Shown: positions 1 through 64,000 of the stretch, one piece after another
Numbering within the stretch: the stretch's first letter is position 1
Layout of the letters: every line of letters starts with the position of its first letter
NCBI RefSeq assembly: GCF_900129615.1
Contig: NZ_FQWI01000002.1
Location: forward strand, 496,001-560,000
Length of the DNA: 64,000 bases
Source: Pectobacterium carotovorum
Lineage (GTDB): Bacteria; Pseudomonadota; Gammaproteobacteria; Enterobacterales; Enterobacteriaceae
Direction of reading: 5' to 3'
Made by a program: the position numbers and the translations under genes
Notes under the pieces: model-generated
Databases searched by the model: none
Seen by the model: the letters and a program-made list of their open reading frames with translations, nothing else
What the model was told of the DNA's origin: nothing

Positions 1-75
1 CCTAGCCTGGATCTTCGGTTATACGCCCTGCATTTTTATCGCGATTTATCTCTCGCATTCTGTGATTGTCGCCTG

Positions 76-882
76 ATGACGGAAGATGCTATTTTCAGGC
101 ATTCATTCACTGTCGGAACACCCATCATGATGACGTACCGCGATGCCTGGTTCGAACTGGCGTTGTTGACCAACGGCCGCAGTTTTCCACGGCATACGCA
201 TGACGAGTTTGTCATCAGCGCCAATCTCAGCGGATTGGAAACGGTCTGGCTGGATGGAGAGACCTTCGTTGTCACCAACGATATGGTGACGACCTACAAT
301 CCCGATCAGCTACAGGGCAGTGACAATGCGTTTGACCGCTGGCAGTGTGCATCCTTGTACGTTCACCCACGGGCATTCGAGCATTATTTCCACCAAACCT
401 TTCGGTTCTCACGAGGCTGGAATCCGTCGGCGCAGTTGGCGTCCGAGTTAAAACAGCTGGTCACCTCTGATTTGGACGACAGCACGCGTCAGGAGCGTAT
501 TATCCTGCTGCTCGCGGGGTTGATGGAAAATCAGCATCATGTGCCGTCTCAAGGCCATGTCAAAGAGGCTGAGCGGATCACGCGGATCAAAGATGGGTTG
601 CTAAACGATCTCAGCGATGTCCCCACGCTCGACCAGCTCGCGCAGCAGGAAAATCTGTCGGTCGCACATCTGGTGCGCTCGTTTAATCAGGCGGTCGGGC
701 TGCCGCCGCTGGCATGGCTGATGCAGCGACGCATGTGTAAAGCGCGGGAACTGCTGCGGCAGGGTACTGCGATTAGTCAGGTTGCGGGCGATGTCGGGTT
801 TGCCGATCAGGCGCATTTCACTAAAGCCTTCAACCGCTATAACGCGATGACACCGGGGCAGTTCCGCCGTATCAATTTTTGA
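76..882 (+). CDS. AraC-family transcriptional regulator
   Basis: This 268-aa protein has the usual two-part AraC layout. Residues about 20-110 form a cupin-like sensor (the stretch FPRHTHDEFVISANLSG is the typical metal/ligand-pocket start) and residues about 165-268 form the double helix-turn-helix, ending in the family signature around GFADQAHFTKAFNRY and MTPGQFRR. It is most like the sensor-AraC proteins that sit beside LysE/RhtB exporters, and here it lies directly upstream of one on the same strand, so control of that exporter is the likely job (inference). ATG 76 has no clear ribosome site; ATG 127 or 130 are alternative starts. The effector cannot be told from sequence. Confidence 0.85.
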   Translation: MTEDAIFRHSFTVGTPIMMTYRDAWFELALLTNGRSFPRHTHDEFVISANLSGLETVWLDGETFVVTNDMVTTYNPDQLQGSDNAFDRWQCASLYVHPRAFEHYFHQTFRFSRGWNPSAQLASELKQLVTSDLDDSTRQERIILLLAGLMENQHHVPSQGHVKEAERITRIKDGLLNDLSDVPTLDQLAQQENLSVAHLVRSFNQAVGLPPLAWLMQRRMCKARELLRQGTAISQVAGDVGFADQAHFTKAFNRYNAMTPGQFRRINF

Positions 883-944
883 CAATACAGTATTTCCCTT
901 GGGCTCTACACTCGCCTTATTGCTTAACGCTTGAAGGGAATACC

Positions 945-1628
945 ATGCTGTTAGTTGTCTTCACGGGGATGCTGCTGTCCCTGTCACTCTGTCTCGATCT
1001 GGGAATGGTCAATACTGCGATTATTAACCGTGGGCTGCGGCATGGGGCGCGTTCGGCGTTTTATATCGGGCTGGGCTCCTGCTTCGGCGATCTGTTTTAT
1101 GCCACGCTGTCAGTTCTGGGTCTGGCGGTGGTCTTTAACCTGACGCCCGTCCGCTGGGTGCTATGGATTGGTGGGGGGCTTATTCTGATCTGGATGACGT
1201 TTAGCATGGCGCGTGCAGCATGGCGTGACTATCAGGTTAAACGCTTCGCTGACCTGTCTGTGACAGCGAATGCGGCGGATGTCACTGCGCCACCAGCGCG
1301 ATATACCGAGTTTTTCAGCGGCGTCGGCATGGCGCTGGCGTCACCGACGGCGCTGCTATGGTTTGCGGCGATCGGCGGCACGATTATTGCGCAGTCTACC
1401 GATGGCTCTGCTTTCATGATTACGCTGTTTCTGCTGGGTTTTTTCGTCGGCGGCGTACTGTGGACGTTCTTCCTTGCCGCGCTGGTGAAGTACGGTCAAC
1501 GTCTGCTGAAAGAACGGATCTCATTCTATTGCAGCCTGATCTCTGCGCTGCTATTTGCCTACTTTGCCTGGCACGTCATTTCCAATGGCTATGAAACGTT
1601 GTTCCTGCCGCTCTCTACAACTGCATAG
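945..1628 (+). CDS. LysE/RhtB-family amino-acid exporter
   Basis: A 227-aa inner-membrane protein with about six hydrophobic segments and the LysE-type N-terminus (LSLCLDLGMVNTAIINRG, where the family has the conserved Gly-Pro/Asn loop). ATG 945 is preferred over the longer reading frame from 879 because it is preceded by GAAGGGA at the right distance and begins directly with the first membrane helix. The family exports amino acids or related metabolites using the proton gradient. It follows the AraC regulator by 62 bases and is closed by a hairpin and T-run. The substrate is unknown. Confidence 0.8.
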   Translation: MLLVVFTGMLLSLSLCLDLGMVNTAIINRGLRHGARSAFYIGLGSCFGDLFYATLSVLGLAVVFNLTPVRWVLWIGGGLILIWMTFSMARAAWRDYQVKRFADLSVTANAADVTAPPARYTEFFSGVGMALASPTALLWFAAIGGTIIAQSTDGSAFMITLFLLGFFVGGVLWTFFLAALVKYGQRLLKERISFYCSLISALLFAYFAWHVISNGYETLFLPLSTTA

Positions 1629-1665
1629 CCGGCTAGAATATCAGTGCTTTGCCGGTTTTTTTTAC
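1629..1665 (+). terminator. Probable terminator after the LysE exporter
   Basis: CCGGC (1629-1633) can pair with GCCGG (1651-1655) and is followed by a run of T. The stem is short and the loop long (17 bases), so this is a moderate rho-independent candidate. Confidence 0.5.
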
Positions 1666-1693
1666 TTGCTCGGCAACGGCATAGCGCTATAAT
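1666..1693 (+). promoter_or_regulatory. Promoter of the tRNA-Gly gene
   Basis: TTGCTC (1666-1671) and a perfect TATAAT (1688-1693) are separated by 16 bases and lie 17 bases upstream of the mature tRNA 5' end. Confidence 0.65.
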
Positions 1694-1710
1694 GCCACGC
1701 GCCTCTCCGT

Positions 1711-1784
1711 GCGAGTGTAGTTCAATGGTAGAACGGCAGCTTCCCAAGCTGCATACGAGGGTTCGATTCCCTTCACTCGCTCCA
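1711..1784 (+). tRNA. glyU: tRNA-Gly (anticodon CCC)
   Basis: A 74-base cloverleaf with encoded CCA. The acceptor arm GCGAGTG pairs with CACTCGC, the anticodon loop reads CTTCCCAAG giving anticodon CCC, and the T-arm contains GGTTCGATTCC. It closely resembles E. coli glyU. Its 3' 23 bases are the attachment core of the mobile-element array downstream, and integration leaves the tRNA intact. Confidence 0.95.
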
Positions 1785-1785
1785 A
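1762..1785 (+). repeat. Left attachment core (attL) in the tRNA-Gly 3' end
   Basis: These 24 bases, from the T-loop to one base past CCA, recur exactly at 20532-20555. This is the standard footprint of tyrosine-integrase insertion into a tRNA gene, and the pair brackets about 18.8 kb of foreign DNA. Confidence 0.92.
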
Positions 1786-1898
1786 AAATACCTCCTCTGA
1801 AATTCCCCAAAGTCCACAAAACCCAGTAAATACGCCGTATTAAGCCATTTCTATGGTGTTTTATGGTCTACTCAAGTACCCTGAAATCCATCTATCTT

Positions 1899-1983
1899 TG
1901 GGGGTATATCTGGGGGTATTGATACTTGCACCCCTGAAAAATACCCCCAAGTGCATCAATACAGGATGGAGAAATACCCCCAA
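1899..1983 (+). promoter_or_regulatory. Integrase arm-type sites and integrase promoter region
   Basis: TGGGGGTAT occurs at 1899-1907 and 1911-1919, and the reverse orientation ATACCCCCAA at 1941-1950 and 1974-1983, the last overlapping the integrase start codon. GTATTGAT (1915-1922) and ATCAATAC (1955-1962) form an inverted repeat between them. Such clustered repeats are typical Int/Xis binding sites, and the copy over the start codon would allow autorepression (inference). Confidence 0.65.
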
Positions 1984-3197
1984 TGAAGCTGAATGCCAAG
2001 CAGGTAGAGGCCTGCAAGCCAAAGGAAAAAGCGTATAAGTTAGCTGATGGCGGCGGATTGTACTTGTTGATCAATCCGAACGGCTCGAAGTATTGGCGCC
2101 TCAAATACCGTGTTGCCGGCAAAGAAAAATTACTGGCTATCGGCGTATATCCTGATGTCTCGTTAGCAAAAGCCAGGGAAAAACGAAATGCTGCACGGCA
2201 GGTCGTTATCGAAGGCGGTGATCCCAGCCAGAACAAACAGCAAGAAAAGTTAGCCCGACAAGGTGAAAGTGAAGGGACATTCGAGAAGATTGCGCGTGAG
2301 TGGTATCAACGGCGTTATGACCGATGGTCAGAATCTTATCGCAAGGAGATGATGGCAACCTTTGAGGTTGATGTTTTTCCCTTTATTGGACACCGGCCAA
2401 TTGCGGAAATTAAGCCGCTGGAATTAATGGCTGTGTTATCTAAGCTGGAACAGCGCGGTGCCACCGAGAAAATGCGCAAGGTGCGCCAGCGCTGTGGTGA
2501 AGTGTGGAAATATGCGATTGTAACGGGTAGGGCTGAGTATAACCCTGCACCAGATCTCGCCAGCGCGATGACGCCGCATAAACGAGAGCATTATCCACAT
2601 CTTAACGTTATTGAGTTGCCTGAGTTTTTGCAGACTCTGACCAGTTATAGCGGCAGTATGCAAGTGAAATTGGCTATGAAGCTGTTAATTCTTACAGGAA
2701 CGCGGCCAGGTGAATTACGTCAGGCTGAATGGGCAGAAATTGATTTAGATAAGGCACTATGGGAAATACCGGCTTCAAAAATGAAGATGCGGCGTTCTCA
2801 CATGGTTCCTCTATCTTCTCAGGCCGTAGATATTTTAAAGCAGATGCAGCCAATTAGTGGCCGTTACCAGCATGTTTTCCCTGGGCGTATCCAGTCTACA
2901 AAACCGATCAGTGAGATGACGCTTAATGTGTTGATCCGGCGTATTGGCTATGGAGGTAGGGCTACAGGCCACGGTTTCCGGCACACAATGAGCACAATTC
3001 TTCATGAGCAGGGTTTTAATACCGCTTGGATTGAGATTCAACTTGCTCATGTTGATAAGAATAGCGTTCGTGGTACATATAATCATGCGCAATATCTGGA
3101 TGGTCGCCGGGACATGTTGCAGTGGTATTCGGATTACATGGAAAATTTAGAATATAGCAAAAATGTTGTTATTGGCGGATTCCGTAAACCAGCATAG
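1983..3197 (+). CDS. int: P4-type tyrosine integrase
   Basis: This 404-aa protein has the DUF4102 N-terminal domain of P4 integrases (residues about 1-85, including YKLADGGGLYLLINPNGSK), a core-binding domain, and a C-terminal catalytic domain. The catalytic residues are visible: Arg in GTRPGELRQAEW, His-x-x-Arg in GHGFRHTMS, His in QLAHVDKN and Tyr near TYNHAQYL. It catalyses recombination at the tRNA-Gly 3' end. The gene starts 198 bases from the tRNA, reads away from it, and has an intact frame, so the element could still excise. Confidence 0.95.
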   Translation: MKLNAKQVEACKPKEKAYKLADGGGLYLLINPNGSKYWRLKYRVAGKEKLLAIGVYPDVSLAKAREKRNAARQVVIEGGDPSQNKQQEKLARQGESEGTFEKIAREWYQRRYDRWSESYRKEMMATFEVDVFPFIGHRPIAEIKPLELMAVLSKLEQRGATEKMRKVRQRCGEVWKYAIVTGRAEYNPAPDLASAMTPHKREHYPHLNVIELPEFLQTLTSYSGSMQVKLAMKLLILTGTRPGELRQAEWAEIDLDKALWEIPASKMKMRRSHMVPLSSQAVDILKQMQPISGRYQHVFPGRIQSTKPISEMTLNVLIRRIGYGGRATGHGFRHTMSTILHEQGFNTAWIEIQLAHVDKNSVRGTYNHAQYLDGRRDMLQWYSDYMENLEYSKNVVIGGFRKPA

Positions 3198-3214
3198 CGT
3201 GGAAGGATATTTAA

Positions 3215-3862
3215 ATGTCTAATTTTAAGGAAATGGACGCTTTTGAGCGGTTCACTAAACTTAAGGATGTTACCGCTCAAGAAATGGCTTTGGCGATTTT
3301 AGGTATAAATCCATTTGCTGATCCAAAAGATATACCTAAAGATATAGAAAAAGATGTTTTTCAACTGCGAACGATATTGAGACAAAATGCAGGGAGTAAT
3401 ATAAATAGAAACTTACAACATAATGAAAGGATAGACGCAAAAATATACTTTGCCGAGTCTTATAAATTCATTAGCACTGATGATATGCCAAAACCTATTT
3501 TTGATAAATGTCATGAAGTGATTAATAACATAGCGCGAGAGGTTGGTTGGAAAGAAAAATTATTACAATATGGTGACGATGAACTCATTGAATATGGTCG
3601 CTCTATTAGAAAAAGTGGGCGTGGGATTTATCGACAAGAACATGAAAAAGAAAATACAGATAAGTTATTAGCTTTGTTGATTATGTTATTGGCTGATAAG
3701 CTAGGAAATAAATATGGAACAGCGAAAGAACCATCAAAGCGTGAAATTTATAGGGATTTGGTTAGTCTTGCTGAGAAAGAGAGCGTTTCCTTAAAGGGAA
3801 TAAAAGAATCATCTTTTTATAATAAAGTTAAAAAATCGTTTAATTCCCTCTTCTCTGAATAA
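3215..3862 (+). CDS. Hypothetical protein following the integrase
   Basis: A 215-aa, mostly alpha-helical, lysine-rich soluble protein that I do not recognise. It begins 17 bases after the integrase stop with AAGGA upstream, so it is probably cotranscribed with it. There is no signal peptide or membrane segment. The codon use is AT-rich compared with the primase gene, suggesting a later addition or cargo. It is closed by a strong hairpin. Confidence 0.7.
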   Translation: MSNFKEMDAFERFTKLKDVTAQEMALAILGINPFADPKDIPKDIEKDVFQLRTILRQNAGSNINRNLQHNERIDAKIYFAESYKFISTDDMPKPIFDKCHEVINNIAREVGWKEKLLQYGDDELIEYGRSIRKSGRGIYRQEHEKENTDKLLALLIMLLADKLGNKYGTAKEPSKREIYRDLVSLAEKESVSLKGIKESSFYNKVKKSFNSLFSE

Positions 3863-3867
3863 CCCTG

Positions 3868-3892
3868 ATCTGGCCTTATGCTTAGGCCAGAT
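3868..3892 (+). terminator. Hairpin terminator after the integrase operon
   Basis: ATCTGGCCT (3868-3876) pairs perfectly with AGGCCAGAT (3884-3892) across a 7-base loop. There is no long T-run, so termination strength is uncertain. Confidence 0.55.
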
Positions 3893-4185
3893 ATGAATCA
3901 TAAATACTAGCCAATAGCCATGTGCTTGTAGTCGCTTGTAGCGGCTTATTTTATGTAGCTCCGTATTGCGCAGCATTCCGCACTATTCCTCAGCCCGTTC
4001 ATTTAAATTGTTCTTAACTGTTTGATTTATTGGTGGTTTGTTTTTTATTTCCTTTGTTAACTTAACGGAAACAAGAATGTTTCAATGGAATTCATTTTAT
4101 TTTAATGGATTTTATTCTTACTAGAACCCCGATTTGTACACTTCTAAACTCCGCCATATACCAGCAAGCACGATGAGGTAACGAT
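3893..4185. other. Non-coding spacer before alpA
   Basis: AT-rich DNA with no credible ORF. It presumably contains the alpA promoter and Int/AlpA regulatory sites, but I see no clear consensus. Confidence 0.4.
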
Positions 4186-4407
4186 ATGGCAGGCAGAAAT
4201 ATTCAGGACAACCAAGCATCCTTGATCTCTTCAAAAGAGGTGCTGCGTCGCGTCCAGCGTAGTAAATCATGGCTCTATAAACAGTTGGCACAAAAGGCAT
4301 TCCCCCAACCTATTAAGATTGGGGAGCGTGCAATTTCTTTTGTTGAAAGTGAGATCGACGAATGGATCAGTCAGAGGATCGCTGAGCGTGGGGAATGGAA
4401 ATCATGA
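4186..4407 (+). CDS. alpA: AlpA-family transcriptional regulator / excisionase
   Basis: A 73-aa MerR-like winged helix protein with the AlpA signature: LISSKEVLRRVQRSKSWLYKQ followed by FPQPIKIGERAISFVESEIDEWISQRI. In P4-like elements these proteins activate integrase expression or act as the directionality factor (Vis in P4). A ribosome site (GAGG, 4171-4174) precedes the ATG. It is the first gene of the P4-type early block. Confidence 0.88.
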   Translation: MAGRNIQDNQASLISSKEVLRRVQRSKSWLYKQLAQKAFPQPIKIGERAISFVESEIDEWISQRIAERGEWKS

Positions 4408-4486
4408 GAAGCGCCACCTACCGTGATACCGCCTTATCATTTATCGGTGCTAGCAAGGTTCCTACACTGGATCTTTGGGCAAATGA

Positions 4487-4672
4487 TCAGTCTTTAGACT
4501 CTTCTTTGGCTTGTTTACGCTGGCGGCGTTTGATCTCACCTTGCAATGCTGTGACGATAAACTGCCCTGCGGTCTCTCCATCAAGTATTGTTTCTTCAAT
4601 ACCCTTAACTACTTCATGTGGTACGCGAGCTTGCATCTTTTTTGATTTCGCATTGACGTTAGCCGTTGCCAT
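4487..4672 (-). CDS. YlcI/YnfO-family small RHH-type protein
   Basis: A 61-aa basic protein with the core AKSKKMQARVPHEVVKGIEE and TAGQFIVTALQGEIKRRQRK, matching the prophage YlcI/YnfO family, which looks like a ribbon-helix-helix DNA-binding fold. It reads leftwards, divergent from the Icd-like operon, with GAGG upstream of the ATG. Direct repeats in the divergent promoter region (4739-4773) are candidate operators. An ORF on the opposite strand over this region is a shadow. Confidence 0.75.
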   Translation of the reverse strand: MATANVNAKSKKMQARVPHEVVKGIEETILDGETAGQFIVTALQGEIKRRQRKQAKEESKD

Positions 4673-4738
4673 TACTGAACCTCATTTGATTAGGTGGATG
4701 ACAGTATACGGAATAAAAAAGCACAATCAATCGTTGAC

Positions 4739-4773
4739 GTGGAGCACACCATTAAAATATAGTGGAGCACACC
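4739..4773. promoter_or_regulatory. Two 12-bp direct repeats, candidate repressor operators
   Basis: GTGGAGCACACC occurs exactly at 4739-4750 and 4762-4773, a period of 23 bp (about two helical turns), between the divergent YlcI/YnfO-like gene and the Icd-like operon. The spacing and position fit cooperative binding by a small dimeric repressor. Confidence 0.55.
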
Positions 4774-4800
4774 TTGATTGTGTCAAGGTGCAAAAATCGC

Positions 4801-4861
4801 GAAGCTCGGCGGTGTTACCAGCACCAACCGAGCTTCTAACCACAATGTTACTGGAGGTAAC
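4801..4861 (+). promoter_or_regulatory. Structured leader of the Icd-like operon
   Basis: GAAGCTCGG (4801-4809) pairs with CCGAGCTTC (4828-4836), with an inner GGTG/CACC stem, giving a strong hairpin without a T-run. Next, GTTAC (4847-4851) pairs with GTAAC (4857-4861), enclosing the GGAGG ribosome site of the gene starting at 4865. This could mask translation initiation. P4 controls its early transcription by RNA-based termination, so a regulatory role is plausible but unproven. Confidence 0.5.
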
Positions 4862-4864
4862 ACG

Positions 4865-5065
4865 ATGGCTGATTCACAGTCTAACCAAACACGCCCTAAA
4901 TATCAGTATCGTTTTCTTGCTCTTTACCGTGCGGATAGTTCTGCTTCACCTTGCCGCCTGTCTGTTGAAGCCTATACAGAGCAGGAAGCCCGTCAGATCC
5001 TTGTTCCTCACTTCATCCTCTCTTTTGCTGGCCGCTTGCCAGTCGAGGCGGTGCGCCATGTTTGA
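4865..5065 (+). CDS. Icd-like (host cell division inhibitor) / Ash-family protein
   Basis: A 66-aa protein with YRFLALYRADSSASPCRLSV and the C-terminal block ARQILVPHFILSFAGRLPVEAVRH, which I recognise as the conserved core of P4-type Icd-like/Ash proteins. ATG 4865 is chosen because it follows GGAGGTAACACG. It opens a chain of small overlapping genes. The name of the family comes from P1 Icd; the true role in satellites is not settled. Confidence 0.72.
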   Translation: MADSQSNQTRPKYQYRFLALYRADSSASPCRLSVEAYTEQEARQILVPHFILSFAGRLPVEAVRHV

Positions 5066-5246
5066 TAACACGCCGTTGGAACTGGATGAAATCATCGATC
5101 AGTGCCGCGCACTGGCCTATGCCGCTTTAAACATTACTGACTGGGAAGTGCGTGAAATCCTGCTGTTCGTTCTGCAAGAACGCATCGATCACCTGTACCG
5201 CACCAGACAGGCAGAACCAGAGGAAGCGGAGGCGCACCATGTTTAA
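5058..5246 (+). CDS. Small hypothetical protein of the P4-type block
   Basis: A 62-aa acidic helical protein (starts MFDNTPLELDEIIDQCRAL). It overlaps the end of the preceding Icd-like gene by 8 bases, and its last codons overlap the next gene, so translation is probably coupled. The family is seen in P4-like prophages; function unknown. Confidence 0.65.
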   Translation: MFDNTPLELDEIIDQCRALAYAALNITDWEVREILLFVLQERIDHLYRTRQAEPEEAEAHHV

Positions 5247-5427
5247 GATCCGATATGTTCGTATGAAACCCGACCACACTTGGGAGTCATGGGATTCAGA
5301 ACAGGTTTATGAAGATAGTGAGCGTGCAAGAGATATTGCCAATGAGGTTTCGGCAGTGATGAATCGTGATCATCCTGATACAGATCACGGCTTCAAGATA
5401 ATGGAGGTGCCGCACAATGAATCATGA
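5239..5427 (+). CDS. Small hypothetical protein of the P4-type block
   Basis: A 62-aa protein (starts MFKIRYVRMKPDHTWES). It overlaps both neighbours by 8-11 bases and keeps the GCACCATG start context typical of this gene chain. It has no recognised domain, signal or membrane segment. Confidence 0.62.
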   Translation: MFKIRYVRMKPDHTWESWDSEQVYEDSERARDIANEVSAVMNRDHPDTDHGFKIMEVPHNES

Positions 5428-5764
5428 TATGAAGCCGCTGTTATCAGGCTCACAGGGGGCGTCTGTTAACGTGCTGTATTTCGATGCACAAGTGGGTGAG
5501 GATGACTTGTACGAGTGCGCCACGTCCCGCCTGAATGCCCTGTTAAACCTGAATAGTGAATTGGCTCGCCTGAATACTGACACTAGCGCAGGCATGGATC
5601 AATCTGCTCTTTCTGAGGTGAATAGTATCCTGCTATCAGATGCGATCACGATGCTGAATCACCTTCATAACATTGTGATTAAAGGTAAGCGTCGTGGACG
5701 TTCCATAAGCCCACAACTTAACGATGAGGCTATCTCAGGAAGTCAGGAGGTGCGCCATGCGTAA
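5417..5764 (+). CDS. Hypothetical P4-like protein
   Basis: A 115-aa protein, mostly helical in residues 35-90, with a basic patch KGKRRGR near 90-96. It overlaps the next gene start (5757) by 8 bases. It resembles small proteins upstream of P4-type primases by position rather than by any motif I can name. Confidence 0.6.
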   Translation: MNHDMKPLLSGSQGASVNVLYFDAQVGEDDLYECATSRLNALLNLNSELARLNTDTSAGMDQSALSEVNSILLSDAITMLNHLHNIVIKGKRRGRSISPQLNDEAISGSQEVRHA

Positions 5765-6050
5765 CCTGTTTCTGGGGCGTCCGCTACGGGGTGAGCGCTA
5801 TCAAAGCGTCAGCGAAACCGGATGGACGATTGAGGTGATTAGCGTCAGGTCAATCAACGATGAATCCGGCCAGGTAATGCCAGAGCCGGAAGTGTTCTTC
5901 CTGTATGAGTCCAGCCAGCAGCGTGGAGAAATGCCGCTCAGTGAGTTTCGCCGTTCTTATCAGTTATTACCGGAATACCAACTCAGGCGTAAGGCATCAA
6001 TACAGGCGAAACATCCTGATGATGAAAACCATTACTCTCATTATCTATAA
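5757..6050 (+). CDS. Hypothetical P4-like protein
   Basis: A 97-aa protein beginning MRNLFLGRPLRGERYQSVSE, apparently beta-rich, with AGGAGG eight bases before the ATG. It is the last member of the tightly overlapping chain. Function unknown. Confidence 0.62.
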   Translation: MRNLFLGRPLRGERYQSVSETGWTIEVISVRSINDESGQVMPEPEVFFLYESSQQRGEMPLSEFRRSYQLLPEYQLRRKASIQAKHPDDENHYSHYL

Positions 6051-6066
6051 ATTAAGGAAAAGCGTA

Positions 6067-6378
6067 ATGGATATAAAAATGGGAGTATTTGCCGTTGTTC
6101 GCAACTGGAAATCGAAGGGAAAACAAAACTCGATGAAGAGAATGGTTTTCTTTTTGTTATTCCTATTTCGACTTTTTACAAGAAAGACGTATATGAAACT
6201 CTGTGTTCCAGACGGAGTTAATATCATTATTGTCGATGATAAATCATCACTTAGCGATGTCATCTGTAGATGTGAACTATGGGGTGTATCGGGTGACTTT
6301 TATATATATTTAAGGAATGAGTATCACTCTGATGTGATTAAAGGTGATGTAAGGCGTATTTTTTCTAAATATGGATGA
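6067..6378 (+). CDS. Hypothetical AT-rich small protein
   Basis: A 103-aa ORF from ATG 6067 with AAGGAAAA upstream. The N-terminal third is basic with a short hydrophobic run (MVFFLLFLFRLF), the remainder soluble. Base composition is lower in GC than the flanking P4-type genes, so it may be a recent insertion or not be translated. An overlapping opposite-strand ORF looks spurious. Confidence 0.42.
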   Translation: MDIKMGVFAVVRNWKSKGKQNSMKRMVFFLLFLFRLFTRKTYMKLCVPDGVNIIIVDDKSSLSDVICRCELWGVSGDFYIYLRNEYHSDVIKGDVRRIFSKYG

Positions 6379-6581
6379 AGAGTATTAGAGTTTAGCGGGT
6401 TGATAATCTTCATTACTCCTTTTCGGTCATGATGGTATTAGGCATTTCTTTATGCGCTATTTGCGTTGGTGTCTTTGTATCTGATAGCTGAGAAGGAGTT
6501 CATTCATAATGCAACGCATGGTTAATGTGATGAGGGAAATAGCAGTCAGACAATGCTTTATCACCCTGTTAACCACAATAA

Positions 6582-6608
6582 AAAAGCGCCGTTCAGCGCG
6601 GCGCTTTT
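6582..6608 (+). terminator. Hairpin with T-run directly before the primase gene
   Basis: AAAAGCGCCG (6582-6591) pairs perfectly with CGGCGCTTTT (6599-6608) across a 7-base loop. It ends a single base before the GGAG of the primase ribosome site, so it either terminates the upstream chain or attenuates entry into the replication gene. Confidence 0.72.
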
Positions 6609-6618
6609 GGAGCTATTC

Positions 6619-9297
6619 ATGAATAACGAATTACACAAAGAAATTATAAAGCGATTGATAGCAGAATTCCAGTTTAAAGAGCAGGAAGGGTATTTACGCT
6701 ATGGTATTTGCCCCCACTGCCATAAGAAAGAACTGTTTACCAGTATCGAAAAACCTTATGTGCTGAAATGCGGACGGGAAAATAAGTGCGGGGCTGAAAT
6801 TATCGTCAATGCCCATTACGCTGATTTATTTAATCACTGGTCTGAGCGCTACCCACGCACGGAAGCGTCGCCCTGTGCGGCCGCAGATGCCTACTTACGT
6901 GAATCGCGTAATCTGGATATTACCCGTCTTGCAGGATGTTACACACAGGAAAGTTTTCATCAGAAGGGGATGGGGACAGCCACGGTGCGTTTTTCACTCC
7001 CCAGCGGGGGATATTGGGAGCGCCTTATCGATCAGCCGGAACGATTCGAGCGCAAAGCCAATTTTCATGGCGGTTATGCCGGCCAATGGTGGAGTCATTT
7101 GGCTCAGGACTTGAGTAAGCAGAAAGCGATCTGGTTGGTTGAGGGGATTTTTGATGCATTAAGCCTGATGCAAAACGGGATCGCGGCGGTGTCTATCATG
7201 TCGTGCAACAACTACCCAGAACAGGCGTTGGTGCAACTGGCACAAAGTCTGGGTGAACGCCCCAGGCCGGTGCTGGTGTGGGCGCTGGACAACGATCCGG
7301 CAGGGAAAAAATACACCATCCGTCACGCCCGCCGGAGTCAGGAGGCTGGCTGGATGGTCAATGCAGCCTGTGTGCCTGTGGGCAGACAAAAACGCGACTG
7401 GAACGATCTGCACATTCAGGGAAAGTTGACTCCACGCGATCTAAAGGAATATCGCTATCAGGGGGATTTGCTGCTGGCCGACAACGCCGCAGATAAAGCG
7501 CTACGGATTGCTGAGCATACCGAACGGCGGGAGTTTCATTTTGAATTTGATTCGCGTCTGTATTGGTTCAAGCTCGATCTGGACAGACAAATGAAAGCGG
7601 TTGAACGTATTCAGGATGGTGATATCCGGTTTAGTGAGCAGGAAGTAAAAGTGAAAGCGCTGAAAGAAGCCGGTGCCGTGGTAGAAATTGCCAACTGTTA
7701 TCCCGTTCCTCTCTATTTCCAGCGCAGTGAGCCAACGGATGAAGCCTGGTATTACTTCCAAATCAATTTCCCTGGCTCTACGCCGCCGGTGAAAGATATG
7801 TTTAAAGCAAACGATATTGCCACCGCGTCAGAGTTTAAAAAGCGTTTATTGCATGTGGGGAAAGGTGCCTTTTATACCGGCAATACGGATCAGCTTAATC
7901 GCTTTCTCCGTCAGGATTTGCCGGTGATTAAAGAGGTGCAGACACAGAATTTTATCGGCTACAACAAGGTCTGGCAGGGCTGGATATTTAATGCTCTGGC
8001 GGTTTCTGGCGGTAAGGTTTACCACCTCAACAGTGAGGATTATTTCGAGATCGGCACACTGAGTGCCAAAAGCCTCAGCCATAGCCCTGTTCTGGAAATT
8101 AACGCAGACCTCAGCCAATTTAAAACGGACTGGGTACAGGATATCTGGACGGCATTTGGCGCTAAGGGTTACATCGCGCTGGCGTTCTGGCTGGGTTCAT
8201 TGTTTGCGGAACAAATCCGGCAACAGTGCCGCAGCTTTCCGTTTCTGGAAATTGTCGGGGAGCCAGGAACAGGGAAAAGTACCTTGATCGATTTTCTCTG
8301 GAAGCTGTGTGGCCGAGATGATTACGAGGGATTTGACCCGACCAAATCCACGGCCGCAGCCAGAGCACGAAACTTTGCACAGGTTGGCAATCTGCCCGTG
8401 GTACTGATTGAGGGCGATAGAACGCAGGACACCTTACGTCAGCGGGCGTTTGATTTTGATGACCTGAAACCGCTGTATAACGGTAAAGGTATGCGGGCGA
8501 CGGGGGTTAAATCCAACAATAATGAAACCTATGAGCCGCCGTTTCGGGGAAGCATTGTGATCGCGCAGAATGCGGACGTGGGCGGTTCACCGGCATTGCT
8601 CGAACGTATCGTGCATATCCACACCGATAAGAGCGCCCAGACGCCACAAACGCGCCAGGCGGCGGAGCGGCTTGAGCGTGCAACGACAGAGCAGGTATCT
8701 GGGTTTATCCTCCATGTGACACAGTCAGAAACGGCTGTACTCGATACGTTCAATCGCATCTATGAGCAGGCTAAAACCGAGCTGGAGAACCATCCGGAGA
8801 TAAACCATAACCGTATTGCCAAAAACCATGCGCAGCTGATCGCTATGGTTGAAACTTTACCGCTGGTCTTGCCTGTTCAGGCCGATGCCGTTTTTCAAAC
8901 ACGTCAGGCTTTGGTTGCGCTGGCCGCAGAGCGTCGTCAGGCATTGCGTACCGATCCGCCACAGGTGCAGGAGTTCTGGGAGACGTTCGAGTATCTGGAT
9001 TCGCTCGATCGCTACGGACTGAACCACGCCGGAAAAGATAACAGGGAAGGGATGGTGGCGGTGAATTTCCAGCACTTTATCCAGATGGCATCTGAATATC
9101 GGGTTAACCAGTCATTTGTGATTAGCGACCTGAAAAAACAGCTTAAAGGCGGCACCAGCTTCCAGTTTACGGGCAACAAACCCGTGCGTAGTCTCCCCAA
9201 TGAGTTATACAACAAGGGCAAAGGTCAGCATGATGTGATGCGCCCTGAAGTTGTTCGCTGCTGGGTATTCAAACGTAACGAGCTGCAGCACAGTTAA
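6619..9297 (+). CDS. P4 alpha-like primase-helicase (TOPRIM plus AAA+ ATPase)
   Basis: This 892-aa protein starts at ATG 6619, placed just after the terminator hairpin and GGAG; the longer frame from 6553 would run through the hairpin. Residues about 20-60 carry a zinc ribbon (CPHCHKK, then CGRENKCG). A TOPRIM core follows (WLVEGIFDALSL and WALDNDPAGKK). A DUF927-like region leads to an ATPase with Walker A EPGTGKSTL and Walker B-like VVLIEGDR. In P4, alpha primes, unwinds and recognises the origin iterons; the matching iteron field lies directly downstream. All key motifs are intact. Confidence 0.9.
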   Translation: MNNELHKEIIKRLIAEFQFKEQEGYLRYGICPHCHKKELFTSIEKPYVLKCGRENKCGAEIIVNAHYADLFNHWSERYPRTEASPCAAADAYLRESRNLDITRLAGCYTQESFHQKGMGTATVRFSLPSGGYWERLIDQPERFERKANFHGGYAGQWWSHLAQDLSKQKAIWLVEGIFDALSLMQNGIAAVSIMSCNNYPEQALVQLAQSLGERPRPVLVWALDNDPAGKKYTIRHARRSQEAGWMVNAACVPVGRQKRDWNDLHIQGKLTPRDLKEYRYQGDLLLADNAADKALRIAEHTERREFHFEFDSRLYWFKLDLDRQMKAVERIQDGDIRFSEQEVKVKALKEAGAVVEIANCYPVPLYFQRSEPTDEAWYYFQINFPGSTPPVKDMFKANDIATASEFKKRLLHVGKGAFYTGNTDQLNRFLRQDLPVIKEVQTQNFIGYNKVWQGWIFNALAVSGGKVYHLNSEDYFEIGTLSAKSLSHSPVLEINADLSQFKTDWVQDIWTAFGAKGYIALAFWLGSLFAEQIRQQCRSFPFLEIVGEPGTGKSTLIDFLWKLCGRDDYEGFDPTKSTAAARARNFAQVGNLPVVLIEGDRTQDTLRQRAFDFDDLKPLYNGKGMRATGVKSNNNETYEPPFRGSIVIAQNADVGGSPALLERIVHIHTDKSAQTPQTRQAAERLERATTEQVSGFILHVTQSETAVLDTFNRIYEQAKTELENHPEINHNRIAKNHAQLIAMVETLPLVLPVQADAVFQTRQALVALAAERRQALRTDPPQVQEFWETFEYLDSLDRYGLNHAGKDNREGMVAVNFQHFIQMASEYRVNQSFVISDLKKQLKGGTSFQFTGNKPVRSLPNELYNKGKGQHDVMRPEVVRCWVFKRNELQHS

Positions 9298-9450
9298 ATC
9301 CAGCGATGCTGGCCAACGGATGGCCGGTATCACTGATAGCTTTACCGTCCTTCACACTCTCCCCCTAACTCACCCATGCACACCCTCATAATTGGTTGAA
9401 AAGTAGCCTTTGTGCGCCATTTTCAAAATTTTAGGGGGTACACCGGAAAA

Positions 9451-9716
9451 GCGTTACAAGTGTTACAAGGTTAAAAAATACCATTTAATATATTGAATAA
9501 TATGACTATTTAAGAATTTTAAAACCGTTACAAAAGCGTTACGGAAGCGTCACGATGTAACGGTTATGAAGTGTTACAGAATGGGTTTTTAACTCATTGA
9601 TTTTATTAGGTGTAACACTTTGCGTAACTGCTTGTAACGCCCAAAGTGTTACATGATTTTCTGTTATTTATCAGTGCATTGGGTAGGGTTTTTATGGGGT
9701 GTAACGGTTGTAACAG
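9451..9716. other. Replication origin with GTGTTACA-type iterons
   Basis: About a dozen copies of GYGTTACA or its reverse complement lie here: forward at 9451, 9460, 9525, 9536, 9571 and 9646; reverse (TGTAACRS) at 9556, 9611, 9633, 9700 and 9709; weaker variants at 9547 and 9621. The whole 9298-9957 interval is AT-rich and has no credible gene. Clustered iterons right after an alpha-type primase match the P4 replication layout, where the C-terminus of alpha binds the iterons. Confidence 0.75.
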
Positions 9717-9876
9717 TTTTCCGATGGCTGACTGAAAATAGAAAGTGACAGTGAAAAAAGAAAAGGTGAAGAGAATAGAAAATTTTCTCTGAATCATCTT
9801 TTCACTGTACTAGATTGATATATATTTTTAATAAAAACAAATGGTTAAATTCTATTTCTGATCTTTTGTATTCTAG

Positions 9877-9937
9877 GTTGACAAAATAAGGAATATGCAC
9901 CAACATTCAAGTTGACAAAACTTACTATTTGCACCAA
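9877..9937. promoter_or_regulatory. Tandem 27-bp operator-like repeats
   Basis: Two units of 27 bp at 9877-9903 and 9911-9937, 34 bp apart, share GTTGACAAAA at the left and GCACCAA at the right with a partly conserved middle. They sit immediately upstream of the two-gene unit that encodes an XRE repressor, and are good candidates for its autoregulatory operators. The TTGACA could also serve as a -35 element. Confidence 0.6.
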
Positions 9938-9957
9938 TTCCTACAGAGAGAATTTTA

Positions 9958-10557
9958 ATGTCAGAACATACTTTACCTGTGCCTAGTCAGTTTCACCCTC
10001 AATTGACGGTTGAGCGTTTATCTATCGTCGCTGAAGGTATTCTAAAAGTTTTAGATGATACATACAGGCAGTTATCAAGCTCACTTGATGATAATTACAC
10101 GAGAGGAACATGTACTTTCGGACGCCAGCGACAATATCTAATCCAGTTATGTACAAGTAAGACCCACGATTGGTTAGCGTTAACTCACGCCGGTATGGAT
10201 GTTACATTTGAGATCGAGAGTATTCCTGTTCGTTTTTTTGCTGACGATCCTGAAAATCCCAAAAAACCGGGTTTTTTCCGCCGTAATTCCGTCGATCAAC
10301 TATGGGCACCAGAAGCAACAATACCTACAATGTGGCGTTTTGTGGTTGAGAAGCCGGAGTTTGAGGGGGAAGGTGCTCGGGTGCATTTTGTTGGCTACAG
10401 CCCCCTGGGGGAAGTCCTGAGTCTTTGGACATATGGCGAAGAACGGGTTGCAATGTTGCACTCAACCGACGACACCCCGCCTGCACCGGTTGAAATTGTG
10501 TTGGATGATATCAGCGCTTCTGTTACTGAAAAAGACAAGAAGAGCGATGCAGAATAA
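9958..10557 (+). CDS. Hypothetical partner of the XRE/ImmA protein
   Basis: A 199-aa soluble protein that I do not recognise. Residues 1-45 look helical, 50-170 are mixed beta, and the last 20 are charged and probably disordered. GAGAGA precedes the ATG. It is 13 bases upstream of the XRE/ImmA gene, so the two form one operon preceded by tandem operators. The arrangement resembles toxin-antitoxin or phage-defence cargo of P4-like satellites, but no catalytic motif is visible in this protein. Confidence 0.7.
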   Translation: MSEHTLPVPSQFHPQLTVERLSIVAEGILKVLDDTYRQLSSSLDDNYTRGTCTFGRQRQYLIQLCTSKTHDWLALTHAGMDVTFEIESIPVRFFADDPENPKKPGFFRRNSVDQLWAPEATIPTMWRFVVEKPEFEGEGARVHFVGYSPLGEVLSLWTYGEERVAMLHSTDDTPPAPVEIVLDDISASVTEKDKKSDAE

Positions 10558-10570
10558 TAGTAGGTGAAAA

Positions 10571-11686
10571 GTGTTTAACGGTTCTAATTTGCGGTTAGCT
10601 CGTCTGTATCACGAGTTATCATTGGAGCAAGTGGCTGAGCGGGTCGATAAGACCCGCCAGTATATACAGCGGCTGGAATCTGGCTCTGCTGTGCCCACTC
10701 CTGAGCTTGCGAATAAATTAGCTGCCGTCTTACAGGTCATGCCTGAATTTTTCGAAGCGCAAGAGCAGTCTCCCGTGAATGAGGAAATTGTTCATTTCCG
10801 TAAACGCAGTACTACTCGTATGGCGACTAAATTAGCAACGCTTGCTAAAGCTGAGTTATATCGTCGCCTGATTGAAGTTTTTGAAGAATATCTTAATTTA
10901 CCGGCTGTTAAGTTTCCGGAAATGAAGGTACATACTCAGGAAGACATTGAAAAGGCAGCGGAGAAATGTCGAACTGATTGGGGATTAGGCTTTGGGCCGA
11001 TTGATAACATGACTCGATTGGCTGAAAAGCTAGGGGCATTTGTTACCTCTTTCGACTCTGTATCTGATGATGTGGATGCGCTTTCTGTTCCGTTAAGCCG
11101 TCCTTTCATTGTCAGAAATACTGCCAAGAAGTCGCCTTGTCGTCAGCGTTTTGATATTGCTCATGAGGTTGCGCATTTGATTTTGCACGAAGGCATCTCT
11201 ACAGGTGACAGAGTGACAGAATCACAAGCGAATCGTTTTGCGTCGGCATTACTTTTACCGCGCTCGGCTATGGCGAAGTATTTTCCTCGGCCAATTGGTG
11301 GACGTATCGACTGGCAAGGGCTTAGTCAGTTCAAACTGACGTGGAAAGTAAGTAAAGCAGCTATCATCTATCGAGCACATCAGCTTTCACTTTTGACGGA
11401 TGCCCAGTACAAAACGGCATTTTTCGGCCTAAAACGTAAAGGGGAAGCAATTGATGAGAAAGAAGATTGTCTGATACCAAATGAAAGGCCTGAGCTTTTT
11501 CATCGAGCTATGAAGTTTCTTTTAACGGATTTGATGGTTGATGCTGATGCGTTAGCACATCGTTTGAAGATCACGCCAGCTATGTTGGCAGAACTGGCGA
11601 ACGATAACTTACTAACAGACACTTCTATTGGAAAAGTATCAGGAAATGTAGTTTCTATGTCTTCTTACCGAATGAAGATAGTTTGA
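10571..11686 (+). CDS. XRE-family regulator fused to ImmA/IrrE metallopeptidase
   Basis: A 371-aa protein starting at GTG 10571. Residues about 5-60 are an XRE helix-turn-helix (LSLEQVAERVDKTRQYIQRL). Residues about 170-260 are an M78/ImmA zinc peptidase with HExxH in FDIAHEVAHLILHEG and the third-ligand helix ESQANRFASALLLP. ImmA peptidases usually cleave a repressor; fused forms are common in mobile-element switches, toxin-antitoxin modules and some defence loci. It is cotranscribed with the 199-aa gene and ended by a strong terminator, so the pair is a self-contained cargo module. Confidence 0.85.
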   Translation: MFNGSNLRLARLYHELSLEQVAERVDKTRQYIQRLESGSAVPTPELANKLAAVLQVMPEFFEAQEQSPVNEEIVHFRKRSTTRMATKLATLAKAELYRRLIEVFEEYLNLPAVKFPEMKVHTQEDIEKAAEKCRTDWGLGFGPIDNMTRLAEKLGAFVTSFDSVSDDVDALSVPLSRPFIVRNTAKKSPCRQRFDIAHEVAHLILHEGISTGDRVTESQANRFASALLLPRSAMAKYFPRPIGGRIDWQGLSQFKLTWKVSKAAIIYRAHQLSLLTDAQYKTAFFGLKRKGEAIDEKEDCLIPNERPELFHRAMKFLLTDLMVDADALAHRLKITPAMLAELANDNLLTDTSIGKVSGNVVSMSSYRMKIV

Positions 11687-11699
11687 TATTGTTCTACCT

Positions 11700-11730
11700 G
11701 AATCCCGTGTCCACGGGATTCATTTTTTCT
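11700..11730 (+). terminator. Rho-independent terminator of the XRE/ImmA operon
   Basis: GAATCCCGTG (11700-11709) and CACGGGATTC (11712-11721) form a near-perfect hairpin followed by ATTTTTTCT. Confidence 0.85.
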
Positions 11731-11863
11731 CGTCAAAATCACCGCATAAAGTTGCACAAAAATGCATAATTTTTTTGATGCTATCTACCCCTTTTCGCAC
11801 CAGTTCTGGCGCGGGTTTGCCCTTGCTGCACAACTGCACAAAAACGCGCTATTTTAATGCGCG

Positions 11864-11892
11864 GGCGTGGAGGGGGGACAATTGCGCGCTGA
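11864..11892 (+). other. P2/P4-type cos packaging site
   Basis: The sequence GGCGTGGAGGGGGGACAAT (11864-11882) followed by TGCGCGCTGA (11883-11892) aligns with the 19-base cohesive end of P2, GGCGAGGCGGGGAAAGCAC, and its conserved flank TGCGCGCTGA as I recall it: 13 of 19 plus all 10 flank positions. Position fits P4, where cos separates the replication and late regions. The rest of 11731-12221 has no credible gene. It holds two TGCACAAAAA motifs (about 11753 and 11836) and GC-rich DNA left of cos. Confidence 0.75.
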
Positions 11893-12221
11893 GGGATCTG
11901 GGTGATACCGATGTTTATTTGCTGTAAGAAAGACCATGCTTATCTAACGCAGTATGAGACATGCCCTGTGATATCCATCAAAATGGAACGCTTAAAATCG
12001 TTTCTAGGGGCTTACATGAAAGCGGTAGCCAATCGCTAATCCTTGTTATATAGGCATGATATTTATTTTTTATTTGTGAATTATTTTGATTGAAAACCAC
12101 GGTGAGACTGATCAGTGCTCACTTAATGATAAGCGCAGCATAGAAAATGTTTGGCAGAGTCAGGTGCGGTGTAAGCGGTCTTTTGCCTGGAAAAAATCGT
12201 ATTACACCGGATGGGAAAAGA

Positions 12222-12455
12222 TTACTTCAGGAACGGGAAGCGCTCATCAAAATTCATGTGGTAAACGGACTCAGCCGTAGCTGTGCCGGTGTTATCAGAC
12301 TCTGGCGTTTGAGCCAGATAGGTTGTTACTGCATCCAGTATCAGCGCAGTGTAGCCACGCTTTGACCGTTTACACTGTCGCTCAATTTCTGCGTCGATCT
12401 GGTGAGGTACACGCAATGTCCTTATCCGTGTTTTACCGTTACTGCTGCCTTTCAT
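12222..12455 (-). CDS. Small RHH-type repressor
   Basis: A 77-aa protein starting at the internal ATG 12455 (GGGGATCAAGAC upstream), since the longer frame lacks a ribosome site and crosses operator repeats. The core IRTLRVPHQIDAEIERQCKR followed by GYTALILDAVTTYL is typical of ribbon-helix-helix proteins. It is divergent from the coiled-coil gene at 12618, with three copies of one palindrome between the two, and probably represses both. Confidence 0.72.
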   Translation of the reverse strand: MKGSSNGKTRIRTLRVPHQIDAEIERQCKRSKRGYTALILDAVTTYLAQTPESDNTGTATAESVYHMNFDERFPFLK

Positions 12456-12473
12456 GTCTTGATCCCCAGCGTT

Positions 12474-12598
12474 GTGTAATACACCCAATTCTTCATCTGG
12501 TTGCAGGCCAGCAAAAGTATACTTCGGTGTAATACGCCGGCGACAAACATAATCGCGGGATTTCCCAAGCTCAGATGGTGAATATAGGTGTATTACAC
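12474..12598. promoter_or_regulatory. Three GTGTAATACAC palindromes (RHH operators)
   Basis: GTGTAATACAC at 12474-12484, GTGTAATACGC at 12527-12537 and GTGTATTACAC at 12588-12598. They fill the divergent promoter region, the first just upstream of the leftward repressor start and the last just upstream of the rightward ribosome site. Confidence 0.68.
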
Positions 12599-12617
12599 TA
12601 CTGAGAAGGACGTAAAA

Positions 12618-13430
12618 ATGACTACCCCTATTCATGACGCTGTTTCAGATAAAAGCCCTGCACGGCAACGGCTGGATGAGATTGCTAATATGTTTTCTGC
12701 ACTGGAGGCCGATATTGAGCAGGAACGGCGAACCCTGGCCAATCTTGTGGAAAGTCATCGTCAGGCAGAAGCAGAGCTAAAAGAGAATGATGGAAAATGG
12801 GAAAGTATTCTCATGGAAAATAACGGCGTAGAGAATACTGAGTCAGAGCGGGCTTTGTTTCTTACTACTACCGCTAAGGCTAAAATAGCCCGTTTATCTG
12901 TCTTGATGAAAGATCAAAAACGAAAGGTAACCGAAATGAATATTCGGCTGGGCGGCATGACCGTTGAATATAACAATGCATTTTCCAATGTCACTGCCCC
13001 CATCGTTAAGCGTGAGGTTGAACAACTTATCACCGAGCTGCATGATTTAATGGCACCGCGGATTAGCCGAGTCGTTGGACTGTGTAGAATGTATGGTGTC
13101 AGTGTTCGTGAAACACTGGCAGCGGTTTATTTCACTACTACATACAGAAACGAAAAGGGGGAACTAATTGATGTGGGGCGTTTTGAAAAAATTATGTCAA
13201 CGGATGATGTCGAGTCATCAATAATCAATTCTGTTAAAACTATCATTCGCAGTGACAGTATTAAGCTAACCGATAGTGAGTTACCGGATGATCATCCCGG
13301 CGCGTATCCACGAAATGTTTTCAGAGCGATGAAAAATACCCCTTCTCCGGCACAATTATCGCGTGCCAAGTCTGATGCGGAATACAAAGAAAAACTGTTC
13401 ACTGGGGAAATCCCATTTAGTAATTTGTGA
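12618..13430 (+). CDS. Coiled-coil protein, possibly Psu-like
   Basis: A 270-aa protein from ATG 12618 (AAGGACG upstream). Residues about 15-120 are strongly helical and heptad-like, and residues 120-270 form a second domain ending SRAKSDAEYKEKLFTGEIPFSNL. Its place, between cos and the Delta-like genes, is where P4 carries psu and sid. P4 Psu (190 aa) decorates capsids and inhibits Rho and has a comparable coiled-coil-first layout, but I cannot see clear sequence identity, so the assignment is tentative. Confidence 0.5.
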   Translation: MTTPIHDAVSDKSPARQRLDEIANMFSALEADIEQERRTLANLVESHRQAEAELKENDGKWESILMENNGVENTESERALFLTTTAKAKIARLSVLMKDQKRKVTEMNIRLGGMTVEYNNAFSNVTAPIVKREVEQLITELHDLMAPRISRVVGLCRMYGVSVRETLAAVYFTTTYRNEKGELIDVGRFEKIMSTDDVESSIINSVKTIIRSDSIKLTDSELPDDHPGAYPRNVFRAMKNTPSPAQLSRAKSDAEYKEKLFTGEIPFSNL

Positions 13431-13437
13431 GGCCAGC

Positions 13438-13644
13438 ATGAAAAAGATGAAATTAACATTCAAAGGCAAGGATATGTACGCCTCTCAGGAAGAGATTATC
13501 TCCTTGATGTCAGCCTGCGAAAAAGCACTGTCTGGAAATCATGAGGGGAGACGTGAGCAGTATCTGAACCAACAAGATACTACTCAACATTTTAATCGCC
13601 ATTTACCCGATGAGGGACGTCAGAGTTATTTGGCTGACTGTTAG
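13438..13644 (+). CDS. Small hypothetical protein after the coiled-coil gene
   Basis: A 68-aa protein starting 7 bases after the preceding stop, with GAGG upstream. It is basic at the N-terminus and helical. Its last 53 bases overlap the end of the convergent zinc-finger gene. Function unknown. Confidence 0.55.
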   Translation: MKKMKLTFKGKDMYASQEEIISLMSACEKALSGNHEGRREQYLNQQDTTQHFNRHLPDEGRQSYLADC

Positions 13645-13843
13645 GAAAGATACTGTCACAGGTAGCGCTACGGTGTGCTACCTGTTCGTTGTCTGATGTG
13701 CTTACTCTCAGTTCTTCAATTGTGGTGAAGCAATGGCCGCATAGCAAGTTTTTGCACTGATGGTAGCGGCGATAACTGTTTTCTCCAATTTTTTCCACCC
13801 CTCTGTCTCCTGCGACTTTACCGCAGTATTTACAAGTGATCAT
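13592..13843 (-). CDS. Ogr/Delta-like zinc-finger activator, second half
   Basis: An 83-aa protein with the Ogr/Delta pattern C-x2-C (CKYC, residues 4-7) and C-x4-C (CKNLLC, about 30-35), plus the RRYHQC stretch seen in the family. Ogr/Delta proteins activate late promoters of P2-type phages and of P4. It begins inside the last 14 bases of the upstream zinc-finger gene in another frame, so translation is coupled. Its C-terminal tail beyond about residue 50 covers a hairpin and may not be conserved. Confidence 0.75.
   Translation of the reverse strand: MITCKYCGKVAGDRGVEKIGENSYRRYHQCKNLLCGHCFTTIEELRVSTSDNEQVAHRSATCDSIFPNSQPNNSDVPHRVNGD
13658..13685. terminator. Hairpin between convergent late genes
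   Basis: ACAGGTAGC (13658-13666) pairs perfectly with GCTACCTGT (13677-13685). It lies between the convergent operons and could terminate in either direction, although T-runs are weak and it sits inside the tail of the zinc-finger ORF. Confidence 0.5.
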
Positions 13844-14081
13844 AGCGACCTTGCCTCATCTCTATACAGCGCGTTTTTATTGTTGCGGGGATGCTGGCGT
13901 TTTCTTCAGCCTGGTTAAGGGCAACCTCATACCATTGTAATGATGTGCATTTAAATCCGCATTCTTGACCGGTACAAACGCGGTAGATGCTGCGCACATT
14001 GGCATCTAAAGCAAGGCTTGTACGTGCCCGCATCCATGCCCCACATTTAGGGCATTCTGGGAGTTTTTTACGTGGTTCCAT
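13830..14081 (-). CDS. Ogr/Delta-like zinc-finger activator, first half
   Basis: An 83-aa protein with C-x2-C (CPKC) and C-x4-C (CTGQEC) separated by about 24 residues. ATG 14081 is used; a GTG at 14093 would add four residues. P4 Delta is a single chain of two Ogr domains in tandem. Here the two domains are separate genes overlapping by 14 bases, in the same order. The pair probably trans-activates helper and satellite late promoters. Confidence 0.75.
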   Translation of the reverse strand: MEPRKKLPECPKCGAWMRARTSLALDANVRSIYRVCTGQECGFKCTSLQWYEVALNQAEENASIPATIKTRCIEMRQGRYDHL

Positions 14082-14134
14082 AGTGTGTCCCACTAAAAAT
14101 ATTGCTTATGCGTACATTATAACGGGAATACGAT

Positions 14135-14155
14135 TGGGGGTACATCTGGGGGTAT
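14135..14155 (+). repeat. Right-end copy of the integrase arm sites
   Basis: TGGGGGTAC (14135-14143) and TGGGGGTAT (14147-14155) repeat the pair at 1899-1919 with the same 12-bp spacing, differing at one of 21 positions. This marks the right end of the P4-like element. Confidence 0.75.
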
Positions 14156-14212
14156 GAAAAACTTAGAATAAAATATTATCTATATAAATCATATCTTATT
14201 TTAATGAGTTAT

Positions 14213-14228
14213 ATTCCCTTCACGCTCA
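14213..14228 (+). repeat. Degenerate attachment core between the two elements
   Basis: ATTCCCTTCAC (14213-14223) is an exact 11-base match to the tRNA-derived core, and GCTCA follows where the intact core has TCGCTCCA. It lies 58 bases right of the arm sites, where the P4-like attR / second-element attL should be. The damage suggests this internal junction can no longer recombine well. Confidence 0.55.
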
Positions 14229-14341
14229 TGACCTTCTTAAAAACCTCTAACTTACTGAATCCTAAGGGACACGGCTTAACGCCTCCTTACAGAGTTACTT
14301 ACTGTAACCTACTGTGTAACCCTGCTCAGGGCATACAGACC

Positions 14342-15967
14342 ATGATTCAGCTATCAAATTCAGCCAATGTTCTCTCTATTACCACTTATCTATACCAGCG
14401 CGGTGGCGTTTACTATTTCCGTATGAAAACAAAAAGAAGTAAAGATGTCTGGACGTCTAAAATAGATGGGAATAAGATAACTTCAGTTTCATTACGAACC
14501 AAGGACAGGCGTACCGCTATGGCTCACTCTCGACACATTAGGGCAGCACTTAAAGCAATCCATGCGGATAAGCCTAACGCTTCCTATGAGGAGATGAGGG
14601 AGCATCTAAGGGATATTGCTGAGTGGGAATTGTCGTTGGGGCGTTCAGATCTCTTTGAGCCAGACATGAGGGATATCTATCGTGACCAGTACGGGGAAGT
14701 AGGCGAGGGCCTTATTGATGCTTTAGCAAGTGAACCGTTGAGTATTAACCAACACCGATACATCAATGAAGCGCTGAAGGTACTAAAGGCTTGCATGAAA
14801 CGTATAGAAGTAGGAGACAGCCAACCTCTCATAGATTATATCGATGAATTTGATGTTATTGATCGGTCAAATAATCAGGCGTCTGTATCCCTACCTGTTA
14901 ATGTGCCAGAAGTGACTACCGTCAGTCTTGCTGCTCTCTTTGGGCAATACGAAGAGGAGAATGCTCAGAATTGGAAGCCAGCAACCTTAAGAGAAAACAC
15001 ATCGGCCCACGCTACGTTAATCGAAATCTTCAACTATATGGGCCTGAACGAGGACGCTAACGCGATAACTCGCGCTGATATGCTAAAGGTTCGTGATGTC
15101 CTCCAGCGATTACCAAAGCACCGTAAGCAGCGTTACAAGAATACACCATTGGCAGACCTATTGAATCGTGAGGATAAGGCTGATTGTCTGGGTGTGGTAA
15201 CAATTAACAATAGATACCTGATTAAGCTGTCAGCCGTCTTTAAATGGGCTGTAAGAAATGACTTATTAGTCAAGAATCTAGCTGAAGGGTTGGAACTCAA
15301 AGTGCCCCAGCGTAGAGCCTCTGAGGCGCGTAATGCCTTTAGTCCTGAGCAAGTGAGGCAAATATTGGTCGCCGCTAAAGCGTATTCACAGAAGAACTCA
15401 GGTAAGCCATATCATTATTATGTCACCGCTTTGGCTGCAATCACTGGAGCAAGGCTGAATGAGGTGGCGCAACTACAGGTTAAAGACGTTAAGACCACGG
15501 GAACGGAAACTGTTTATATCCATATCAATGAAGATGATAGCAGCTTATCCGGTAAGAGCATTAAGAATACCCATAGTGAACGCTACGTGCCGCTTGTTGA
15601 TGGTGCGTATGGTTTTGTATTGGCTGACTTCATGACACTTGTAGAGGCCCGTAGAAGCGCTGGCGGCGATGATGCGCTGGTGTTTGATGGCCTACACCTT
15701 ATGAAGAACGGTTACGGCGAACAAGTTAGCAAGTGGTTTAATCGGACGTTGTTGCCTAAGGTTCTGACTGACCGTGATGGATTGGCATTCCACTCGTTTA
15801 GGCACACAGTAGCCACGCAGCTGAAACAGCATGGTGTGGAATTGGCTTACGCTCAGGCGATTATGGGGCACAGCTCGGGGTCGATTACCTATGACCGTTA
15901 TGCTAAAGAAGTTGAAGTGGATAAACTGTTTGGTGTTCTGTCTGGTGTCTACTTACCTCAGCAATGA
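14342..15967 (+). CDS. int: Tyrosine integrase of the second element
   Basis: A 541-aa protein when started at ATG 14342; the frame opens at 14204 but that extension crosses the attachment core and looks non-coding. Residues about 15-60 are a small beta N-terminal domain (YLYQRGGVYYFRMKTKRSK), then a long helical linker and a SAM-like domain. The catalytic domain has Arg in TGARLNEVAQL, His-x-x-Arg in HSFRHTVATQL, and GHSSGSITYDRY with the nucleophilic Tyr. It is a different subfamily from the P4-type integrase at 1983, so the two elements are independent integrations. Confidence 0.9.
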   Translation: MIQLSNSANVLSITTYLYQRGGVYYFRMKTKRSKDVWTSKIDGNKITSVSLRTKDRRTAMAHSRHIRAALKAIHADKPNASYEEMREHLRDIAEWELSLGRSDLFEPDMRDIYRDQYGEVGEGLIDALASEPLSINQHRYINEALKVLKACMKRIEVGDSQPLIDYIDEFDVIDRSNNQASVSLPVNVPEVTTVSLAALFGQYEEENAQNWKPATLRENTSAHATLIEIFNYMGLNEDANAITRADMLKVRDVLQRLPKHRKQRYKNTPLADLLNREDKADCLGVVTINNRYLIKLSAVFKWAVRNDLLVKNLAEGLELKVPQRRASEARNAFSPEQVRQILVAAKAYSQKNSGKPYHYYVTALAAITGARLNEVAQLQVKDVKTTGTETVYIHINEDDSSLSGKSIKNTHSERYVPLVDGAYGFVLADFMTLVEARRSAGGDDALVFDGLHLMKNGYGEQVSKWFNRTLLPKVLTDRDGLAFHSFRHTVATQLKQHGVELAYAQAIMGHSSGSITYDRYAKEVEVDKLFGVLSGVYLPQQ

Positions 15968-16104
15968 AAATATCTAGCCAATACAGGATGATGACCTCTT
16001 CTCTGATCGATTCATATGGTGGTTATTTATGCATTAATAGTGAATGGATAAGCGGTTTGCTCAAGGGTGGAAGCTGCTAAAAACTCTATATATATCAAAG
16101 GTTT

Positions 16105-16133
16105 TATTAACGACTCACTATAAGAAGAAGACC
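16105..16133 (+). promoter_or_regulatory. T7-type phage RNA polymerase promoter 1
   Basis: TATTAACGACTCACTATA is followed by AGAAGAAGACC. The 13 bases ACGACTCACTATA are identical to positions -13 to -1 of the T7 class III consensus, and the +1 region is purine-rich as in T7. Chance occurrence of a 13-base match next to two further relatives is very unlikely. Confidence 0.85.
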
Positions 16134-16343
16134 CCTTAAGACTTACCTTAAGTTATCATTCAGTATTCATATGCAGTGTTTATGCATGGTTACTGACTGT
16201 GTACTTAAGGAATATTTCTTAAGAGCTCATTCAGCTCTAACCATAATTGTTATGGTGATATCACTCCATCAATACTTATTAGCATTCTGTCTCTGACAGG
16301 TCAGACTGATAGCCCTTGATAGCACCTAATAATTCCCTCCCAG

Positions 16344-16373
16344 CATTAACGACTCACCACAGAGAGAGATACC
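16344..16373 (+). promoter_or_regulatory. T7-type phage RNA polymerase promoter 2
   Basis: CATTAACGACTCACCACA followed by GAGAGAGATACC. It keeps ATTAACGACTCAC and the purine initiation region but differs at the TATA part, so it may be weaker. Confidence 0.72.
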
Positions 16374-16684
16374 TACAGACGACCAATGGGGGAAAGGGGG
16401 GGAATCTTAAAGATAAACCTAGAGTCTAAATAAAAGATAGTAATAAGACAAATAATAAGATAATAGCTCAAGGTCCAAAGGGATAACTTAAAGAGGTTAT
16501 AAAATTAAATCATAATTATCGAAAATCAACCTAGAGGGAAATAACCTATAGCTGAACTTTAATTAATCAGGGTCATCTGCCTGCACCGTCACAAATATAC
16601 CTCATCGCTTTTCCTCAATTACCATCTCCGTATCGACCTCAGGCTATCATCCGGTCTTACGGAAGGTTGCCTCGCTGGCTTCAG

Positions 16685-16712
16685 TATTAACGACTCACTA
16701 CTAGAAGAGACC
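16685..16712 (+). promoter_or_regulatory. T7-type phage RNA polymerase promoter 3
   Basis: TATTAACGACTCACTACT followed by AGAAGAGACC. The first 16 bases are identical to promoter 1. It points towards the KilA-N and capsid-like genes. Confidence 0.8.
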
Positions 16713-16739
16713 AATGTTCCGATCACACCGAGCGTATCC

Positions 16740-16770
16740 CGTTTGGAAGCTCTGCAAGAAACGCATAGGT
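16740..16770 (+). pseudogene. Relic fragment of a KilA-N gene
   Basis: These 31 bases match 17178-17208 inside the intact KilA-N gene at 27 positions, and all four differences are transitions. The surrounding frame is broken. It appears to be the remnant of a second copy just downstream of promoter 3. Confidence 0.5.
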
Positions 16771-17018
16771 CAAGGCGTTAAGTCCTCGCTGATGAATCAC
16801 CACCGATATTATATTCAATCGTCGAGTTAAAATTTCAACATCGTGAACGGTACGTCATCAAGAAATACAAGGCTCTCCCTGCCTTCCTTCTTTATTTAAA
16901 ATCACAAAGTCATTCTGTCTGCATCCTGTCGCCTGCTGGTCTCCCTTTTATGTGGGGACTTTGTGTAGGCCAGCGGGATGGGACTTCAGGATGCATACAA
17001 AATGGAGAACATATAAGC

Positions 17019-17576
17019 ATGAATAAATTAAACAAACACGCAAGCCATATCATTATTATTGAAGATCACAGTTTTAAAGCTAATGACTCCGGTATGTGGA
17101 ATCTGACGGAAATATGGAAAGTTCTCGAATTAACCCGTGCTAAGGCTCCCTCCCAGTGGCGAACTAAAAGCGCTGTGCGTCTGGAGGCTCTGCAAAAAAT
17201 GCATAGGTACAACGGTGAATATATCTACGCAGATAAACAAGCAACCTTAAAGTACGCCGGATGGGTCTCAGCAGATTTTGAAGATATGGTCTATGCAGCC
17301 TTTGAAGCCATCTTGGAGATGCCAGAGATTGCCGAAGTGGTAGCCAATAAAATGATTGAATTGGGCTATCAGAAAGAGGCCGAGCTATTGGAACGCCATA
17401 AGGACGACTACAGAGAAGCCATGCGGAATTTGAATAAGATTGGTAAACGTGTTGATGGCAGGAAGCCTGAGCGTATCTACAAAGCTGTTCTTAATGGCAA
17501 TATGACGAAATCCCAAGGTCTCTCCCTGATCCCTCGTACCAGTGTCTGGTACACCAGAATAATGGTGAATATATAA
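17019..17576 (+). CDS. KilA-N domain protein
   Basis: A 185-aa protein from ATG 17019 with GGAG upstream. Residues about 5-100 show the KilA-N fold (MWNLTEIWKVLELTRAKAPS, then YADKQATLKYAGWVSADF), and the C-terminus is charged and helical. KilA-N proteins are DNA-binding factors of phages and mobile elements, sometimes toxic to the host. The gene sits 307 bases downstream of T7-type promoter 3 and would be transcribed from it. Confidence 0.75.
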   Translation: MNKLNKHASHIIIIEDHSFKANDSGMWNLTEIWKVLELTRAKAPSQWRTKSAVRLEALQKMHRYNGEYIYADKQATLKYAGWVSADFEDMVYAAFEAILEMPEIAEVVANKMIELGYQKEAELLERHKDDYREAMRNLNKIGKRVDGRKPERIYKAVLNGNMTKSQGLSLIPRTSVWYTRIMVNI

Positions 17577-17804
17577 TTCCTATGCAAATTGACACCCTAA
17601 TACCTAAGGGAAGAGAACTATATGCCGCCGGATAGCTCCCCTAATTGACGTTTTTGTCTGCCAACAAAGCAGAAACACAAGGCATCAATATAGGTATTGG
17701 CGATCAATTCCAATTTAACGATCGAGACAAACGATCAATAAGGGAGCCAGAATCAGATATCCTTTGCCTCTTTCTCTTTAGTTATTTTTACAGGATATAA
17801 AAAG

Positions 17805-18095
17805 ATGTTGAAAGGCATGGGGTCATTCATTGGGATGGCAGTGCTGCTTTTAGGTGTGGGCGTTATGGCAGGTTATATCTACGGTTGGACAACGTGGGAA
17901 ACGTATCGTGCAGTAGCTAGAGGTATGCGCGCTTTCTGGTGGGCTTCGGGAAGTCTATTCGTCGCAGGGATAATCTACCGTATTACATTCAACAGATTGT
18001 CAGGTGTATGCGGAATCCTTTTTAGCTTAGCAATAGCCGTCGCCTTAATACTTACTGGTTTTCATTATGCTATTGGTGGTGGTTGGTGGCGGTAA
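17805..18095 (+). CDS. Small membrane protein of the second element
   Basis: A 96-aa protein with three hydrophobic segments (about residues 5-27, 45-60 and 66-88) and AGGA upstream of the ATG. Not recognised. In a phage satellite such proteins may be holins or superinfection-exclusion factors, but nothing here decides. The 228-bp gap before it holds no gene. Confidence 0.6.
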   Translation: MLKGMGSFIGMAVLLLGVGVMAGYIYGWTTWETYRAVARGMRAFWWASGSLFVAGIIYRITFNRLSGVCGILFSLAIAVALILTGFHYAIGGGWWR

Positions 18096-18175
18096 TCCAC
18101 TTCTATATACCTTTAAATTTACTCACAAAAATCTCAATATCGATCCAGCAGTAACCACTATGCTGCATCCCCTTG

Positions 18176-18190
18176 GCCTCCTCAGGAGGC
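18176..18190 (+). terminator. Short hairpin after the membrane protein gene
   Basis: GCCTCC-TCA-GGAGGC is a 6-bp stem with a 3-base loop, followed by TTACTCTTTG. A weak terminator or RNA-processing signal. Confidence 0.4.
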
Positions 18191-18219
18191 TTACTCTTTG
18201 TAAATAATAACCCTTTCTT

Positions 18220-18277
18220 GAACTGACCGATGCGGGGAGACCGTAGGCGTAAATGCGTCTGCGTGACCGATAAGTTC
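18220..18277 (+). promoter_or_regulatory. Structured leader before the two-gene capsid-like unit
   Basis: GAACT (18220-18224) can close against AGTTC (18273-18277), and TGACCGAT occurs twice (18224 and 18264). The leader then leads to AAGAAGGAG and the ATG. In T7, leaders of late genes are RNase III-processed hairpins, and the spacing to AAGAAGGAG is reminiscent of the gene 10 leader. The pairing is weak. Confidence 0.35.
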
Positions 18278-18308
18278 ATCATCCAATTTCAAGAAGGAGA
18301 ATCAAATC

Positions 18309-18743
18309 ATGTCATCAATCAATGAAAACCTGCCAGTACTCAACATCACCAAACAGAAGCTGACTCTCAGTAAAGATGAGGCGACCGTGCTGTGGTGTGG
18401 CGTCGAGTACCCTGTAGTCAATTTCGTGAACGTCGTAGTCCCTAACCTGCTGGCATATTTCCAGCCAAACAGCCATGGGTCACATCATCTGCTGTCGGAG
18501 ATGTCGGTTAACGGCTTCAGCATTCGAGGCTATGGCAAGCACGCTACCGCTTGGGCTGAGACCATCCGAAACAACCGAGAGGCACACGAACAGCGCCTTA
18601 AGGAAGTCCGCGAGCACCAAGAACGTATGGCAGCCATGAACGCCACTCCTGCTGAGATTGCAGCGGAGAGAGCTGAGAAAGCACGCATTCAAGATGAATA
18701 CGCTCGCCGCTATGGTCGCAAAGGCGCTGACTTCGGACTGTAA
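18309..18743 (+). CDS. Unknown protein, candidate scaffold/decoration protein
   Basis: A 144-aa protein with a strong ribosome site (AAGAAGGAG). Residues 1-85 are mixed alpha/beta, and residues about 88-140 form a highly charged helix ending ARRYGRKGADF. No homologue recognised. It stands directly upstream of the capsid-like gene, the place of the scaffold gene 9 before capsid gene 10 in T7, and a charged C-terminal helix is usual in scaffolds. That role is inference. Confidence 0.6.
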   Translation: MSSINENLPVLNITKQKLTLSKDEATVLWCGVEYPVVNFVNVVVPNLLAYFQPNSHGSHHLLSEMSVNGFSIRGYGKHATAWAETIRNNREAHEQRLKEVREHQERMAAMNATPAEIAAERAEKARIQDEYARRYGRKGADFGL

Positions 18744-18848
18744 GTCCCTACCTTTAGACGCCAACACGATGGCCTGTAAGCCCCCGAAAAGGAAACAGCA
18801 GGTCAATTCACCAGATTTACTCGTACACACATAAAGGAGAACCATATT

Positions 18849-20003
18849 ATGCAGAACACTAAGAAAACTAACGCTACCACCGAGATTAAACGTACCGACA
18901 CTACTCAATCAAAAATCAAAACGCTCGATGATCTGAAGACACACCTCAAAGATGCCAACGGGGAAAAGATTCCGAATTCTGTCTGGGGAACTGATATCAG
19001 CCGCACCGAGCTTGTAAACCAGCAAGACGGCACAGGTCAGATTCTGAACGTTGGTTATACTGACCGCTCCGGCAATCCTCAACCTTTCGGTAATGATGTC
19101 CACGACTACATTCAGGCACTGGAAGACTCGCTCAATGCGACCTTTAACGATGGCGAGTTTGCTGATGTTATGCAGACCCACATCTTCCCGTCTGAGTTCC
19201 GACCATTCGCCAGCCAGCCGACCCCACTTAATGTTCAACTGCTGGAAGATCGCACAGTGACCTTCAACCCGAACGGTAAACGTGACCGCTCTAACCTGCC
19301 TACAGCGAAAGCTATTGCTGGGTCTGCGGTAATGGTCGCACCTGTACTGAATGGTGATGACAACACGCAAACAGGCATTCTGTGCTCGACTGCTACCACC
19401 GTGTCTGATTTCAATATGATGGGTGGCTGGACGGCTGGGTCTTTACGTCAAACTGTAGAGAACATGCAGATTCAACTCTGCCGTGTCATGGCGGGTAATG
19501 TCGCCAAGGTACTAGCAAAGACGCCTGACCTTGTGACGTTCGAGTGTGATGCTTTGAGCACCAAACCAAAAGATGCCGCTGAAGAGCTGCTTGATTATCT
19601 GGCTATTCATCTTCCGGTTCACTTAGGGGCAACACTCGACGCTTACGCCTTGATGGTGCCTGAGAAGCTGGAAGCCGTACTAGAGCGTGCAGCCCAACGA
19701 GCAGGACATGAAGATGCAAGCGAGTTATTCGGGTGTACCATTATGGGCTACCTTGGTGAAGACACTGGCGTTTACTTGTTGCCGAAAGGGTTTGCGATGC
19801 TGTCATTTCGCTCTACCAAGCAAGGCGATACCGTCAAGATTATGGTCACACGCCAACCTAGCCGCGCTGGTTACGCTGTAGAGTTGATTGCTGTCATTGA
19901 TGTGATGGCGACTGGCACCGTTAAAGTGAAGCAAGGCGAGTTCAACGTAGAGGCGACCGCTGAGTTTCCTGTAGTACACCGTCTGACATTCCAAAAAGCA
20001 TAA
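18849..20003 (+). CDS. Candidate HK97-fold major capsid protein
   Basis: A 384-aa protein preceded by AAAGGAG. The order of segments fits an HK97-type capsid: a flexible N-arm, a beta-rich region where the E-loop would lie (about 130-180), one long helix around SLRQTVENMQIQLCRVMAGN like the spine helix, a segment DAYALMVPEKLEAVLERA resembling the P/A-domain turn, then LLPKGFAMLSF and a final beta sheet. Length is typical (T7 gp10A is 345 aa). I recall no homologue, so this is a structural-pattern argument only. Codon use is richer in GC than the rest of the element, consistent with high expression. Confidence 0.5.
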   Translation: MQNTKKTNATTEIKRTDTTQSKIKTLDDLKTHLKDANGEKIPNSVWGTDISRTELVNQQDGTGQILNVGYTDRSGNPQPFGNDVHDYIQALEDSLNATFNDGEFADVMQTHIFPSEFRPFASQPTPLNVQLLEDRTVTFNPNGKRDRSNLPTAKAIAGSAVMVAPVLNGDDNTQTGILCSTATTVSDFNMMGGWTAGSLRQTVENMQIQLCRVMAGNVAKVLAKTPDLVTFECDALSTKPKDAAEELLDYLAIHLPVHLGATLDAYALMVPEKLEAVLERAAQRAGHEDASELFGCTIMGYLGEDTGVYLLPKGFAMLSFRSTKQGDTVKIMVTRQPSRAGYAVELIAVIDVMATGTVKVKQGEFNVEATAEFPVVHRLTFQKA

Positions 20004-20013
20004 CATCCACAAG

Positions 20014-20042
20014 AACCCTTGGGTCAATACCCTTGGGTTTAT
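20014..20042 (+). terminator. Terminator after the capsid-like gene
   Basis: AACCC/GGGTT and inner GGGT/ACCC stems, separated by TT/TT mismatches around a CAAT loop (20014-20039), followed by TTTATTT. It closes the two-gene unit. Confidence 0.65.
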
Positions 20043-20083
20043 TTAAAGTTATGTTATAACATTGTAATAATAAGGAGGCCATT

Positions 20084-20224
20084 ATGCCAACTCTCCTACG
20101 AGACCTAGCGCCTCTGATGGTCAAACTAATAGTTACCTGCCTGCTGGCCTATCTGACGCTATCAGGGCACCTTAACGGCGGCCTGCTGGCACCAATCATA
20201 GAGGCTGTGGGTCGGGCTTACTGA
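20084..20224 (+). CDS. 46-aa hydrophobic peptide
   Basis: A short ORF with a strong AAGGAGG seven bases before its ATG. One membrane-spanning segment covers residues about 11-28 (MVKLIVTCLLAYLTL). It follows the terminator of the capsid-like gene. Short, not recognised; a holin-like or toxin-like role is possible. Confidence 0.5.
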   Translation: MPTLLRDLAPLMVKLIVTCLLAYLTLSGHLNGGLLAPIIEAVGRAY

Positions 20225-20531
20225 ATGCCATAAACGGCTACGCTCCGGCTGACCTGATGAGTGGCCTTTGAGAAAAATATCACAAAAATCTGAGAGGGTA
20301 TGTAATAGCTCTTTGTCGGACAATTACCCCCGTGGGTCGTCAAGAAGTTGCCCAAGACGGAGGTGGTTTGTCCCTGTAATCGAAACATTGGCTTGCCTTT
20401 GGTTCTATTCCTGAATCGGAATCTAACAATGATATTGACTAGAGATCACTCAATGTGTAACCATAACTGTAACCTTCGGTTTCATCGTTTCTTTAAGAAA
20501 CAAATGGTTAGATGTTGATTGTCTTCGGTGC

Positions 20532-20555
20532 TTCGATTCCCTTCACTCGCTCCAA
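20532..20555 (+). repeat. Right attachment core (attR) of the tandem array
   Basis: Exact 24-base copy of the tRNA-Gly 3' end at 1762-1785. No other part of the tRNA is present. Confidence 0.92.
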
Positions 20556-21353
20556 TCATACTTCTCTCAACGTCTATCCAAGTCCAATAAATCCAGTCAC
20601 CACAAGGCTTAGCGCTAGTTTTCAGTCGTTTAGGGAAAACCCGCGTCTATCTAAATCTACAGCCTAGTGCGTATAGTTATGTGTATAGGGCATCATGACA
20701 TTCGAAATCCCATACACATTCGCTCTCAACACAGCTAGGAAACTATACACATGCCTCTTTCATCAACCATAGTGAAGTGTGTAAATATCATGATTTAGTT
20801 AATTTTTATTAATTTAATAATGATTTATATATGTTTCCATGAAACAATATAAATTGCTTAAATACAAGGCTTTCATAGATGTGAAGATTATATATTTAAT
20901 AAAAAGGCATTCACCATCACTGGATGGTTTTTATTATCTTACCTTATTGTTATATAGAATAAATTACTAATAACTTTATTGGTAATAACCGTCTGAGTAA
21001 AATATTTCTCTCCATTATCAGGTTCATTATCAATAATAACGATAGAGAATAACGAATTTGTTTTAATGAAAAATTAAGCATGGCGTAAGCAGGCTGATAA
21101 AAAATTCAACGAGGGTTAGGAAGAATAGGCGTCTGTTGTAATATATTAATGTAAAGGTTATCCTTTAGATGATGCATTTTATTATATGTTATTATGGCCA
21201 TGAAAGTGCTCAGGCTATCTCATGGAAATAAAACGTTTATACATAAATAATGGTTTTGTGTGTTTTAAAATTTCATCTGAGAGAGTATTATATCCATGCA
21301 ACAGAGACTACGGCTTCGAACCGTAGAATGGAGTTTTTTTGTATGGAGGCATA
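20556..21353. other. AT-rich non-coding region, possible relic of a third element end
   Basis: No credible gene. Right after the attachment core, blocks such as AAGTCCA and CCAGT recur at the same distance as they do after the left core (about 1811-1825). Three copies of a TGTGTATAGG-like site follow: forward at 20680, reverse at 20709-20720 and 20744-20753. This looks like the left arm of another tRNA-Gly element that has lost its integrase. The rest is AT-rich leader DNA before hcp; CTACGG/CCGTAG at 21309-21327 forms a small hairpin in the hcp leader. Confidence 0.45.
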
Positions 21354-21833
21354 ATGTCCAATCTTATTTATCTTAGCGTTACCGGGGAAAAGCAGGGGCT
21401 GATATCAGCAGGATGTTCATCTCTAGACTCTATTGGCAATAAGTATCAATCGGCACATGAGAATGAAATTTTTGTTTATGAGTTGGTGAACAACATTAGT
21501 CGGGAAGAGAATATTTCAATGCTTCCTGTCGAGATCAGAAAGCCAATTGATAAAGCCACGCCATTGTTCGCTCAGGCAATCAATGATAAGGAAAAGCTGG
21601 AATGCACTCTTTCTTTCTACCGAACGGCGCAGTCTGGTGGAAATGAACTTTACTTTAAGATGAAGCTTCGGGATGCACTTATCAGCAATATACGCTTTTT
21701 CTATCCTAATTCACTGACACATAATGACGTTCAGCCACAGGAAAGCGTATCATTCAAGTTTGCGTCTATTGAATGGGAGCATGTTATTGCAAGAACAAGT
21801 GCTTACATGCTTTGGCAGAATGTAGCCTACTAA
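21354..21833 (+). CDS. hcp: Hcp-family type VI secretion tube protein (orphan)
   Basis: A 159-aa Hcp protein starting at ATG 21354 after GGAGGCATA. The N-terminal SNLIYLSVTGEKQGLISAGC and the following DSIGNKYQ are hallmarks of the enterobacterial Hcp/TssD family. Hcp hexamers form the T6SS tube and carry small effectors. No other T6SS gene is in the window, so this is an orphan hcp of the kind that marks effector islands. A strong terminator follows at once. Confidence 0.9.
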   Translation: MSNLIYLSVTGEKQGLISAGCSSLDSIGNKYQSAHENEIFVYELVNNISREENISMLPVEIRKPIDKATPLFAQAINDKEKLECTLSFYRTAQSGGNELYFKMKLRDALISNIRFFYPNSLTHNDVQPQESVSFKFASIEWEHVIARTSAYMLWQNVAY

Positions 21834-21844
21834 GATTATATTAA

Positions 21845-21873
21845 AGGCCGAATTATTTTCGGCCTGATTTTTT
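21845..21873. terminator. Terminator shared by hcp and the opposing operon
   Basis: AGGCCGAA (21845-21852) pairs with TTCGGCCT (21858-21865), followed by GATTTTTTT. The opposing 66-aa gene stops inside it. Confidence 0.85.
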
Positions 21874-22053
21874 TGAGCCATATTTGATATTTATGAATAT
21901 GATGATTGCAATTGAAAATAGCATCAATTTCATCCAATGTTCTGGGATGAATGAAACGTATAAGAACCATAAGGCAACTATCAAAATTACTGAGACTTCG
22001 GTTACTATAAAGTTCTTTATGAAATATTTAATTATTTTCTTCATACTCATCAT
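21853..22053 (-). CDS. Small two-segment membrane protein
   Basis: A 66-aa protein with two hydrophobic helices (about residues 13-33 and 42-56) and a lysine-rich tail. Its start overlaps the stop of the 218-aa gene by 4 bases, so the two are translationally coupled. Placed beside an orphan hcp it could be an immunity protein for the 218-aa product, but this rests on context alone. Confidence 0.55.
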   Translation of the reverse strand: MMSMKKIIKYFIKNFIVTEVSVILIVALWFLYVSFIPEHWMKLMLFSIAIIIFINIKYGSKKSGRK

Positions 22054-22706
22054 TCTATCATCCCATTAATCATTCTTGTTATGTCTTCTTCACTTATTGA
22101 GTCCATAGGTAAATAAGCTGGCAGAACTGGTTCGATTAAAAAATATAGCATTTCTAAATTTTGTGAATAAAATAAACCATAAAGTGCGGGGTTAATATCC
22201 CGTAAGTGGCGGGCTGACATTGCCGCTTTCTGAACCTTGCCATAAAATGCTGTTATTGTTATAGCAACATAAGTTGTTTGATTTATTGTTTTACGTAAAG
22301 ATGCTTTAAAATTGAGAGATGTGCTGATGAATTTAGCTAACACATACGATATTGACTCTCTTATTGCCCTGTTTGTTGCGAATTCTGATGTTACACCTAA
22401 AATTGCTTTCGCTATAGTTCTTTGCTTATTTTCATCAAAATCTCTCATTAAAAAATCAATGTAAATTTTTACCATGTCAAGAATAACATCATCTCTTTTA
22501 AAAACTTCTTTTATTGCATCAACCATTCTGGAATCTTCATATTGTAATTCCTGACAGACGTCGTTATAACTTTCAATAAGGCAGGATGTATACCAACTGG
22601 CTCTCTCCATGCCATTAGATAAATCAGTTGTCAGACTTATTGTATTACTTTTTACTTTTTTTGTTATTTTATCTAAATGGGCGGCGAGAAATTTGTCAGA
22701 CTCCAT
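22050..22706 (-). CDS. Unknown 218-aa protein next to hcp
   Basis: Largely alpha-helical, with a mildly hydrophobic stretch around residues 140-165 (YVAITITAFYGKVQ) and no signal peptide. Not recognised. It is convergent with hcp and coupled to the small membrane gene. A T6SS effector or pore-forming toxin is possible; the weak amphipathic/hydrophobic character would suit that, but there is no motif. Confidence 0.6.
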   Translation of the reverse strand: MESDKFLAAHLDKITKKVKSNTISLTTDLSNGMERASWYTSCLIESYNDVCQELQYEDSRMVDAIKEVFKRDDVILDMVKIYIDFLMRDFDENKQRTIAKAILGVTSEFATNRAIRESISYVLAKFISTSLNFKASLRKTINQTTYVAITITAFYGKVQKAAMSARHLRDINPALYGLFYSQNLEMLYFLIEPVLPAYLPMDSISEEDITRMINGMIE

Positions 22707-23022
22707 TTTGTATTTTAAATATTCTGATGCTTGTATTCTATATATTCCTTTTACTAAATCTCTCTCCTTTTATGCAGGTAGTTTACCCGAGTAACTGGCA
22801 ACATTTCAATGTTTTTGCTGTCCTGCTAATTTGCATCCTACTAATTATAGAGTGAAAGTGTTGTTTTTTTAGAAAAGACGATAATATATCCTTATATAAA
22901 TGAAACTTCGTGGTCGCCCCCTCTGTTAAGATAGTTGGCAGTGTCTCCTGAAGGTAGAAATTCTGGATGAAGTTTTACCACGCTGTATTTGTGATAAGGA
23001 TAAGAGCAGTTGTATCGAAAAT
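22707..23022. other. Non-coding spacer in the Hcp island
   Basis: AT-rich, without a credible gene. A short GC-richer patch at about 22911-22965 contrasts with its surroundings and may be the remnant of a mobile-element end, but no inverted repeat or duplication supports this. Confidence 0.3.
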
Positions 23023-23658
23023 TTACTTAATGCTCTTATTAAGAGCATTAAGCAAATCGAATGGATCTGGTGGATTTGTCTTAGCAAAAAACTCAGAACC
23101 TAAAACCAAAGGTTGATGTCTTATTTTATAAATCGACGATAACGTAGAAGCGCGACTAATGAATATCATGTTTGCTAATTCATTTGGTGCATTGTAATTT
23201 TTTACCAGTCTAGGTGGCAACGCCGCATCAATTATAGTGTCATCTCCCAATGTTACCCATGCATGAAGTGATTGTGGTGTTTCTAATTTATCAGATTCAT
23301 ACCATTCTTTTCTCAGGTATTCTGAAGTTGTTTCAAATTCATCGGTTCCGTTGATAATGACATTGCCGATGACAATTTCAGCAGCAATCCCCTTGTGATT
23401 TAAATATGCAAATATATGAGATGATAATAACTGACATGAATTCCCCCAGTAACCCGGATGAATACTATCAAGTATTGCTGATAATTCATTACATATGAGA
23501 TCATTAACAAGATGTAATGTCCTATCTTGTATGGTTTTTTTTTCAGATGTAAATGGCTTTCTTTTAAAATTTAATACTGAAGCTTCGTTTGCTGCATTTA
23601 CTAGTTGTTCTCGATAGGATAGTGAATAGCTATCATTATAATTAATTATTCCATGCAT
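23023..23658 (-). CDS. Papain/transglutaminase-like protein
   Basis: A 211-aa soluble protein with a Cys-His-Asp arrangement of the transglutaminase/NlpC type: Cys in WGNSCQLLSSHIFAYLNHKG at about residue 74, His in LHAWVTLGDD at about 132, and Asp in TIIDAALPP shortly after. The spacing and the helix following the Cys fit papain-fold hydrolases or acyltransferases. No signal peptide. Next to an orphan hcp, a secreted effector or a host-modifying enzyme is plausible; the substrate is unknown. Ribosome site GGAG precedes the ATG. Confidence 0.6.
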   Translation of the reverse strand: MHGIINYNDSYSLSYREQLVNAANEASVLNFKRKPFTSEKKTIQDRTLHLVNDLICNELSAILDSIHPGYWGNSCQLLSSHIFAYLNHKGIAAEIVIGNVIINGTDEFETTSEYLRKEWYESDKLETPQSLHAWVTLGDDTIIDAALPPRLVKNYNAPNELANMIFISRASTLSSIYKIRHQPLVLGSEFFAKTNPPDPFDLLNALNKSIK

Positions 23659-23930
23659 TCGTTTTACTCCTTCAGACTGCGTACTAAATTTTTGGAGATG
23701 GTGGCATTAATATCGCTCTGTTTCAAGTTCTGGGAAGAAAGACATTGATTAGTAACATGAAATTTAGACGACGGTTTCGGTGGATAATCACCCAAAAAAT
23801 CGCTGTTTCCATAAGCAGAATTTTCTCGCAATCTGAATACAAGAGATTATTATGAATAACATCTCTATTATCATAGGGTTGTGCGTTATTTCTATTGGAT
23901 TTTCACGCCACTTTACTGAGGTCAATGCTT

Positions 23931-24323
23931 ATGAAACCACATCCGATACGCGAAATTATTGAAGCCTGTGATAAAGCAATCTCTGAGCGCAATTTTGATG
24001 CTCTGATGAGTTATTACGCTGAGGATGCGGCACTGGTCATCAAGCCAGGCATGGTTGCGAGAGGCAAAGATGATATAAGAAAAGCATTTGTCGCTATTGC
24101 CGATTATTTTAAAAACCAACTCATTGTTGAACAAGGAAATATGCAGGTCATTGAGGGCGGTGGAGACGCTTTAGTGATCATGGAAACCGTTCTTCATTAC
24201 CCAGATGAGCAGGGGAATGTTGTCACCACCACGCGACGAGCGACCTACGTGTTCAGGAAAGACGCTGATGGGAACTGGCGTTGCACGATAGATAACTCCT
24301 ATGGAACGACACTTCTTGACTGA
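23931..24323 (+). CDS. NTF2-like (SnoaL/DUF4440) protein
   Basis: A 130-aa protein from ATG 23931. It has the fold pattern of ketosteroid-isomerase-like proteins: helix AISERNFDALMSYYAEDAALV, MVARGKDDIRKAF, and a final beta sheet with ATYVFRKDADGNWRCTIDNS. The function is not predictable; such proteins bind or modify small hydrophobic ligands. It marks the return to GC content of the core genome. An overlapping 37-codon ORF starting at 23851 is not supported. Confidence 0.72.
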   Translation: MKPHPIREIIEACDKAISERNFDALMSYYAEDAALVIKPGMVARGKDDIRKAFVAIADYFKNQLIVEQGNMQVIEGGGDALVIMETVLHYPDEQGNVVTTTRRATYVFRKDADGNWRCTIDNSYGTTLLD

Positions 24324-24456
24324 TTCTGTTGAGCTAATGCAGGCGCGTTCAGAGCGGTTATTCTGACGCGCTTTACTCTGATTGTATTAACGTGGCGGCT
24401 CTAACACGTCCGCTACTATGATTGAATTTGAGGCCAGCGAGTAACCTCAATTCCTT

Positions 24457-25524
24457 TCATTTACCCGGTTTCACCACCGTCGTCGTCCAGTAGGGTAAAT
24501 CCCAGGTGCCGCCGAGTTGGATCATGCGGCATGAGCCTGTGAGCGATGCACTGCTCCGCTGGAATGTTTTACCATCCCATGTCCAGGCGTCATAGCTCAT
24601 GCAGTCCGCGAGCCCGCGTCCTTTCTGCACTGAGGTAATTTCACCGTTTTCGTAATCTGTGCCATCTGTCGTCACGAGCTGCGGCTGAGTCTGCATGGCG
24701 TTATCGATAACCCAGTAGGCGTAGCCTTCGTTATAAGCCGCGCGCCAGCAAAGGGTGCTGAGCAGGGACATGCTGTCATTAAGTGGTGTGAGCTCAATGG
24801 GGTCAGCCTTTTGGTCATCTTGCGGTTGCAAGCTATCGCAGTCGGTATTGAGCGTTTTAAGCAGTTTTTTCTGGATAGCCGACTGTTCTGCATCCGTCAG
24901 AGTCCGCGATGCCTCCTGCTTAGTGACTGCTGCGTAGATAACGGGGGCGGCTACAGCAGATAACACACTGCTTTTATTTCCTTTTTTGGTGATAGCGTCC
25001 GTTGTACCGATGCGACCTTGTTTCTCATCCATCTTTAGCAGTACCGCGTAGGCACCCGCGCCAGACAGTTCGGAAACGACACCATTGTGATGAAACGCCA
25101 CTTTCCCGCTTCCTTTTAGGGCCTGTAATACGACAGGAATTTGCTTCTCATTTAGCTGCCAGAGGTTGTCTCCGGTTGAGGTGAGCTGTCCTTTATCTAC
25201 GCCGTCAATGGTTAGCGTGAGTGTGGTGCTTTTAGGAATTGCCTGGTATACCTCTGCGAGTATGACGTCGGCCGTTATTGGCGTATTTTGTCCGGCATGA
25301 CGCGTGAGAAGCAGTGAGACACCGGGAATCTTCTCCTCTTCTCCCGTGTACTTCTCTTCTGGCGAGTAGCCGGCAGCCCGACACGTTAGCGTATTATCGC
25401 AGACCACTTCCCAGTCTTTATGAAAGAAAGTGCTATCGGCGAAGGTTGTGGCAAACGCCAAAACAGGAATCCCCGTGATAAGTGCGGTTAGCATAGAGAG
25501 ACGGGAAGGGAGAGAAAAAGTCAT
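24457..25524 (-). CDS. DUF1176 periplasmic protein
   Basis: A 355-aa protein with an N-terminal signal peptide (hydrophobic core about residues 10-25, likely cleavage after ALAFA). The mature part matches DUF1176: FHKDWEVVCDNTLTCRAAGY near the start and a C-terminal cysteine pair around GLADC and GSCRM. Function unknown in the family. It reads towards the NTF2-like gene and away from lpxP. Confidence 0.82.
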   Translation of the reverse strand: MTFSLPSRLSMLTALITGIPVLAFATTFADSTFFHKDWEVVCDNTLTCRAAGYSPEEKYTGEEEKIPGVSLLLTRHAGQNTPITADVILAEVYQAIPKSTTLTLTIDGVDKGQLTSTGDNLWQLNEKQIPVVLQALKGSGKVAFHHNGVVSELSGAGAYAVLLKMDEKQGRIGTTDAITKKGNKSSVLSAVAAPVIYAAVTKQEASRTLTDAEQSAIQKKLLKTLNTDCDSLQPQDDQKADPIELTPLNDSMSLLSTLCWRAAYNEGYAYWVIDNAMQTQPQLVTTDGTDYENGEITSVQKGRGLADCMSYDAWTWDGKTFQRSSASLTGSCRMIQLGGTWDLPYWTTTVVKPGK

Positions 25525-25900
25525 TTTCCATCAAGTCCTTGATTATGTTGTGGCGTGCCGCCGGCCTATTTTGGCTGCAACAAAGCCAGTCGCTTTTTTG
25601 ACGTATTCCAGGATGTTAGCGTTAGACGGCGTGATATTGCGAATATTTCTTGTCCGACCACTCCTTTATTAAGCGTGAATCGGGTATGATGCCGCTGCCG
25701 TTAGCCGTTCATCGGCTGCTCAAAATCCCCTCAGTGTTATCAGCATGTTTATCCTGCTTTTTAACCTCACGCGTGATAACGGTCAGAAACAGTTTTCCAC
25801 ACAGTTGAAACGATCCCTATAAATAAGTGTCATGATAGATGTAGCGCGATGAGAACGACTCTTTATGCGGTACGCTGTTAATCACTTAAAGATGAGTATC
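25525..25900. other. Intergenic region between the DUF1176 gene and lpxP
   Basis: Divergent promoter region of about 375 bases. No RNA gene or strong operator is recognised. Confidence 0.35.
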
Positions 25901-26824
25901 ATGAAAATTAAGCAAACATTTACCAGGGCATTACTCCACCCGCGCTATTGGACGACTTGGTTCGGCCTTGGCGTGTTGTTTTTATTAGTTCAACTCCCTT
26001 ATCCGCTGCTGATGAAAATCGGGAGCAGCGCCGGCCGTCTATCCCGCGTCTTTCTGAAACGCCGGGTGTCGATCGCCAGACGTAATCTTGAGCTGTGTTT
26101 CCCTGCCATCTCCGACGACGAAAAAGAAGCGATGATCGACAATAACTTTGCTTCGCTCGGAATGGCCTTGGTTGAAACCGGTATGGCCTGGTTCTGGTCC
26201 GATCGCCGCGTGCGCCAGTGGTTTGATGTTTCAGGATTGGAACATCTACAGCACGCTACCGCAAAAGGTCGGGGCGTAATGGTGATTGGTATTCACTTTA
26301 TGTCGCTGGAGCTGGGTGGCAGGGCGATGGGGCTGTGTCAACCGATGATGGCGATGTACCGTCCGCACAATAATAAAGCGATGGAATGGGTACAAACCTG
26401 GGGACGTTCTCGTTCCAACAAAGCGATGATCGACCGTAAAGATCTGCGTGGGATGGTGCAAGCGCTAAAACGGGGCGAAGCGGTATGGTTCGCACCCGAT
26501 CAGGATTATGGCCCTAAAGGCAGCGTTTTTGCCCCGTTCTTTGCGGTGAAAAATGCGGCAACCACTAACGGCACGTACACCATCAGCCGTCTCGCAAAAC
26601 CGGCGATGATGACGACAGTCCTGATTCGCAAGCCCAATGCTTTGGGCTATCAACTGGTGATTCAGCCTGAACTACAGGATTACCCTTATCACGATGAACA
26701 GGCTGCGGCGTGTTACATGAATAAGGTGATTGAGAAAGAAATCATGCGGGCACCTGAGCAGTACCTCTGGCTGCACCGTCGCTTTAAAACCCGCCCGGCA
26801 GGGGAAGTGTCTCTCTATGCCTGA
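25901..26824 (+). CDS. lpxP: Lipid A acyltransferase (LpxP/LpxL type)
   Basis: A 307-aa inner-membrane enzyme, the length of E. coli LpxP (306). It transfers an acyl chain from acyl-ACP to Kdo2-lipid IVA; LpxP uses palmitoleoyl-ACP in the cold. The HxxxxD/E catalytic motif is in GIHFMSLELGG, and stretches such as VWFAPDQDYGPKGS and APEQYLWLHRRFKTRP are conserved. Blocks HFMSLELGGRAMGLCQPMMA and FFAVKNAATTNGTY match LpxP more than LpxL. ATG 25901 puts HPRYW at the same distance from the start as in E. coli; ATG 25892 or 25865 are longer options. Confidence 0.87.
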   Translation: MKIKQTFTRALLHPRYWTTWFGLGVLFLLVQLPYPLLMKIGSSAGRLSRVFLKRRVSIARRNLELCFPAISDDEKEAMIDNNFASLGMALVETGMAWFWSDRRVRQWFDVSGLEHLQHATAKGRGVMVIGIHFMSLELGGRAMGLCQPMMAMYRPHNNKAMEWVQTWGRSRSNKAMIDRKDLRGMVQALKRGEAVWFAPDQDYGPKGSVFAPFFAVKNAATTNGTYTISRLAKPAMMTTVLIRKPNALGYQLVIQPELQDYPYHDEQAAACYMNKVIEKEIMRAPEQYLWLHRRFKTRPAGEVSLYA

Positions 26825-26847
26825 TACAAACTACGCCTGACACGAGT

Positions 26848-26874
26848 GCCGCACCGGTTTTCATGCGGTGCGGC
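26848..26874. terminator. Bidirectional terminator between lpxP and the permease
   Basis: GCCGCACCG (26848-26856) pairs with CGGTGCGGC (26866-26874) between convergent genes. There is no long T-run. Confidence 0.65.
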
Positions 26875-26886
26875 GCTGATAGTTCT

Positions 26887-28371
26887 TTAGTCTTTTTCTA
26901 ACAGTAGTCCGCGTGGAGTGAAGGGTTTTTTCATTGCGCCAACGCATTCGTGGCGAGCCAGATAGCGGTAGCAGCCAGCGGCAAGGAATGCGCCGATAAA
27001 CCAACTGAAGTTGGCCGCATCGCGCCACTGTGGCGTGAAGGTGATAATGAGCCCAATGGTCACCGCGGGAATTAACGCCATTATCGCATTCGGATTGAAG
27101 CCGTTGCGATACCAGTACTTCCCTTTTGGCGTCGCGTCGAACAGATCGTCCACATAGACTTTCCCTCCTTTGATGACATAGAAATCCATCAGCAGAATGC
27201 CGAACAGCGGGCCGATAAAGGCACCGAGTACGTCTAGCGTGTAGTGAATCAGCTCTGGCGAGTTGAAGAGGTTCCACGGCGTGAGCAGTACGGAGCCGAC
27301 AGCTGCGATCATTCCGCCCGTGCGGAAGCTGATACGCTGCGGTGAACAGTTGGAAAAATCAAACGCTGATGAAACGAAGTTAGCAACAATATTGATCCCG
27401 ATGGTCGCGATAATCATGGTCAGCACGCCAAGCGCGACGGCAAAACCGCTGTCAATATGCGAGACGGTTTCAATCGGGTCGGTAATCATGCGGCCGAATA
27501 ATGATTGTGTTCCTGAAACGATCACCACGGTGATAATAGAGAACAGCAGAAAATTGAACGGCAGACCCCAGCGGTTGCCTCGACGGATTTCCTGCATGCT
27601 TTTACCGTAGCGAGAAAAGTCACCGAAATTCAGCAGCGGGCCGGAAAAGTAGGAAACCACCAGCGCCGTGGCGGTGAGCATTTGCCAAAGTTGCTCGCTG
27701 GTCGTGAGTGTTTTGCTGGTCAGCGTAAAAGAAATATTCTCCCATCCGGTCTGGTAAACAATCCAGATCGCGAGCGCCGTCATCACGACATAAACCGCTG
27801 GGCCTGCAAAATCGATAAAGCGTTTAATCGCGTTCATGCCATGCCAGAACACGAGGGCCTGCAGGAACCACATGATGCCAAAGCAGATCCATCCCAGTGC
27901 AGACAGGCCGAGCCAGTGACTCTGTGTCAGTGGGGCGAGTGAAGGATAAAACTTCAACAGAACCAGCATAAGCGCATGTGCCGCCAGGTATGTCTGAATC
28001 CCGTACCAGGCAAAAGCGATGAGGCCACGAATGACAGCGGGAATATTCGCGCCAAAGACACCGAATGCCTGACGGCAAATCACCGCATAAGGAACGCCGC
28101 TCATCTGGCTGGGCTTAGCGACCAAATTTGCGCAGACCTGCACAATACAGATGCCCACAAGCAAACACAGCAACACCTGCCAGCTTGCCAACCCCAGTGC
28201 AAAAAAGCTGGCTGCAACCACGTATCCACCCATGCTGTGCACGTCTGACATCCAGAATGAAAAGATGTTGTACCAAGACCAGGTTTGAGTGCGTGTCGGT
28301 GCCAGATCCTCATTGCAGAGTTTTGGACTGTACGCGTTGCTACCATTACCTGTAATCATTTTTTCTGGCAT
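26887..28371 (-). CDS. NCS1-family permease, probably allantoin/hydantoin
   Basis: A 494-aa transporter with about twelve membrane segments and the NCS1 N-terminus (NEDLAPTRTQTWSWYNIFSFWMSDV with the conserved WSWYN). ATG 28371 follows GGAG; a longer frame starts at 28437. NCS1 members take up allantoin, hydantoins, uracil or cytosine using cation gradients. The gene is divergent from the GntR-racemase-allantoinase operon, which makes allantoin the likely substrate (context). Confidence 0.82.
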   Translation of the reverse strand: MPEKMITGNGSNAYSPKLCNEDLAPTRTQTWSWYNIFSFWMSDVHSMGGYVVAASFFALGLASWQVLLCLLVGICIVQVCANLVAKPSQMSGVPYAVICRQAFGVFGANIPAVIRGLIAFAWYGIQTYLAAHALMLVLLKFYPSLAPLTQSHWLGLSALGWICFGIMWFLQALVFWHGMNAIKRFIDFAGPAVYVVMTALAIWIVYQTGWENISFTLTSKTLTTSEQLWQMLTATALVVSYFSGPLLNFGDFSRYGKSMQEIRRGNRWGLPFNFLLFSIITVVIVSGTQSLFGRMITDPIETVSHIDSGFAVALGVLTMIIATIGINIVANFVSSAFDFSNCSPQRISFRTGGMIAAVGSVLLTPWNLFNSPELIHYTLDVLGAFIGPLFGILLMDFYVIKGGKVYVDDLFDATPKGKYWYRNGFNPNAIMALIPAVTIGLIITFTPQWRDAANFSWFIGAFLAAGCYRYLARHECVGAMKKPFTPRGLLLEKD

Positions 28372-28459
28372 GGAATCTGCTCCTTTTACCCTAGTCGTGA
28401 AATGAATGACGTTATGTATGTAAAAAAGGAGTTGCATTAATCAGGCCAAAATTAATTTC

Positions 28460-28469
28460 TTGTATACAT
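28460..28469. promoter_or_regulatory. Candidate GntR operator TTGTATACAT
   Basis: A TGTATACA palindrome lies in the 151-bp gap between the divergent permease and GntR genes. A longer form, ATTGTATACAAT, recurs inside the racemase gene (29741-29752). FCD-type GntR proteins commonly bind palindromes of this shape. Confidence 0.45.
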
Positions 28470-28522
28470 ATTTTATGTTTTCTGTGTACGATCTGATGAG
28501 AATGTGACAACGAGAAGAGCGA

Positions 28523-29245
28523 ATGAACTACACTTACGGACTGGGAAATGAGCAGTTTTTGCAGCAAAAAGACGATGTTATCTATCAGGCTCTGCTTAAC
28601 GCTATCGTCGAACACCAATTACTGCCGGGCACCAAATTGCCGGAGGAAGCGCTGGCAGATGTGTTTGATGTGAGCCGAACGGGAATTAGAAAAGTCTTAC
28701 AACGTCTTGCGATGGTGCAGATGGTGACGTTAACGCCCAAACGTGGTGCGCAGGTGTCGACCCCCTCCGTTGAAGAAGCACAGGAAATTTTCCAGACTCG
28801 CCGCTTTATTGAGTGTGCCAATCTGTCTGAAGTGGTGCTGCACTGCCAGTCTCCTCACTTGACGGCGTTGGAGAGGCTGATCGTGGCAGAGCAGCAGGCA
28901 CATGCAGATCAAAACGGTGCAGAAGCGATCCGCCTGTCTGCCGCATTCCATATTCAACTCCAGGCGATCTCTGGCAATACCGTGCTAACGGGGATCGTGT
29001 CGCAGCTGACGCTGCGCTCATCACTGGTTATCGCCGCCTATGGCACGCCGTGGCAGCAGGGGTGCCGATGCCACGATCATCACGATCTGCTGGCGTTACT
29101 TCGGGATAAAAATGTCTCAGGGTTAGCGGAAGCGATGACTCAGCATTTTGATGACATTGTTGCCAGCCTGCGTTTTGACAGAGATGAAGACGTGGATCCG
29201 GATTTCCACCGACTGTTCGGCCATATTAAGGAGAAGCTCGCGTGA
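28523..29245 (+). CDS. hpxS: GntR-family (FCD) regulator of allantoin use
   Basis: A 240-aa regulator: winged helix at residues about 12-80 (LPEEALADVFDVSRTGIRKVLQRL region) and an all-helical FCD ligand domain at 90-225, with the metal-site histidines around FHIQLQAIS, CRCHDHHDLL and TQHFDD. It overlaps the racemase start by 4 bases. The order GntR-racemase-allantoinase equals Klebsiella hpxSAB, on which the symbol is based. Confidence 0.8.
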   Translation: MNYTYGLGNEQFLQQKDDVIYQALLNAIVEHQLLPGTKLPEEALADVFDVSRTGIRKVLQRLAMVQMVTLTPKRGAQVSTPSVEEAQEIFQTRRFIECANLSEVVLHCQSPHLTALERLIVAEQQAHADQNGAEAIRLSAAFHIQLQAISGNTVLTGIVSQLTLRSSLVIAAYGTPWQQGCRCHDHHDLLALLRDKNVSGLAEAMTQHFDDIVASLRFDRDEDVDPDFHRLFGHIKEKLA

Positions 29246-29979
29246 AACCTTGCGTAATTCAGGTGATTAACCCCAATACCAGCCTCGCCATGACCGAAAC
29301 GATCGGTGCCGCGGCTCGCGCTGTGGCATCGCCGGGAACGGAGATTGTCGCGGTGTGTCCTTCTCAGGGCGCACCCTCTATTGAGGGGCATTTTGACGAG
29401 GCAATAGCCGCGATTGGCGTGTTGGAACAGGTGAAGCAGGGGAAGGCACAGGGCGTAGATGGGCACATTATTGCCTGCTTTGGCGACCCAGGGTTACTTG
29501 CTGCCCGTGAGGTCGCTAGTAAGCCAGTCATCGGTATTGCCGAAGCCGCTATGCATATGGCGACACTGGTGGCAACGCGCTTCTCGATTGTTACCACACT
29601 ACCGCGCACCGTCATTATCGCCCGCCATTTATTACAGCGTTATGGTTTTGAACATCACTGTGCTGCACTGCACGCGATCGATTTGCCGGTGCTTGCGCTG
29701 GAGCAGGATAGCGGGATCGCACAGAACAAGGTGCGTGAATATTGTATACAATCTCTGCGTCAAGATGGCGTGGGAGCGATTGTACTTGGGTGCGGTGGAA
29801 TGGCCGATCTGGCGCAGGAACTGACGCAAGAACTGTCGATTCCTGTGATCGACGGCGTCAGCGCTGCCGTCAAGCTGATTGAGTCATTGTCGGCACTGGG
29901 GTTGACGACCAGTAAACAGGGCGATCTGGATTACCCGATTGCCAAGCCGCTGAGCGGCATGTTTAGTTCGCTGCGTTAA
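29242..29979 (+). CDS. hpxA: Allantoin racemase (Asp/Glu/hydantoin racemase family)
   Basis: A 245-aa enzyme of the Asp/Glu/hydantoin racemase family with the two catalytic cysteines in IIACFGDPGLLAAREV and IVLGCGGMADLAQEL, plus the start VINPNTS typical of the group. It would interconvert allantoin enantiomers so that the following allantoinase can use both. Genes overlap by 4 bases (ATGA-type coupling) with the regulator. Confidence 0.85.
   Translation: MKPCVIQVINPNTSLAMTETIGAAARAVASPGTEIVAVCPSQGAPSIEGHFDEAIAAIGVLEQVKQGKAQGVDGHIIACFGDPGLLAAREVASKPVIGIAEAAMHMATLVATRFSIVTTLPRTVIIARHLLQRYGFEHHCAALHAIDLPVLALEQDSGIAQNKVREYCIQSLRQDGVGAIVLGCGGMADLAQELTQELSIPVIDGVSAAVKLIESLSALGLTTSKQGDLDYPIAKPLSGMFSSLR
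29741..29752. promoter_or_regulatory. Perfect palindrome ATTGTATACAAT inside hpxA
   Basis: A 12-bp perfect palindrome within the racemase coding region, sharing TTGTATACA with the intergenic site at 28460. It may be an auxiliary operator for the adjacent GntR protein, or chance. Confidence 0.35.
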
Positions 29980-29993
29980 AAAAGGGAAAGGAC

Positions 29994-30953
29994 ATGATCA
30001 CTGCACCTGCTGCAACGATGTACGGCATTGAGAGCGATTACCCCCGTGACCTGATCGGATATGCGGGACAGCCCCCGCATGCTAACTGGCCTGAAAATGC
30101 ACGCATTGCCGTGCAGTTTGTATTGAACTACGAGGAAGGTGCGGAAAATAACGTCTTACATGGTGACGCAGGATCCGAGCAGTTTCTGTCCGATATTATT
30201 GGTGCTGCGAGTTATGCTGATCGTCATATGTCGATGGATTCGCTGTATGAATATGGTTCGCGCGCCGGTTTTTGGCGTATCCATAATGAGTTTCAGCGTC
30301 GTGGGTTGCCGTTGACGGTATTCGGTGTGGCAATGGCATTAGCGCGCAATCCCGACGTGGTGGAGGCGATAAAATCGGCTCATTATGATGTGGTCAGCCA
30401 CGGCTGGCGCTGGATTCATTACCAACACATGGATATCGACACCGAACGCGAGCACATGCATAAAGCCATTGAGGTGCTGACGACGTTATTTGGTCAGGCT
30501 CCGCTTGGCTGGTATACCGGCCGCGACAGCCCCAATACCCGCCAGTTGGTTGTCGAACAGGGCAACTTTTGGTACGACAGTGACTACTACGGTGACGATC
30601 TACCGTTTTGGATGCCAGTCAAAAAAAGCAATGGTGACGTGCAGCCGCATCTGATCGTGCCGTATACATTGGATGCCAATGATATGCGTTTTGCCTCACC
30701 GCAGGGTTTTAACAGCGGAGATCAGTTCTTCACCTATCTGAAAGACAGTTTTGATGTGCTCTACGAGGAAGGGGAGACCGCACCTAAAATGCTATCTATT
30801 GGGATGCACTGTCGTTTGCTAGGGCGGCCAGGCCGTTTTCGGGCGTTGCAGCGTTTTCTGGATTATATTCAACAGCATGAGCGCGTGTGGGTTTGCCGTC
30901 GTCAGGATATTGCCGAGCATTGGCGTCAGCACCATCCGTATGTCGCACGGTGA
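29994..30953 (+). CDS. hpxB: PuuE-type allantoinase (polysaccharide deacetylase fold)
   Basis: A 319-aa protein with the NodB/PuuE fold. Characteristic stretches are YPRDLIGYAGQPPHANWP, ARIAVQFVLNYEEGAENN, VSHGWRWIHYQ and GWYTGRDSPNTR. It hydrolyses allantoin to allantoate without the metal centre of the AllB family, as known for PuuE. Start ATG 29994 follows AAGGGAAAGG. With the racemase, regulator and permease it makes a complete allantoin entry module; later steps are not in the window. Confidence 0.87.
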   Translation: MITAPAATMYGIESDYPRDLIGYAGQPPHANWPENARIAVQFVLNYEEGAENNVLHGDAGSEQFLSDIIGAASYADRHMSMDSLYEYGSRAGFWRIHNEFQRRGLPLTVFGVAMALARNPDVVEAIKSAHYDVVSHGWRWIHYQHMDIDTEREHMHKAIEVLTTLFGQAPLGWYTGRDSPNTRQLVVEQGNFWYDSDYYGDDLPFWMPVKKSNGDVQPHLIVPYTLDANDMRFASPQGFNSGDQFFTYLKDSFDVLYEEGETAPKMLSIGMHCRLLGRPGRFRALQRFLDYIQQHERVWVCRRQDIAEHWRQHHPYVAR

Positions 30954-30974
30954 AGTTGCAGAATACCGAAAACA

Positions 30975-31002
30975 AAAATGGCCGCCGGATGGCAGCCATT
31001 TT
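30975..31002. terminator. Terminator after the allantoin operon
   Basis: AAAATGGC (30975-30982) pairs with GCCATTTT (30995-31002), with an inner GCC/GGC stem. A-run and T-run on the two sides make it bidirectional. The 31003-31143 stretch has no gene. Confidence 0.78.
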
Positions 31003-31143
31003 ATGGTGGTTAACGTACTTAAGTACGATTAACGGAAGATAGCGTGGGGGTTAACACCGCGATAGGTTTTGCCCAACGCTTTTAATATTTGATTGATTTT
31101 GCGGACAACGCGCATCTTTTTTATCCCCACGATTCTTAAATAA

Positions 31144-31215
31144 TTATTGGTTGAAAGTACCAAAGTTGATGTTGATGTTTTCAAACATAGCGATGATTTT
31201 GTTCAGCAGTTTCAT
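31144..31215 (-). CDS. Putative 23-aa peptide under CRP control
   Basis: The peptide starts MKLLNKIIAMFENININFG, with GAGGAA seven bases before the ATG (31215); an ATG two codons upstream (31221) is less well placed. It is amphipathic, with a positive start and an aromatic/asparagine-rich end. Upstream lies a full promoter (TTGACC, 17 bp, TATTCT) and a perfect CRP-type site. This coherent set supports expression. Not recognised; a leader, toxin or signalling peptide are all possible. A much longer overlapping frame to 31539 runs through the promoter and is rejected. Confidence 0.5.
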   Translation of the reverse strand: MKLLNKIIAMFENININFGTFNQ

Positions 31216-31270
31216 GGTCATTTCCTCGTTGTTAGTTGATTTGTTTTCTGTGATGCTGTTCACGTTTTTA

Positions 31271-31321
31271 AGAATACTCGCACTGATACGGGTGGTCAAC
31301 TTTTTTGTGATGCGAATCACA
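31271..31321 (-). promoter_or_regulatory. Promoter with perfect CRP site for the small peptide
   Basis: Reading on the minus strand: TGTGA-N6-TCACA (31321-31306), then TTGACC (31299-31294), 17 bases, TATTCT (31276-31271). The CRP site centre lies about 50 bases upstream of the expected start, between the classic class I and class II positions, so the mode of action is unclear. Confidence 0.65.
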
Positions 31322-31658
31322 AAAAAATGAACGATCAGTTTGTGAGGAGTAAACCGCTGTTTTGATTTCCGTCTAAGAACCCTTTCTGCTTTTTCTTCAT
31401 ACTGACCCACTTTCAGCGAGTTGCCTGATTGAGCATTACCTGTACGGGCTGGGTGCTTCCTTATCGAACAGATGAAGTGAGATAGGTAAATTGTCTCGAT
31501 TAGCAGTTGAAATAAGCGCGGGTGAAGCGGGATAATCACGCGCTTCTATTGTCTGGCGCCGTTTTGTCCAGCTTGTTTTAGTGCCGCCTGTTTAATACAG
31601 CAGTGTTTTATACGTCAATATCTTGATACGACAACGTTTTCCAGCTTTGCATCCAGCG

Positions 31659-31674
31659 AGTTAATCGTTTGCGT
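31659..31674 (+). promoter_or_regulatory. PurR-like operator upstream of ghxP
   Basis: AGTTAATCGTTTGCGT matches the PurR consensus ACGCAAACGTTTGCGT at 12 of 16 positions, with a complete right half. Purine permeases of this type belong to the PurR regulon in E. coli. The remaining 31322-31787 region shows no gene. Confidence 0.5.
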
Positions 31675-31787
31675 GCGGGGCTATACGGTTCATGATGCGC
31701 CAGCAATGTTGGTGCATTCGCGGAGCAAGGCCGCGGGAATCGTCAGAATCGATCTTAAATAATAATGGCATTTCAGGGGATACCACC

Positions 31788-33143
31788 ATGTCAAACACCA
31801 CCCGTCAGGCAGGCTCGCAAGGCTCGCTTGATGCTTTTTTCAAAATCACACAGCGCGGCAGTAACGTGCGTCAGGAAGTGTTAGCTGGCCTGACGACGTT
31901 TCTGGCGATGGTTTACTCCGTCATTGTGGTTCCAAGTATGCTGGGCAAGGCCGGCTTCCCGCCTACCGCCGTGTTCGTTGCAACCTGTCTGGTTGCCGGG
32001 CTGGGGTCGCTGCTGATGGGATTGTGGGCCAATCTGCCAATGGCGATTGGTTGCGCGATTTCGCTGACGGCGTTCACCGCGTTCAGCCTGGTGCTGGGGC
32101 AACAAATCAGTATTCCTGTAGCGCTAGGAGCGATCTTCCTGATGGGTGTGCTGTTCACCATCATTTCCGTCACGGGCATCCGCTCTTGGATCTTGCGTAA
32201 TTTGCCGATGGGCGTAGCGCATGGTACGGGGATTGGTATCGGTCTGTTCCTGCTGATTATTGCCGCCAACGGTGTAGGTCTGGTGGTAAAAAACCCGATT
32301 GACGGCCTGCCGGTTGCGCTGGGTAATTTCACTTCTTTCCCTGTCATTATGTCCCTGCTGGGGCTGGCGGCGACTATCGGTTTAGAGAAGCGTCGCGTGC
32401 CGGGCGGTATTCTGCTGGTTATCATTGCGATCTCTATTCTGGGACTGATTTTTGACCCGAATGTAAAATACGCTGGCTTCTTTGCGTTGCCGAGCCTGAC
32501 AGCGGCTGACGGTTCGTCGCTGATCTTCAGTCTGGATATCATGGGCGCATTGCAGCCGATGGTTCTGCCGAGCGTACTGGCGTTGGTGATGACCGCTGTG
32601 TTTGATGCCACCGGTACGATCCGTGCTGTAGCCGGACAGGCGAACCTGCTGGATAAAGACGGGCAAATCATCAACGGTGGTAAAGCCCTGACCGCAGACT
32701 CCGTGAGCAGCATTTTCTCCAGTCTGGTCGGGACGTCTCCGGCAGCGGTTTACATCGAATCCGCAGCGGGTACGGCAGCCGGTGGTAAAACGGGCTTAAC
32801 GGCAACTGTAGTCGGTGTGCTGTTCCTGCTGCTGCTGTTTGTGTCTCCGTTAGCGTATCTGGTGCCTGGCTATGCCACTGCACCTGCGCTGATGTACGTC
32901 GGCCTGCTGATGCTGGGCAACGTCTCCAAACTGAACTTTGATGATTTCGTCGATGCCATGTCCGGTTTGGTATGTGCCGTATTCATCGTACTGACCTGTA
33001 ACATCGTGACCGGTATCATGCTGGGCTTTGGCGCGCTGGTATTAGGCCGCATCTTCTCCGGCGAATGGCGTAAACTGAACATCGGCACAGTGGTGATTGC
33101 TGTCGCGCTGGTGGTGTTCTACGCTGGCGGCTGGGCGCTGTAA
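31788..33143 (+). CDS. ghxP: Guanine/hypoxanthine permease (NCS2/AzgA type)
   Basis: A 451-aa membrane protein with some 12-14 segments. It is near-identical in long blocks to E. coli GhxP/YjcD: the N-terminal [57 protein letters not shown] and [16 protein letters not shown]. It imports guanine and hypoxanthine with protons. ATG 31788 aligns with the E. coli start; the upstream frame does not. Its neighbour yjcE is conserved in E. coli too. Confidence 0.92.
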
Positions 33144-33152
33144 TCCTTTCCA

Positions 33153-33184
33153 ACAGACCTTCTGGCATCGTCCAGAAGGTCTGT
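33153..33184 (+). terminator. Terminator of ghxP
   Basis: ACAGACCTTCTGG (33153-33165) pairs perfectly with CCAGAAGGTCTGT (33172-33184) over a 6-base loop. Confidence 0.8.
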
Positions 33185-33425
33185 CATTCTTCGAGCTTTC
33201 CTTTCTCTTTCCCTTCCTCATCATTTCCCACGCCAAACGCGATTTTATGTGCCCTTTTATTGGCTTTGGGTTGATGTTACTTGTGTGATAATCAGAGAAG
33301 TAATTACTTTTCTTCTCCACCCAGAAATCCATTTTCATACCGAGCTAAATGCGTTAAATATGGAAGAGCCGTTTGCTCGCTAACAGGTAGAGTTTTTTTG
33401 ATTTAGGAGTACGTCTAAGGAAAGC

Positions 33426-35072
33426 ATGGAAATATTTTTTACGATTCTTATTTTGACCCTGGTTGTATCCCTGTCTGGGGTAGTTACCCGCATTTTACCT
33501 TTTCAAATCCCTCTGCCTTTAATGCAAATCGCGCTGGGTGCCATCCTTGCCTGGCCCCAGTTCGGTTTGCACGTTGATTTCAATCCCGAGCTGTTTATGG
33601 TGCTCTTCATTCCGCCGCTGCTGTTTGCCGACGGCTGGAAAACGCCGACGCGTGAGTTCCTGAAACACGGTCGGGAAATTATTGGTCTGGCGCTGGTTCT
33701 GGTCCTGATTACCGTGGTTGGCATCGGCTATTTCATCTACTGGATGGTGCCGGGTATGCCGCTGATTGCGGCCTTCGCGCTGGCCGCCGTGCTGTCGCCG
33801 ACGGATGCCGTCGCGCTGTCTGGCATCGTCGGTGAAGATCGTATTCCGAAAAAGTTGATGGGCATTTTGCAGGGCGAAGCGTTGATGAACGATGCGTCCG
33901 GTCTGGTGTCGCTGAAGTTTGCGGTCGCGATTGCGATGGGCACGATGGTGTTTACGGTTTCCGGTGCGACGCTGGAATTCATGCAGGTGGCGCTGGGCGG
34001 GCTGCTGGCGGGCGTCGGTGTGACCTGGGTATTCGGTAAATCGCTGCGTGCTATCAGTCGTTGGAGCGGTGATGATGCCGCTACGCAAATTGTACTGCTG
34101 TTGCTGTTGCCCTTTGCATCGTACCTGATTGCAGAACACATTGGTGTGTCGGGCATTCTGGCTGCGGTAGCGGCGGGGATGACTATCGGCCAGTCGGGCG
34201 TGATTCGTAGCGCACCGCTTGCGATGCGGTTGCGTGCAAACGGCGTGTGGTCGATGCTGGAATTTGTGTTTAACGGCATGGTGTTCATCATGCTGGGTCT
34301 GCAATTGCCGGATATTCTGGAAACCTCGGTGACGCAGGCAGAGCTGGATCCAACGGTTGAAACCTGGATGCTGTTTACCGATATCGTGATCATCTATGGT
34401 GCTCTGCTGCTGCTGCGTTTCTGCTGGCTGTGGGTGATGAAAAGATACAGCATGCACATCCAGAAAAAGCGCCCGATGATCTTTGCCGAATTTTCCACGC
34501 GCGAGCTGTGGATCGCGTCCTTTGCTGGCGTGCGAGGGGCGATTACGCTGGCGGGCGTGCTATCCATTCCGCTATTGCTGACGGACGGCACCGCGTTCCC
34601 ATCACGCTATCAGCTGGTGTTTATCGCCACGGGCGTTATTTTGTTTTCTCTGCTGTGTGGCGTGCTGGCGTTGCCGTTTCTGCTGCGTGGTGTGGTGGTC
34701 GCAGACAAGGCCGCGCATGCCAAAGAAATTCGCATGGCGCGTATGGCGGTGGCAGAGGTGGCGATCAAAAGTATGCACAAAATGGAGGAGCGTCTGGCCG
34801 CCGATCGGGAGGAAAACATTGATGAGCAGGTGCTGAAAGAAGTCAGCGCACGCGTCATCGGTAATCTGCGCCGACGGCTCATTGATAAAGACGATCCTGA
34901 AAATGGCCTGTTGATTGAGAATCTGGAGCGGCGTTTTCGTCTGACCGCGCTAAATTCCGAACGTGCGGAGCTGTATCACCTGCGTGCCACGCAGCAAATC
35001 AGCAATGAGACGTTGCAAAAAATGCTGCGCGACCTCGATCTGATGGAAGCGCTTCTGATCGAAAATGAGTAA
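33426..35072 (+). CDS. yjcE: CPA1 Na+/H+ antiporter YjcE
   Basis: A 548-aa protein with about 12 membrane helices (residues 1-415) and a cytoplasmic C-terminal domain. The transport signature is intact (FALAAVLSPTDAVALSGIV, GEALMNDASGLV with the Asp). Blocks such as PPLLFADGWKTPTREFL and RFRLTALNSERAELYHLRAT align over the full length with E. coli YjcE. It exchanges sodium for protons. The order ghxP-yjcE is the same as in E. coli. Confidence 0.92.
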   Translation: MEIFFTILILTLVVSLSGVVTRILPFQIPLPLMQIALGAILAWPQFGLHVDFNPELFMVLFIPPLLFADGWKTPTREFLKHGREIIGLALVLVLITVVGIGYFIYWMVPGMPLIAAFALAAVLSPTDAVALSGIVGEDRIPKKLMGILQGEALMNDASGLVSLKFAVAIAMGTMVFTVSGATLEFMQVALGGLLAGVGVTWVFGKSLRAISRWSGDDAATQIVLLLLLPFASYLIAEHIGVSGILAAVAAGMTIGQSGVIRSAPLAMRLRANGVWSMLEFVFNGMVFIMLGLQLPDILETSVTQAELDPTVETWMLFTDIVIIYGALLLLRFCWLWVMKRYSMHIQKKRPMIFAEFSTRELWIASFAGVRGAITLAGVLSIPLLLTDGTAFPSRYQLVFIATGVILFSLLCGVLALPFLLRGVVVADKAAHAKEIRMARMAVAEVAIKSMHKMEERLAADREENIDEQVLKEVSARVIGNLRRRLIDKDDPENGLLIENLERRFRLTALNSERAELYHLRATQQISNETLQKMLRDLDLMEALLIENE

Positions 35073-35133
35073 GACGCGGTGAGACGATCCCCGTTACCGC
35101 GTTGATTTCTTTCTCTTCTCTTTTCTTCCTCTG

Positions 35134-35167
35134 CATCCCCATGGCGTAAGCGATGGGGATGTTTTTT
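35134..35167 (+). terminator. Terminator of yjcE
   Basis: CATCCCCAT (35134-35142) pairs with ATGGGGATG (35153-35161), followed by six T. Confidence 0.88.
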
Positions 35168-35209
35168 ATGCGTCCAGCCTAAGAACGACGTCAGGCGATT
35201 GTAAACTGC

Positions 35210-35240
35210 TTGTCACTAAATGATAATGATTGTTATTATC
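35210..35240 (+). promoter_or_regulatory. Promoter overlapped by a Fur box
   Basis: GATAATGATTGTTATTATC (35222-35240) matches the Fur consensus GATAATGATAATCATTATC at 16 of 19 positions. It overlaps the -10 element of a good promoter: TTGTCA (35210-35215), 18 bases, TATTAT (35234-35239). Iron-bound Fur would block it. Confidence 0.75.
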
Positions 35241-35259
35241 CGTAGGACTTTTCTCATAA

Positions 35260-35397
35260 GTGAAAAGTAGAGCAGTAAAAAAACAGAAAACTAAAAAACC
35301 AGAAGCAAAAAACGGCCTGCACGGTATCAACATCGTGTGGGGTGAATGGCTGTTTGAAGGACCAGATAAAAATAAACGGACATTAACCCTGAATTAA
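35260..35397 (+). CDS. Putative 45-aa basic protein behind the Fur box
   Basis: An ORF from GTG 35260 to TAA 35397. The first 18 residues are very basic (nine Lys or Arg); the rest is GLHGINIVWGEWLFEGPD and a short polar tail, more ordered than random. AGGA is at a usable distance. It follows the Fur-overlapped promoter by 20 bases and precedes the two-component system by 33 bases. Not recognised; could be a small regulator or leader. Confidence 0.45.
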   Translation: MKSRAVKKQKTKKPEAKNGLHGINIVWGEWLFEGPDKNKRTLTLN

Positions 35398-35430
35398 TTA
35401 GGTAATAAGCCACGTTTATAGGGGAAAATT

Positions 35431-36141
35431 ATGCGTGTATTAGTGGTTGATGATGATTCTGTGCTGTGCCATTGGCTGGGGTCTAAATTACATTCCCACG
35501 GCCATTCTTGCCGAATGGTGCACGATGGCGCACACGCATTAAAAGCAATCAAGGATGAAGTTTATGATGTCGTTCTGCTGGACAGAATGTTACCCATCAT
35601 GGATGGATTTACGGTATTACGTGAATTACAAGGCTCACGTCATCCGCCTATTATGCTGCTCTCTGCCCTGGATCGTGATGTCGATCGGGTAATGGGATTG
35701 GAGCTTGGTGCGGAAGATTATCTCGGCAAGCCTTTTAATTTTAATGAGCTTAGATTACGTCTGGATATTATGGCGCGGCGCGGTAAACGCCATGTTGATA
35801 ATCCTTCCATGCTGAGCTTTGAAGATCTGCAGCTTGACCGTATGCAGCGCGTTGCATGGCGCGGCGGCAAGCGTATCGATTTGACCGATAAAGAAATCAA
35901 GTTACTGATTATATTAATGGAAAATCCGGGTCAGGCGATTACGCGTACGATGCTGTTAGAGCGCGTTTGGGGCTACAATTTTGATCCGCAGACCAATCTG
36001 ATCGACGTTCATATGTCAAAACTGCGGGCAAAAATTGATAAAGGATTCCCGCGTCCATTAATTAAAACGCTGAGAGCGATGGGCTACGCATTAGGCGCGG
36101 TAGATAAGGACAAAACCGATGTTGGCAGCCACGCTGAATAA
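35431..36141 (+). CDS. OmpR-family response regulator
   Basis: A 236-aa protein with receiver domain (acidic VDDDS at 6-10, phospho-acceptor Asp51 in VVLLDRMLP, Lys in YLGKPF) and a winged-helix DNA-binding domain (residues about 130-225, ending LIKTLRAMGYALG). AGGGGAAAA precedes the ATG. It overlaps the kinase gene by 23 bases. It may regulate the adjacent flp-tad operon and may itself be iron-controlled by the upstream Fur promoter (both inference). Confidence 0.9.
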   Translation: MRVLVVDDDSVLCHWLGSKLHSHGHSCRMVHDGAHALKAIKDEVYDVVLLDRMLPIMDGFTVLRELQGSRHPPIMLLSALDRDVDRVMGLELGAEDYLGKPFNFNELRLRLDIMARRGKRHVDNPSMLSFEDLQLDRMQRVAWRGGKRIDLTDKEIKLLIILMENPGQAITRTMLLERVWGYNFDPQTNLIDVHMSKLRAKIDKGFPRPLIKTLRAMGYALGAVDKDKTDVGSHAE

Positions 36142-37618
36142 AATAAAAATAAAGAAGCTCGGGCAGCGCTGGCAGGTAAAAATAAAACACTGGCAATTAC
36201 TGGGGGCAAGCCAATACCCTGGCTTTTTATGCACCTCTAATTTTCGCCAGGCAATAACCATTGTTTTTCTGTTCTTATTGATGATGCTGATGTGTATTGT
36301 CGGCTTCAGTTCATTAAGTGAAACGCTGATTAGAACGCATGTCCGCGAAGTTATTCTGGGTAATATTTACGATTACTCGATGCAGTCGCGTTTAACGAAT
36401 GCCGATAGCCTGATTACGCAATTACGGCAGGATAATCGAGCGAAAGGGGATGAATTACCGCTGTTTTTGGTGATGGATAAACACGGTGATATTTTGTATC
36501 ACAATCATCCTTTAAGAACGCATCTTTTAACCCCCCATACTGCAAACTCACACCCTCTGGAAATGCGACAGCATACCGATTGCCAGATGGATGTCAGCTG
36601 TCTTAAAGCCGAAATTTCCAGCCCTGACGACCCCAATCTGATCGGTTTGTCCGTGATGTTGGATGACGGGGGCGTGCTGTTTACCGCTTACAACATTCGG
36701 CCCATGTTAGAACGGGTGAGGACAATCCCGCTCGTGGCGGGGGCGGGACTGTTTGTCGTGCTGCTTTTCTGCCTGTTTGTCAGCCGTCATTTCAGCTTAC
36801 GCAGCTTGCGCAGCGTGGAGAAAATCCGTGCGGCGCTGCATCGCTACAGCAGCGGTGAGCAACAGGTGCGTATGCCGCTGTCGCCTTACGACGATGATTT
36901 TGACAGCCTGAGTGCCGATATTAACCAGAATCTGGAACGCATTGAGCGTCTGATGGAACAGGTGCGCAGCACCTCCAGCCATGTCGCGCATGAACTGCGT
37001 ACGCCGCTGACGCATCTGCAAAATCGCCTGTTCAACCTGACGGAGCGCGCGGGGCTGGATAACGACATTCGTGATGAGTTGAATCTGGCAGTGGACGAGG
37101 TGCATAAAATCCTCGGGCTATTCCGTACCGTGATGCGTATCGGTGAAATCGAAAGCGGGCGCTGTGTGCACCAGTTTGAGAACATTGAAGCGCGCCAGCT
37201 GCTGGAAGAAATTGCCGAATATTATCAGCCGCTGGCGGAAGAGCGCGGCTGTCGTCTGAAAATTGAAATTAAAGCCGGCATTCAGCTCTTTGGCGACCGG
37301 GCGTTGCTGTTTCAGGCGCTGGCCAATCTGGTGGAGAACGCGCTGAAATACGCGGCGCAGGGAAAATACATCACGTTGAGCGTGACGCTGTATCGTGGCT
37401 GGATCGCCCTGAGTGTTGCTGACCGTGGTCCGGGCATTCCGCCTGCGCTGCATGCCAAAGCGCTACAACGCTTTCAGCGGCTGGATACCTGGTTTCAGTC
37501 CGGCTATGGGCTGGGATTATCTCTGGTGCAGGCGATCACCGATCTGCACGGTGGCAAGCTCTATCTGGACTCCTCAGAGCCGGGTCTGAACGTTTACCTG
37601 TGCCTTAATCGCTGCTAA
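36119..37618 (+). CDS. Sensor histidine kinase
   Basis: A 499-aa kinase with two membrane helices (about residues 47-69 and 203-222) framing a periplasmic sensor of some 130 residues that contains two cysteines. It then has a HAMP-like region, HisKA with His in SSHVAHELRTPLTHLQ, and a HATPase domain with NALKYA, DRGPGIP and GYGLGLSLV boxes. Partner of the response regulator it overlaps. The long cytoplasmic N-terminus is unusual, and a later start is possible. Confidence 0.88.
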   Translation: MLAATLNKIKIKKLGQRWQVKIKHWQLLGASQYPGFLCTSNFRQAITIVFLFLLMMLMCIVGFSSLSETLIRTHVREVILGNIYDYSMQSRLTNADSLITQLRQDNRAKGDELPLFLVMDKHGDILYHNHPLRTHLLTPHTANSHPLEMRQHTDCQMDVSCLKAEISSPDDPNLIGLSVMLDDGGVLFTAYNIRPMLERVRTIPLVAGAGLFVVLLFCLFVSRHFSLRSLRSVEKIRAALHRYSSGEQQVRMPLSPYDDDFDSLSADINQNLERIERLMEQVRSTSSHVAHELRTPLTHLQNRLFNLTERAGLDNDIRDELNLAVDEVHKILGLFRTVMRIGEIESGRCVHQFENIEARQLLEEIAEYYQPLAEERGCRLKIEIKAGIQLFGDRALLFQALANLVENALKYAAQGKYITLSVTLYRGWIALSVADRGPGIPPALHAKALQRFQRLDTWFQSGYGLGLSLVQAITDLHGGKLYLDSSEPGLNVYLCLNRC

Positions 37619-37648
37619 TCCTCTTTTTTCGCTATGAATACGACGCGC

Positions 37649-37673
37649 GGTAAGTGGGTTTTCCCTGCTTACC
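37649..37673 (+). terminator. Weak terminator after the kinase gene
   Basis: GGTAAG (37649-37654) pairs with CTTACC (37668-37673), with an inner GGG/CCC; no strong T-run. Confidence 0.45.
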
Positions 37674-37833
37674 ACGATCATTTTCTCTTGAGCGTTTATG
37701 AATATCCCTGCAAAAAACATGAATATTTATTAATTTTTCCTGCAATGTAAAGTGTGTTAATTATTGATTTATATTGATAATTTTTTGTATGGAAGGATTA
37801 ACGAATATTAATGTTCTACTGCTTGCGGCTCTT

Positions 37834-37864
37834 GATAATAAGTCTCATTATTAATCTTATTATC
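37834..37864. promoter_or_regulatory. Inverted repeat / Fur-like region upstream of flp
   Basis: GATAATAAG (37834-37842) and CTTATTATC (37856-37864) form a perfect inverted repeat. GATAATAAGTCTCATTATT matches the Fur consensus at 13 of 19 positions. It lies about 70 bases before the flp start and could be an operator for Fur or for the two-component regulator. The rest of 37674-37931 is AT-rich leader. Confidence 0.4.
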
Positions 37865-37931
37865 ATCATGGCAACCCCCGAATTTCCGAGTAGGCCATGA
37901 TTTCTTTGCCTGCGGATTAGAGAGTCTTCCC

Positions 37932-38153
37932 ATGAAAAATATGAAAGCAAAACTGCGTTCTTTCCTGCGTGACGAGAGCGGTGTAACGGCTATCGAATAC
38001 GGCATTCTTGCAGCGGCAATGGCAGCAGCCATCGGCGCTATTTTCGGCGGCGACGGTATCTTCGTGAAAGCGCTGAATGAGAAATTCACCCAAATCGCCG
38101 ATCAAATTACCGGTACGGGCACCAGCGGCGGTACATCCGGCGCCGCGAAATAA
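37932..38153 (+). CDS. flp: Flp/Fap-type pilin
   Basis: A 73-aa type IVb prepilin. The short basic leader ends at Gly (RDESG), cleaved before VTAIEYGILAAAMAAAIGA, the classic Flp core with Glu+5 and Tyr+6. It is the major subunit of the Tad pilus, used in adhesion and biofilm formation. It heads the tad operon. Confidence 0.95.
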   Translation: MKNMKAKLRSFLRDESGVTAIEYGILAAAMAAAIGAIFGGDGIFVKALNEKFTQIADQITGTGTSGGTSGAAK

Positions 38154-38160
38154 GCGCGAG

Positions 38161-38712
38161 ATGGCGGATTACGCACACTGGCCGCAGACGGCACTGCTGA
38201 TGGGGTGCCTGCTGTGGTGTATCAGTACCGACCTGTTAGTGCGCAAAATTACGAATCAGGCGGTACTGATTTTATTGCTGGGCTGGCTGTTTTTCAGCGC
38301 TTCACATGTCCTGCAATCCGGTGCGTTGGATATGTTGGCACTACGGAAAACGCTCTGGGCGCTGCCTGGCGCGGCGGCAGTACTGGTTGTGGGATTTGTG
38401 CTTTTCCTCACCGGCAGATTAGGCGCTGGGGATGTCAAGCTGATGAGTGTGCTGTGCCTGTGGGTTGGGCAAGGACACCAGATCGTTTTCGTCATGGTGA
38501 CGGCGCTGGCGGGCGGTGTTCTGGCGCTCAGTCTGCCGCTGCTGAATACCGTACCCACAGCGGTTGCGATGGGCATTCAAACCACCAACCGGATATTCAA
38601 GAGTCGGTTGCCTATGCCACCCGCGTTGCCCGCCGATCTTTCTCAAGGCATACCTTACGGCGTCGCCATTGCGTTCGGCGCGATGTATGTCCTGATTTTT
38701 CCCTTGTTTTAA
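38161..38712 (+). CDS. tadV: TadV/CpaA prepilin peptidase
   Basis: A 183-aa membrane aspartic peptidase (type IV prepilin peptidase without the methylase domain). The catalytic GxGD motif is in RLGAGDVKLMS and the first Asp in CISTDLLVRKI. ATG 38161 starts 7 bases after the flp stop; the longer frame overlaps flp. It matures Flp and the TadE/F pseudopilins. Confidence 0.9.
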   Translation: MADYAHWPQTALLMGCLLWCISTDLLVRKITNQAVLILLLGWLFFSASHVLQSGALDMLALRKTLWALPGAAAVLVVGFVLFLTGRLGAGDVKLMSVLCLWVGQGHQIVFVMVTALAGGVLALSLPLLNTVPTAVAMGIQTTNRIFKSRLPMPPALPADLSQGIPYGVAIAFGAMYVLIFPLF

Positions 38713-38758
38713 TTCTGTCGCAGCTTTAAGACACACACGCTAGGGTAGGCAAGTTGAA

Positions 38759-39703
38759 ATGAAAGTGAACTCTACATACGTACTGTCAGGCGCGCTCGTG
38801 CTGGCAGGCATTGTTGCGCTGATGGTGCGTAGCCATCTCTCTTCTGAACCCCCTGCGCCGCCTCCGGTCGTGGTCAAAGCGCCGGAAAAAACTGCTGTTT
38901 TGGTGGCCGCGAAAGATCTGCATCCCGGTGATTTCATTGATTCTAGCTCGCTGCGCTGGCAGACCACGGATGAATCGGTTTCCCGTGCGTTTAACTTCGT
39001 TCGCGGTCAGGACAAGCAGTCCCTGCTATTGGGCGCGACCCTGCGTGAACCGGTGAAGGAAGGCTCGTGGCTCAGCAGTAATGTTGTTGTGAATCCCAAT
39101 GAGCCGGGCTTTGTTGCTGCGGTGCTGCGTAAAGGGATGCGTGCTATCTCCGTTCCTACAAGCGCTATTGCGAGCAATGCCGGGTTAGTGTCCGCTGGCG
39201 ATCGTGTTGATGTGATCCTCAGTATGAAACGAGACGATCAGTCAGAGCTACCTGCAAGCCGTAATCAGCCTGTTGTGATGCCGCTGCTGGCATCACAAAC
39301 GATCGTGCGCGATTTACGCGTATTGGCGCTGAACGATAAAACCGGTACGCCGGTATACCCACGCTTTGATACTGCGGAAGACGGTACGGTGCTTGATGCC
39401 ACAGCCAAAAGCCGTGAGTCTGCCGTGCGTTCTCGTCCTGCGACCTATCAAACCGTGACGCTGGAAGTGACGCCTCAGCAGGCTGAAGCGCTGGCGGTTG
39501 CCAAAGAACTGGGCATTCTGCATTTGGCACTGCGCAGTGCCGATCTGGATGACGTGGTCGATCCGGCTACAGGGCGACCACATGTGACCACGGTTCCGCT
39601 GGCGACCGATATCTACGGAGCGCTATCTGCCGGATCCGGCGGACACAAAGTGAAAATCTATCGCGCTGAGCAAAAAGACGTGGTGACGTTCCCCTCCCGA
39701 TAG
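38759..39703 (+). CDS. rcpC: Pilus assembly protein RcpC/CpaB
   Basis: A 314-aa protein with an N-terminal membrane anchor (residues 5-24) and SAF domain (AVLVAAKDLHPGDFIDSSSLRW), followed by the RcpC domain (MRAISVPTSAIASNAGLVSAGDRVDVI). The family supports secretin assembly. Confidence 0.9.
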   Translation: MKVNSTYVLSGALVLAGIVALMVRSHLSSEPPAPPPVVVKAPEKTAVLVAAKDLHPGDFIDSSSLRWQTTDESVSRAFNFVRGQDKQSLLLGATLREPVKEGSWLSSNVVVNPNEPGFVAAVLRKGMRAISVPTSAIASNAGLVSAGDRVDVILSMKRDDQSELPASRNQPVVMPLLASQTIVRDLRVLALNDKTGTPVYPRFDTAEDGTVLDATAKSRESAVRSRPATYQTVTLEVTPQQAEALAVAKELGILHLALRSADLDDVVDPATGRPHVTTVPLATDIYGALSAGSGGHKVKIYRAEQKDVVTFPSR

Positions 39704-39782
39704 GAAGAACACGCAATCTGACAGCCTGCGGGGTGCCGCAAGTTGCTCATGGAAAAATGAAGCCCATTACGGAATTAAGTAA

Positions 39783-41222
39783 ATGACGATGTTTTCGCTG
39801 TTTTTGAAATCGGACTTTCGGGGTACGTGCAAACGATTGCTGGCCGTTGGCCTGTTTAATGCAGTATTGCCTGTCACGCTGACGACGATGATGTTGCCTG
39901 CGACCACGCTGGCTGCCGGTGTATCGGTAGCGCCAGTCACCGATGAGGTGCGACTGACCGTGAATCAGGGACGGTTACTGCACCTTGATGCGCTGCCGGA
40001 CAGCGTGCTGGTGGCCGATCCGAATATTGCCAGTTTTGAACTGCCTTCACCGGGTAATCTGTTTGTCTACGCCAAAAGTGTCGGCACCACCACGCTCTAC
40101 GCGATGGATGAAAATGGCAATGTGATCAACGCCATTCGTCTGGTGTCTGAGCATGATTTGAAAGCGCTGGGTGAACGCATGAAGCGTGAATTCCCCGGTG
40201 CGGATATCCAACTGGAAGCCTCAATTCCCAGCGGTGTGATTGTGCGCGGCAGCGTCGATACCCCGCAGGATGCCAAGCGCGTGATCGACAGCATACAGGC
40301 TTATATCAGCGCGTCCTCCGGCGGCGGCGGGCAGGGTGGTGGAGGCGGTGGCGAAAGACTGCCAGGCTCCAGCGAATCCTCCGGCAAAGTGATCAACCAG
40401 CTCAAAATCAAAACTCCTTCGCAAATCAATATTCAGGTGCGCGTGGTGGAAGTGTCCCGCAAGTTAACCAGCGAACTGGGCTTTAACTGGGCGGCATCGC
40501 TGAGCACCGGTAGCGGCAACATGACCGCAGGCAGCGGATCGCGTCTTAATCTGTTCAACGCCACGACCGGGAGATTTGCTAACCCAACGGATGCGGGCTT
40601 CCTGAACTTTGGTCGCTCCAGACTGAGCGGATTGTTAACCGCCATGAACCAACAGGGCATGGCAACCGTGTTGGCTGAACCTAACCTGACGGCGATGTCA
40701 GGGGAAACCGCTGCGTTTGCCGCAGGTGGTGAAGTACCAATCGTCCTGATCACCAATAACAGCGTCAGCATCGATTACAAATCCTACGGTGTGATTCTGC
40801 GCATGACGCCAACGCTGCTTTCTGCCAATCGCATCAGCCTGCACATTGCGCCGGAAGTCAGTGAGCTGACCGACGTCGGTTCCGTACAGTTGGAAGGCGG
40901 ATCGCGTATCCCGGCATTAACGGTACGTCGTGCGGATACCACGGTAGAACTGGCCAGCGGGCAGAGCTTTGCACTGGCGGGCATGTTGCGTAGTGCCGGT
41001 AGCCAGACGATAAACGGCGTGCCGGGATTAAGTAGTGTCCCGATGTTTGGCCGCCTGTTTGAAAGCGAATCCACCAGTCAGGAAGAAACGGAATTGGTGA
41101 TTATCGCGACCGCCTATGTCGTTGAGCCCGTTAACGCGGGCGATCTCCAGACGCCGGGACAAGGCGTAAAAATGCTGGATTCGTCTATGCCGCGTTCTGC
41201 ATCTATCGGCTATCTCTACTGA
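39783..41222 (+). CDS. rcpA: Tad secretin RcpA/CpaC
   Basis: A 479-aa outer-membrane secretin with signal peptide (about residues 1-44), BON-like/N-domains including DSVLVADPNIASFELPSPGN, a Gly-rich loop at about 181-190, and the C-terminal secretin core (VPIVLITNNSVSIDYKSYGV, ASGQSFALAGMLR). Forms the pore through which the pilus leaves. Confidence 0.93.
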   Translation: MTMFSLFLKSDFRGTCKRLLAVGLFNAVLPVTLTTMMLPATTLAAGVSVAPVTDEVRLTVNQGRLLHLDALPDSVLVADPNIASFELPSPGNLFVYAKSVGTTTLYAMDENGNVINAIRLVSEHDLKALGERMKREFPGADIQLEASIPSGVIVRGSVDTPQDAKRVIDSIQAYISASSGGGGQGGGGGGERLPGSSESSGKVINQLKIKTPSQINIQVRVVEVSRKLTSELGFNWAASLSTGSGNMTAGSGSRLNLFNATTGRFANPTDAGFLNFGRSRLSGLLTAMNQQGMATVLAEPNLTAMSGETAAFAAGGEVPIVLITNNSVSIDYKSYGVILRMTPTLLSANRISLHIAPEVSELTDVGSVQLEGGSRIPALTVRRADTTVELASGQSFALAGMLRSAGSQTINGVPGLSSVPMFGRLFESESTSQEETELVIIATAYVVEPVNAGDLQTPGQGVKMLDSSMPRSASIGYLY

Positions 41223-41243
41223 GTCCGCGAGGGGCAATAAAAC

Positions 41244-41930
41244 ATGAAAACGATCAACAACAGTTACCCTCAGCTCCGCCCACTGCACATGCGTGTGGCA
41301 GTGCTTACCGCCGTTGTTCTGCTGGCAGGATGCGGATGGAATAAGCCGATTAACGACGTACGTATGCAGCGCTTTGATCAGCCAGGGCTTCAACCCATTG
41401 CTGTCCAGCCTTCATCGGTGTCAGTGCCGTTACTGGTTGCACCGAACGGGCGGGGTTTCCTTCCTGAATCCCTGAGACAACTTAATATCATGTTGAAGGA
41501 TCAGGGACGGCTCTCCGCACAGACGCTGACGCTTATCCCACACAGCGCGAGCGGCGAGCAGATGGCAGGGCGACTGGTTACCGTGCTGAAAAACGCCGGT
41601 GCTAATCCACAGAATGTGAAGCAGATGCGCCGTTCTACGGCGAGTGGACAGAATGGCGATTTGGAAGTGATCTCCGAAGCGCTGGTGGTCAAAACCACCC
41701 GCTGCACGATCAATGACCCCAATCAGCTGATGGTGAAGCCCTATGAGGCGATTGGTTCTCTCGGCTGCGCTACGCAAAACAATCTGGCGATGATGGTCGC
41801 CGAACCACGCGATCTGATTCAGGCGAAAGCGCTGGACAGTGCGGATGGCGTGGCGGCGGTCAATAGCATCGAACGCTATCACAAAGATGAAGTGAAAGAG
41901 CTCATCGACATTAACTTTGAAGAAGATTAA
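41244..41930 (+). CDS. cpaD: CpaD-family pilus lipoprotein
   Basis: A 228-aa lipoprotein with lipobox LLAGC (Cys about residue 30). The later part contains CTINDPNQLMVKPYEAIGSLGCATQNNLAMMVAEPRDL, the CpaD signature. Likely helps the secretin; the equivalent in other tad loci is called RcpB or CpaD. Confidence 0.87.
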   Translation: MKTINNSYPQLRPLHMRVAVLTAVVLLAGCGWNKPINDVRMQRFDQPGLQPIAVQPSSVSVPLLVAPNGRGFLPESLRQLNIMLKDQGRLSAQTLTLIPHSASGEQMAGRLVTVLKNAGANPQNVKQMRRSTASGQNGDLEVISEALVVKTTRCTINDPNQLMVKPYEAIGSLGCATQNNLAMMVAEPRDLIQAKALDSADGVAAVNSIERYHKDEVKELIDINFEED

Positions 41931-41944
41931 GGGCGTGACATTCC

Positions 41945-43144
41945 ATGAGTGAAATTACCCCTAACGATGGTGAAGAACTGGCGCTACCGCTGGTGGCATT
42001 CGCCAATGACGTACGCGATGTGGCTGACCTCAGCGATCTTTTCACCCGTCTGAAACAGCCGGATGTTCCGGTGATGTCTGGCGGTATCGCTGCGGCTCGC
42101 CAATGGTGCGAGCTGAATGTACCGCCGCGTATTTTACTGGTGGATCTGGAAGGGGCGCACTGGCCACTTCCGGCACTGGAAGAACTGCTGAGCGTTTGCG
42201 GCCCCACCAGTCAGGTGATTGCGATAGGCAAAGAGCAGGATGTCGGTTTGTATCGCGCACTGCTTCAGGCGGGCGTGGTGGACTATCTGGTGAAGCCGCT
42301 CACGCTGGATCTGCTGGCGGCAACGCTGGCGAAGTGTGAAGGCCAACAGGCTGGGCCAGAATATGCCCGCATGGGCAGAACGATTGCTATCGTCGGTGCC
42401 AGCGGCGGAAGCGGCGCAAGTACCGTGGCGATGGGGCTGAGCCGCCTGCTGTCCGGCGAGCGTCACTTACCTGTGGCACTGGTGGATTTTGACCGTCGTA
42501 ACGGCGACCAACTGCTGTTGCAGGGGCAAACCGATGACGCGGGTCTGGCGGCGGTGTTGGGGACGCAGGAACTGGATACCCGACTATTACAGCGTGCCAT
42601 GCTGCGCGTGGATACCCGTCTGCACCTGCTGGCACAGAAGCCGGAACTGGGGGAATTGGCTCCGGTTGACGTGGATAACGTGCTGAATCTCGGCGGTGCG
42701 CTGTGCCGCATGTTCAATCAGGTGATTTGGGATCTGCCTAGTAGCTACCCAACCGGTGCGCTGGACGTGCTGACTTACGCGGATCTGCGCATCATCGTGA
42801 CGGAATTGACGCTTCAGGATGCGCGTAATGTACGGCGCGTGCTGAATGAGATCGGCGACGAAAGCGAAGGACAACGCCTGTTGCTGGTGCATAACCAGAG
42901 CCGTTTTGCTACGACCGCGCCGTTAAGTCGCGATCAGTTCGAGCAATTTACCGGCCGGAAGATTGATGTCGTGCTGCCGAATGCGGGCCACGCGCTGTCG
43001 CAGAGCCTGACGCTCGGCGCATTGAATCTGGCTGCGGCACCGGCTTTCCAGCAGGGATTACGCCAATTGGTCGATCTGGCCTGCGGTGTACGCGCCAGAC
43101 CGGCGGAAAAACGCTGGTTCTCGCGTTGGTTAAAACGCGCGTGA
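41945..43144 (+). CDS. tadZ: TadZ/CpaE pilus localisation ATPase
   Basis: A 399-aa protein with an N-terminal receiver-like domain (residues 10-130) lacking a clear phospho-site, and a MinD/ParA-like ATPase domain with the deviant Walker A VGASGGSGASTVAMG. It places the Tad machine at the pole in other bacteria. Confidence 0.9.
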   Translation: MSEITPNDGEELALPLVAFANDVRDVADLSDLFTRLKQPDVPVMSGGIAAARQWCELNVPPRILLVDLEGAHWPLPALEELLSVCGPTSQVIAIGKEQDVGLYRALLQAGVVDYLVKPLTLDLLAATLAKCEGQQAGPEYARMGRTIAIVGASGGSGASTVAMGLSRLLSGERHLPVALVDFDRRNGDQLLLQGQTDDAGLAAVLGTQELDTRLLQRAMLRVDTRLHLLAQKPELGELAPVDVDNVLNLGGALCRMFNQVIWDLPSSYPTGALDVLTYADLRIIVTELTLQDARNVRRVLNEIGDESEGQRLLLVHNQSRFATTAPLSRDQFEQFTGRKIDVVLPNAGHALSQSLTLGALNLAAAPAFQQGLRQLVDLACGVRARPAEKRWFSRWLKRA

Positions 43145-43204
43145 TGATGTTCAGCGTGCACCGTTTTTCAAAGGGTTACGGACTGGTTTTTGGGGTTAAG
43201 GATT

Positions 43205-44608
43205 ATGTTGATTCGCAAGAATAACCTGCAAAAAAGTGAAGCAGGAAAAAGTACGCCTCAGCCTGCGCCTGCTGCCAACGTGGCAGAAATGAAAACGCGT
43301 CCGGCTGCGGAGAACCGCACACAGCCTGCAGCGAACACGTCTTCTGGATCTGCACCAACTGCCCGCCAGACGGACAATCGGACCAGCCAGCGTCGGATTA
43401 TCCGCGCACAGCTCTACGATCAGATCGACGCAGGTAAAGCGGCGATGATGGGGCGCGACAAGCTGTTGGTGCAGATCGAAACGGTGATCCGCCGCATCTG
43501 TGATGAGCAGCGCTTGCAGCTTTCCCGGCAGGAAGAAGAAGCTATCGCCGCCGAAATGCTGGATGAGATGACCGGGATCGGGCCGATCCAGCCGCTGCTT
43601 TCGGATGACACGGTCAACGATATTTTGGTCAACGGTGCTGGTCAGGTGTTTGTCGAGCGCTTTGGCAAGCTGGAACTGTCGCCGATTACCTTCATTGATG
43701 AAGAGCATGTGTTTAACACCGCGCAGCGTATTGCCGCCGCGGTGGGCCGTCGTATCGACGAAGCCAGCCCGATGGTGGATGCGCGTCTGCCGGACGGTAG
43801 CCGCGTCAACGTCATCACCTATCCGCTGGCGATCGACGGCACCACGATCTCTATTCGTAAGTTTATGCGCCGCAACCTGTCGTTGGAAATGCTGGCAGAG
43901 CGCCGCTGCATGTCCTACGCGATGGCGGATGTCCTGAACAAAGCGATGCAGGCGCGCGTTAACGTGATCGTCTCCGGCGGAACGGGGGCGGGTAAAACCA
44001 CCTTACTGAATGCGCTGTCGCAGAAAATCGGCATCACCGATCGCATCATCACCATTGAAGATGCCGCTGAACTGCAATTGCAGCAAGAACACGTGGTGAG
44101 GCTGGAAACCCGTCCTGTCAGCGCCGAAGGCACTGGCCGCGTCGACCAGCGCGATCTGATGCGTAACGCCCTGCGTATGCGCCCCGATCGCATCATTCTG
44201 GGTGAGGTGCGCGGCGGTGAGAGCTTCGACATGTTGCAGGCAATGAACACGGGTCATGACGGTTCGCTGTGTACGGTGCACGCCAATACCTCGCGGGACG
44301 CGATACAGCGTCTGGAAAACATGGTGATGATGGCCAACATGCAGCTGCCGCTGATGGCGATCCGCCGTCAGATCGCCAGCGCGGTGCACCTGATCGTGCA
44401 GATCGAACGTATGCGTGACGGCATGCGCCGCGTGGTGTCCATTACCGAAGTGTGTGGCATGGAGAACGAAGTGATCCAGCTTCAGGATCTGTTCAGCTTC
44501 AACATTCAGGGGATGGATGGACAAGGTCTGCTGACGGGGGAATATGTTCAGCACATTCAGCGCCCGCAGTTCTACAGCGATAAAGCGCACCTGTTCGATG
44601 CGCAGTGA
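43205..44608 (+). CDS. tadA: TadA/CpaF secretion ATPase
   Basis: A 467-aa hexameric ATPase. ATG 43205 (AAGGATT upstream) is used; a TTG at 43190 would add five residues. Walker A is [13 protein letters not shown], the Asp box is [11 protein letters not shown], Walker B is [12 protein letters not shown], and the His box is [18 protein letters not shown]. It powers pilus extension, and in Tad systems also retraction. Confidence 0.95.
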
Positions 44609-44625
44609 CGGGCTGAGGAGACGCG

Positions 44626-45606
44626 ATGAGTGATTTGCGCCTGAATCTGATCACGCTGCTGGTGTTTGGCAGCGTGCTGATGCTGCTGTTGGCGGTCAAC
44701 GCCTGGAGAAAATCACGGCAGCAGCGTATGCAGCGTGAACAACGCTGGCAGCAGATTTTGAACGAGGTCAGCCCATCGGCTGCCGCCGTGGCGTCTGATT
44801 CCATTCTGCGTGACGAGATCGCCACGCCGCTGATGGGTGTCCCGGTGATTGGGCGCTGGTTGGCGATCCTCTGGGCGCAGATGACGTTCATCGGCTGGAA
44901 AAAGAACCTGCTTCAACGTTCCCTTTCGCTGGCGGCGGTGAGCCTGATTCTCGGTATGATTCTGGGGCAACGTACCCTGCTGCCGCTCACGATGGGGCTG
45001 ATATTTACGCTGGTGTTGTTTATCAGTATCGGCATGTTGTTATTCCGTTCGACGCTGCAAAAACACCTGAAAGCGCTGCGTGAGAGCCTGCCGGAAGCCA
45101 TTGATGCCATTACCCGCAGCTGTCGTGCTGGTGTGCCCGTGGCGAATACCTTCTCGATAGTCGCTGAGCACCTGACCGGGCCGCTGGCGAATGAATTCAA
45201 GACGATCGATCACTGGCTGCGGTTGGGGATTCCGCTGCGTCAGGTGATCCAGGCCTCGGCTACGCGGGTGCCGATGTCCGAATACCGCTTTTTCGTGGTG
45301 ATTCTGATCATCAATCAGGAAGCGGGTGGGCGACTGGGGGAAACGCTGGAACGTCTGTCCGCTACGCTGCGTGAACGGCGGGAGCTGCAACTGAAAGTGC
45401 AATCCAAAACGTCGGAAGCGCGCGCGTCCGCCAAGATTGTCGCCGCGCTGTTCCCCGGCTGTCTGGCTTATCTGTACATGAAATCGCCGGAGGATTTCAG
45501 TTTCTTGTTCTCCGATCCGGTGGGAACGACGGTACTGATTTACGCCTTGTGCAGTGTCTCGGTCGGCATGTTGATCACGCACGTTATGGTTAAACGGATA
45601 GGGTAG
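44626..45606 (+). CDS. tadB: TadB inner-membrane platform protein
   Basis: A 326-aa T2SSF-domain protein with membrane helices at about 10-25, 100-140 and 270-320 and the motif LRESLPEAIDAITRSCRAGVP. Forms the platform with TadC. Confidence 0.92.
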   Translation: MSDLRLNLITLLVFGSVLMLLLAVNAWRKSRQQRMQREQRWQQILNEVSPSAAAVASDSILRDEIATPLMGVPVIGRWLAILWAQMTFIGWKKNLLQRSLSLAAVSLILGMILGQRTLLPLTMGLIFTLVLFISIGMLLFRSTLQKHLKALRESLPEAIDAITRSCRAGVPVANTFSIVAEHLTGPLANEFKTIDHWLRLGIPLRQVIQASATRVPMSEYRFFVVILIINQEAGGRLGETLERLSATLRERRELQLKVQSKTSEARASAKIVAALFPGCLAYLYMKSPEDFSFLFSDPVGTTVLIYALCSVSVGMLITHVMVKRIG

Positions 45607-45620
45607 AGGGAGAGCCATTC

Positions 45621-46580
45621 ATGACTGTTTTTGACGATCCCTTACTGCTGCTGGCGCTCGTGCTGATGGTGGCGGGGATTTACCTTGCACGTACACAGCA
45701 TAAAGCGCAGCAATACAAGCAGTTGGAAATTCGCATGCGTGGGCATCTGCCCGTCGCCTCTATAGAGGCGGCCTCTCAGGAAAATATCCTGAGAGGCCAG
45801 GGAGCAACACTCTCTCCCCTGCTGGAAAAGCTGTTGCAGCCGATTGCCACCCAGGGCGAGCGTTTGTCGGGATCGGATCGCGATCGCCGTAATCTGCGCC
45901 GCCTGCTGGATCTGGCCGGGATCCGCCGCAGCGAAGCGGTAGGCTGGCTGGTTATGGGAAAATTTGCCGCTGGTGCGCTGTTCGCTATCGCGCTGGTGTG
46001 GGGATGGTTGCCACCTGCTGACCGTGCGGGCCTGACGGGCGTAGCCGCGGGGCTGATTGGCTTCTTTGTCGGTTCGATGGTGCCAGAGTGGTGGCTGAAA
46101 TGGCGCGCGGCAAGCCGGGGCGAAAAGCTGGCGCGTGCAGTGCCGGATGCGCTGGATCTGATGGTGGTCTGCGCCGAAGCCGGTTTGCCTATCGGACGCG
46201 TATTGCAGGTGGTATCGAAAGAGCTGGGGCTGTCTTCACCGGAAATGGCGGATGAACTGCATTACACCGCCGCCGAATTGCAGATCCTGTCGGATCGTAC
46301 GCTGGCGATGAAGCATCTGGCAGAGCGTACCCGTGTCAGCGAGATCGAAAGTATGGTGGCGACGCTGATTCAGGCGGAGCGCTACGGCACGCCGCTGTCT
46401 CAGGCGCTGCGTACGATTGCGGATGAAAGCCGCAAGACGCTGATTCTGGGGCTGGAAGAGAAGGCGGGTAAATTGCCTGCGCAGCTGAGCGTGCCATTGA
46501 TGGCGCTGATCCTGCCACCGATTATCGCCATTATGGCATCGCCTGCACTGGTGCGAGTGATCCGCCTGCTGGCGCAGTAG
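45621..46580 (+). CDS. tadC: TadC inner-membrane platform protein
   Basis: A 319-aa T2SSF-domain protein; helices near the N-terminus, at 110-150 and at the end. Motif ARAVPDALDLMVVCAEAGLPI is typical of TadC. It starts 14 bases after tadB. Confidence 0.92.
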   Translation: MTVFDDPLLLLALVLMVAGIYLARTQHKAQQYKQLEIRMRGHLPVASIEAASQENILRGQGATLSPLLEKLLQPIATQGERLSGSDRDRRNLRRLLDLAGIRRSEAVGWLVMGKFAAGALFAIALVWGWLPPADRAGLTGVAAGLIGFFVGSMVPEWWLKWRAASRGEKLARAVPDALDLMVVCAEAGLPIGRVLQVVSKELGLSSPEMADELHYTAAELQILSDRTLAMKHLAERTRVSEIESMVATLIQAERYGTPLSQALRTIADESRKTLILGLEEKAGKLPAQLSVPLMALILPPIIAIMASPALVRVIRLLAQ

Positions 46581-46683
46581 CGTTTTATTTTTAACGTATT
46601 GATTTTAATGTATTCATTTTAAAGCATCGATTCCCGGTATGCGCCGGAAATCACAACGGTTACAACCGATGGAGTTATCGAAG

Positions 46684-47535
46684 ATGGTCGATCTGGTAGC
46701 AAAACTTAAGCGCGGCGCGCCCATGCTGGCACTGCTGATTGTCAGTACCGTGCTGGCGGGATGCAGCAGCTCGATGGCGATTAAAGGCAGTAAAGATGAA
46801 GGCCTGCGTTTAGCACGCTTGCTGCGCGATCAAGGGCGTGTTGAAGCCGCGACGGAAGTGTACGCGCGCCTCGACAGCCGCGATGCGCTGAAAGGCGCAG
46901 AGATGCTGGAGTATGCCAGCGTTGCGGCTCTGGCGCGTTCACCGCAGCAAACGCTGGAACTGTACGGACGAGCACGTCAGGCGCTGGGCGGCGATACCAA
47001 TAAAATGACGCCGGAAGAAGCGCTGGCGGTGTGTTTGGGAATGGGCCGCTCGCAGCTGGCATTGGGACGTAATGCCATGGCGCAAACCGACTTTGCCTGT
47101 GCACTGAAAGCACAGCCGAACGATGCGGGCGCACTCAATGGCATGGGCGTGGTGATGGATGCCTCAGGCAAACACGCCGAAGCGCGTCAACTGTTTGAAA
47201 AAGCGTTGCAGATAAACCCGGCAGATGTCGCGGCACTCAACAATCTGGCGCTCTCATGGCTGGCAAGTGGCAACGTAGACAAGGCGATTTCTCTGCTGCG
47301 TTCGGTGGATGAGAGTAACGCAACCGGCAGACTGAATCTGGCGCTGGCCTACCTCTCTGGCGGCAGAGACGACGACGCGCGTGCAGCGCTGGCAACCATT
47401 GCCCAACCGCAGCGTATTGATGGCCTGATCGACGAGCTGAATCAGCGTTTACAGCAGATGCAGCAGGATAAATCCCGCGGTGAAGCGCTGTTGTTATCCA
47501 GCCGTCAACGCCTGCAATTGAGTATGCCTGAGTAA
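46684..47535 (+). CDS. tadD: TadD tetratricopeptide lipoprotein
   Basis: A 283-aa lipoprotein from ATG 46684 (GGAGTTATCGAAG upstream; frame opens at 46639). Lipobox VLAGC at about residue 26, then TPR repeats (for example NDAGALNGMGVVMDASGKHA). Works as a pilotin or assembly factor in tad systems. Confidence 0.87.
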   Translation: MVDLVAKLKRGAPMLALLIVSTVLAGCSSSMAIKGSKDEGLRLARLLRDQGRVEAATEVYARLDSRDALKGAEMLEYASVAALARSPQQTLELYGRARQALGGDTNKMTPEEALAVCLGMGRSQLALGRNAMAQTDFACALKAQPNDAGALNGMGVVMDASGKHAEARQLFEKALQINPADVAALNNLALSWLASGNVDKAISLLRSVDESNATGRLNLALAYLSGGRDDDARAALATIAQPQRIDGLIDELNQRLQQMQQDKSRGEALLLSSRQRLQLSMPE

Positions 47536-48107
47536 TGGCATGGCTTCGTAATCTCTGCCCGTGGCGTGATAAGGGGATAGTGCAAGGCAGAGTACAAAGT
47601 ATCGTGCCGCGCCATGAACGCCACTGGCGCAGCACGCGCGGCGTGATTGCGACGGAAGTGGCGTTTCTGGTGCCTGTGGTGCTGGTCGGGGTGATGATGC
47701 TGTTTGAACTGGCGCGTATCGGGCTGGTGATCGCTGCCGGCAGCGCCGCGCTGGATAAAGCCGTGCAGGCTTTCCGCCTCGATAACCTCGCATCGGACAG
47801 CGCGGAGCAGATGGGAGCCCGTCTAAAGGCGCGCATGGTTGAAGCGGGATACGGCTACCTCAAAGAAGACGATTTAACCGTCAGCGTGTTGCACTTCGAC
47901 AATCTGAGCCAGCTTGGCGGGCTGACGAACGGAAATGGCAGTCAGGACAACCCCAATGGCGAGGAAACGACGACGCTGCCGGTGTGGTCCGTGACGGTGC
48001 AGATTAAAAAGGCGTTTATTACGCCGCTGCCGGAAGTGTTAACGCTGGGGGACACCTTCCGCTATCAGTACAAACATGTGTTTGGGACGGAACTGCGCAA
48101 TGACTGA
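47535..48107 (+). CDS. tadE: TadE-like minor pilin
   Basis: A 190-aa pseudopilin. Its ATG overlaps the tadD stop (TAATG). The pilin-like stretch RGVIATEVAFLVPVVLVGVM carries the TadE signature, with Glu in the fifth position of the hydrophobic segment. Confidence 0.85.
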   Translation: MAWLRNLCPWRDKGIVQGRVQSIVPRHERHWRSTRGVIATEVAFLVPVVLVGVMMLFELARIGLVIAAGSAALDKAVQAFRLDNLASDSAEQMGARLKARMVEAGYGYLKEDDLTVSVLHFDNLSQLGGLTNGNGSQDNPNGEETTTLPVWSVTVQIKKAFITPLPEVLTLGDTFRYQYKHVFGTELRND

Positions 48108-48732
48108 TCGGTTACTGAAAACCAGTCGTGTATCAAAAACCAGCCGTTTCCTGAGCGTGATACGCCGCTTCTGGTTTTCTCACCGTGCCTCCACGGCGGT
48201 AGAAACGGCGTTAGCGTTCCCGATTGTGTTGGCGATTGGGTCGCTGTGCGCGGATATCTACACCGTCGGGCTTGAACGTACGCGCATGGAACAGCGTGCG
48301 GGCGCTATTTCATCAATATTAGCGATGCAGCAGAAGCTGGATGAAAAGGGGCTACAAGGGCTACTCGATACGATGTTGCCAACGGAAGGTGCAGGAAATT
48401 ACCAACTGTTAATCAGCAACGTGCGTCAGACCGGTGAGCTGCACTGGCAGTTGAGCAGAGGCACGGCAGAGGCGCTGTGTACGGAAAGTGAAACGCTGCC
48501 GGGTGAAGAATATCTTCCTGAACTACCGGAAAGAGACCGCGAAGAGGGCAGCAAGAATATCTCCATGATCGTGGTTGAGATCTGCCGTCAGGGAAAGGAT
48601 GTGGGTTTGCTGGGCGGCCTGTCGCTGGGTGGCCTGCTGCATGCATCGTCAGTCAACCGGGTCGCTATCGACGTGGTTGAGCTGGATGAGGTACTCAGAA
48701 AAGAGGCCGGTCTGGAAGAAGAAGAGCAATAA
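48100..48732 (+). CDS. tadF: TadF-like minor pilin
   Basis: A 210-aa pseudopilin starting at ATG 48100, overlapping tadE by 8 bases. Its N-terminal segment STAVETALAFPIVLAIGSL resembles TadE/TadF class proteins and the rest is soluble with two cysteines. Confidence 0.8.
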   Translation: MTDRLLKTSRVSKTSRFLSVIRRFWFSHRASTAVETALAFPIVLAIGSLCADIYTVGLERTRMEQRAGAISSILAMQQKLDEKGLQGLLDTMLPTEGAGNYQLLISNVRQTGELHWQLSRGTAEALCTESETLPGEEYLPELPERDREEGSKNISMIVVEICRQGKDVGLLGGLSLGGLLHASSVNRVAIDVVELDEVLRKEAGLEEEEQ

Positions 48733-48912
48733 CGACGGGCTTTATATAAGACACAGAAGCGGCAAATAGACCGCAAACGGCAGCGAGCTTCTCGTTACCG
48801 GAATAACGAAACGATTAAAAACCTATAGGCATATGAGCAATGTCGTTTTTATTTTCCCGCTTTATGGGCGGGTTGAGTACGCGCTGAATCCAGGAATACA
48901 GGATAGGAAGGA

Positions 48913-50532
48913 ATGAAAAAAACCTTACAGAACAGAAGAGTAAAAAAAGACGCTACCGGAATCACTCTGTTCTGGCGTGAACGCCTGTCTGCCTTTATTC
49001 AGGAGGAAAAGGGCGCGGGCACGGCATTCTACACGCTGGGTGCAATGGCGTTATTGGTGACGGCGGCTTTTATTGTCGATACCTCCACGGCAACCGGTGA
49101 TGCAACGCAAATCAAACGCGCGACGGATGCCGCTGCGTTGGCCGTTGGGCATCAGGCGACCATTAATGGCGAAGAATACAGTCAGGAAGAGACCAATAAG
49201 CTGGCGTATGACTACGTCAAAAACAATCTGGGGATGAATAGCGCTCTGAGTGAAAAACTGGCAGCAGGTGACGTGGCCGTCACGGAAGGGCGCAACAGCG
49301 AGACGCGTAAAACGTATACCGTCACCGTCGCCTTCGAAACCAAGCCCAGTTTGCTGAGCCTCGGGGCGAGGAAACAAGAAGTGTACTCGACCTCCGAAGT
49401 CATCAACCGCCCGACCGAAATTGCCTTTGTCATGCCGGTGACGGGGGATATGAGTGAGGGGGATATCCGTTCGCTGAAAAGCGTTAGCCGCAGTTTCGTT
49501 GAGCGCATGCTGAGCAGCGCAGACGGCAAACGTGACAACCTGTGGCTATCGCTGGTGCCGTACAGCCAGTCGGTTAGCGTATACGATGCGGAAGACGCCA
49601 ACCGCATTCGGCGCTGGGCTGCACCGGGTGCGTTGAACCCGCCAGAACTGCGCTCGCTGTTTGCCAGTGGTGTGGTGAGTAGCATGGCCGACCGCCGTTT
49701 CCCTGATCGTCGCGCTAACCTGCTGTGCATGTATCGTGGGCTGGGTCGGGAAGAAAACTTCTTCTGGGATGAACCGCCCGTCGGCCAATTCAAGGTCTAT
49801 TACCGTCACGATTTGCCGCAAAACGGCAGTCCCGGCGCACCACCCATCTCCTGGCGCGGCCCTAACCCTGACTTTGACGATAACAATGCGGTAGATACCC
49901 GCTGGATCGTGGCAGACAAAGGGTGCCCGAACGCTGCGCTGATGCCGCTGACCAATGAAGAAAGCAGGCTGAATCAGCGTATCGAACAGTTTTCTGCCCG
50001 TTTCAACACGAATTACGCCATCGCGATGTCATGGGCGGGCGCGGCGCTGTCACCCAACATGCGCGGTTCCGAAGGCTGGGGCGATGCAAAGCTGCCGCTG
50101 GATTTCAATCTGGACGGAAACGGTGACGGGCAAAAGGTGATCGTGATGATGGCGAACACGATTGGTAACTGGTTCGACACCGACAGCTACAACTTCAACC
50201 GCAATGCATTTAGTGGTCAAACCGGCACGGATCCCGCCCGTACCTTTGCTGCGCAGCGCTTCCGCGATCTGTGTTCCAGCTTCCGCGCGCGCAACATCAA
50301 ATTCTATTTTGTCGGCATTCGCCCCGGCGACCCAGAGGATTTTGGCCGCAACCTGTTCGACGCCGAAGCGACGCCGGGCCTGCTGGTTTGCACCGAGGGT
50401 GAGAAACGTATGAGTTTTATCGACGGTGCAGGCTTTGGTGCTGAGGGCGTTGAGGATCAATTGATTCAACGGTTGAATCGTATTGCCGGCCAGATCGAAA
50501 CCGAGGGCGGCTATGTTCGGTTGGTTGAATGA
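48913..50532 (+). CDS. tadG: TadG-like pilus protein with von Willebrand-like domain
   Basis: A 539-aa protein with an N-terminal segment GAGTAFYTLGAMALLVTAAF and the TadG-like region DTSTATGDATQIKRATDAAALAVGH, then a long extracytoplasmic part in which IAFVMPVTGDMSEGD stands where a vWA MIDAS (DxSxS) would be; the MIDAS residues are not canonical. It ends the tad operon. The 180-base gap before it holds no gene. Confidence 0.85.
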   Translation: MKKTLQNRRVKKDATGITLFWRERLSAFIQEEKGAGTAFYTLGAMALLVTAAFIVDTSTATGDATQIKRATDAAALAVGHQATINGEEYSQEETNKLAYDYVKNNLGMNSALSEKLAAGDVAVTEGRNSETRKTYTVTVAFETKPSLLSLGARKQEVYSTSEVINRPTEIAFVMPVTGDMSEGDIRSLKSVSRSFVERMLSSADGKRDNLWLSLVPYSQSVSVYDAEDANRIRRWAAPGALNPPELRSLFASGVVSSMADRRFPDRRANLLCMYRGLGREENFFWDEPPVGQFKVYYRHDLPQNGSPGAPPISWRGPNPDFDDNNAVDTRWIVADKGCPNAALMPLTNEESRLNQRIEQFSARFNTNYAIAMSWAGAALSPNMRGSEGWGDAKLPLDFNLDGNGDGQKVIVMMANTIGNWFDTDSYNFNRNAFSGQTGTDPARTFAAQRFRDLCSSFRARNIKFYFVGIRPGDPEDFGRNLFDAEATPGLLVCTEGEKRMSFIDGAGFGAEGVEDQLIQRLNRIAGQIETEGGYVRLVE

Positions 50533-50590
50533 CCGCTGAATATAGCCAGGAATGACGCGATTTGCCCCTTTCATTACAGGACATGACACG

Positions 50591-53500
50591 ATGACTTTTT
50601 CCCGCTCAAAATCTGGTTCAGGCTTAACGCGCGCACCGCGTCAGGCGTGGGTATTGGAACCGCGCATGATGTTTGACGCCGCTGCCGTGGTGACTGCGGC
50701 GGATGTGGCTGCGGCGACCGTCGCGGCAACGGACACCGCGCCCGGCGTTGATGCCACTCCGGTTAAGGCGACGGTCACCATCACCGACAGCAGCGACAGC
50801 TTCGAACCGGTTGATCTGTTCAGCAACGTTAGCGTGTCGGCGGATAACGGCGGACAAGAGCTGAAAGATCTGGTGATTACCGTTAACCGCACGGGCGCGA
50901 ATCAGGCATTAATCATCGACGGTAAAAGTATTACGCTGGAATCAGGGAGTGGGACGACACGCGCGGAAGGGGATGGCTTTTCATACCGCGTGGCAGTGAG
51001 CGGAGAAACCACGACGGTGACCGTTAATATCGACGGTTTCACCAATAATCTCGCGGATACAAGGGCGATGATTGACAGTATCGCCTACCAGCCGCTGGAT
51101 AAAACCGTGGCCGGCGGTGACGTCGTGGTGACGCTGAAAAGCCTGAACGATGAGGGTGGTGGTGATACCGATACTGCCGATCTGAATATTCACGCTACCG
51201 TCACTATCGACAGCAAGATCAATGTGGCTCCGGTGGTATCCGCATCGGATGCGCCGGAACTGACTGAATTAATCATCGTGCCTGGTATGGAATCCCCGCA
51301 GGATGTGCGCTATTCCAGTAATGGTAATTATGCCTATGCCATAGGAAGCGATGGCACGCTGGGGGTCTTTACCGTCGGCGACCATGGCAAGCTGACGTCG
51401 AGCCAGACGCTGAGCGGCATAAGTGCACTCAAGGATGTGAAAGAAGTCGCACTGAGTGCTGACAACCGTTCTCTGTACGCTATCACTGGTAATAGCAATA
51501 TTGTTGCTCTGAGCCTCGATGACAACGGGCAGGTGGTTCGACTCAGCGGCAGCGATGAGCAGCCGGTATATACCCAGACGATTGCTTCGCAAAGCGGCAA
51601 TATTACCGGGCTGGCTGTCTCCAGTGACGGTACCCAGGTTTACATCGCTACGCAGTGGAACGGCATGGTCATCTTTACTCGCGATACGACGACAGGGGGG
51701 CTGACGCTCCTTCAGCGCGTGAGTGACAGCGGGATTGAGCGTAGCGGTATTGTGGCAAGTAGCGGTGACTATGTTGTCACTGTTGGGATGGGGGCGAAGC
51801 ATACGCTATCGGTTTTCCAGCGGAGTGAGAGTGGGACATTAACGTCTGTCGCCACGCTGGAAACGTCTGGGGAAGGTTATGGCGCGGTAGACTACCAATT
51901 AGCGATCTCGAAGGATCAGCAGTTCATCTATGTTGCCGATCCTGACAGCGGTGAAATCAGCGTCTATCAACTGCGTGACGGTACTGAAGGAAAAACGCTG
52001 GTCCACACGGACACGAAAACGCTGGAAGGCGTTAACGCGCTCTATCTTAACACCGACGGTAGCCAGCTTTATGCGCTGAGCAGCGAAGGCGAGTTGCAGA
52101 TTTATAGTGTAAGCACGTCGACAGGGGCGCTGAAGGAAAGCGGCCAGATTCAGAATATTGGCGATACGCGTGGCATGGTGTTGTCACCCGATGGACAATC
52201 ACTCTTGATCGCCGGTGAGGCCATTCAGCGCTTTAGCGCATTACGCACTTATCTCTATGGCAGCGAATTACCCTTTGCCGATCATATCGCGCTTTCCGAT
52301 AGCAATCTGGATGTGCTAAACGGTGGCGCAGGCAACTATAACGGCGCCACGCTGACCATTGGGCGTGAAACGCCTTCCGTAGACGATAGATTTGGCCTAA
52401 GTGCAGGCAACAATCTGACGCTGCAGGATGGAAAAGTTCTGCAATTAGGCACGGAGATTGGGACATTCACGCAGAATCAGGGCGTACTCAGCGTGACGTT
52501 TACCGCCGAGGTGACGAAAGAAACTGCCAATGCCGTCCTGAAACAAATTACCTACCGCAACGTCAGCAACCAGAGCGCCACCGAAACCGTCGCGCTGACG
52601 GTGACCGCGAACGATGGCGAGCTGAACAGTACGGTAACCACGGTCGCGCTGCTGCTGACCGCCAACAGTGCGCCAACGCTGGTCAGTCAGGGTGGAAGCA
52701 ATCTGACGCTGGATACGCGCGGCTCCTCCGTCACGCTGTTCAAAGACACCGCGATTAACACTGGGGAAGCTGGACAGGCGCTGACAAAATTGTCGATCGG
52801 TATTGATGGCCTAAACAACCCGAATCAGGAATACCTGACGGTGGATGGCACGGTCATCGATCTGAGTAAGGACAGCGCGGGCACCACAGCTAGCGGTTAC
52901 CAGTATACCTACACCTATAACGCCCTGAGCGGTGAGTCTTCACTGGTGCTGAGCAGCGTTCAGGGCATCAGCAGCATGGCGATGATGACGCTGGTCGACG
53001 GTCTGAGCTATTCGGCTGGCAAAGAGAGTACCAGCGCCAGCGGCTTGCGTACCATTACGCTAACCGAGTTGCAGGATAACGGCGGCACTGCCAATGGCGG
53101 GAGCGACACCGCGACGCTGACGGTGTCTGGCAGCATCAATCTGGCCTTAAACGACGTGCCGACGATCGAGGCGACCTATTCCCCTGACGCCACGCTGTTT
53201 TACAACGCGGGTACGCTAAGCGGCTACAACGAGCGCGTCTCGGCGATCAGTGTCTCTCAGGATGGTAAAACCCTGCTGGTCACCGGTAGCGAAGGGAACA
53301 ATAACAGCGGTAAGACCTATCTGCGCGTTTACGCCCGTGATGCAGAAACCGGCGAATTGACGTTGCTACAAAGCTTCACGCAGGGCGAACAGGACGATCC
53401 GTCCACCCCTGCGATTGAGGTTAACGGCCTGAACACCATCACCACGCTGGCGCAGTCGAAAGATGGCTCCAGCGTGTATGTCGCGGGAGGAAGCGGAAGC

Positions 53501-56500
53501 GCCTACTCGCTGGTGCAGTTTAGCCGCGATACCACGACAGGCCAGCTGAGCTATGTCGGGATTGTCGCTACGCAGGGCGTGGATGGCGTAAGTGGTCTGG
53601 ATGCGGCGGTTTCCGAGATTGTGCTGTCCGATGATGGCACGTCGCTGTATGCCATTAACGGTGTGACGCCGACGGATGGCTTGACCAATAAAAACGCCGT
53701 TGTTTTCTTCTCGCGCGATACCACCTCCGGTGCGCTGACGTTTGTTGGTTCACTGGTTGGCAGCGATACCATTCCGCTGAAAAGCCCAAGCGGCATTGTG
53801 CTGTCCAGCGATGGCACATCGGCCTATATCTCTAACCTAGGGAATCACAGTATTACCGTGCTGTCGCGCGATGCGGGGTCGGGTACTCTGGATTACGTCA
53901 CCACGATCAATAAAAGCACCATAGCGGCTGATGTGAACAGCGCGGAGATTCCGCAAGACGATCGCTACCTCAATGCGTTGCAGGATATTGTTATTTCACC
54001 TGATAACCGTTTTGTGTATGTGTCATCAAACTCGCAGGGCACCGTGTCCATTTTCAGCCGTGATGCGGATACAGGGGCGTTGACCTACGCCGGGACGTTG
54101 AATCTGTATAGTGAAGGGCATATTGCCGCGAACGCGCTGGCGTTACGTGAACTGGTGATTTCCGAAGACGGTTCGGCGCTGTATGTTGCGGCGTTCGGCA
54201 GTAAGTCACTGCTGGTGCTTAGTCGTGATAGCGATTCCGGTGCGTTAACCTACCGCAATAGCGTTGAGCTCTCCGTTAACACCGTCAACCATCTCGCTGT
54301 CAGTGCGGATGGTAAGAATATCTATGCTGGGGTGAGCACTTTCTTTGCCGGGCTGAATGTGCTCACTGCGGCAGCAAATGCACCTTATAGTCACACGGCG
54401 GACATGCCGTTTACCACGAGTGTCACGCTGTCAGACCGAGAACTGGATGCTGCCGATGACTACAATGGTGCGACGATCGCGATTAGTCGTAATGGCGACG
54501 CATCGGAAAATGACCATTTTGCTTTCCAGAGCGGAGACGGCCTGACGCTGTCTGGTAGCGACATTCAGTATCAGGGCGCGACAATCGCCACTTTTAGCGT
54601 GAGCGAAGGCACGGCGAAGATTGTCTTTACCGACAGCGTCACTAAAACGGTCGCCAATCAGGTGCTGCATCAGGTGACTTATCGTCATGATGGCGATGCA
54701 ACGGGGGCATCGATCCCGTTGAATATCACCTTTAGCGACGGCGGTAAGGAAACCAGCCTGCTATTGACGCTGGTGCCGAATAAGCCGCCCGTGGTGGATA
54801 ATAACGAGTACGTCCCGCCGTCTGCTACTGCCGGGCAATCGTATACCGCAGCGCTGCCAGACGATCTGTTCCGCGATCCTGAAAATAGCGCATTGACGCT
54901 ACAGGTCAATGGCCTTCCGGCGGGGTTAACCTTCGATGCCGATACACGCACGATTTCCGGCACGCCGGCGCTCAATGGTGCGGGAAGCTTCTCTATTACC
55001 GTCGTCGCGACGGATGCGTCGGGCGAACAGGCGGAGCAGACGCTTACCCTAAAGATTGACTCCGATCCTGCACAAATGCCGGCGCTCGGCGGTGAATCCT
55101 CGGCGCTGGATAACGATAGCTCTCTGTCAGAGTTTTATAATGAAACGATCCAGAGGGATGTCATGATGGGGGTGAAAGACACGGCGTTGTCTGCTGACGG
55201 AAAAACCCTCTACGTCGTTAGTGCGCCGGATAGCGGTTCAGCTGTATTGAGTGTTTTTACCCGTGATACAGAAGGGAAATTCACCCTGTCAAAAGTCCTC
55301 CCTCATTACCGAGAAGTATTTAATGAAGAGACGCTACAGAACGACAGATTTATCGACAATCCCTCATTGGCCGGCGCATCAGAGGTTATTCTGTCTGCCG
55401 ATGGGGCGTTCCTGTATGTCGTGGGCAGTGAAGGCAATGCCGTTACGATCTTCAGCGTGGGCAGCGACGGTGGACTGACGCAAGCTGGTGTTCTCGATCA
55501 GGCTGATCTGGGAGGGCGTTCGCTGGACGTACGTTCCCATCTTGTTTCGCAGGGCGATTATCTTTACGTGACTGCGGCTCAAGCCGACAGTGACAACGAT
55601 AGCCGAAGCGTGTTGGTGTTTAAACGCGAGGCGGATGGCAACCTGACGTCGGTTTCTCAGACCGATAATTTGATCGGGGCGAGCCGCCTTGTGCTTGACC
55701 CGACTGGGCGTTACCTGTTCGTATCGGGTTCCGGTGGTAGTGCCGGCGTCACCGCGTTCAGTATTGATACTGAGGGCAAGCTCACCCAAGTTTCCCAGAT
55801 TCTAGCAACTGGTGAGGACCCGTATTACATCAATTCACTTGCCTTGTCCCCTGATGGCAAAACCCTGTATGCGATTAATGCTGATGGCATTCAGTCCTCG
55901 CTTAATACGATAACGGTAGGTGCCGATGGTGCACTTACGCTGGTATCTACGGTGCAGTTTTCCGATGATGGGAGCGATTCCGGCGAGGCGTTAGCGACCG
56001 ACCTGGTCGTTTCTGCCGATGGCACGGCCCTGTTCGTGATCGGTAAGAACATTTCTGTCTTCTCCCGCGCGGAAGATGGCAGCCTGACGTTGAAAGACAC
56101 CCTTAGCGGTGGCTGGGATAGCCCGATTGGCATTTCTTTCTCCGATCTGCAAAAGGTGGAACTGAGTGCCGATGGCAAGCAGCTCTATCTGATTGGTGGT
56201 GATAAGGTCCATGTGCTGAATGTCGGCATCGCCGGTGCAAGCTATACCGAAGGTCATGACGCCACGGTGCTGTTGCCGTCGGGTCGTCTGTCCGATCCGC
56301 AGCTTGATGCGTTAAATAACGGCGCAGGCGACTATAACGGTGCCAGCATCACCGTTGGTCGACAAGACGGTGGGCTATTGGAAGACACCTTTGGCTTTAA
56401 GGCCGACAACGGCTTAACGCTTGATGGTAACACCATCGTTAAAGACGGCATTGCGATCGCTACCTTTACGCAGGTGGAGGGCGTGCTGACGGTGACGTTT

Positions 56501-59500
56501 ACGGCGGCGGTGACCAAAGCGGATGCGCAGAATGTGCTGCGTCAGATTACCTACCACAACACCAGTCCGGATCCTGAACAAGCCGGATCGTCGCCAACCT
56601 TCACCGTCAGTATTAATGACGGCGAGAATAACATCGCCAACACGGATATCACCGTTACTCTCATTGGTGTGAACGATCCGGCAGAATTGACGACGACGGT
56701 GCTTAACCCACAGATTCCGGGCAACGGCGAGTTTGTTAAGCTGTTTAAAGATACTCATGTCGATACCATCGAAAGTGGACAAACCCTCTGGCAGGTCGTG
56801 TTAACGTTTGATGTCTCAGGGCCTAACGAAACGATTAGCGTGGATGGCAGCACGATTGTGCTCGAAAAATCCAACGGTGTTCCACGCACCGCCAGCGGCT
56901 TGCAATATTCTGTTGATGTGAAGGACGGTAAAGCGACGGTCCTCCTGTATGTCGGGAGAGACGCGAGTGGAACCGCCGAGATTATTGACAGCATCGGCTA
57001 CAACTATCTGGGCAACGCTCCCAGCGGTGAACGCCATGTCACCTTGATGATCAAGGAAAATAGTTATAACGGCACCGCACCGGAAACCACGCTGGAACAG
57101 GCGATTACGCTGACGCTGGTGCCTGCGGCAGAAACCAATACCGCGCCGATTATCACGGTTCCAGGGACGACGCCGACGTATACCGAACGCGCTGACCCTA
57201 TCGTGCTGGCACCGGACGCGACGGTGTCTGATGCGCAGATGGACAAACTCAATGGTGGCAAGGGTAACTACGACGGCGCGACGCTGAAGATTACGCTGGG
57301 CGACGGTAAAACGGCGCTGGATAAGCTGGGCTTTAGTGCTGAAAAAAGTGCTGAAAACGGTCTGACGTTATCCGGCAATACGCTTCAGAAAGACGGCGTC
57401 ACCATTGCTCAGGTCAGTAATCAGGATGGCGTACTGACGATTCGCTTCAACGCGAATGCAGGCACAATCCCGACCACGGAAGACGTGCAGAATACGCTGC
57501 GCCAGATTACCTACGCCAGCGACAGCCGTACGCCAGCCGCGCAGGTTGCAGTGACGGTGACGCTGTCCGACCGCTATCTGGAGTCTCAGGTGACGGCCTT
57601 GTCGGTAGCGATTACCGCGATCAACGACACGCCTGTTGTGGCGAACGATCCGGTGCTCTCTGCCGATGAACTGCGTCTGGTGAATACCTATACCGCAATT
57701 AGCGGTCTGGGTACGGTAACGGCAGCCGCTCGCACAGCGGATGGGTTGGCGCTGTATGTCAGCGATGATAAAGGGGCGATTGCGTTATTCCAGCGCGATG
57801 CGAACAGTGGCGAATTGACCTATGTGCGCACCTTCGCGGCGACAGAGGGCGTTGACGGGATAAGCCAGCTACAGGTTTCTGCCGAGGGCAACAGCGTGTA
57901 TGCGTTGGGTAACGGTAACAACGCCATCATTTGGTTTAGCCGTGATACTGAGGGTAACCTCACTCATAAAGAAACCCTCAGTGAGGGAGAGACAAACCGT
58001 TTTGAAGGTAGTCTCTGGAATTCGGTAGATATCACACTGTCGGAAGATGGAAAGACGCTCTATCTCATCAATGGGTACAACATCGTCTGGTTTAGCCGTG
58101 ACGTCGCGACTGGCCAACTCAGCTATGTGGGTAACGTACCGGGAGATATGTGGAGCGAACCTTACCTGTGGCAACCCAGTGAAATAGTCAGTCGTGGCAA
58201 CCTGATATTTGTTACGACTAATGCCAGCGATGGTTCATCGTTGATCGTCTACTCGCGCGATGATAGTGGTAAGCCTGCGCTATTGGGATATGTGCGCCAG
58301 TTTACCGATGCACAAGGCAATACGCTGGCGTTATCCGGCCTGGAGCACGTTACCGTCAGCGCCGATGGTCGCAGCGTCTTTGTTGCCAGTGCAGGGCAGA
58401 TCGATGCCTTCTCGCTGGATACCGCTACAGGAACCTTTACGCATCTTGCCCGCGTCGCGGCAGAAGGCACGGTCAGCGATCTCGCCCTCTCTGCGGATGC
58501 GCGGGTGCTGTATGCCACGAAAGGGGATGGGTCGCTTACTCGCTATGTTCTGAACGATAAGACGCTGATCCCACTCGATACGCTAACCAGTAACGGTTCA
58601 AGCTTCGCTCATCTTCTGCCAGTTGACGGTGGGCTGATTACGCTCGGCAACGGCGTGTCGGTGCTGGATGAAACTTCTCGCCTGCCTGTTTATCGCGTTG
58701 ATGGCCCAGCGGTGATTGTCGCGCCTTCTATCGTTCTCAGTGATGCAGAACTGGATGCACTGAACGGCGGAGCGGGAAATTATCAGGGTACCTCCATCAC
58801 GCTACAGCGCGGTGAAACGGCCTCAACAAGCGATCGTTTCGATTTTACTGCGGGTAACGGTTTCACCTTAGCGAATGGCGTCATCAGCAAAGACGGGCAA
58901 GCGGTAGCCACCTTCGCGCAGGCGGACGGCAAGCTCACCGTGACCTTCACGGCTGCTATTTCCCGTGCAGATGCGACAGTGCTGGCACGCCAGATTAGCT
59001 GGGCGACGAGCGCACCGCTGACGGGGAATGCGACATCGCTGACGCTGGTGCTTAATGACGGCGCAGCCGATTCTGCGGCACAGGCACTCGGCGTTACGCT
59101 GTCGAGAGAGGTGAACCTGCCGCCAGTGGGTCATGCCGAGCAGTTCACTCCGCCAACAGCACAGGCTGGCACCAACTGGTCTTATACCCTGCCGAGTACG
59201 CTATTTACCGACCCTGAAAATAATGCGCTGACGTTTACCGTTGATGATGCGCAACTGCCAGAAGGCGTGCGTTTTGATAGTGCAACACGGACGCTCAGCG
59301 GCACGCCGTCAGCGGCTGGTGTGTTCAACCTGACGATTACCGCCAGAGACAGCGCGGGTAACGCGACGGCACTCAATGTGGCACTGACGGTCAATGCTGC
59401 CTCAACGCCGATCGATCCTGGCACACCAGTCGATCCCGGTACACCAACAGAGCCAGTGAACCCCGATAATAGCGTGATAGCGGCACCGGTGATTCTGGTG

Positions 59501-60328
59501 CAGCAGGGCGCAAGCCTTCCCGTTGATTCGGGTGACAGAGAACGCGAACAGCCGCTGGGGACGATTGTCGCCGATCTGTCTCGCCCAGAAGCACAACCGC
59601 TACCAACCAACATCGTCACCGAACCTGTACGCCAGCGTGATGCCGATATGGCACGCCAGTCGGATGCCCCTTGGGTGCTCGATCCGGTGATGTCATCGCT
59701 GATGCCGACGCTGGAGCAGGTCAACTTCTCTTCGCGCGCTGAGGCATCCATTCGCGATAACGCCGTGCTGCGTCCGACGGATTCAAACCTGTTCCTGAGC
59801 GTGCGCGGTCAGACAACGTCGCTGGAATCGGCTTTCAGCAGCGTGCAGGGCGCGTTACAGCCGGATGCCTCCGGCGCACTCGCCTTTAGCCTGCCGCAGC
59901 GCATGTTCAGCGTGCGTGAAGGCAATGCCACGCTGACGCTGCAACTGGCGAACGGGCGTCCGCTGCCTGCGTGGGTGCAGTTCGATGCCCGCAACGGCGT
60001 GGTGCGCATTACCGATGCCAGCGCGGTGCAGGTCAATCAGATCCAACTGGCGCTGAAAGCGCAGGCCGCAGACGGCACCAGCCGAATCGTACCGATTACG
60101 CTGCAAACCGGGCAGGGCGATGGCGCAGAGATGACAACTGACCGTGGCGCGATGCAATTACCTGCACACTCTGTTGTTCCCACTGCCGCAGACCCGGCTG
60201 AAAACCGGGATGCAGAGCGGTTAGCGCCAGCGGGGAAAACCGCCTTTACCGAACAGCTGCGCCAGCATCAGCCTGAACAGGATGCCCTGCTGGCGGCGCT
60301 CAGTGAACTGAGCAGCCTGCGTACATAG
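50591..60328 (+). CDS. Giant LEPR-motif beta-propeller/Ig-like surface or secreted protein
   Basis: A 3245-aa protein from ATG 50591. Near the N-terminus it has QAWVLEPRMMFDAAAVV, the LEPR motif that opens many giant exported proteins; there is no ordinary signal peptide. Then: three copies of a beta-domain A (nt about 50773-51215, 52670-53160, 56690-57130), four YncE/lactonase-like beta-propellers (51250-52250, 53190-54370, 55100-56230, 57670-58690), five copies of domain B, two putative-Ig (He_PIG) domains (54780-55065, 59120-59400), a Pro/Gly/Thr linker and a C-terminal tail. No RTX calcium nonapeptides. Likely an adhesin or biofilm protein exported by the genes downstream. Confidence 0.85.
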   Translation: MTFSRSKSGSGLTRAPRQAWVLEPRMMFDAAAVVTAADVAAATVAATDTAPGVDATPVKATVTITDSSDSFEPVDLFSNVSVSADNGGQELKDLVITVNRTGANQALIIDGKSITLESGSGTTRAEGDGFSYRVAVSGETTTVTVNIDGFTNNLADTRAMIDSIAYQPLDKTVAGGDVVVTLKSLNDEGGGDTDTADLNIHATVTIDSKINVAPVVSASDAPELTELIIVPGMESPQDVRYSSNGNYAYAIGSDGTLGVFTVGDHGKLTSSQTLSGISALKDVKEVALSADNRSLYAITGNSNIVALSLDDNGQVVRLSGSDEQPVYTQTIASQSGNITGLAVSSDGTQVYIATQWNGMVIFTRDTTTGGLTLLQRVSDSGIERSGIVASSGDYVVTVGMGAKHTLSVFQRSESGTLTSVATLETSGEGYGAVDYQLAISKDQQFIYVADPDSGEISVYQLRDGTEGKTLVHTDTKTLEGVNALYLNTDGSQLYALSSEGELQIYSVSTSTGALKESGQIQNIGDTRGMVLSPDGQSLLIAGEAIQRFSALRTYLYGSELPFADHIALSDSNLDVLNGGAGNYNGATLTIGRETPSVDDRFGLSAGNNLTLQDGKVLQLGTEIGTFTQNQGVLSVTFTAEVTKETANAVLKQITYRNVSNQSATETVALTVTANDGELNSTVTTVALLLTANSAPTLVSQGGSNLTLDTRGSSVTLFKDTAINTGEAGQALTKLSIGIDGLNNPNQEYLTVDGTVIDLSKDSAGTTASGYQYTYTYNALSGESSLVLSSVQGISSMAMMTLVDGLSYSAGKESTSASGLRTITLTELQDNGGTANGGSDTATLTVSGSINLALNDVPTIEATYSPDATLFYNAGTLSGYNERVSAISVSQDGKTLLVTGSEGNNNSGKTYLRVYARDAETGELTLLQSFTQGEQDDPSTPAIEVNGLNTITTLAQSKDGSSVYVAGGSGSAYSLVQFSRDTTTGQLSYVGIVATQGVDGVSGLDAAVSEIVLSDDGTSLYAINGVTPTDGLTNKNAVVFFSRDTTSGALTFVGSLVGSDTIPLKSPSGIVLSSDGTSAYISNLGNHSITVLSRDAGSGTLDYVTTINKSTIAADVNSAEIPQDDRYLNALQDIVISPDNRFVYVSSNSQGTVSIFSRDADTGALTYAGTLNLYSEGHIAANALALRELVISEDGSALYVAAFGSKSLLVLSRDSDSGALTYRNSVELSVNTVNHLAVSADGKNIYAGVSTFFAGLNVLTAAANAPYSHTADMPFTTSVTLSDRELDAADDYNGATIAISRNGDASENDHFAFQSGDGLTLSGSDIQYQGATIATFSVSEGTAKIVFTDSVTKTVANQVLHQVTYRHDGDATGASIPLNITFSDGGKETSLLLTLVPNKPPVVDNNEYVPPSATAGQSYTAALPDDLFRDPENSALTLQVNGLPAGLTFDADTRTISGTPALNGAGSFSITVVATDASGEQAEQTLTLKIDSDPAQMPALGGESSALDNDSSLSEFYNETIQRDVMMGVKDTALSADGKTLYVVSAPDSGSAVLSVFTRDTEGKFTLSKVLPHYREVFNEETLQNDRFIDNPSLAGASEVILSADGAFLYVVGSEGNAVTIFSVGSDGGLTQAGVLDQADLGGRSLDVRSHLVSQGDYLYVTAAQADSDNDSRSVLVFKREADGNLTSVSQTDNLIGASRLVLDPTGRYLFVSGSGGSAGVTAFSIDTEGKLTQVSQILATGEDPYYINSLALSPDGKTLYAINADGIQSSLNTITVGADGALTLVSTVQFSDDGSDSGEALATDLVVSADGTALFVIGKNISVFSRAEDGSLTLKDTLSGGWDSPIGISFSDLQKVELSADGKQLYLIGGDKVHVLNVGIAGASYTEGHDATVLLPSGRLSDPQLDALNNGAGDYNGASITVGRQDGGLLEDTFGFKADNGLTLDGNTIVKDGIAIATFTQVEGVLTVTFTAAVTKADAQNVLRQITYHNTSPDPEQAGSSPTFTVSINDGENNIANTDITVTLIGVNDPAELTTTVLNPQIPGNGEFVKLFKDTHVDTIESGQTLWQVVLTFDVSGPNETISVDGSTIVLEKSNGVPRTASGLQYSVDVKDGKATVLLYVGRDASGTAEIIDSIGYNYLGNAPSGERHVTLMIKENSYNGTAPETTLEQAITLTLVPAAETNTAPIITVPGTTPTYTERADPIVLAPDATVSDAQMDKLNGGKGNYDGATLKITLGDGKTALDKLGFSAEKSAENGLTLSGNTLQKDGVTIAQVSNQDGVLTIRFNANAGTIPTTEDVQNTLRQITYASDSRTPAAQVAVTVTLSDRYLESQVTALSVAITAINDTPVVANDPVLSADELRLVNTYTAISGLGTVTAAARTADGLALYVSDDKGAIALFQRDANSGELTYVRTFAATEGVDGISQLQVSAEGNSVYALGNGNNAIIWFSRDTEGNLTHKETLSEGETNRFEGSLWNSVDITLSEDGKTLYLINGYNIVWFSRDVATGQLSYVGNVPGDMWSEPYLWQPSEIVSRGNLIFVTTNASDGSSLIVYSRDDSGKPALLGYVRQFTDAQGNTLALSGLEHVTVSADGRSVFVASAGQIDAFSLDTATGTFTHLARVAAEGTVSDLALSADARVLYATKGDGSLTRYVLNDKTLIPLDTLTSNGSSFAHLLPVDGGLITLGNGVSVLDETSRLPVYRVDGPAVIVAPSIVLSDAELDALNGGAGNYQGTSITLQRGETASTSDRFDFTAGNGFTLANGVISKDGQAVATFAQADGKLTVTFTAAISRADATVLARQISWATSAPLTGNATSLTLVLNDGAADSAAQALGVTLSREVNLPPVGHAEQFTPPTAQAGTNWSYTLPSTLFTDPENNALTFTVDDAQLPEGVRFDSATRTLSGTPSAAGVFNLTITARDSAGNATALNVALTVNAASTPIDPGTPVDPGTPTEPVNPDNSVIAAPVILVQQGASLPVDSGDREREQPLGTIVADLSRPEAQPLPTNIVTEPVRQRDADMARQSDAPWVLDPVMSSLMPTLEQVNFSSRAEASIRDNAVLRPTDSNLFLSVRGQTTSLESAFSSVQGALQPDASGALAFSLPQRMFSVREGNATLTLQLANGRPLPAWVQFDARNGVVRITDASAVQVNQIQLALKAQAADGTSRIVPITLQTGQGDGAEMTTDRGAMQLPAHSVVPTAADPAENRDAERLAPAGKTAFTEQLRQHQPEQDALLAALSELSSLRT
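52280..59110 (+). repeat. Five copies of the domain B repeat in the giant protein
   Basis: Copies at about 52280-52620, 54410-54770, 56260-56680, 57170-57630 and 58730-59110. Each reads LSD..LD.LNGG.GNY.GA (degenerate in the second copy), an FGF/FDF turn, NGLTL.GN, then IATFTQ and TVTFTAAVTKADA, ending with RQITY. The order with propellers suggests duplication of a propeller-B module. Confidence 0.78.
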
Positions 60329-60367
60329 CACACGTAGACTGAATATTAAGACGAGATTTTATTTACT

Positions 60368-60494
60368 TATACCCTAAATAATTCGAGTTGCGTGAAGGCG
60401 GCAACTGCACGAATCCCCAGGAGCTTACACAGGTAAGTGACTGGGGTGAGTAAGGGCAGCCAACGCACAAGCAGCTTGAAGTATGACGGGGATA
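60368..60494. repeat. ERIC element
   Basis: A 127-bp imperfect palindrome with the conserved core AATCCCCAGGAGCTTACA and AAGTGACTGGGGTGAG; terminal parts TATACCCTAAATAATTCGAG and CTTGAAGTATGACGGGGATA pair imperfectly. Length equals the classic ERIC/IRU. It lies between the giant gene and the TolC-like gene, and could affect mRNA stability. Confidence 0.88.
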
Positions 60495-60567
60495 ACCACT
60501 AACCCGGGCGCTTGCAGGCGGTCACCAACCCACCGCCTGCAAGATGAAGGGAACAGACAAATAGAAG

Positions 60568-62373
60568 ATGGGGAGAACCCGGGTGAATCAGCACATAGCG
60601 CATTTCTGGGATAGCCAGCAACACGACAGTCAGCAGCAGAACGTTCAACACGAGGCTACACCACGCACCGCGGGTTCCCGGGCGTTACGGATCGCGGTGG
60701 CTCTTGCCTGTCTGGGGCTGGCTGGCTGTGCCGTCAAACCTGAGCCGGTTACGATTGAGCAGCAGGTCGCACAGGCGCTGAGCGACAGAACGCAGATGTT
60801 CGCCAATCAGGAACCGGTGCGCGGCACGATCACGCTGGATGAGGCGATTGCCCGTGCGCTGAAATATAACCTGCAACAGCGGGTCGCGCTGATGGAACAG
60901 GCGATGGAAGATGACCTGTTGGGCGTACAGAATCTGGATATGCTGTTACCGAAACTGACTGCACGCGCTGGGCTACAAACCCGTGATAACGTGGCCGGTT
61001 CCAGCAGCCAGTCGGTGACCACCGGTCGGCAGTCGCTGGAAGCGTCCACCAGTCAGGATCAGACCATGCGTACCGCCGATCTGACAATGAGCTGGAACGT
61101 GCTGGATTTCGGTATCAGCTACTTCAACGCCAAAGTACAGGCGAACAAATCGCTGGCGGCGGAAGAGCGTCGTCGTCGCGTGGTGGCCGATATTACCCGT
61201 CAGGTGCGTACCGCTTATTGGGAAGCGGCCACGGCACAGCGTTTGCAGCCGGAAGTGACGACCGCGCTGACGCAGGCACGTCAGGCGCTGGAATATGCGC
61301 GTCAGACGGAACAGCAACGCCTGTTAGCACCGGTTGAAGCGCTGCGTTTCCAGAAGAACATGCTGGAGATGGTGCGCCAATTGGAGATTGTCGACAGCGA
61401 TCTGGTGGTGGCGAAATCCCGTCTGGCGGCGCTGATGAACCTGCCACCGTCGAGCAAATATGACGTCGTCGTGCCGAGCGAAAGCAGCCTGGTCGCGCCG
61501 AAGATGGCCTACTCGCTCGACGATCTGGAAAACTTCTCGATGGTTAAGCGCCCGGAAGTGCGTGAAGAGAGCTATCTGGCACGCAATAGCGTACTGGAAA
61601 CCCGTAAATCGCTGCTGCGTCTGCTACCGGGCGTGTCGCTGTTTGCCGGTATCAACGGTGACAGCAACAGCTATCTGGTTAATCACCAGTGGGCGAACGC
61701 GGGCGTTCAGGTCAGCGGCAACCTGCTGAACGTGCTGTCGTGGTCATCGGTGAAACGTGCCGGACAAGCGAATGAAGATCTGGCGGAAGTTCGTCGTCAG
61801 GCGCTGCGCATGGCGGTATTGACGCAGGTGAATGTCGCTTGGCAGGAATATCAGCAGAGCACGCGGATGTTCGGTCGCTATCAGGAACTGGCACGAATTC
61901 AGCGTGGCATCCTTAATCAAACCACGCTCAGCGTACAGCATCGTGCCGAAACGCAGATGGAGCAGGTGCGCGTCAGCACGGAAACCATTCTGACCACCCG
62001 CGCGCGTGACCGCAGCTTTGCCGATGTGCAGAACGCGTTGGGCGCGGTGTATCAGGCTGCCGGATTGGATGTGCTGCCGGATAACGTGAACGATGTCAGT
62101 CTGGCGGCGCTGAGCAGCTCAATTGCCCGCACCACAGGTAACCTTGAGAAAGGCGGCGTTGCGGTGCCACGCCTGTCTCTGTCAACACCGGCTACGCCAG
62201 CCACCACGACGGCTTCGGCTAAAACAGCATCTACTCCATCCGCAGCACCTGTAGTGAAGCCGATTGCCTCGTCGACGACGGCATCGTCTGCTGGTGCTGG
62301 CAAACCTTACCGCGTGGTGAATACCGATATGTGGGATAACCTGCAATCCCTACAGGCGGGAGGTTCGCGTTAA
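60568..62373 (+). CDS. TolC-family outer-membrane lipoprotein
   Basis: A 601-aa protein with lipobox LGLAGC (Cys about residue 54) and two outer-membrane-efflux repeats: TLDEAIARALKYNLQQRVALMEQ opens the first, and long helical hairpins cover residues about 90-500. The last 80 residues are a Thr/Ala/Ser-rich tail, unusual for TolC. A GTG at 60583 with GGGGAG upstream is an alternative start. Forms the outer-membrane duct for the export system of the giant protein (inference from order). Confidence 0.85.
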   Translation: MGRTRVNQHIAHFWDSQQHDSQQQNVQHEATPRTAGSRALRIAVALACLGLAGCAVKPEPVTIEQQVAQALSDRTQMFANQEPVRGTITLDEAIARALKYNLQQRVALMEQAMEDDLLGVQNLDMLLPKLTARAGLQTRDNVAGSSSQSVTTGRQSLEASTSQDQTMRTADLTMSWNVLDFGISYFNAKVQANKSLAAEERRRRVVADITRQVRTAYWEAATAQRLQPEVTTALTQARQALEYARQTEQQRLLAPVEALRFQKNMLEMVRQLEIVDSDLVVAKSRLAALMNLPPSSKYDVVVPSESSLVAPKMAYSLDDLENFSMVKRPEVREESYLARNSVLETRKSLLRLLPGVSLFAGINGDSNSYLVNHQWANAGVQVSGNLLNVLSWSSVKRAGQANEDLAEVRRQALRMAVLTQVNVAWQEYQQSTRMFGRYQELARIQRGILNQTTLSVQHRAETQMEQVRVSTETILTTRARDRSFADVQNALGAVYQAAGLDVLPDNVNDVSLAALSSSIARTTGNLEKGGVAVPRLSLSTPATPATTTASAKTASTPSAAPVVKPIASSTTASSAGAGKPYRVVNTDMWDNLQSLQAGGSR

Positions 62374-63128
62374 TGGCTTTCGGCATAATGCGTCCGCTAT
62401 TGCTGGTCAGTGTGTTAGGTCTGCCCCTGTGGGGGCAGGCTGCGACAGCGGGAGACATTCGCGTACAGCTTAGCGCACAGCGCTATACCGTGTTATCCAG
62501 CGAAATTGCGGGGAAAGTGACGGATATTGCGGTGAAAGAGGGTGAACACTTCAAGCAGGGCGATACGCTGGTGACGTTTGACTGCACCGTGCTGCGCGAA
62601 AAGCTGAACTACTCAAACGCCGCAGAGAATGCCGCGCGTAAGAAGCTGGCGATTGCCGATCGACTGGATAAGCTCAATTCGATCAGTCTGTCGGATGTCG
62701 ATCAGGCGCGATCGTCGGTGTCGATGGCGCAGGCCGAAAGCGGCGTCAATCGCGCCATGCTGCAACGCTGTGCCATTAAAGCCCCATTCTCTGGTCGCGT
62801 AACGGAAACCAAGGTGAAGCGTTGGGAATCCGTGCCGGAAGGCAAGGAGCTGCTAGCGATTTATGACGACAGCGCGTTTGAGCTGGAAATGATCGTGCCA
62901 TCGCGCTGGCTGGTGTGGTTAAAGCAGGGCAGCGCCTTTCAGGTCACGCTGGATGAAACCGGCCTGAGCTATCCGGCGGAAATCAGCCGCCTTTCTTCGG
63001 CGATCGATCCGGTCAGTCAGTCAGTAAAAGTATTTGGTCGGATTACCCAATCCACCGCCGGATTGTTGCCGGGCATGAGCGGTGTGGCGCAAATTGTACC
63101 GCCTGATGCCGGTAGCGTATCGCCATGA
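62373..63128 (+). CDS. Periplasmic adaptor (RND/HlyD type)
   Basis: A 251-aa protein with signal peptide (to about residue 23) and the membrane-fusion-protein order: lipoyl half (VLSSEIAGKVTDIAVKEGEH), a short helical hairpin, second lipoyl half (CAIKAPFSGRVTETKV), beta-barrel. ATG overlaps the previous stop (TAATG) and its stop overlaps the next ATG (ATGA). Shorter than drug-efflux adaptors. Confidence 0.85.
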   Translation: MAFGIMRPLLLVSVLGLPLWGQAATAGDIRVQLSAQRYTVLSSEIAGKVTDIAVKEGEHFKQGDTLVTFDCTVLREKLNYSNAAENAARKKLAIADRLDKLNSISLSDVDQARSSVSMAQAESGVNRAMLQRCAIKAPFSGRVTETKVKRWESVPEGKELLAIYDDSAFELEMIVPSRWLVWLKQGSAFQVTLDETGLSYPAEISRLSSAIDPVSQSVKVFGRITQSTAGLLPGMSGVAQIVPPDAGSVSP

Positions 63129-64000
63129 CCGAACGGAACACGACAGCAGCACAAACTGAACAGGATACCCGGCTGGCACTGCTGGCCGAGCTGTTGCAGC
63201 TGCAAAGCCGTGCCAGAGCGCGTGAAACGCTGGATGAGCTGGCGTTTTTCATCGTCAACGAGACGCATAATTTAGTGAAGTATCGGCAGGCGCTGCTGTG
63301 GGACTGCGATAAACGGCGCTTGCAGGCGGCTTCCGGGCTTACCTCGCTCGATCACAACGCGCCGTTTTGTACCGAATTTAGCCGCCTGTGCCGCCAGTGG
63401 CAGGAAGAGGGGCGTCAAACGCAGGCGCTGCAATGCCGCGAGCTGCCTGCCGATGACCAGATTTTGTGGCAGGAACATCTGCCGGAATTTTTACTCTGGC
63501 TACCACTGCGTTTAGCGCAGGGCGATACGCCGCTGGTGCTGGTGTTAGCACGGGACAGCGCGTGGCTGCCAGCCGAGATCGTGCTGCTTGAAAAGCTGGC
63601 GGACGCGTATGCTCACGCGTGGGCGAGTTTGCAGAAACAACGTCGGCGGCAGACGAATACCAGCCCGAAGAAGCGTCGTTTGATTCTGGCCGGGATCGTG
63701 GCGTTGGCGCTGATCTTATTGATCCCCGTTCGCCAGTCGGTGCTGGCTCCGGCTGAGATCGTCGCGTATCGTCCGGTGATGGTGCGCGCGCCCGTGGCGG
63801 GCGTGGTGGATGACATTCTGGTTCGGCCTAATCAGGCCGTTAGTGCCAATCAGCCGCTGGTGCGACTGGACGTGCGCGAACTGGAAAACCGGCTGGAATC
63901 GGCCCGACAGGCTTTTGCTACCGCTGATGCTCAGTATCGTCAGGCACAGCAGCAGGCGCTGTTCGATGCCAATAGCAAGGCCAGTCTGGCCGTACTGCAA
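63125..64000 (+). CDS. GAF-like/HlyD membrane-fusion protein (partial, runs off the edge)
   Basis: 292 codons are visible from ATG 63125; the 3' end is beyond the window. Residues about 25-170 resemble a degenerate GAF domain (ETHNLVKYRQALLWDCDKRRL, FLLWLPLRLAQGDTPLVLVL). One membrane helix follows at about 180-200 (RLILAGIVALALILLIPV), then a lipoyl domain (VRAPVAGVVDDILVRPNQAV) and the start of a helical hairpin. So a cytoplasmic sensor is fused to an HlyD adaptor. Translationally coupled to the preceding adaptor. Confidence 0.82.
   Translation, partial: MTERNTTAAQTEQDTRLALLAELLQLQSRARARETLDELAFFIVNETHNLVKYRQALLWDCDKRRLQAASGLTSLDHNAPFCTEFSRLCRQWQEEGRQTQALQCRELPADDQILWQEHLPEFLLWLPLRLAQGDTPLVLVLARDSAWLPAEIVLLEKLADAYAHAWASLQKQRRRQTNTSPKKRRLILAGIVALALILLIPVRQSVLAPAEIVAYRPVMVRAPVAGVVDDILVRPNQAVSANQPLVRLDVRELENRLESARQAFATADAQYRQAQQQALFDANSKASLAVLQ

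Follow-up and report, generated by a model that had tools for sequence, protein, structure and literature searches.

A small integrative element of Pectobacterium carotovorum, lying at about 14.2-20.55 kb of the window (the whole 64,000-nucleotide stretch analysed here) and holding five main genes in about 6.3 kb, is likely to be an integrated satellite of T7-like (Autographiviridae) phages that would be activated directly by the RNA polymerase of the invader. This view draws, at the level of sequence, on the identity, direction, conservation and host matching of the promoters behind its integrase gene, on the phage DNA that surrounds one of them, on attachment sites, on the absence of a phage polymerase from the genome, and on the match of relatives to the defence gene PD-T7-4. 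The element apparently belongs to an undescribed family sited at tRNA-Gly(CCC) in enterobacteria, and the coordinates of its features are collected in table 1.

Promoter sites and their phage counterparts

The sequence ATTAACGACTCAC occurs at the predicted positions as three exact copies (16106-16118, 16345-16357, and 16686-16698), all on the + strand and within 600 bp, and a search of the whole genome (4,759,459 bases) for the exact motif returned these 3 copies only, the reversed pattern giving 0 forward matches and 1 reverse match as a control. With up to 2 mismatches allowed, the window holds 4 matches where 1.24 are expected, a number reached by 5 of 100 shuffles and hence not unusual; because this count is unremarkable, the weight of the argument rests on the exact copies, on their clustering, and on the comparison with phages. 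All three sites lie between the integrase and regulator genes, point into the element and are followed by a purine-rich start, and the first has 13 bases, ACGACTCACTATA, in common with the T7 promoter. In each of these respects, the original prediction held, as did its statement that no gene for a single-subunit polymerase is present: a search of the whole genome with PF00940 gave no match, when Q19 and T7, used as positive controls, were recovered at E 1.2e-99 and 9.9e-110.

The designation of the sites as T7-type promoters stands in part, since they are real phage promoters, yet not strictly those of T7: they are Q19/Jarilo-type and DU_PP_II-type variants of Pectobacterium phages. Indeed, the comparison with promoters of T7-like Pectobacterium phages, proposed together with the prediction, matched site 1 to Q19 and site 3 to DU_PP_II over 23 bases. 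For site 1, the identity is with the annotated Q19 promoter at 39384, which is phiOR judging by its position, and the best matches of this site among 50,697 phage records are Pectobacterium phages (10 of the 29 matching records at E up to 10). Q19, of the genus Pektosvirus, holds ATTAACGACTCAC in 8 exact forward copies, and T7 and K11 hold 0. For site 3, the 23 bases from 16688 are the same as in the right-end promoter region of DU_PP_II, of the genus Unyawovirus. Site 2 scores lower than the two others and matches, at 80% over 46 nt, the promoter region of an IMG/VR contig sized like Yersinia phage AP10. Judging by these matches, a single element bears at least two promoter types, from phages of two genera that infect one host genus.

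Overlooked by the original prediction were the membership of the element in a family and the extent of its phage DNA, about 290 bp around site 1 being shared with phages. In DU_PP_II, the counterpart of 15987-16276 comprises the last 39 nt of the terminase large-subunit CDS (37481-39253), a promoter in the position of phiOR, which is a replication origin in T7, and intergenic DNA, the next CDS running from 39538. When 15960-17020 was compared with the same 50,697 phage records (E up to 0.01), 10 records matched, all of them from phages infecting Pectobacterium; they stand for 8 phages, DU_PP_II and Jarilo being present twice each, and match the full stretch at 80.7-81.8% in 6 cases and 44-89 bp of it in the 4 others. 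The sequences called DUPPII, Jarilo, and AP10 in one of our searches are IMG/VR contigs sized like those phages, and the DU_PP_II result was repeated on the named record.

Table 1. Features of the promoter-bearing element, in coordinates of the window
Feature	Position	Strand	Basis
Probable left attachment site, degenerate copy of the tRNA-Gly 3' end	14214..14235	+	ATTCCCTTCACGCTCA; exact boundary presumed
Tyrosine integrase, 541 aa	14342..15967	+	PF00589 E 8.1e-19; phrog_1 E 2.3e-46
Stretch like the right end of Pectobacterium T7-like phages	15987..16276 (290 bp)	+	81.1% identity to DU_PP_II 39215-39502
T7-class promoter 1, Q19/Jarilo type	16106..16128	+	ATTAACGACTCACTATAAGAAGA; 23/23 identical to Q19 promoter; 36.0 bits
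T7-class promoter 2, apparently degenerate	16345..16367	+	ACTCACCACAGAGAGAGA; 20.8 bits, pooled matrix
AT-rich stretch, possible origin region	16407..16527	+	peak A+T window 0.76 at +440 from integrase end; function presumed
T7-class promoter 3, DU_PP_II type	16686..16708	+	TAACGACTCACTACTAGAAGAGA (16688-16710) identical in DU_PP_II; 37.4 bits
Conserved RNA hairpin just 5' of the regulator gene	16917..16998	+	8-sequence alignment
KilA-N/Rha-like regulator, 185 aa	17019..17576	+	phrog_129 transcriptional regulator E 1.5e-6 (longer frame 16950-17576)
96-aa protein, membrane-like by eye	17805..18095	+	open frame
DUF6971 protein, 5' of the shell-protein gene	18309..18743	+	PF22318 E 9.2e-6, 26.1 bits (cut-off 27, just missed)
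Probable HK97-fold shell protein, 384 aa	18849..20003	+	homology to L071 (28%) and others
Terminator-like hairpin after the shell gene, resembling phage Tphi	20013..20045	+	folded, beside T7, T3, K11, and EcoDS1 terminators; by eye
Right attachment site, exact 22-bp copy of the tRNA-Gly 3' end	20533..20554	+	attachment-site search

Boundaries and genes of the element

An intact tRNA-Gly(CCC) gene stands at 1711-1784 of the window, and the left attachment copy near 14214 is degenerate because a second integrative element intervenes between this tRNA gene and the promoter-bearing element. This second element (1785-14213) encodes an integrase (1983-3197) of its own, a 914-aa phrog_1139 primase (6553-9297), and a protein with HTH and IrrE-like peptidase parts (10571-11686). 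In a genome of the same genus (L084; relatives are designated by our locus numbers), DNA like the right flank in the window follows directly after the tRNA (82% over 204 bp, with a further match at 90%). Just past the right attachment site, the window encodes an Hcp-family type VI secretion protein (21339-21833) and a phrog_26461 protein (22050-22706). In L083, another locus of the genus, the same tRNA-Gly is occupied by a different element, about 6.2 kb long, whose integrase match is distant and on the reverse strand.

The start of the integrase was picked from the length of its relatives, the longest frame beginning at 14204. The hairpin 5' of the regulator gene is kept in 8 aligned members, 2 of its 25 predicted pairs being changed on both sides, which is little covariation, and it found no match in Rfam up to E 1. 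The regulator itself shares 73% identity with the product of the KilA-N gene of an E. coli element (L010), and homologs of the 96-aa protein are found at 68-70% in L014, L058, and L065 and at 95% in L054. The DUF6971 protein is 37-38% identical to E. coli DUF6971 proteins, and 5eur matches the DUF6971 family profile; our guess is that this protein may be a scaffold. A second leader, similar between the window (about 18222-18275) and L071 (about 1050-1115), is present 5' of the DUF6971 gene (ACCGATGCGGGGAGACC...TGCGTCTGCG...ACCGATA) and is possibly an RNA hairpin.

About half of the elements of the family carry the shell protein family, which probably has the HK97 fold, the copy in the window included. 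This prediction is made with moderate confidence: the fold was modelled for one member, L071, and its model (pLDDT 62) resembles HK97-type shells, including the T7 capsid; the model of the window protein itself, at a pLDDT of 32, gave no usable fold. Sequence searches of the PDB with the shell family yielded nothing useful, and two shell proteins had no match among the 50,697 phage records; a profile comparison with T7 gp10 gave no result, Pfam and PHROGs scans returned weak matches only (4 of 12 members hit the PHROG "head decoration", with E 0.019 at best), and single-sequence scans of genomes and viral contigs with the window protein, and of viral contigs with the L005 protein, returned nothing useful. 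Used alone, shell profile A1 detected 2 genomes among 394 of the order, and 113 of 5,426 E. coli genomes matched DNA of the DUF6971-shell region. No terminase, portal, or tail family was detected when the five main genes in the window element were scanned against Pfam and PHROGs. A hairpin resembling Tphi follows the shell gene, by eye, in the window, L054, L004, and L006.

Additional blocks of repeated or conserved DNA are visible near the promoters of relatives. A conserved block of about 100 bp (...CTTATCGCATCC...GGTCAGTCGATAAGTGAATAG...), which may be a structured RNA or a protein-binding site, lies 3' of the first promoters in L005, L006, L009, L010, L014, and L019, and short tandem repeats flank the promoter regions of L014 (8722-8890, CCATAGGCGATGA units) and L005 (9430-9620, TAGGGTCTCTCTC units).

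Relatives at tRNA-Gly(CCC) and their promoters

The search of databases for the same arrangement of promoters and integrase, suggested with the original prediction, uncovered a family of such elements in enterobacteria, and the integrase of the window is 77-80% identical to five integrases from E. coli and Klebsiella elements. With the window's own genome counted and E limited to 1e-60, searches for the integrase family recovered 3 genomes out of 25 for the genus, 15 out of 392 for the bacterial family (G493 being partial and distant, and G296 stopping at the integrase), and 4 out of 394 for the order (two of them distant, and G296 once more). At the DNA level, 385 of the 5,426 complete E. coli genomes match the integrase, and in 353 of them a single place covers at least 80% of the query. 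A tRNA-Gly(CCC) gene lies just 5' in 12 of the 14 close-integrase loci L054-L067, and this tRNA gene, instead of fis, is the neighbor of the integration site. Among 24 elements with the tRNA end pattern, the 22-bp repeats are exact in 10, have 2-4 mismatches in 8, and are missing in 6, including L056 and L061, which are cut short by the end of their contig; nine elements besides the window's have exact 22-bp tRNA-end repeats at both ends and measure 4.3-6.4 kb.

For a census of promoters, position weight matrices were derived from the annotated promoters of T7 (17), K11 (13), T3 (14), EcoDS1 (11; genus Kayfunavirus, the source of our label "K1F type"), and Q19 (12 of 13, the promoter at 567 being excluded), together with 11 motif-picked DU_PP_II sites, and 2.2 kb 3' of the integrase were scanned in 30 regions at a self-chosen threshold of 13 bits. 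At least one forward T7-class site is present in each of the 27 close-integrase elements scored, among them that of the window. In total, the census counts 78 forward matches, about five of which are AT-rich and probably false, and 2 reverse matches, against 2.85 in shuffles summed over the 30 regions. No site was found in the three distant-integrase regions L068-L070, and none over 13 bits in L083; L085, a locus without the element, has two reverse matches of 13.9 and 14.0 bits, which indicate the false-positive level of the threshold. Since L008, L009, L010, and L014 were fetched through a T7 promoter match, they are not independent; among the members located by shell-region or integrase similarity of DNA or protein, the window aside, forward sites are present in 22 of 22. 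Near-duplicates (L007, L011, L013), engineered-looking records (L012, L015), records missing the integrase stretch (L016, L017, L071), and G296/L035, whose contig stops at the integrase, were not counted. As for kinship within the census, L004, L006, and L019 are mutually close, and L078-L080 are 3 records chosen among 60 of the 385 matching ones.

The exact T7 consensus is found in L004, L005 (twice), L006, L008, L010, L014 (twice), and L019, the K11 sequence AATTAGGGCACACTATAGGGAGA in L004, L006, and L019, K1F-type sites in L055, L059-L061, L063, L064, L078, and L079, and T3-like sites in L018, L065, and L066; exact T7 and K11 promoters are borne by E. coli and Klebsiella relatives. Two IMG/VR contigs, of 39.9 and 38.5 kb, show 8 and 5 listed matches to the promoter type of L066, and that of L057 matched weakly in 20 phage records, at a single place in each. 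The sites are frequently paired, with a spacing of 26-31 bp (mostly 27-28), and commonly stand near +640-720 and +1170-1280, promoters of different types occupying similar positions in different relatives. The E. coli elements L004 and L006 share 97.5-98% identity in the two proteins that were compared, and the K11 type and the AATTAGGTAG type are swapped between them, as expected if specificity, beyond sequence alone, were under selection; the swapped segments are L004 9462-10050 and L006 9467-10044, with a K11-type promoter against a AATTAGGTAGCACTATAGGGAGA promoter. One T7 promoter noted in the T3 record is not used by T3 polymerase, which illustrates why more than one lock would be required. 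Finally, a T7 promoter match exists in 209 of 5,426 E. coli genomes, some of them outside the family; 8 records were fetched among the listed matches (60 of 209), and 6 of these are elements of the family.

The cargo of relatives can also vary. In L058, a member with two AACGACTC-type promoters, genes of 215 and 342 aa (3447-5119, minus strand) stand in place of the DUF6971 and shell genes, as an alternative cargo, and in L009 (1-6478, E. coli strain 5735), a tandem element with an annotated phage capsid protein and an HNH endonuclease stands 5' of the T7-promoter element.

Proposed life cycle, alternatives, and known systems

If the element is an integrated satellite, it would likely lie dormant until a T7-like phage infects; the single-subunit RNA polymerase of that phage would then recognize its cognate promoters behind the integrase, and transcription would run through the genes for the regulator, DUF6971 protein, and probable HK97-fold shell protein as far as the Tphi-like terminator. 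The phiOR-like segment, along with AT-rich repeats in some relatives, would probably allow the phage replication machinery to copy the excised element, and the shell protein would probably reshape or replace the head of the phage to allow packaging of the 4-6 kb element, which phage or hybrid particles would then spread. Induction, replication, packaging, and spread are the steps that we infer in this scheme. The role of PD-T7-4 and other accessory genes of relatives may be host protection or the tuning of the helper, and mixed promoters (T7, T3, K11, K1F, and other types) may widen the range of triggering phages. More broadly, we lean towards the view that these elements are a widespread satellite family of lytic T7-like phages that has gone undescribed. 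Infection would be sensed by an exchangeable array of cognate promoters, each of them the lock to a single polymerase lineage (T7, T3, K11, K1F, Pektosvirus, Unyawovirus, and others); these locks stand for the most part at two sites downstream of the integrase, where close pairs are frequent. The array would be shuffled between strains as it tracks local phages, and the family would build its own small HK97-fold shell.

The original prediction had offered two options, a satellite or a defence island keyed to T7-like phages. The keying is strongly supported by host-matched promoters and by their presence in 27 of 27 elements, and of the two options, the satellite is favored because the family has a probable virus-shell gene, the window's copy included. 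A dedicated defence island, in which the phage polymerase would turn on genes against T7-like phages and the element would not travel in phage particles, is possible though on the unlikely side. It accords with PD-T7-4, a gene that comes from a selection for anti-T7 defence (PMC9519451) and is matched right behind the integrase in many relatives (E 8.3e-99 in L006), and with some members (L010 and L014) that gave no shell-gene match. Against packaging, two shell proteins have no match in phage records, a result still compatible with packaging, no phage terminal repeat was recognized, and the exact junction motif ATCTGTT is absent from the gaps read, looser matches (16574 in the window, 9835 in L014) differing from it, even if DU_PP_II itself is without the motif too. 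Against the defence island, the DUF6971 and shell module, the phiOR-like region, and the attachment repeats are satellite-like, the element in the window has no PD-T7-4 match, and PD-T7-4, being located 5' of the promoters, is not driven directly by them.

That the sites serve mainly as replication origins, made of a promoter and AT-rich DNA as in T7, rather than as expression switches is unlikely, and its odds overlap with those of an integrated satellite because both roles are compatible. Site 1 does lie within the phiOR-like region, and AT-rich DNA with TTAAAG repeats follows the promoters in many T7-type members, among them L014 and L005, the AT-rich region of the latter being weakly like the T7 1.1 origin region (66% over 107 columns, E 6e-4). 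Such DNA is not universal, however, since K1F- and T3-type relatives retain promoter pairs without it, and the genes downstream run in the same direction up to a terminator-like hairpin after the shell gene.

A decayed T7-like prophage, the alternative that the original prediction had itself raised, is very improbable in spite of the roughly 290 bp of T7-like right-end DNA: PF00940 is absent from the genome, only 39 nt of a terminase gene end are present, the scans of the five main genes found no other Autographiviridae gene, the integrase, regulator, and shell genes are open frames that recur in small elements of many genera, and promoter types vary between relatives at similar positions. The chance that the sites reflect fortuitous similarity or vector contamination is negligible, the former being ruled out by the exact count over the whole genome and by the census, and the latter, for the family, by conservation across its members, strand bias, and host-matched variants unlike vector promoters, even though 2 of the 8 E. 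coli records fetched (L012 and L015, the only ones to look engineered) have their T7 promoters in engineered-looking inserts.

T7 is among the best-studied lytic phages. No integrated satellite of T7 was found in the literature searched, and none of the papers listed by searches of the open literature, outside which most subscription papers and bioRxiv lie, deals with T7-class promoters in such elements; a description may be published elsewhere. PD-T7-4 often overlaps an integrase gene (Vassallo 2022; PMC9519451), and the main text of that paper contains "T7 promoter" and "T7 RNA polymerase" 0 times each. Hochhauser et al. proposed that integrase-only defence islands may be uncharacterized satellites (PMC10121019), and the present family, if our interpretation is true, would be a concrete candidate for these islands and would explain the home of PD-T7-4. 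It would also mean that bacterial chromosomes, including those of E. coli, hold natural T7-class promoters, and that the hallmark polymerase of a phage triggers a parasite or a defence, as an unusually direct sensor of infection. All this would have a bearing on therapeutic and biotechnological uses of T7-like phages and of T7 promoters.

Among known systems, the T7-like right end of Pektosvirus Q19 and Unyawovirus DU_PP_II is homologous to promoter 1 and its surroundings, which in the window stand behind an integrase and without the phage genes. Capsid-forming PICIs, and SaPIs with their size-redirecting proteins, answer temperate helper phages through repressors and have other gene sets, whereas the tRNA-Gly family has one shell gene plus DUF6971 and promoters for a phage polymerase. 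The head and packaging gene cluster of a capsid-forming PICI is likewise not matched by the window element, which has the DUF6971 and shell genes only and no terminase or portal family. The genes and the trigger of PLE, the satellite of Vibrio phage ICP1, differ from those of the tRNA-Gly family, and we know of no T7-class promoters in PLE. The likeness to the family as interpreted here is that PLE is the satellite of a lytic phage, excising, replicating, and protecting the population (PMC7145576). The nearest satellites of virulent phages in the literature searched are PICMIs, which resemble the tRNA-Gly family in being very small and integrative, and the one studied carries a defence gene (PMC10803314). 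PICMIs as described there (PMC10803314) lie next to fis, in Vibrionaceae, and encode no capsid remodelling, whereas the tRNA-Gly family has T7-class promoters and a probable shell protein of its own.
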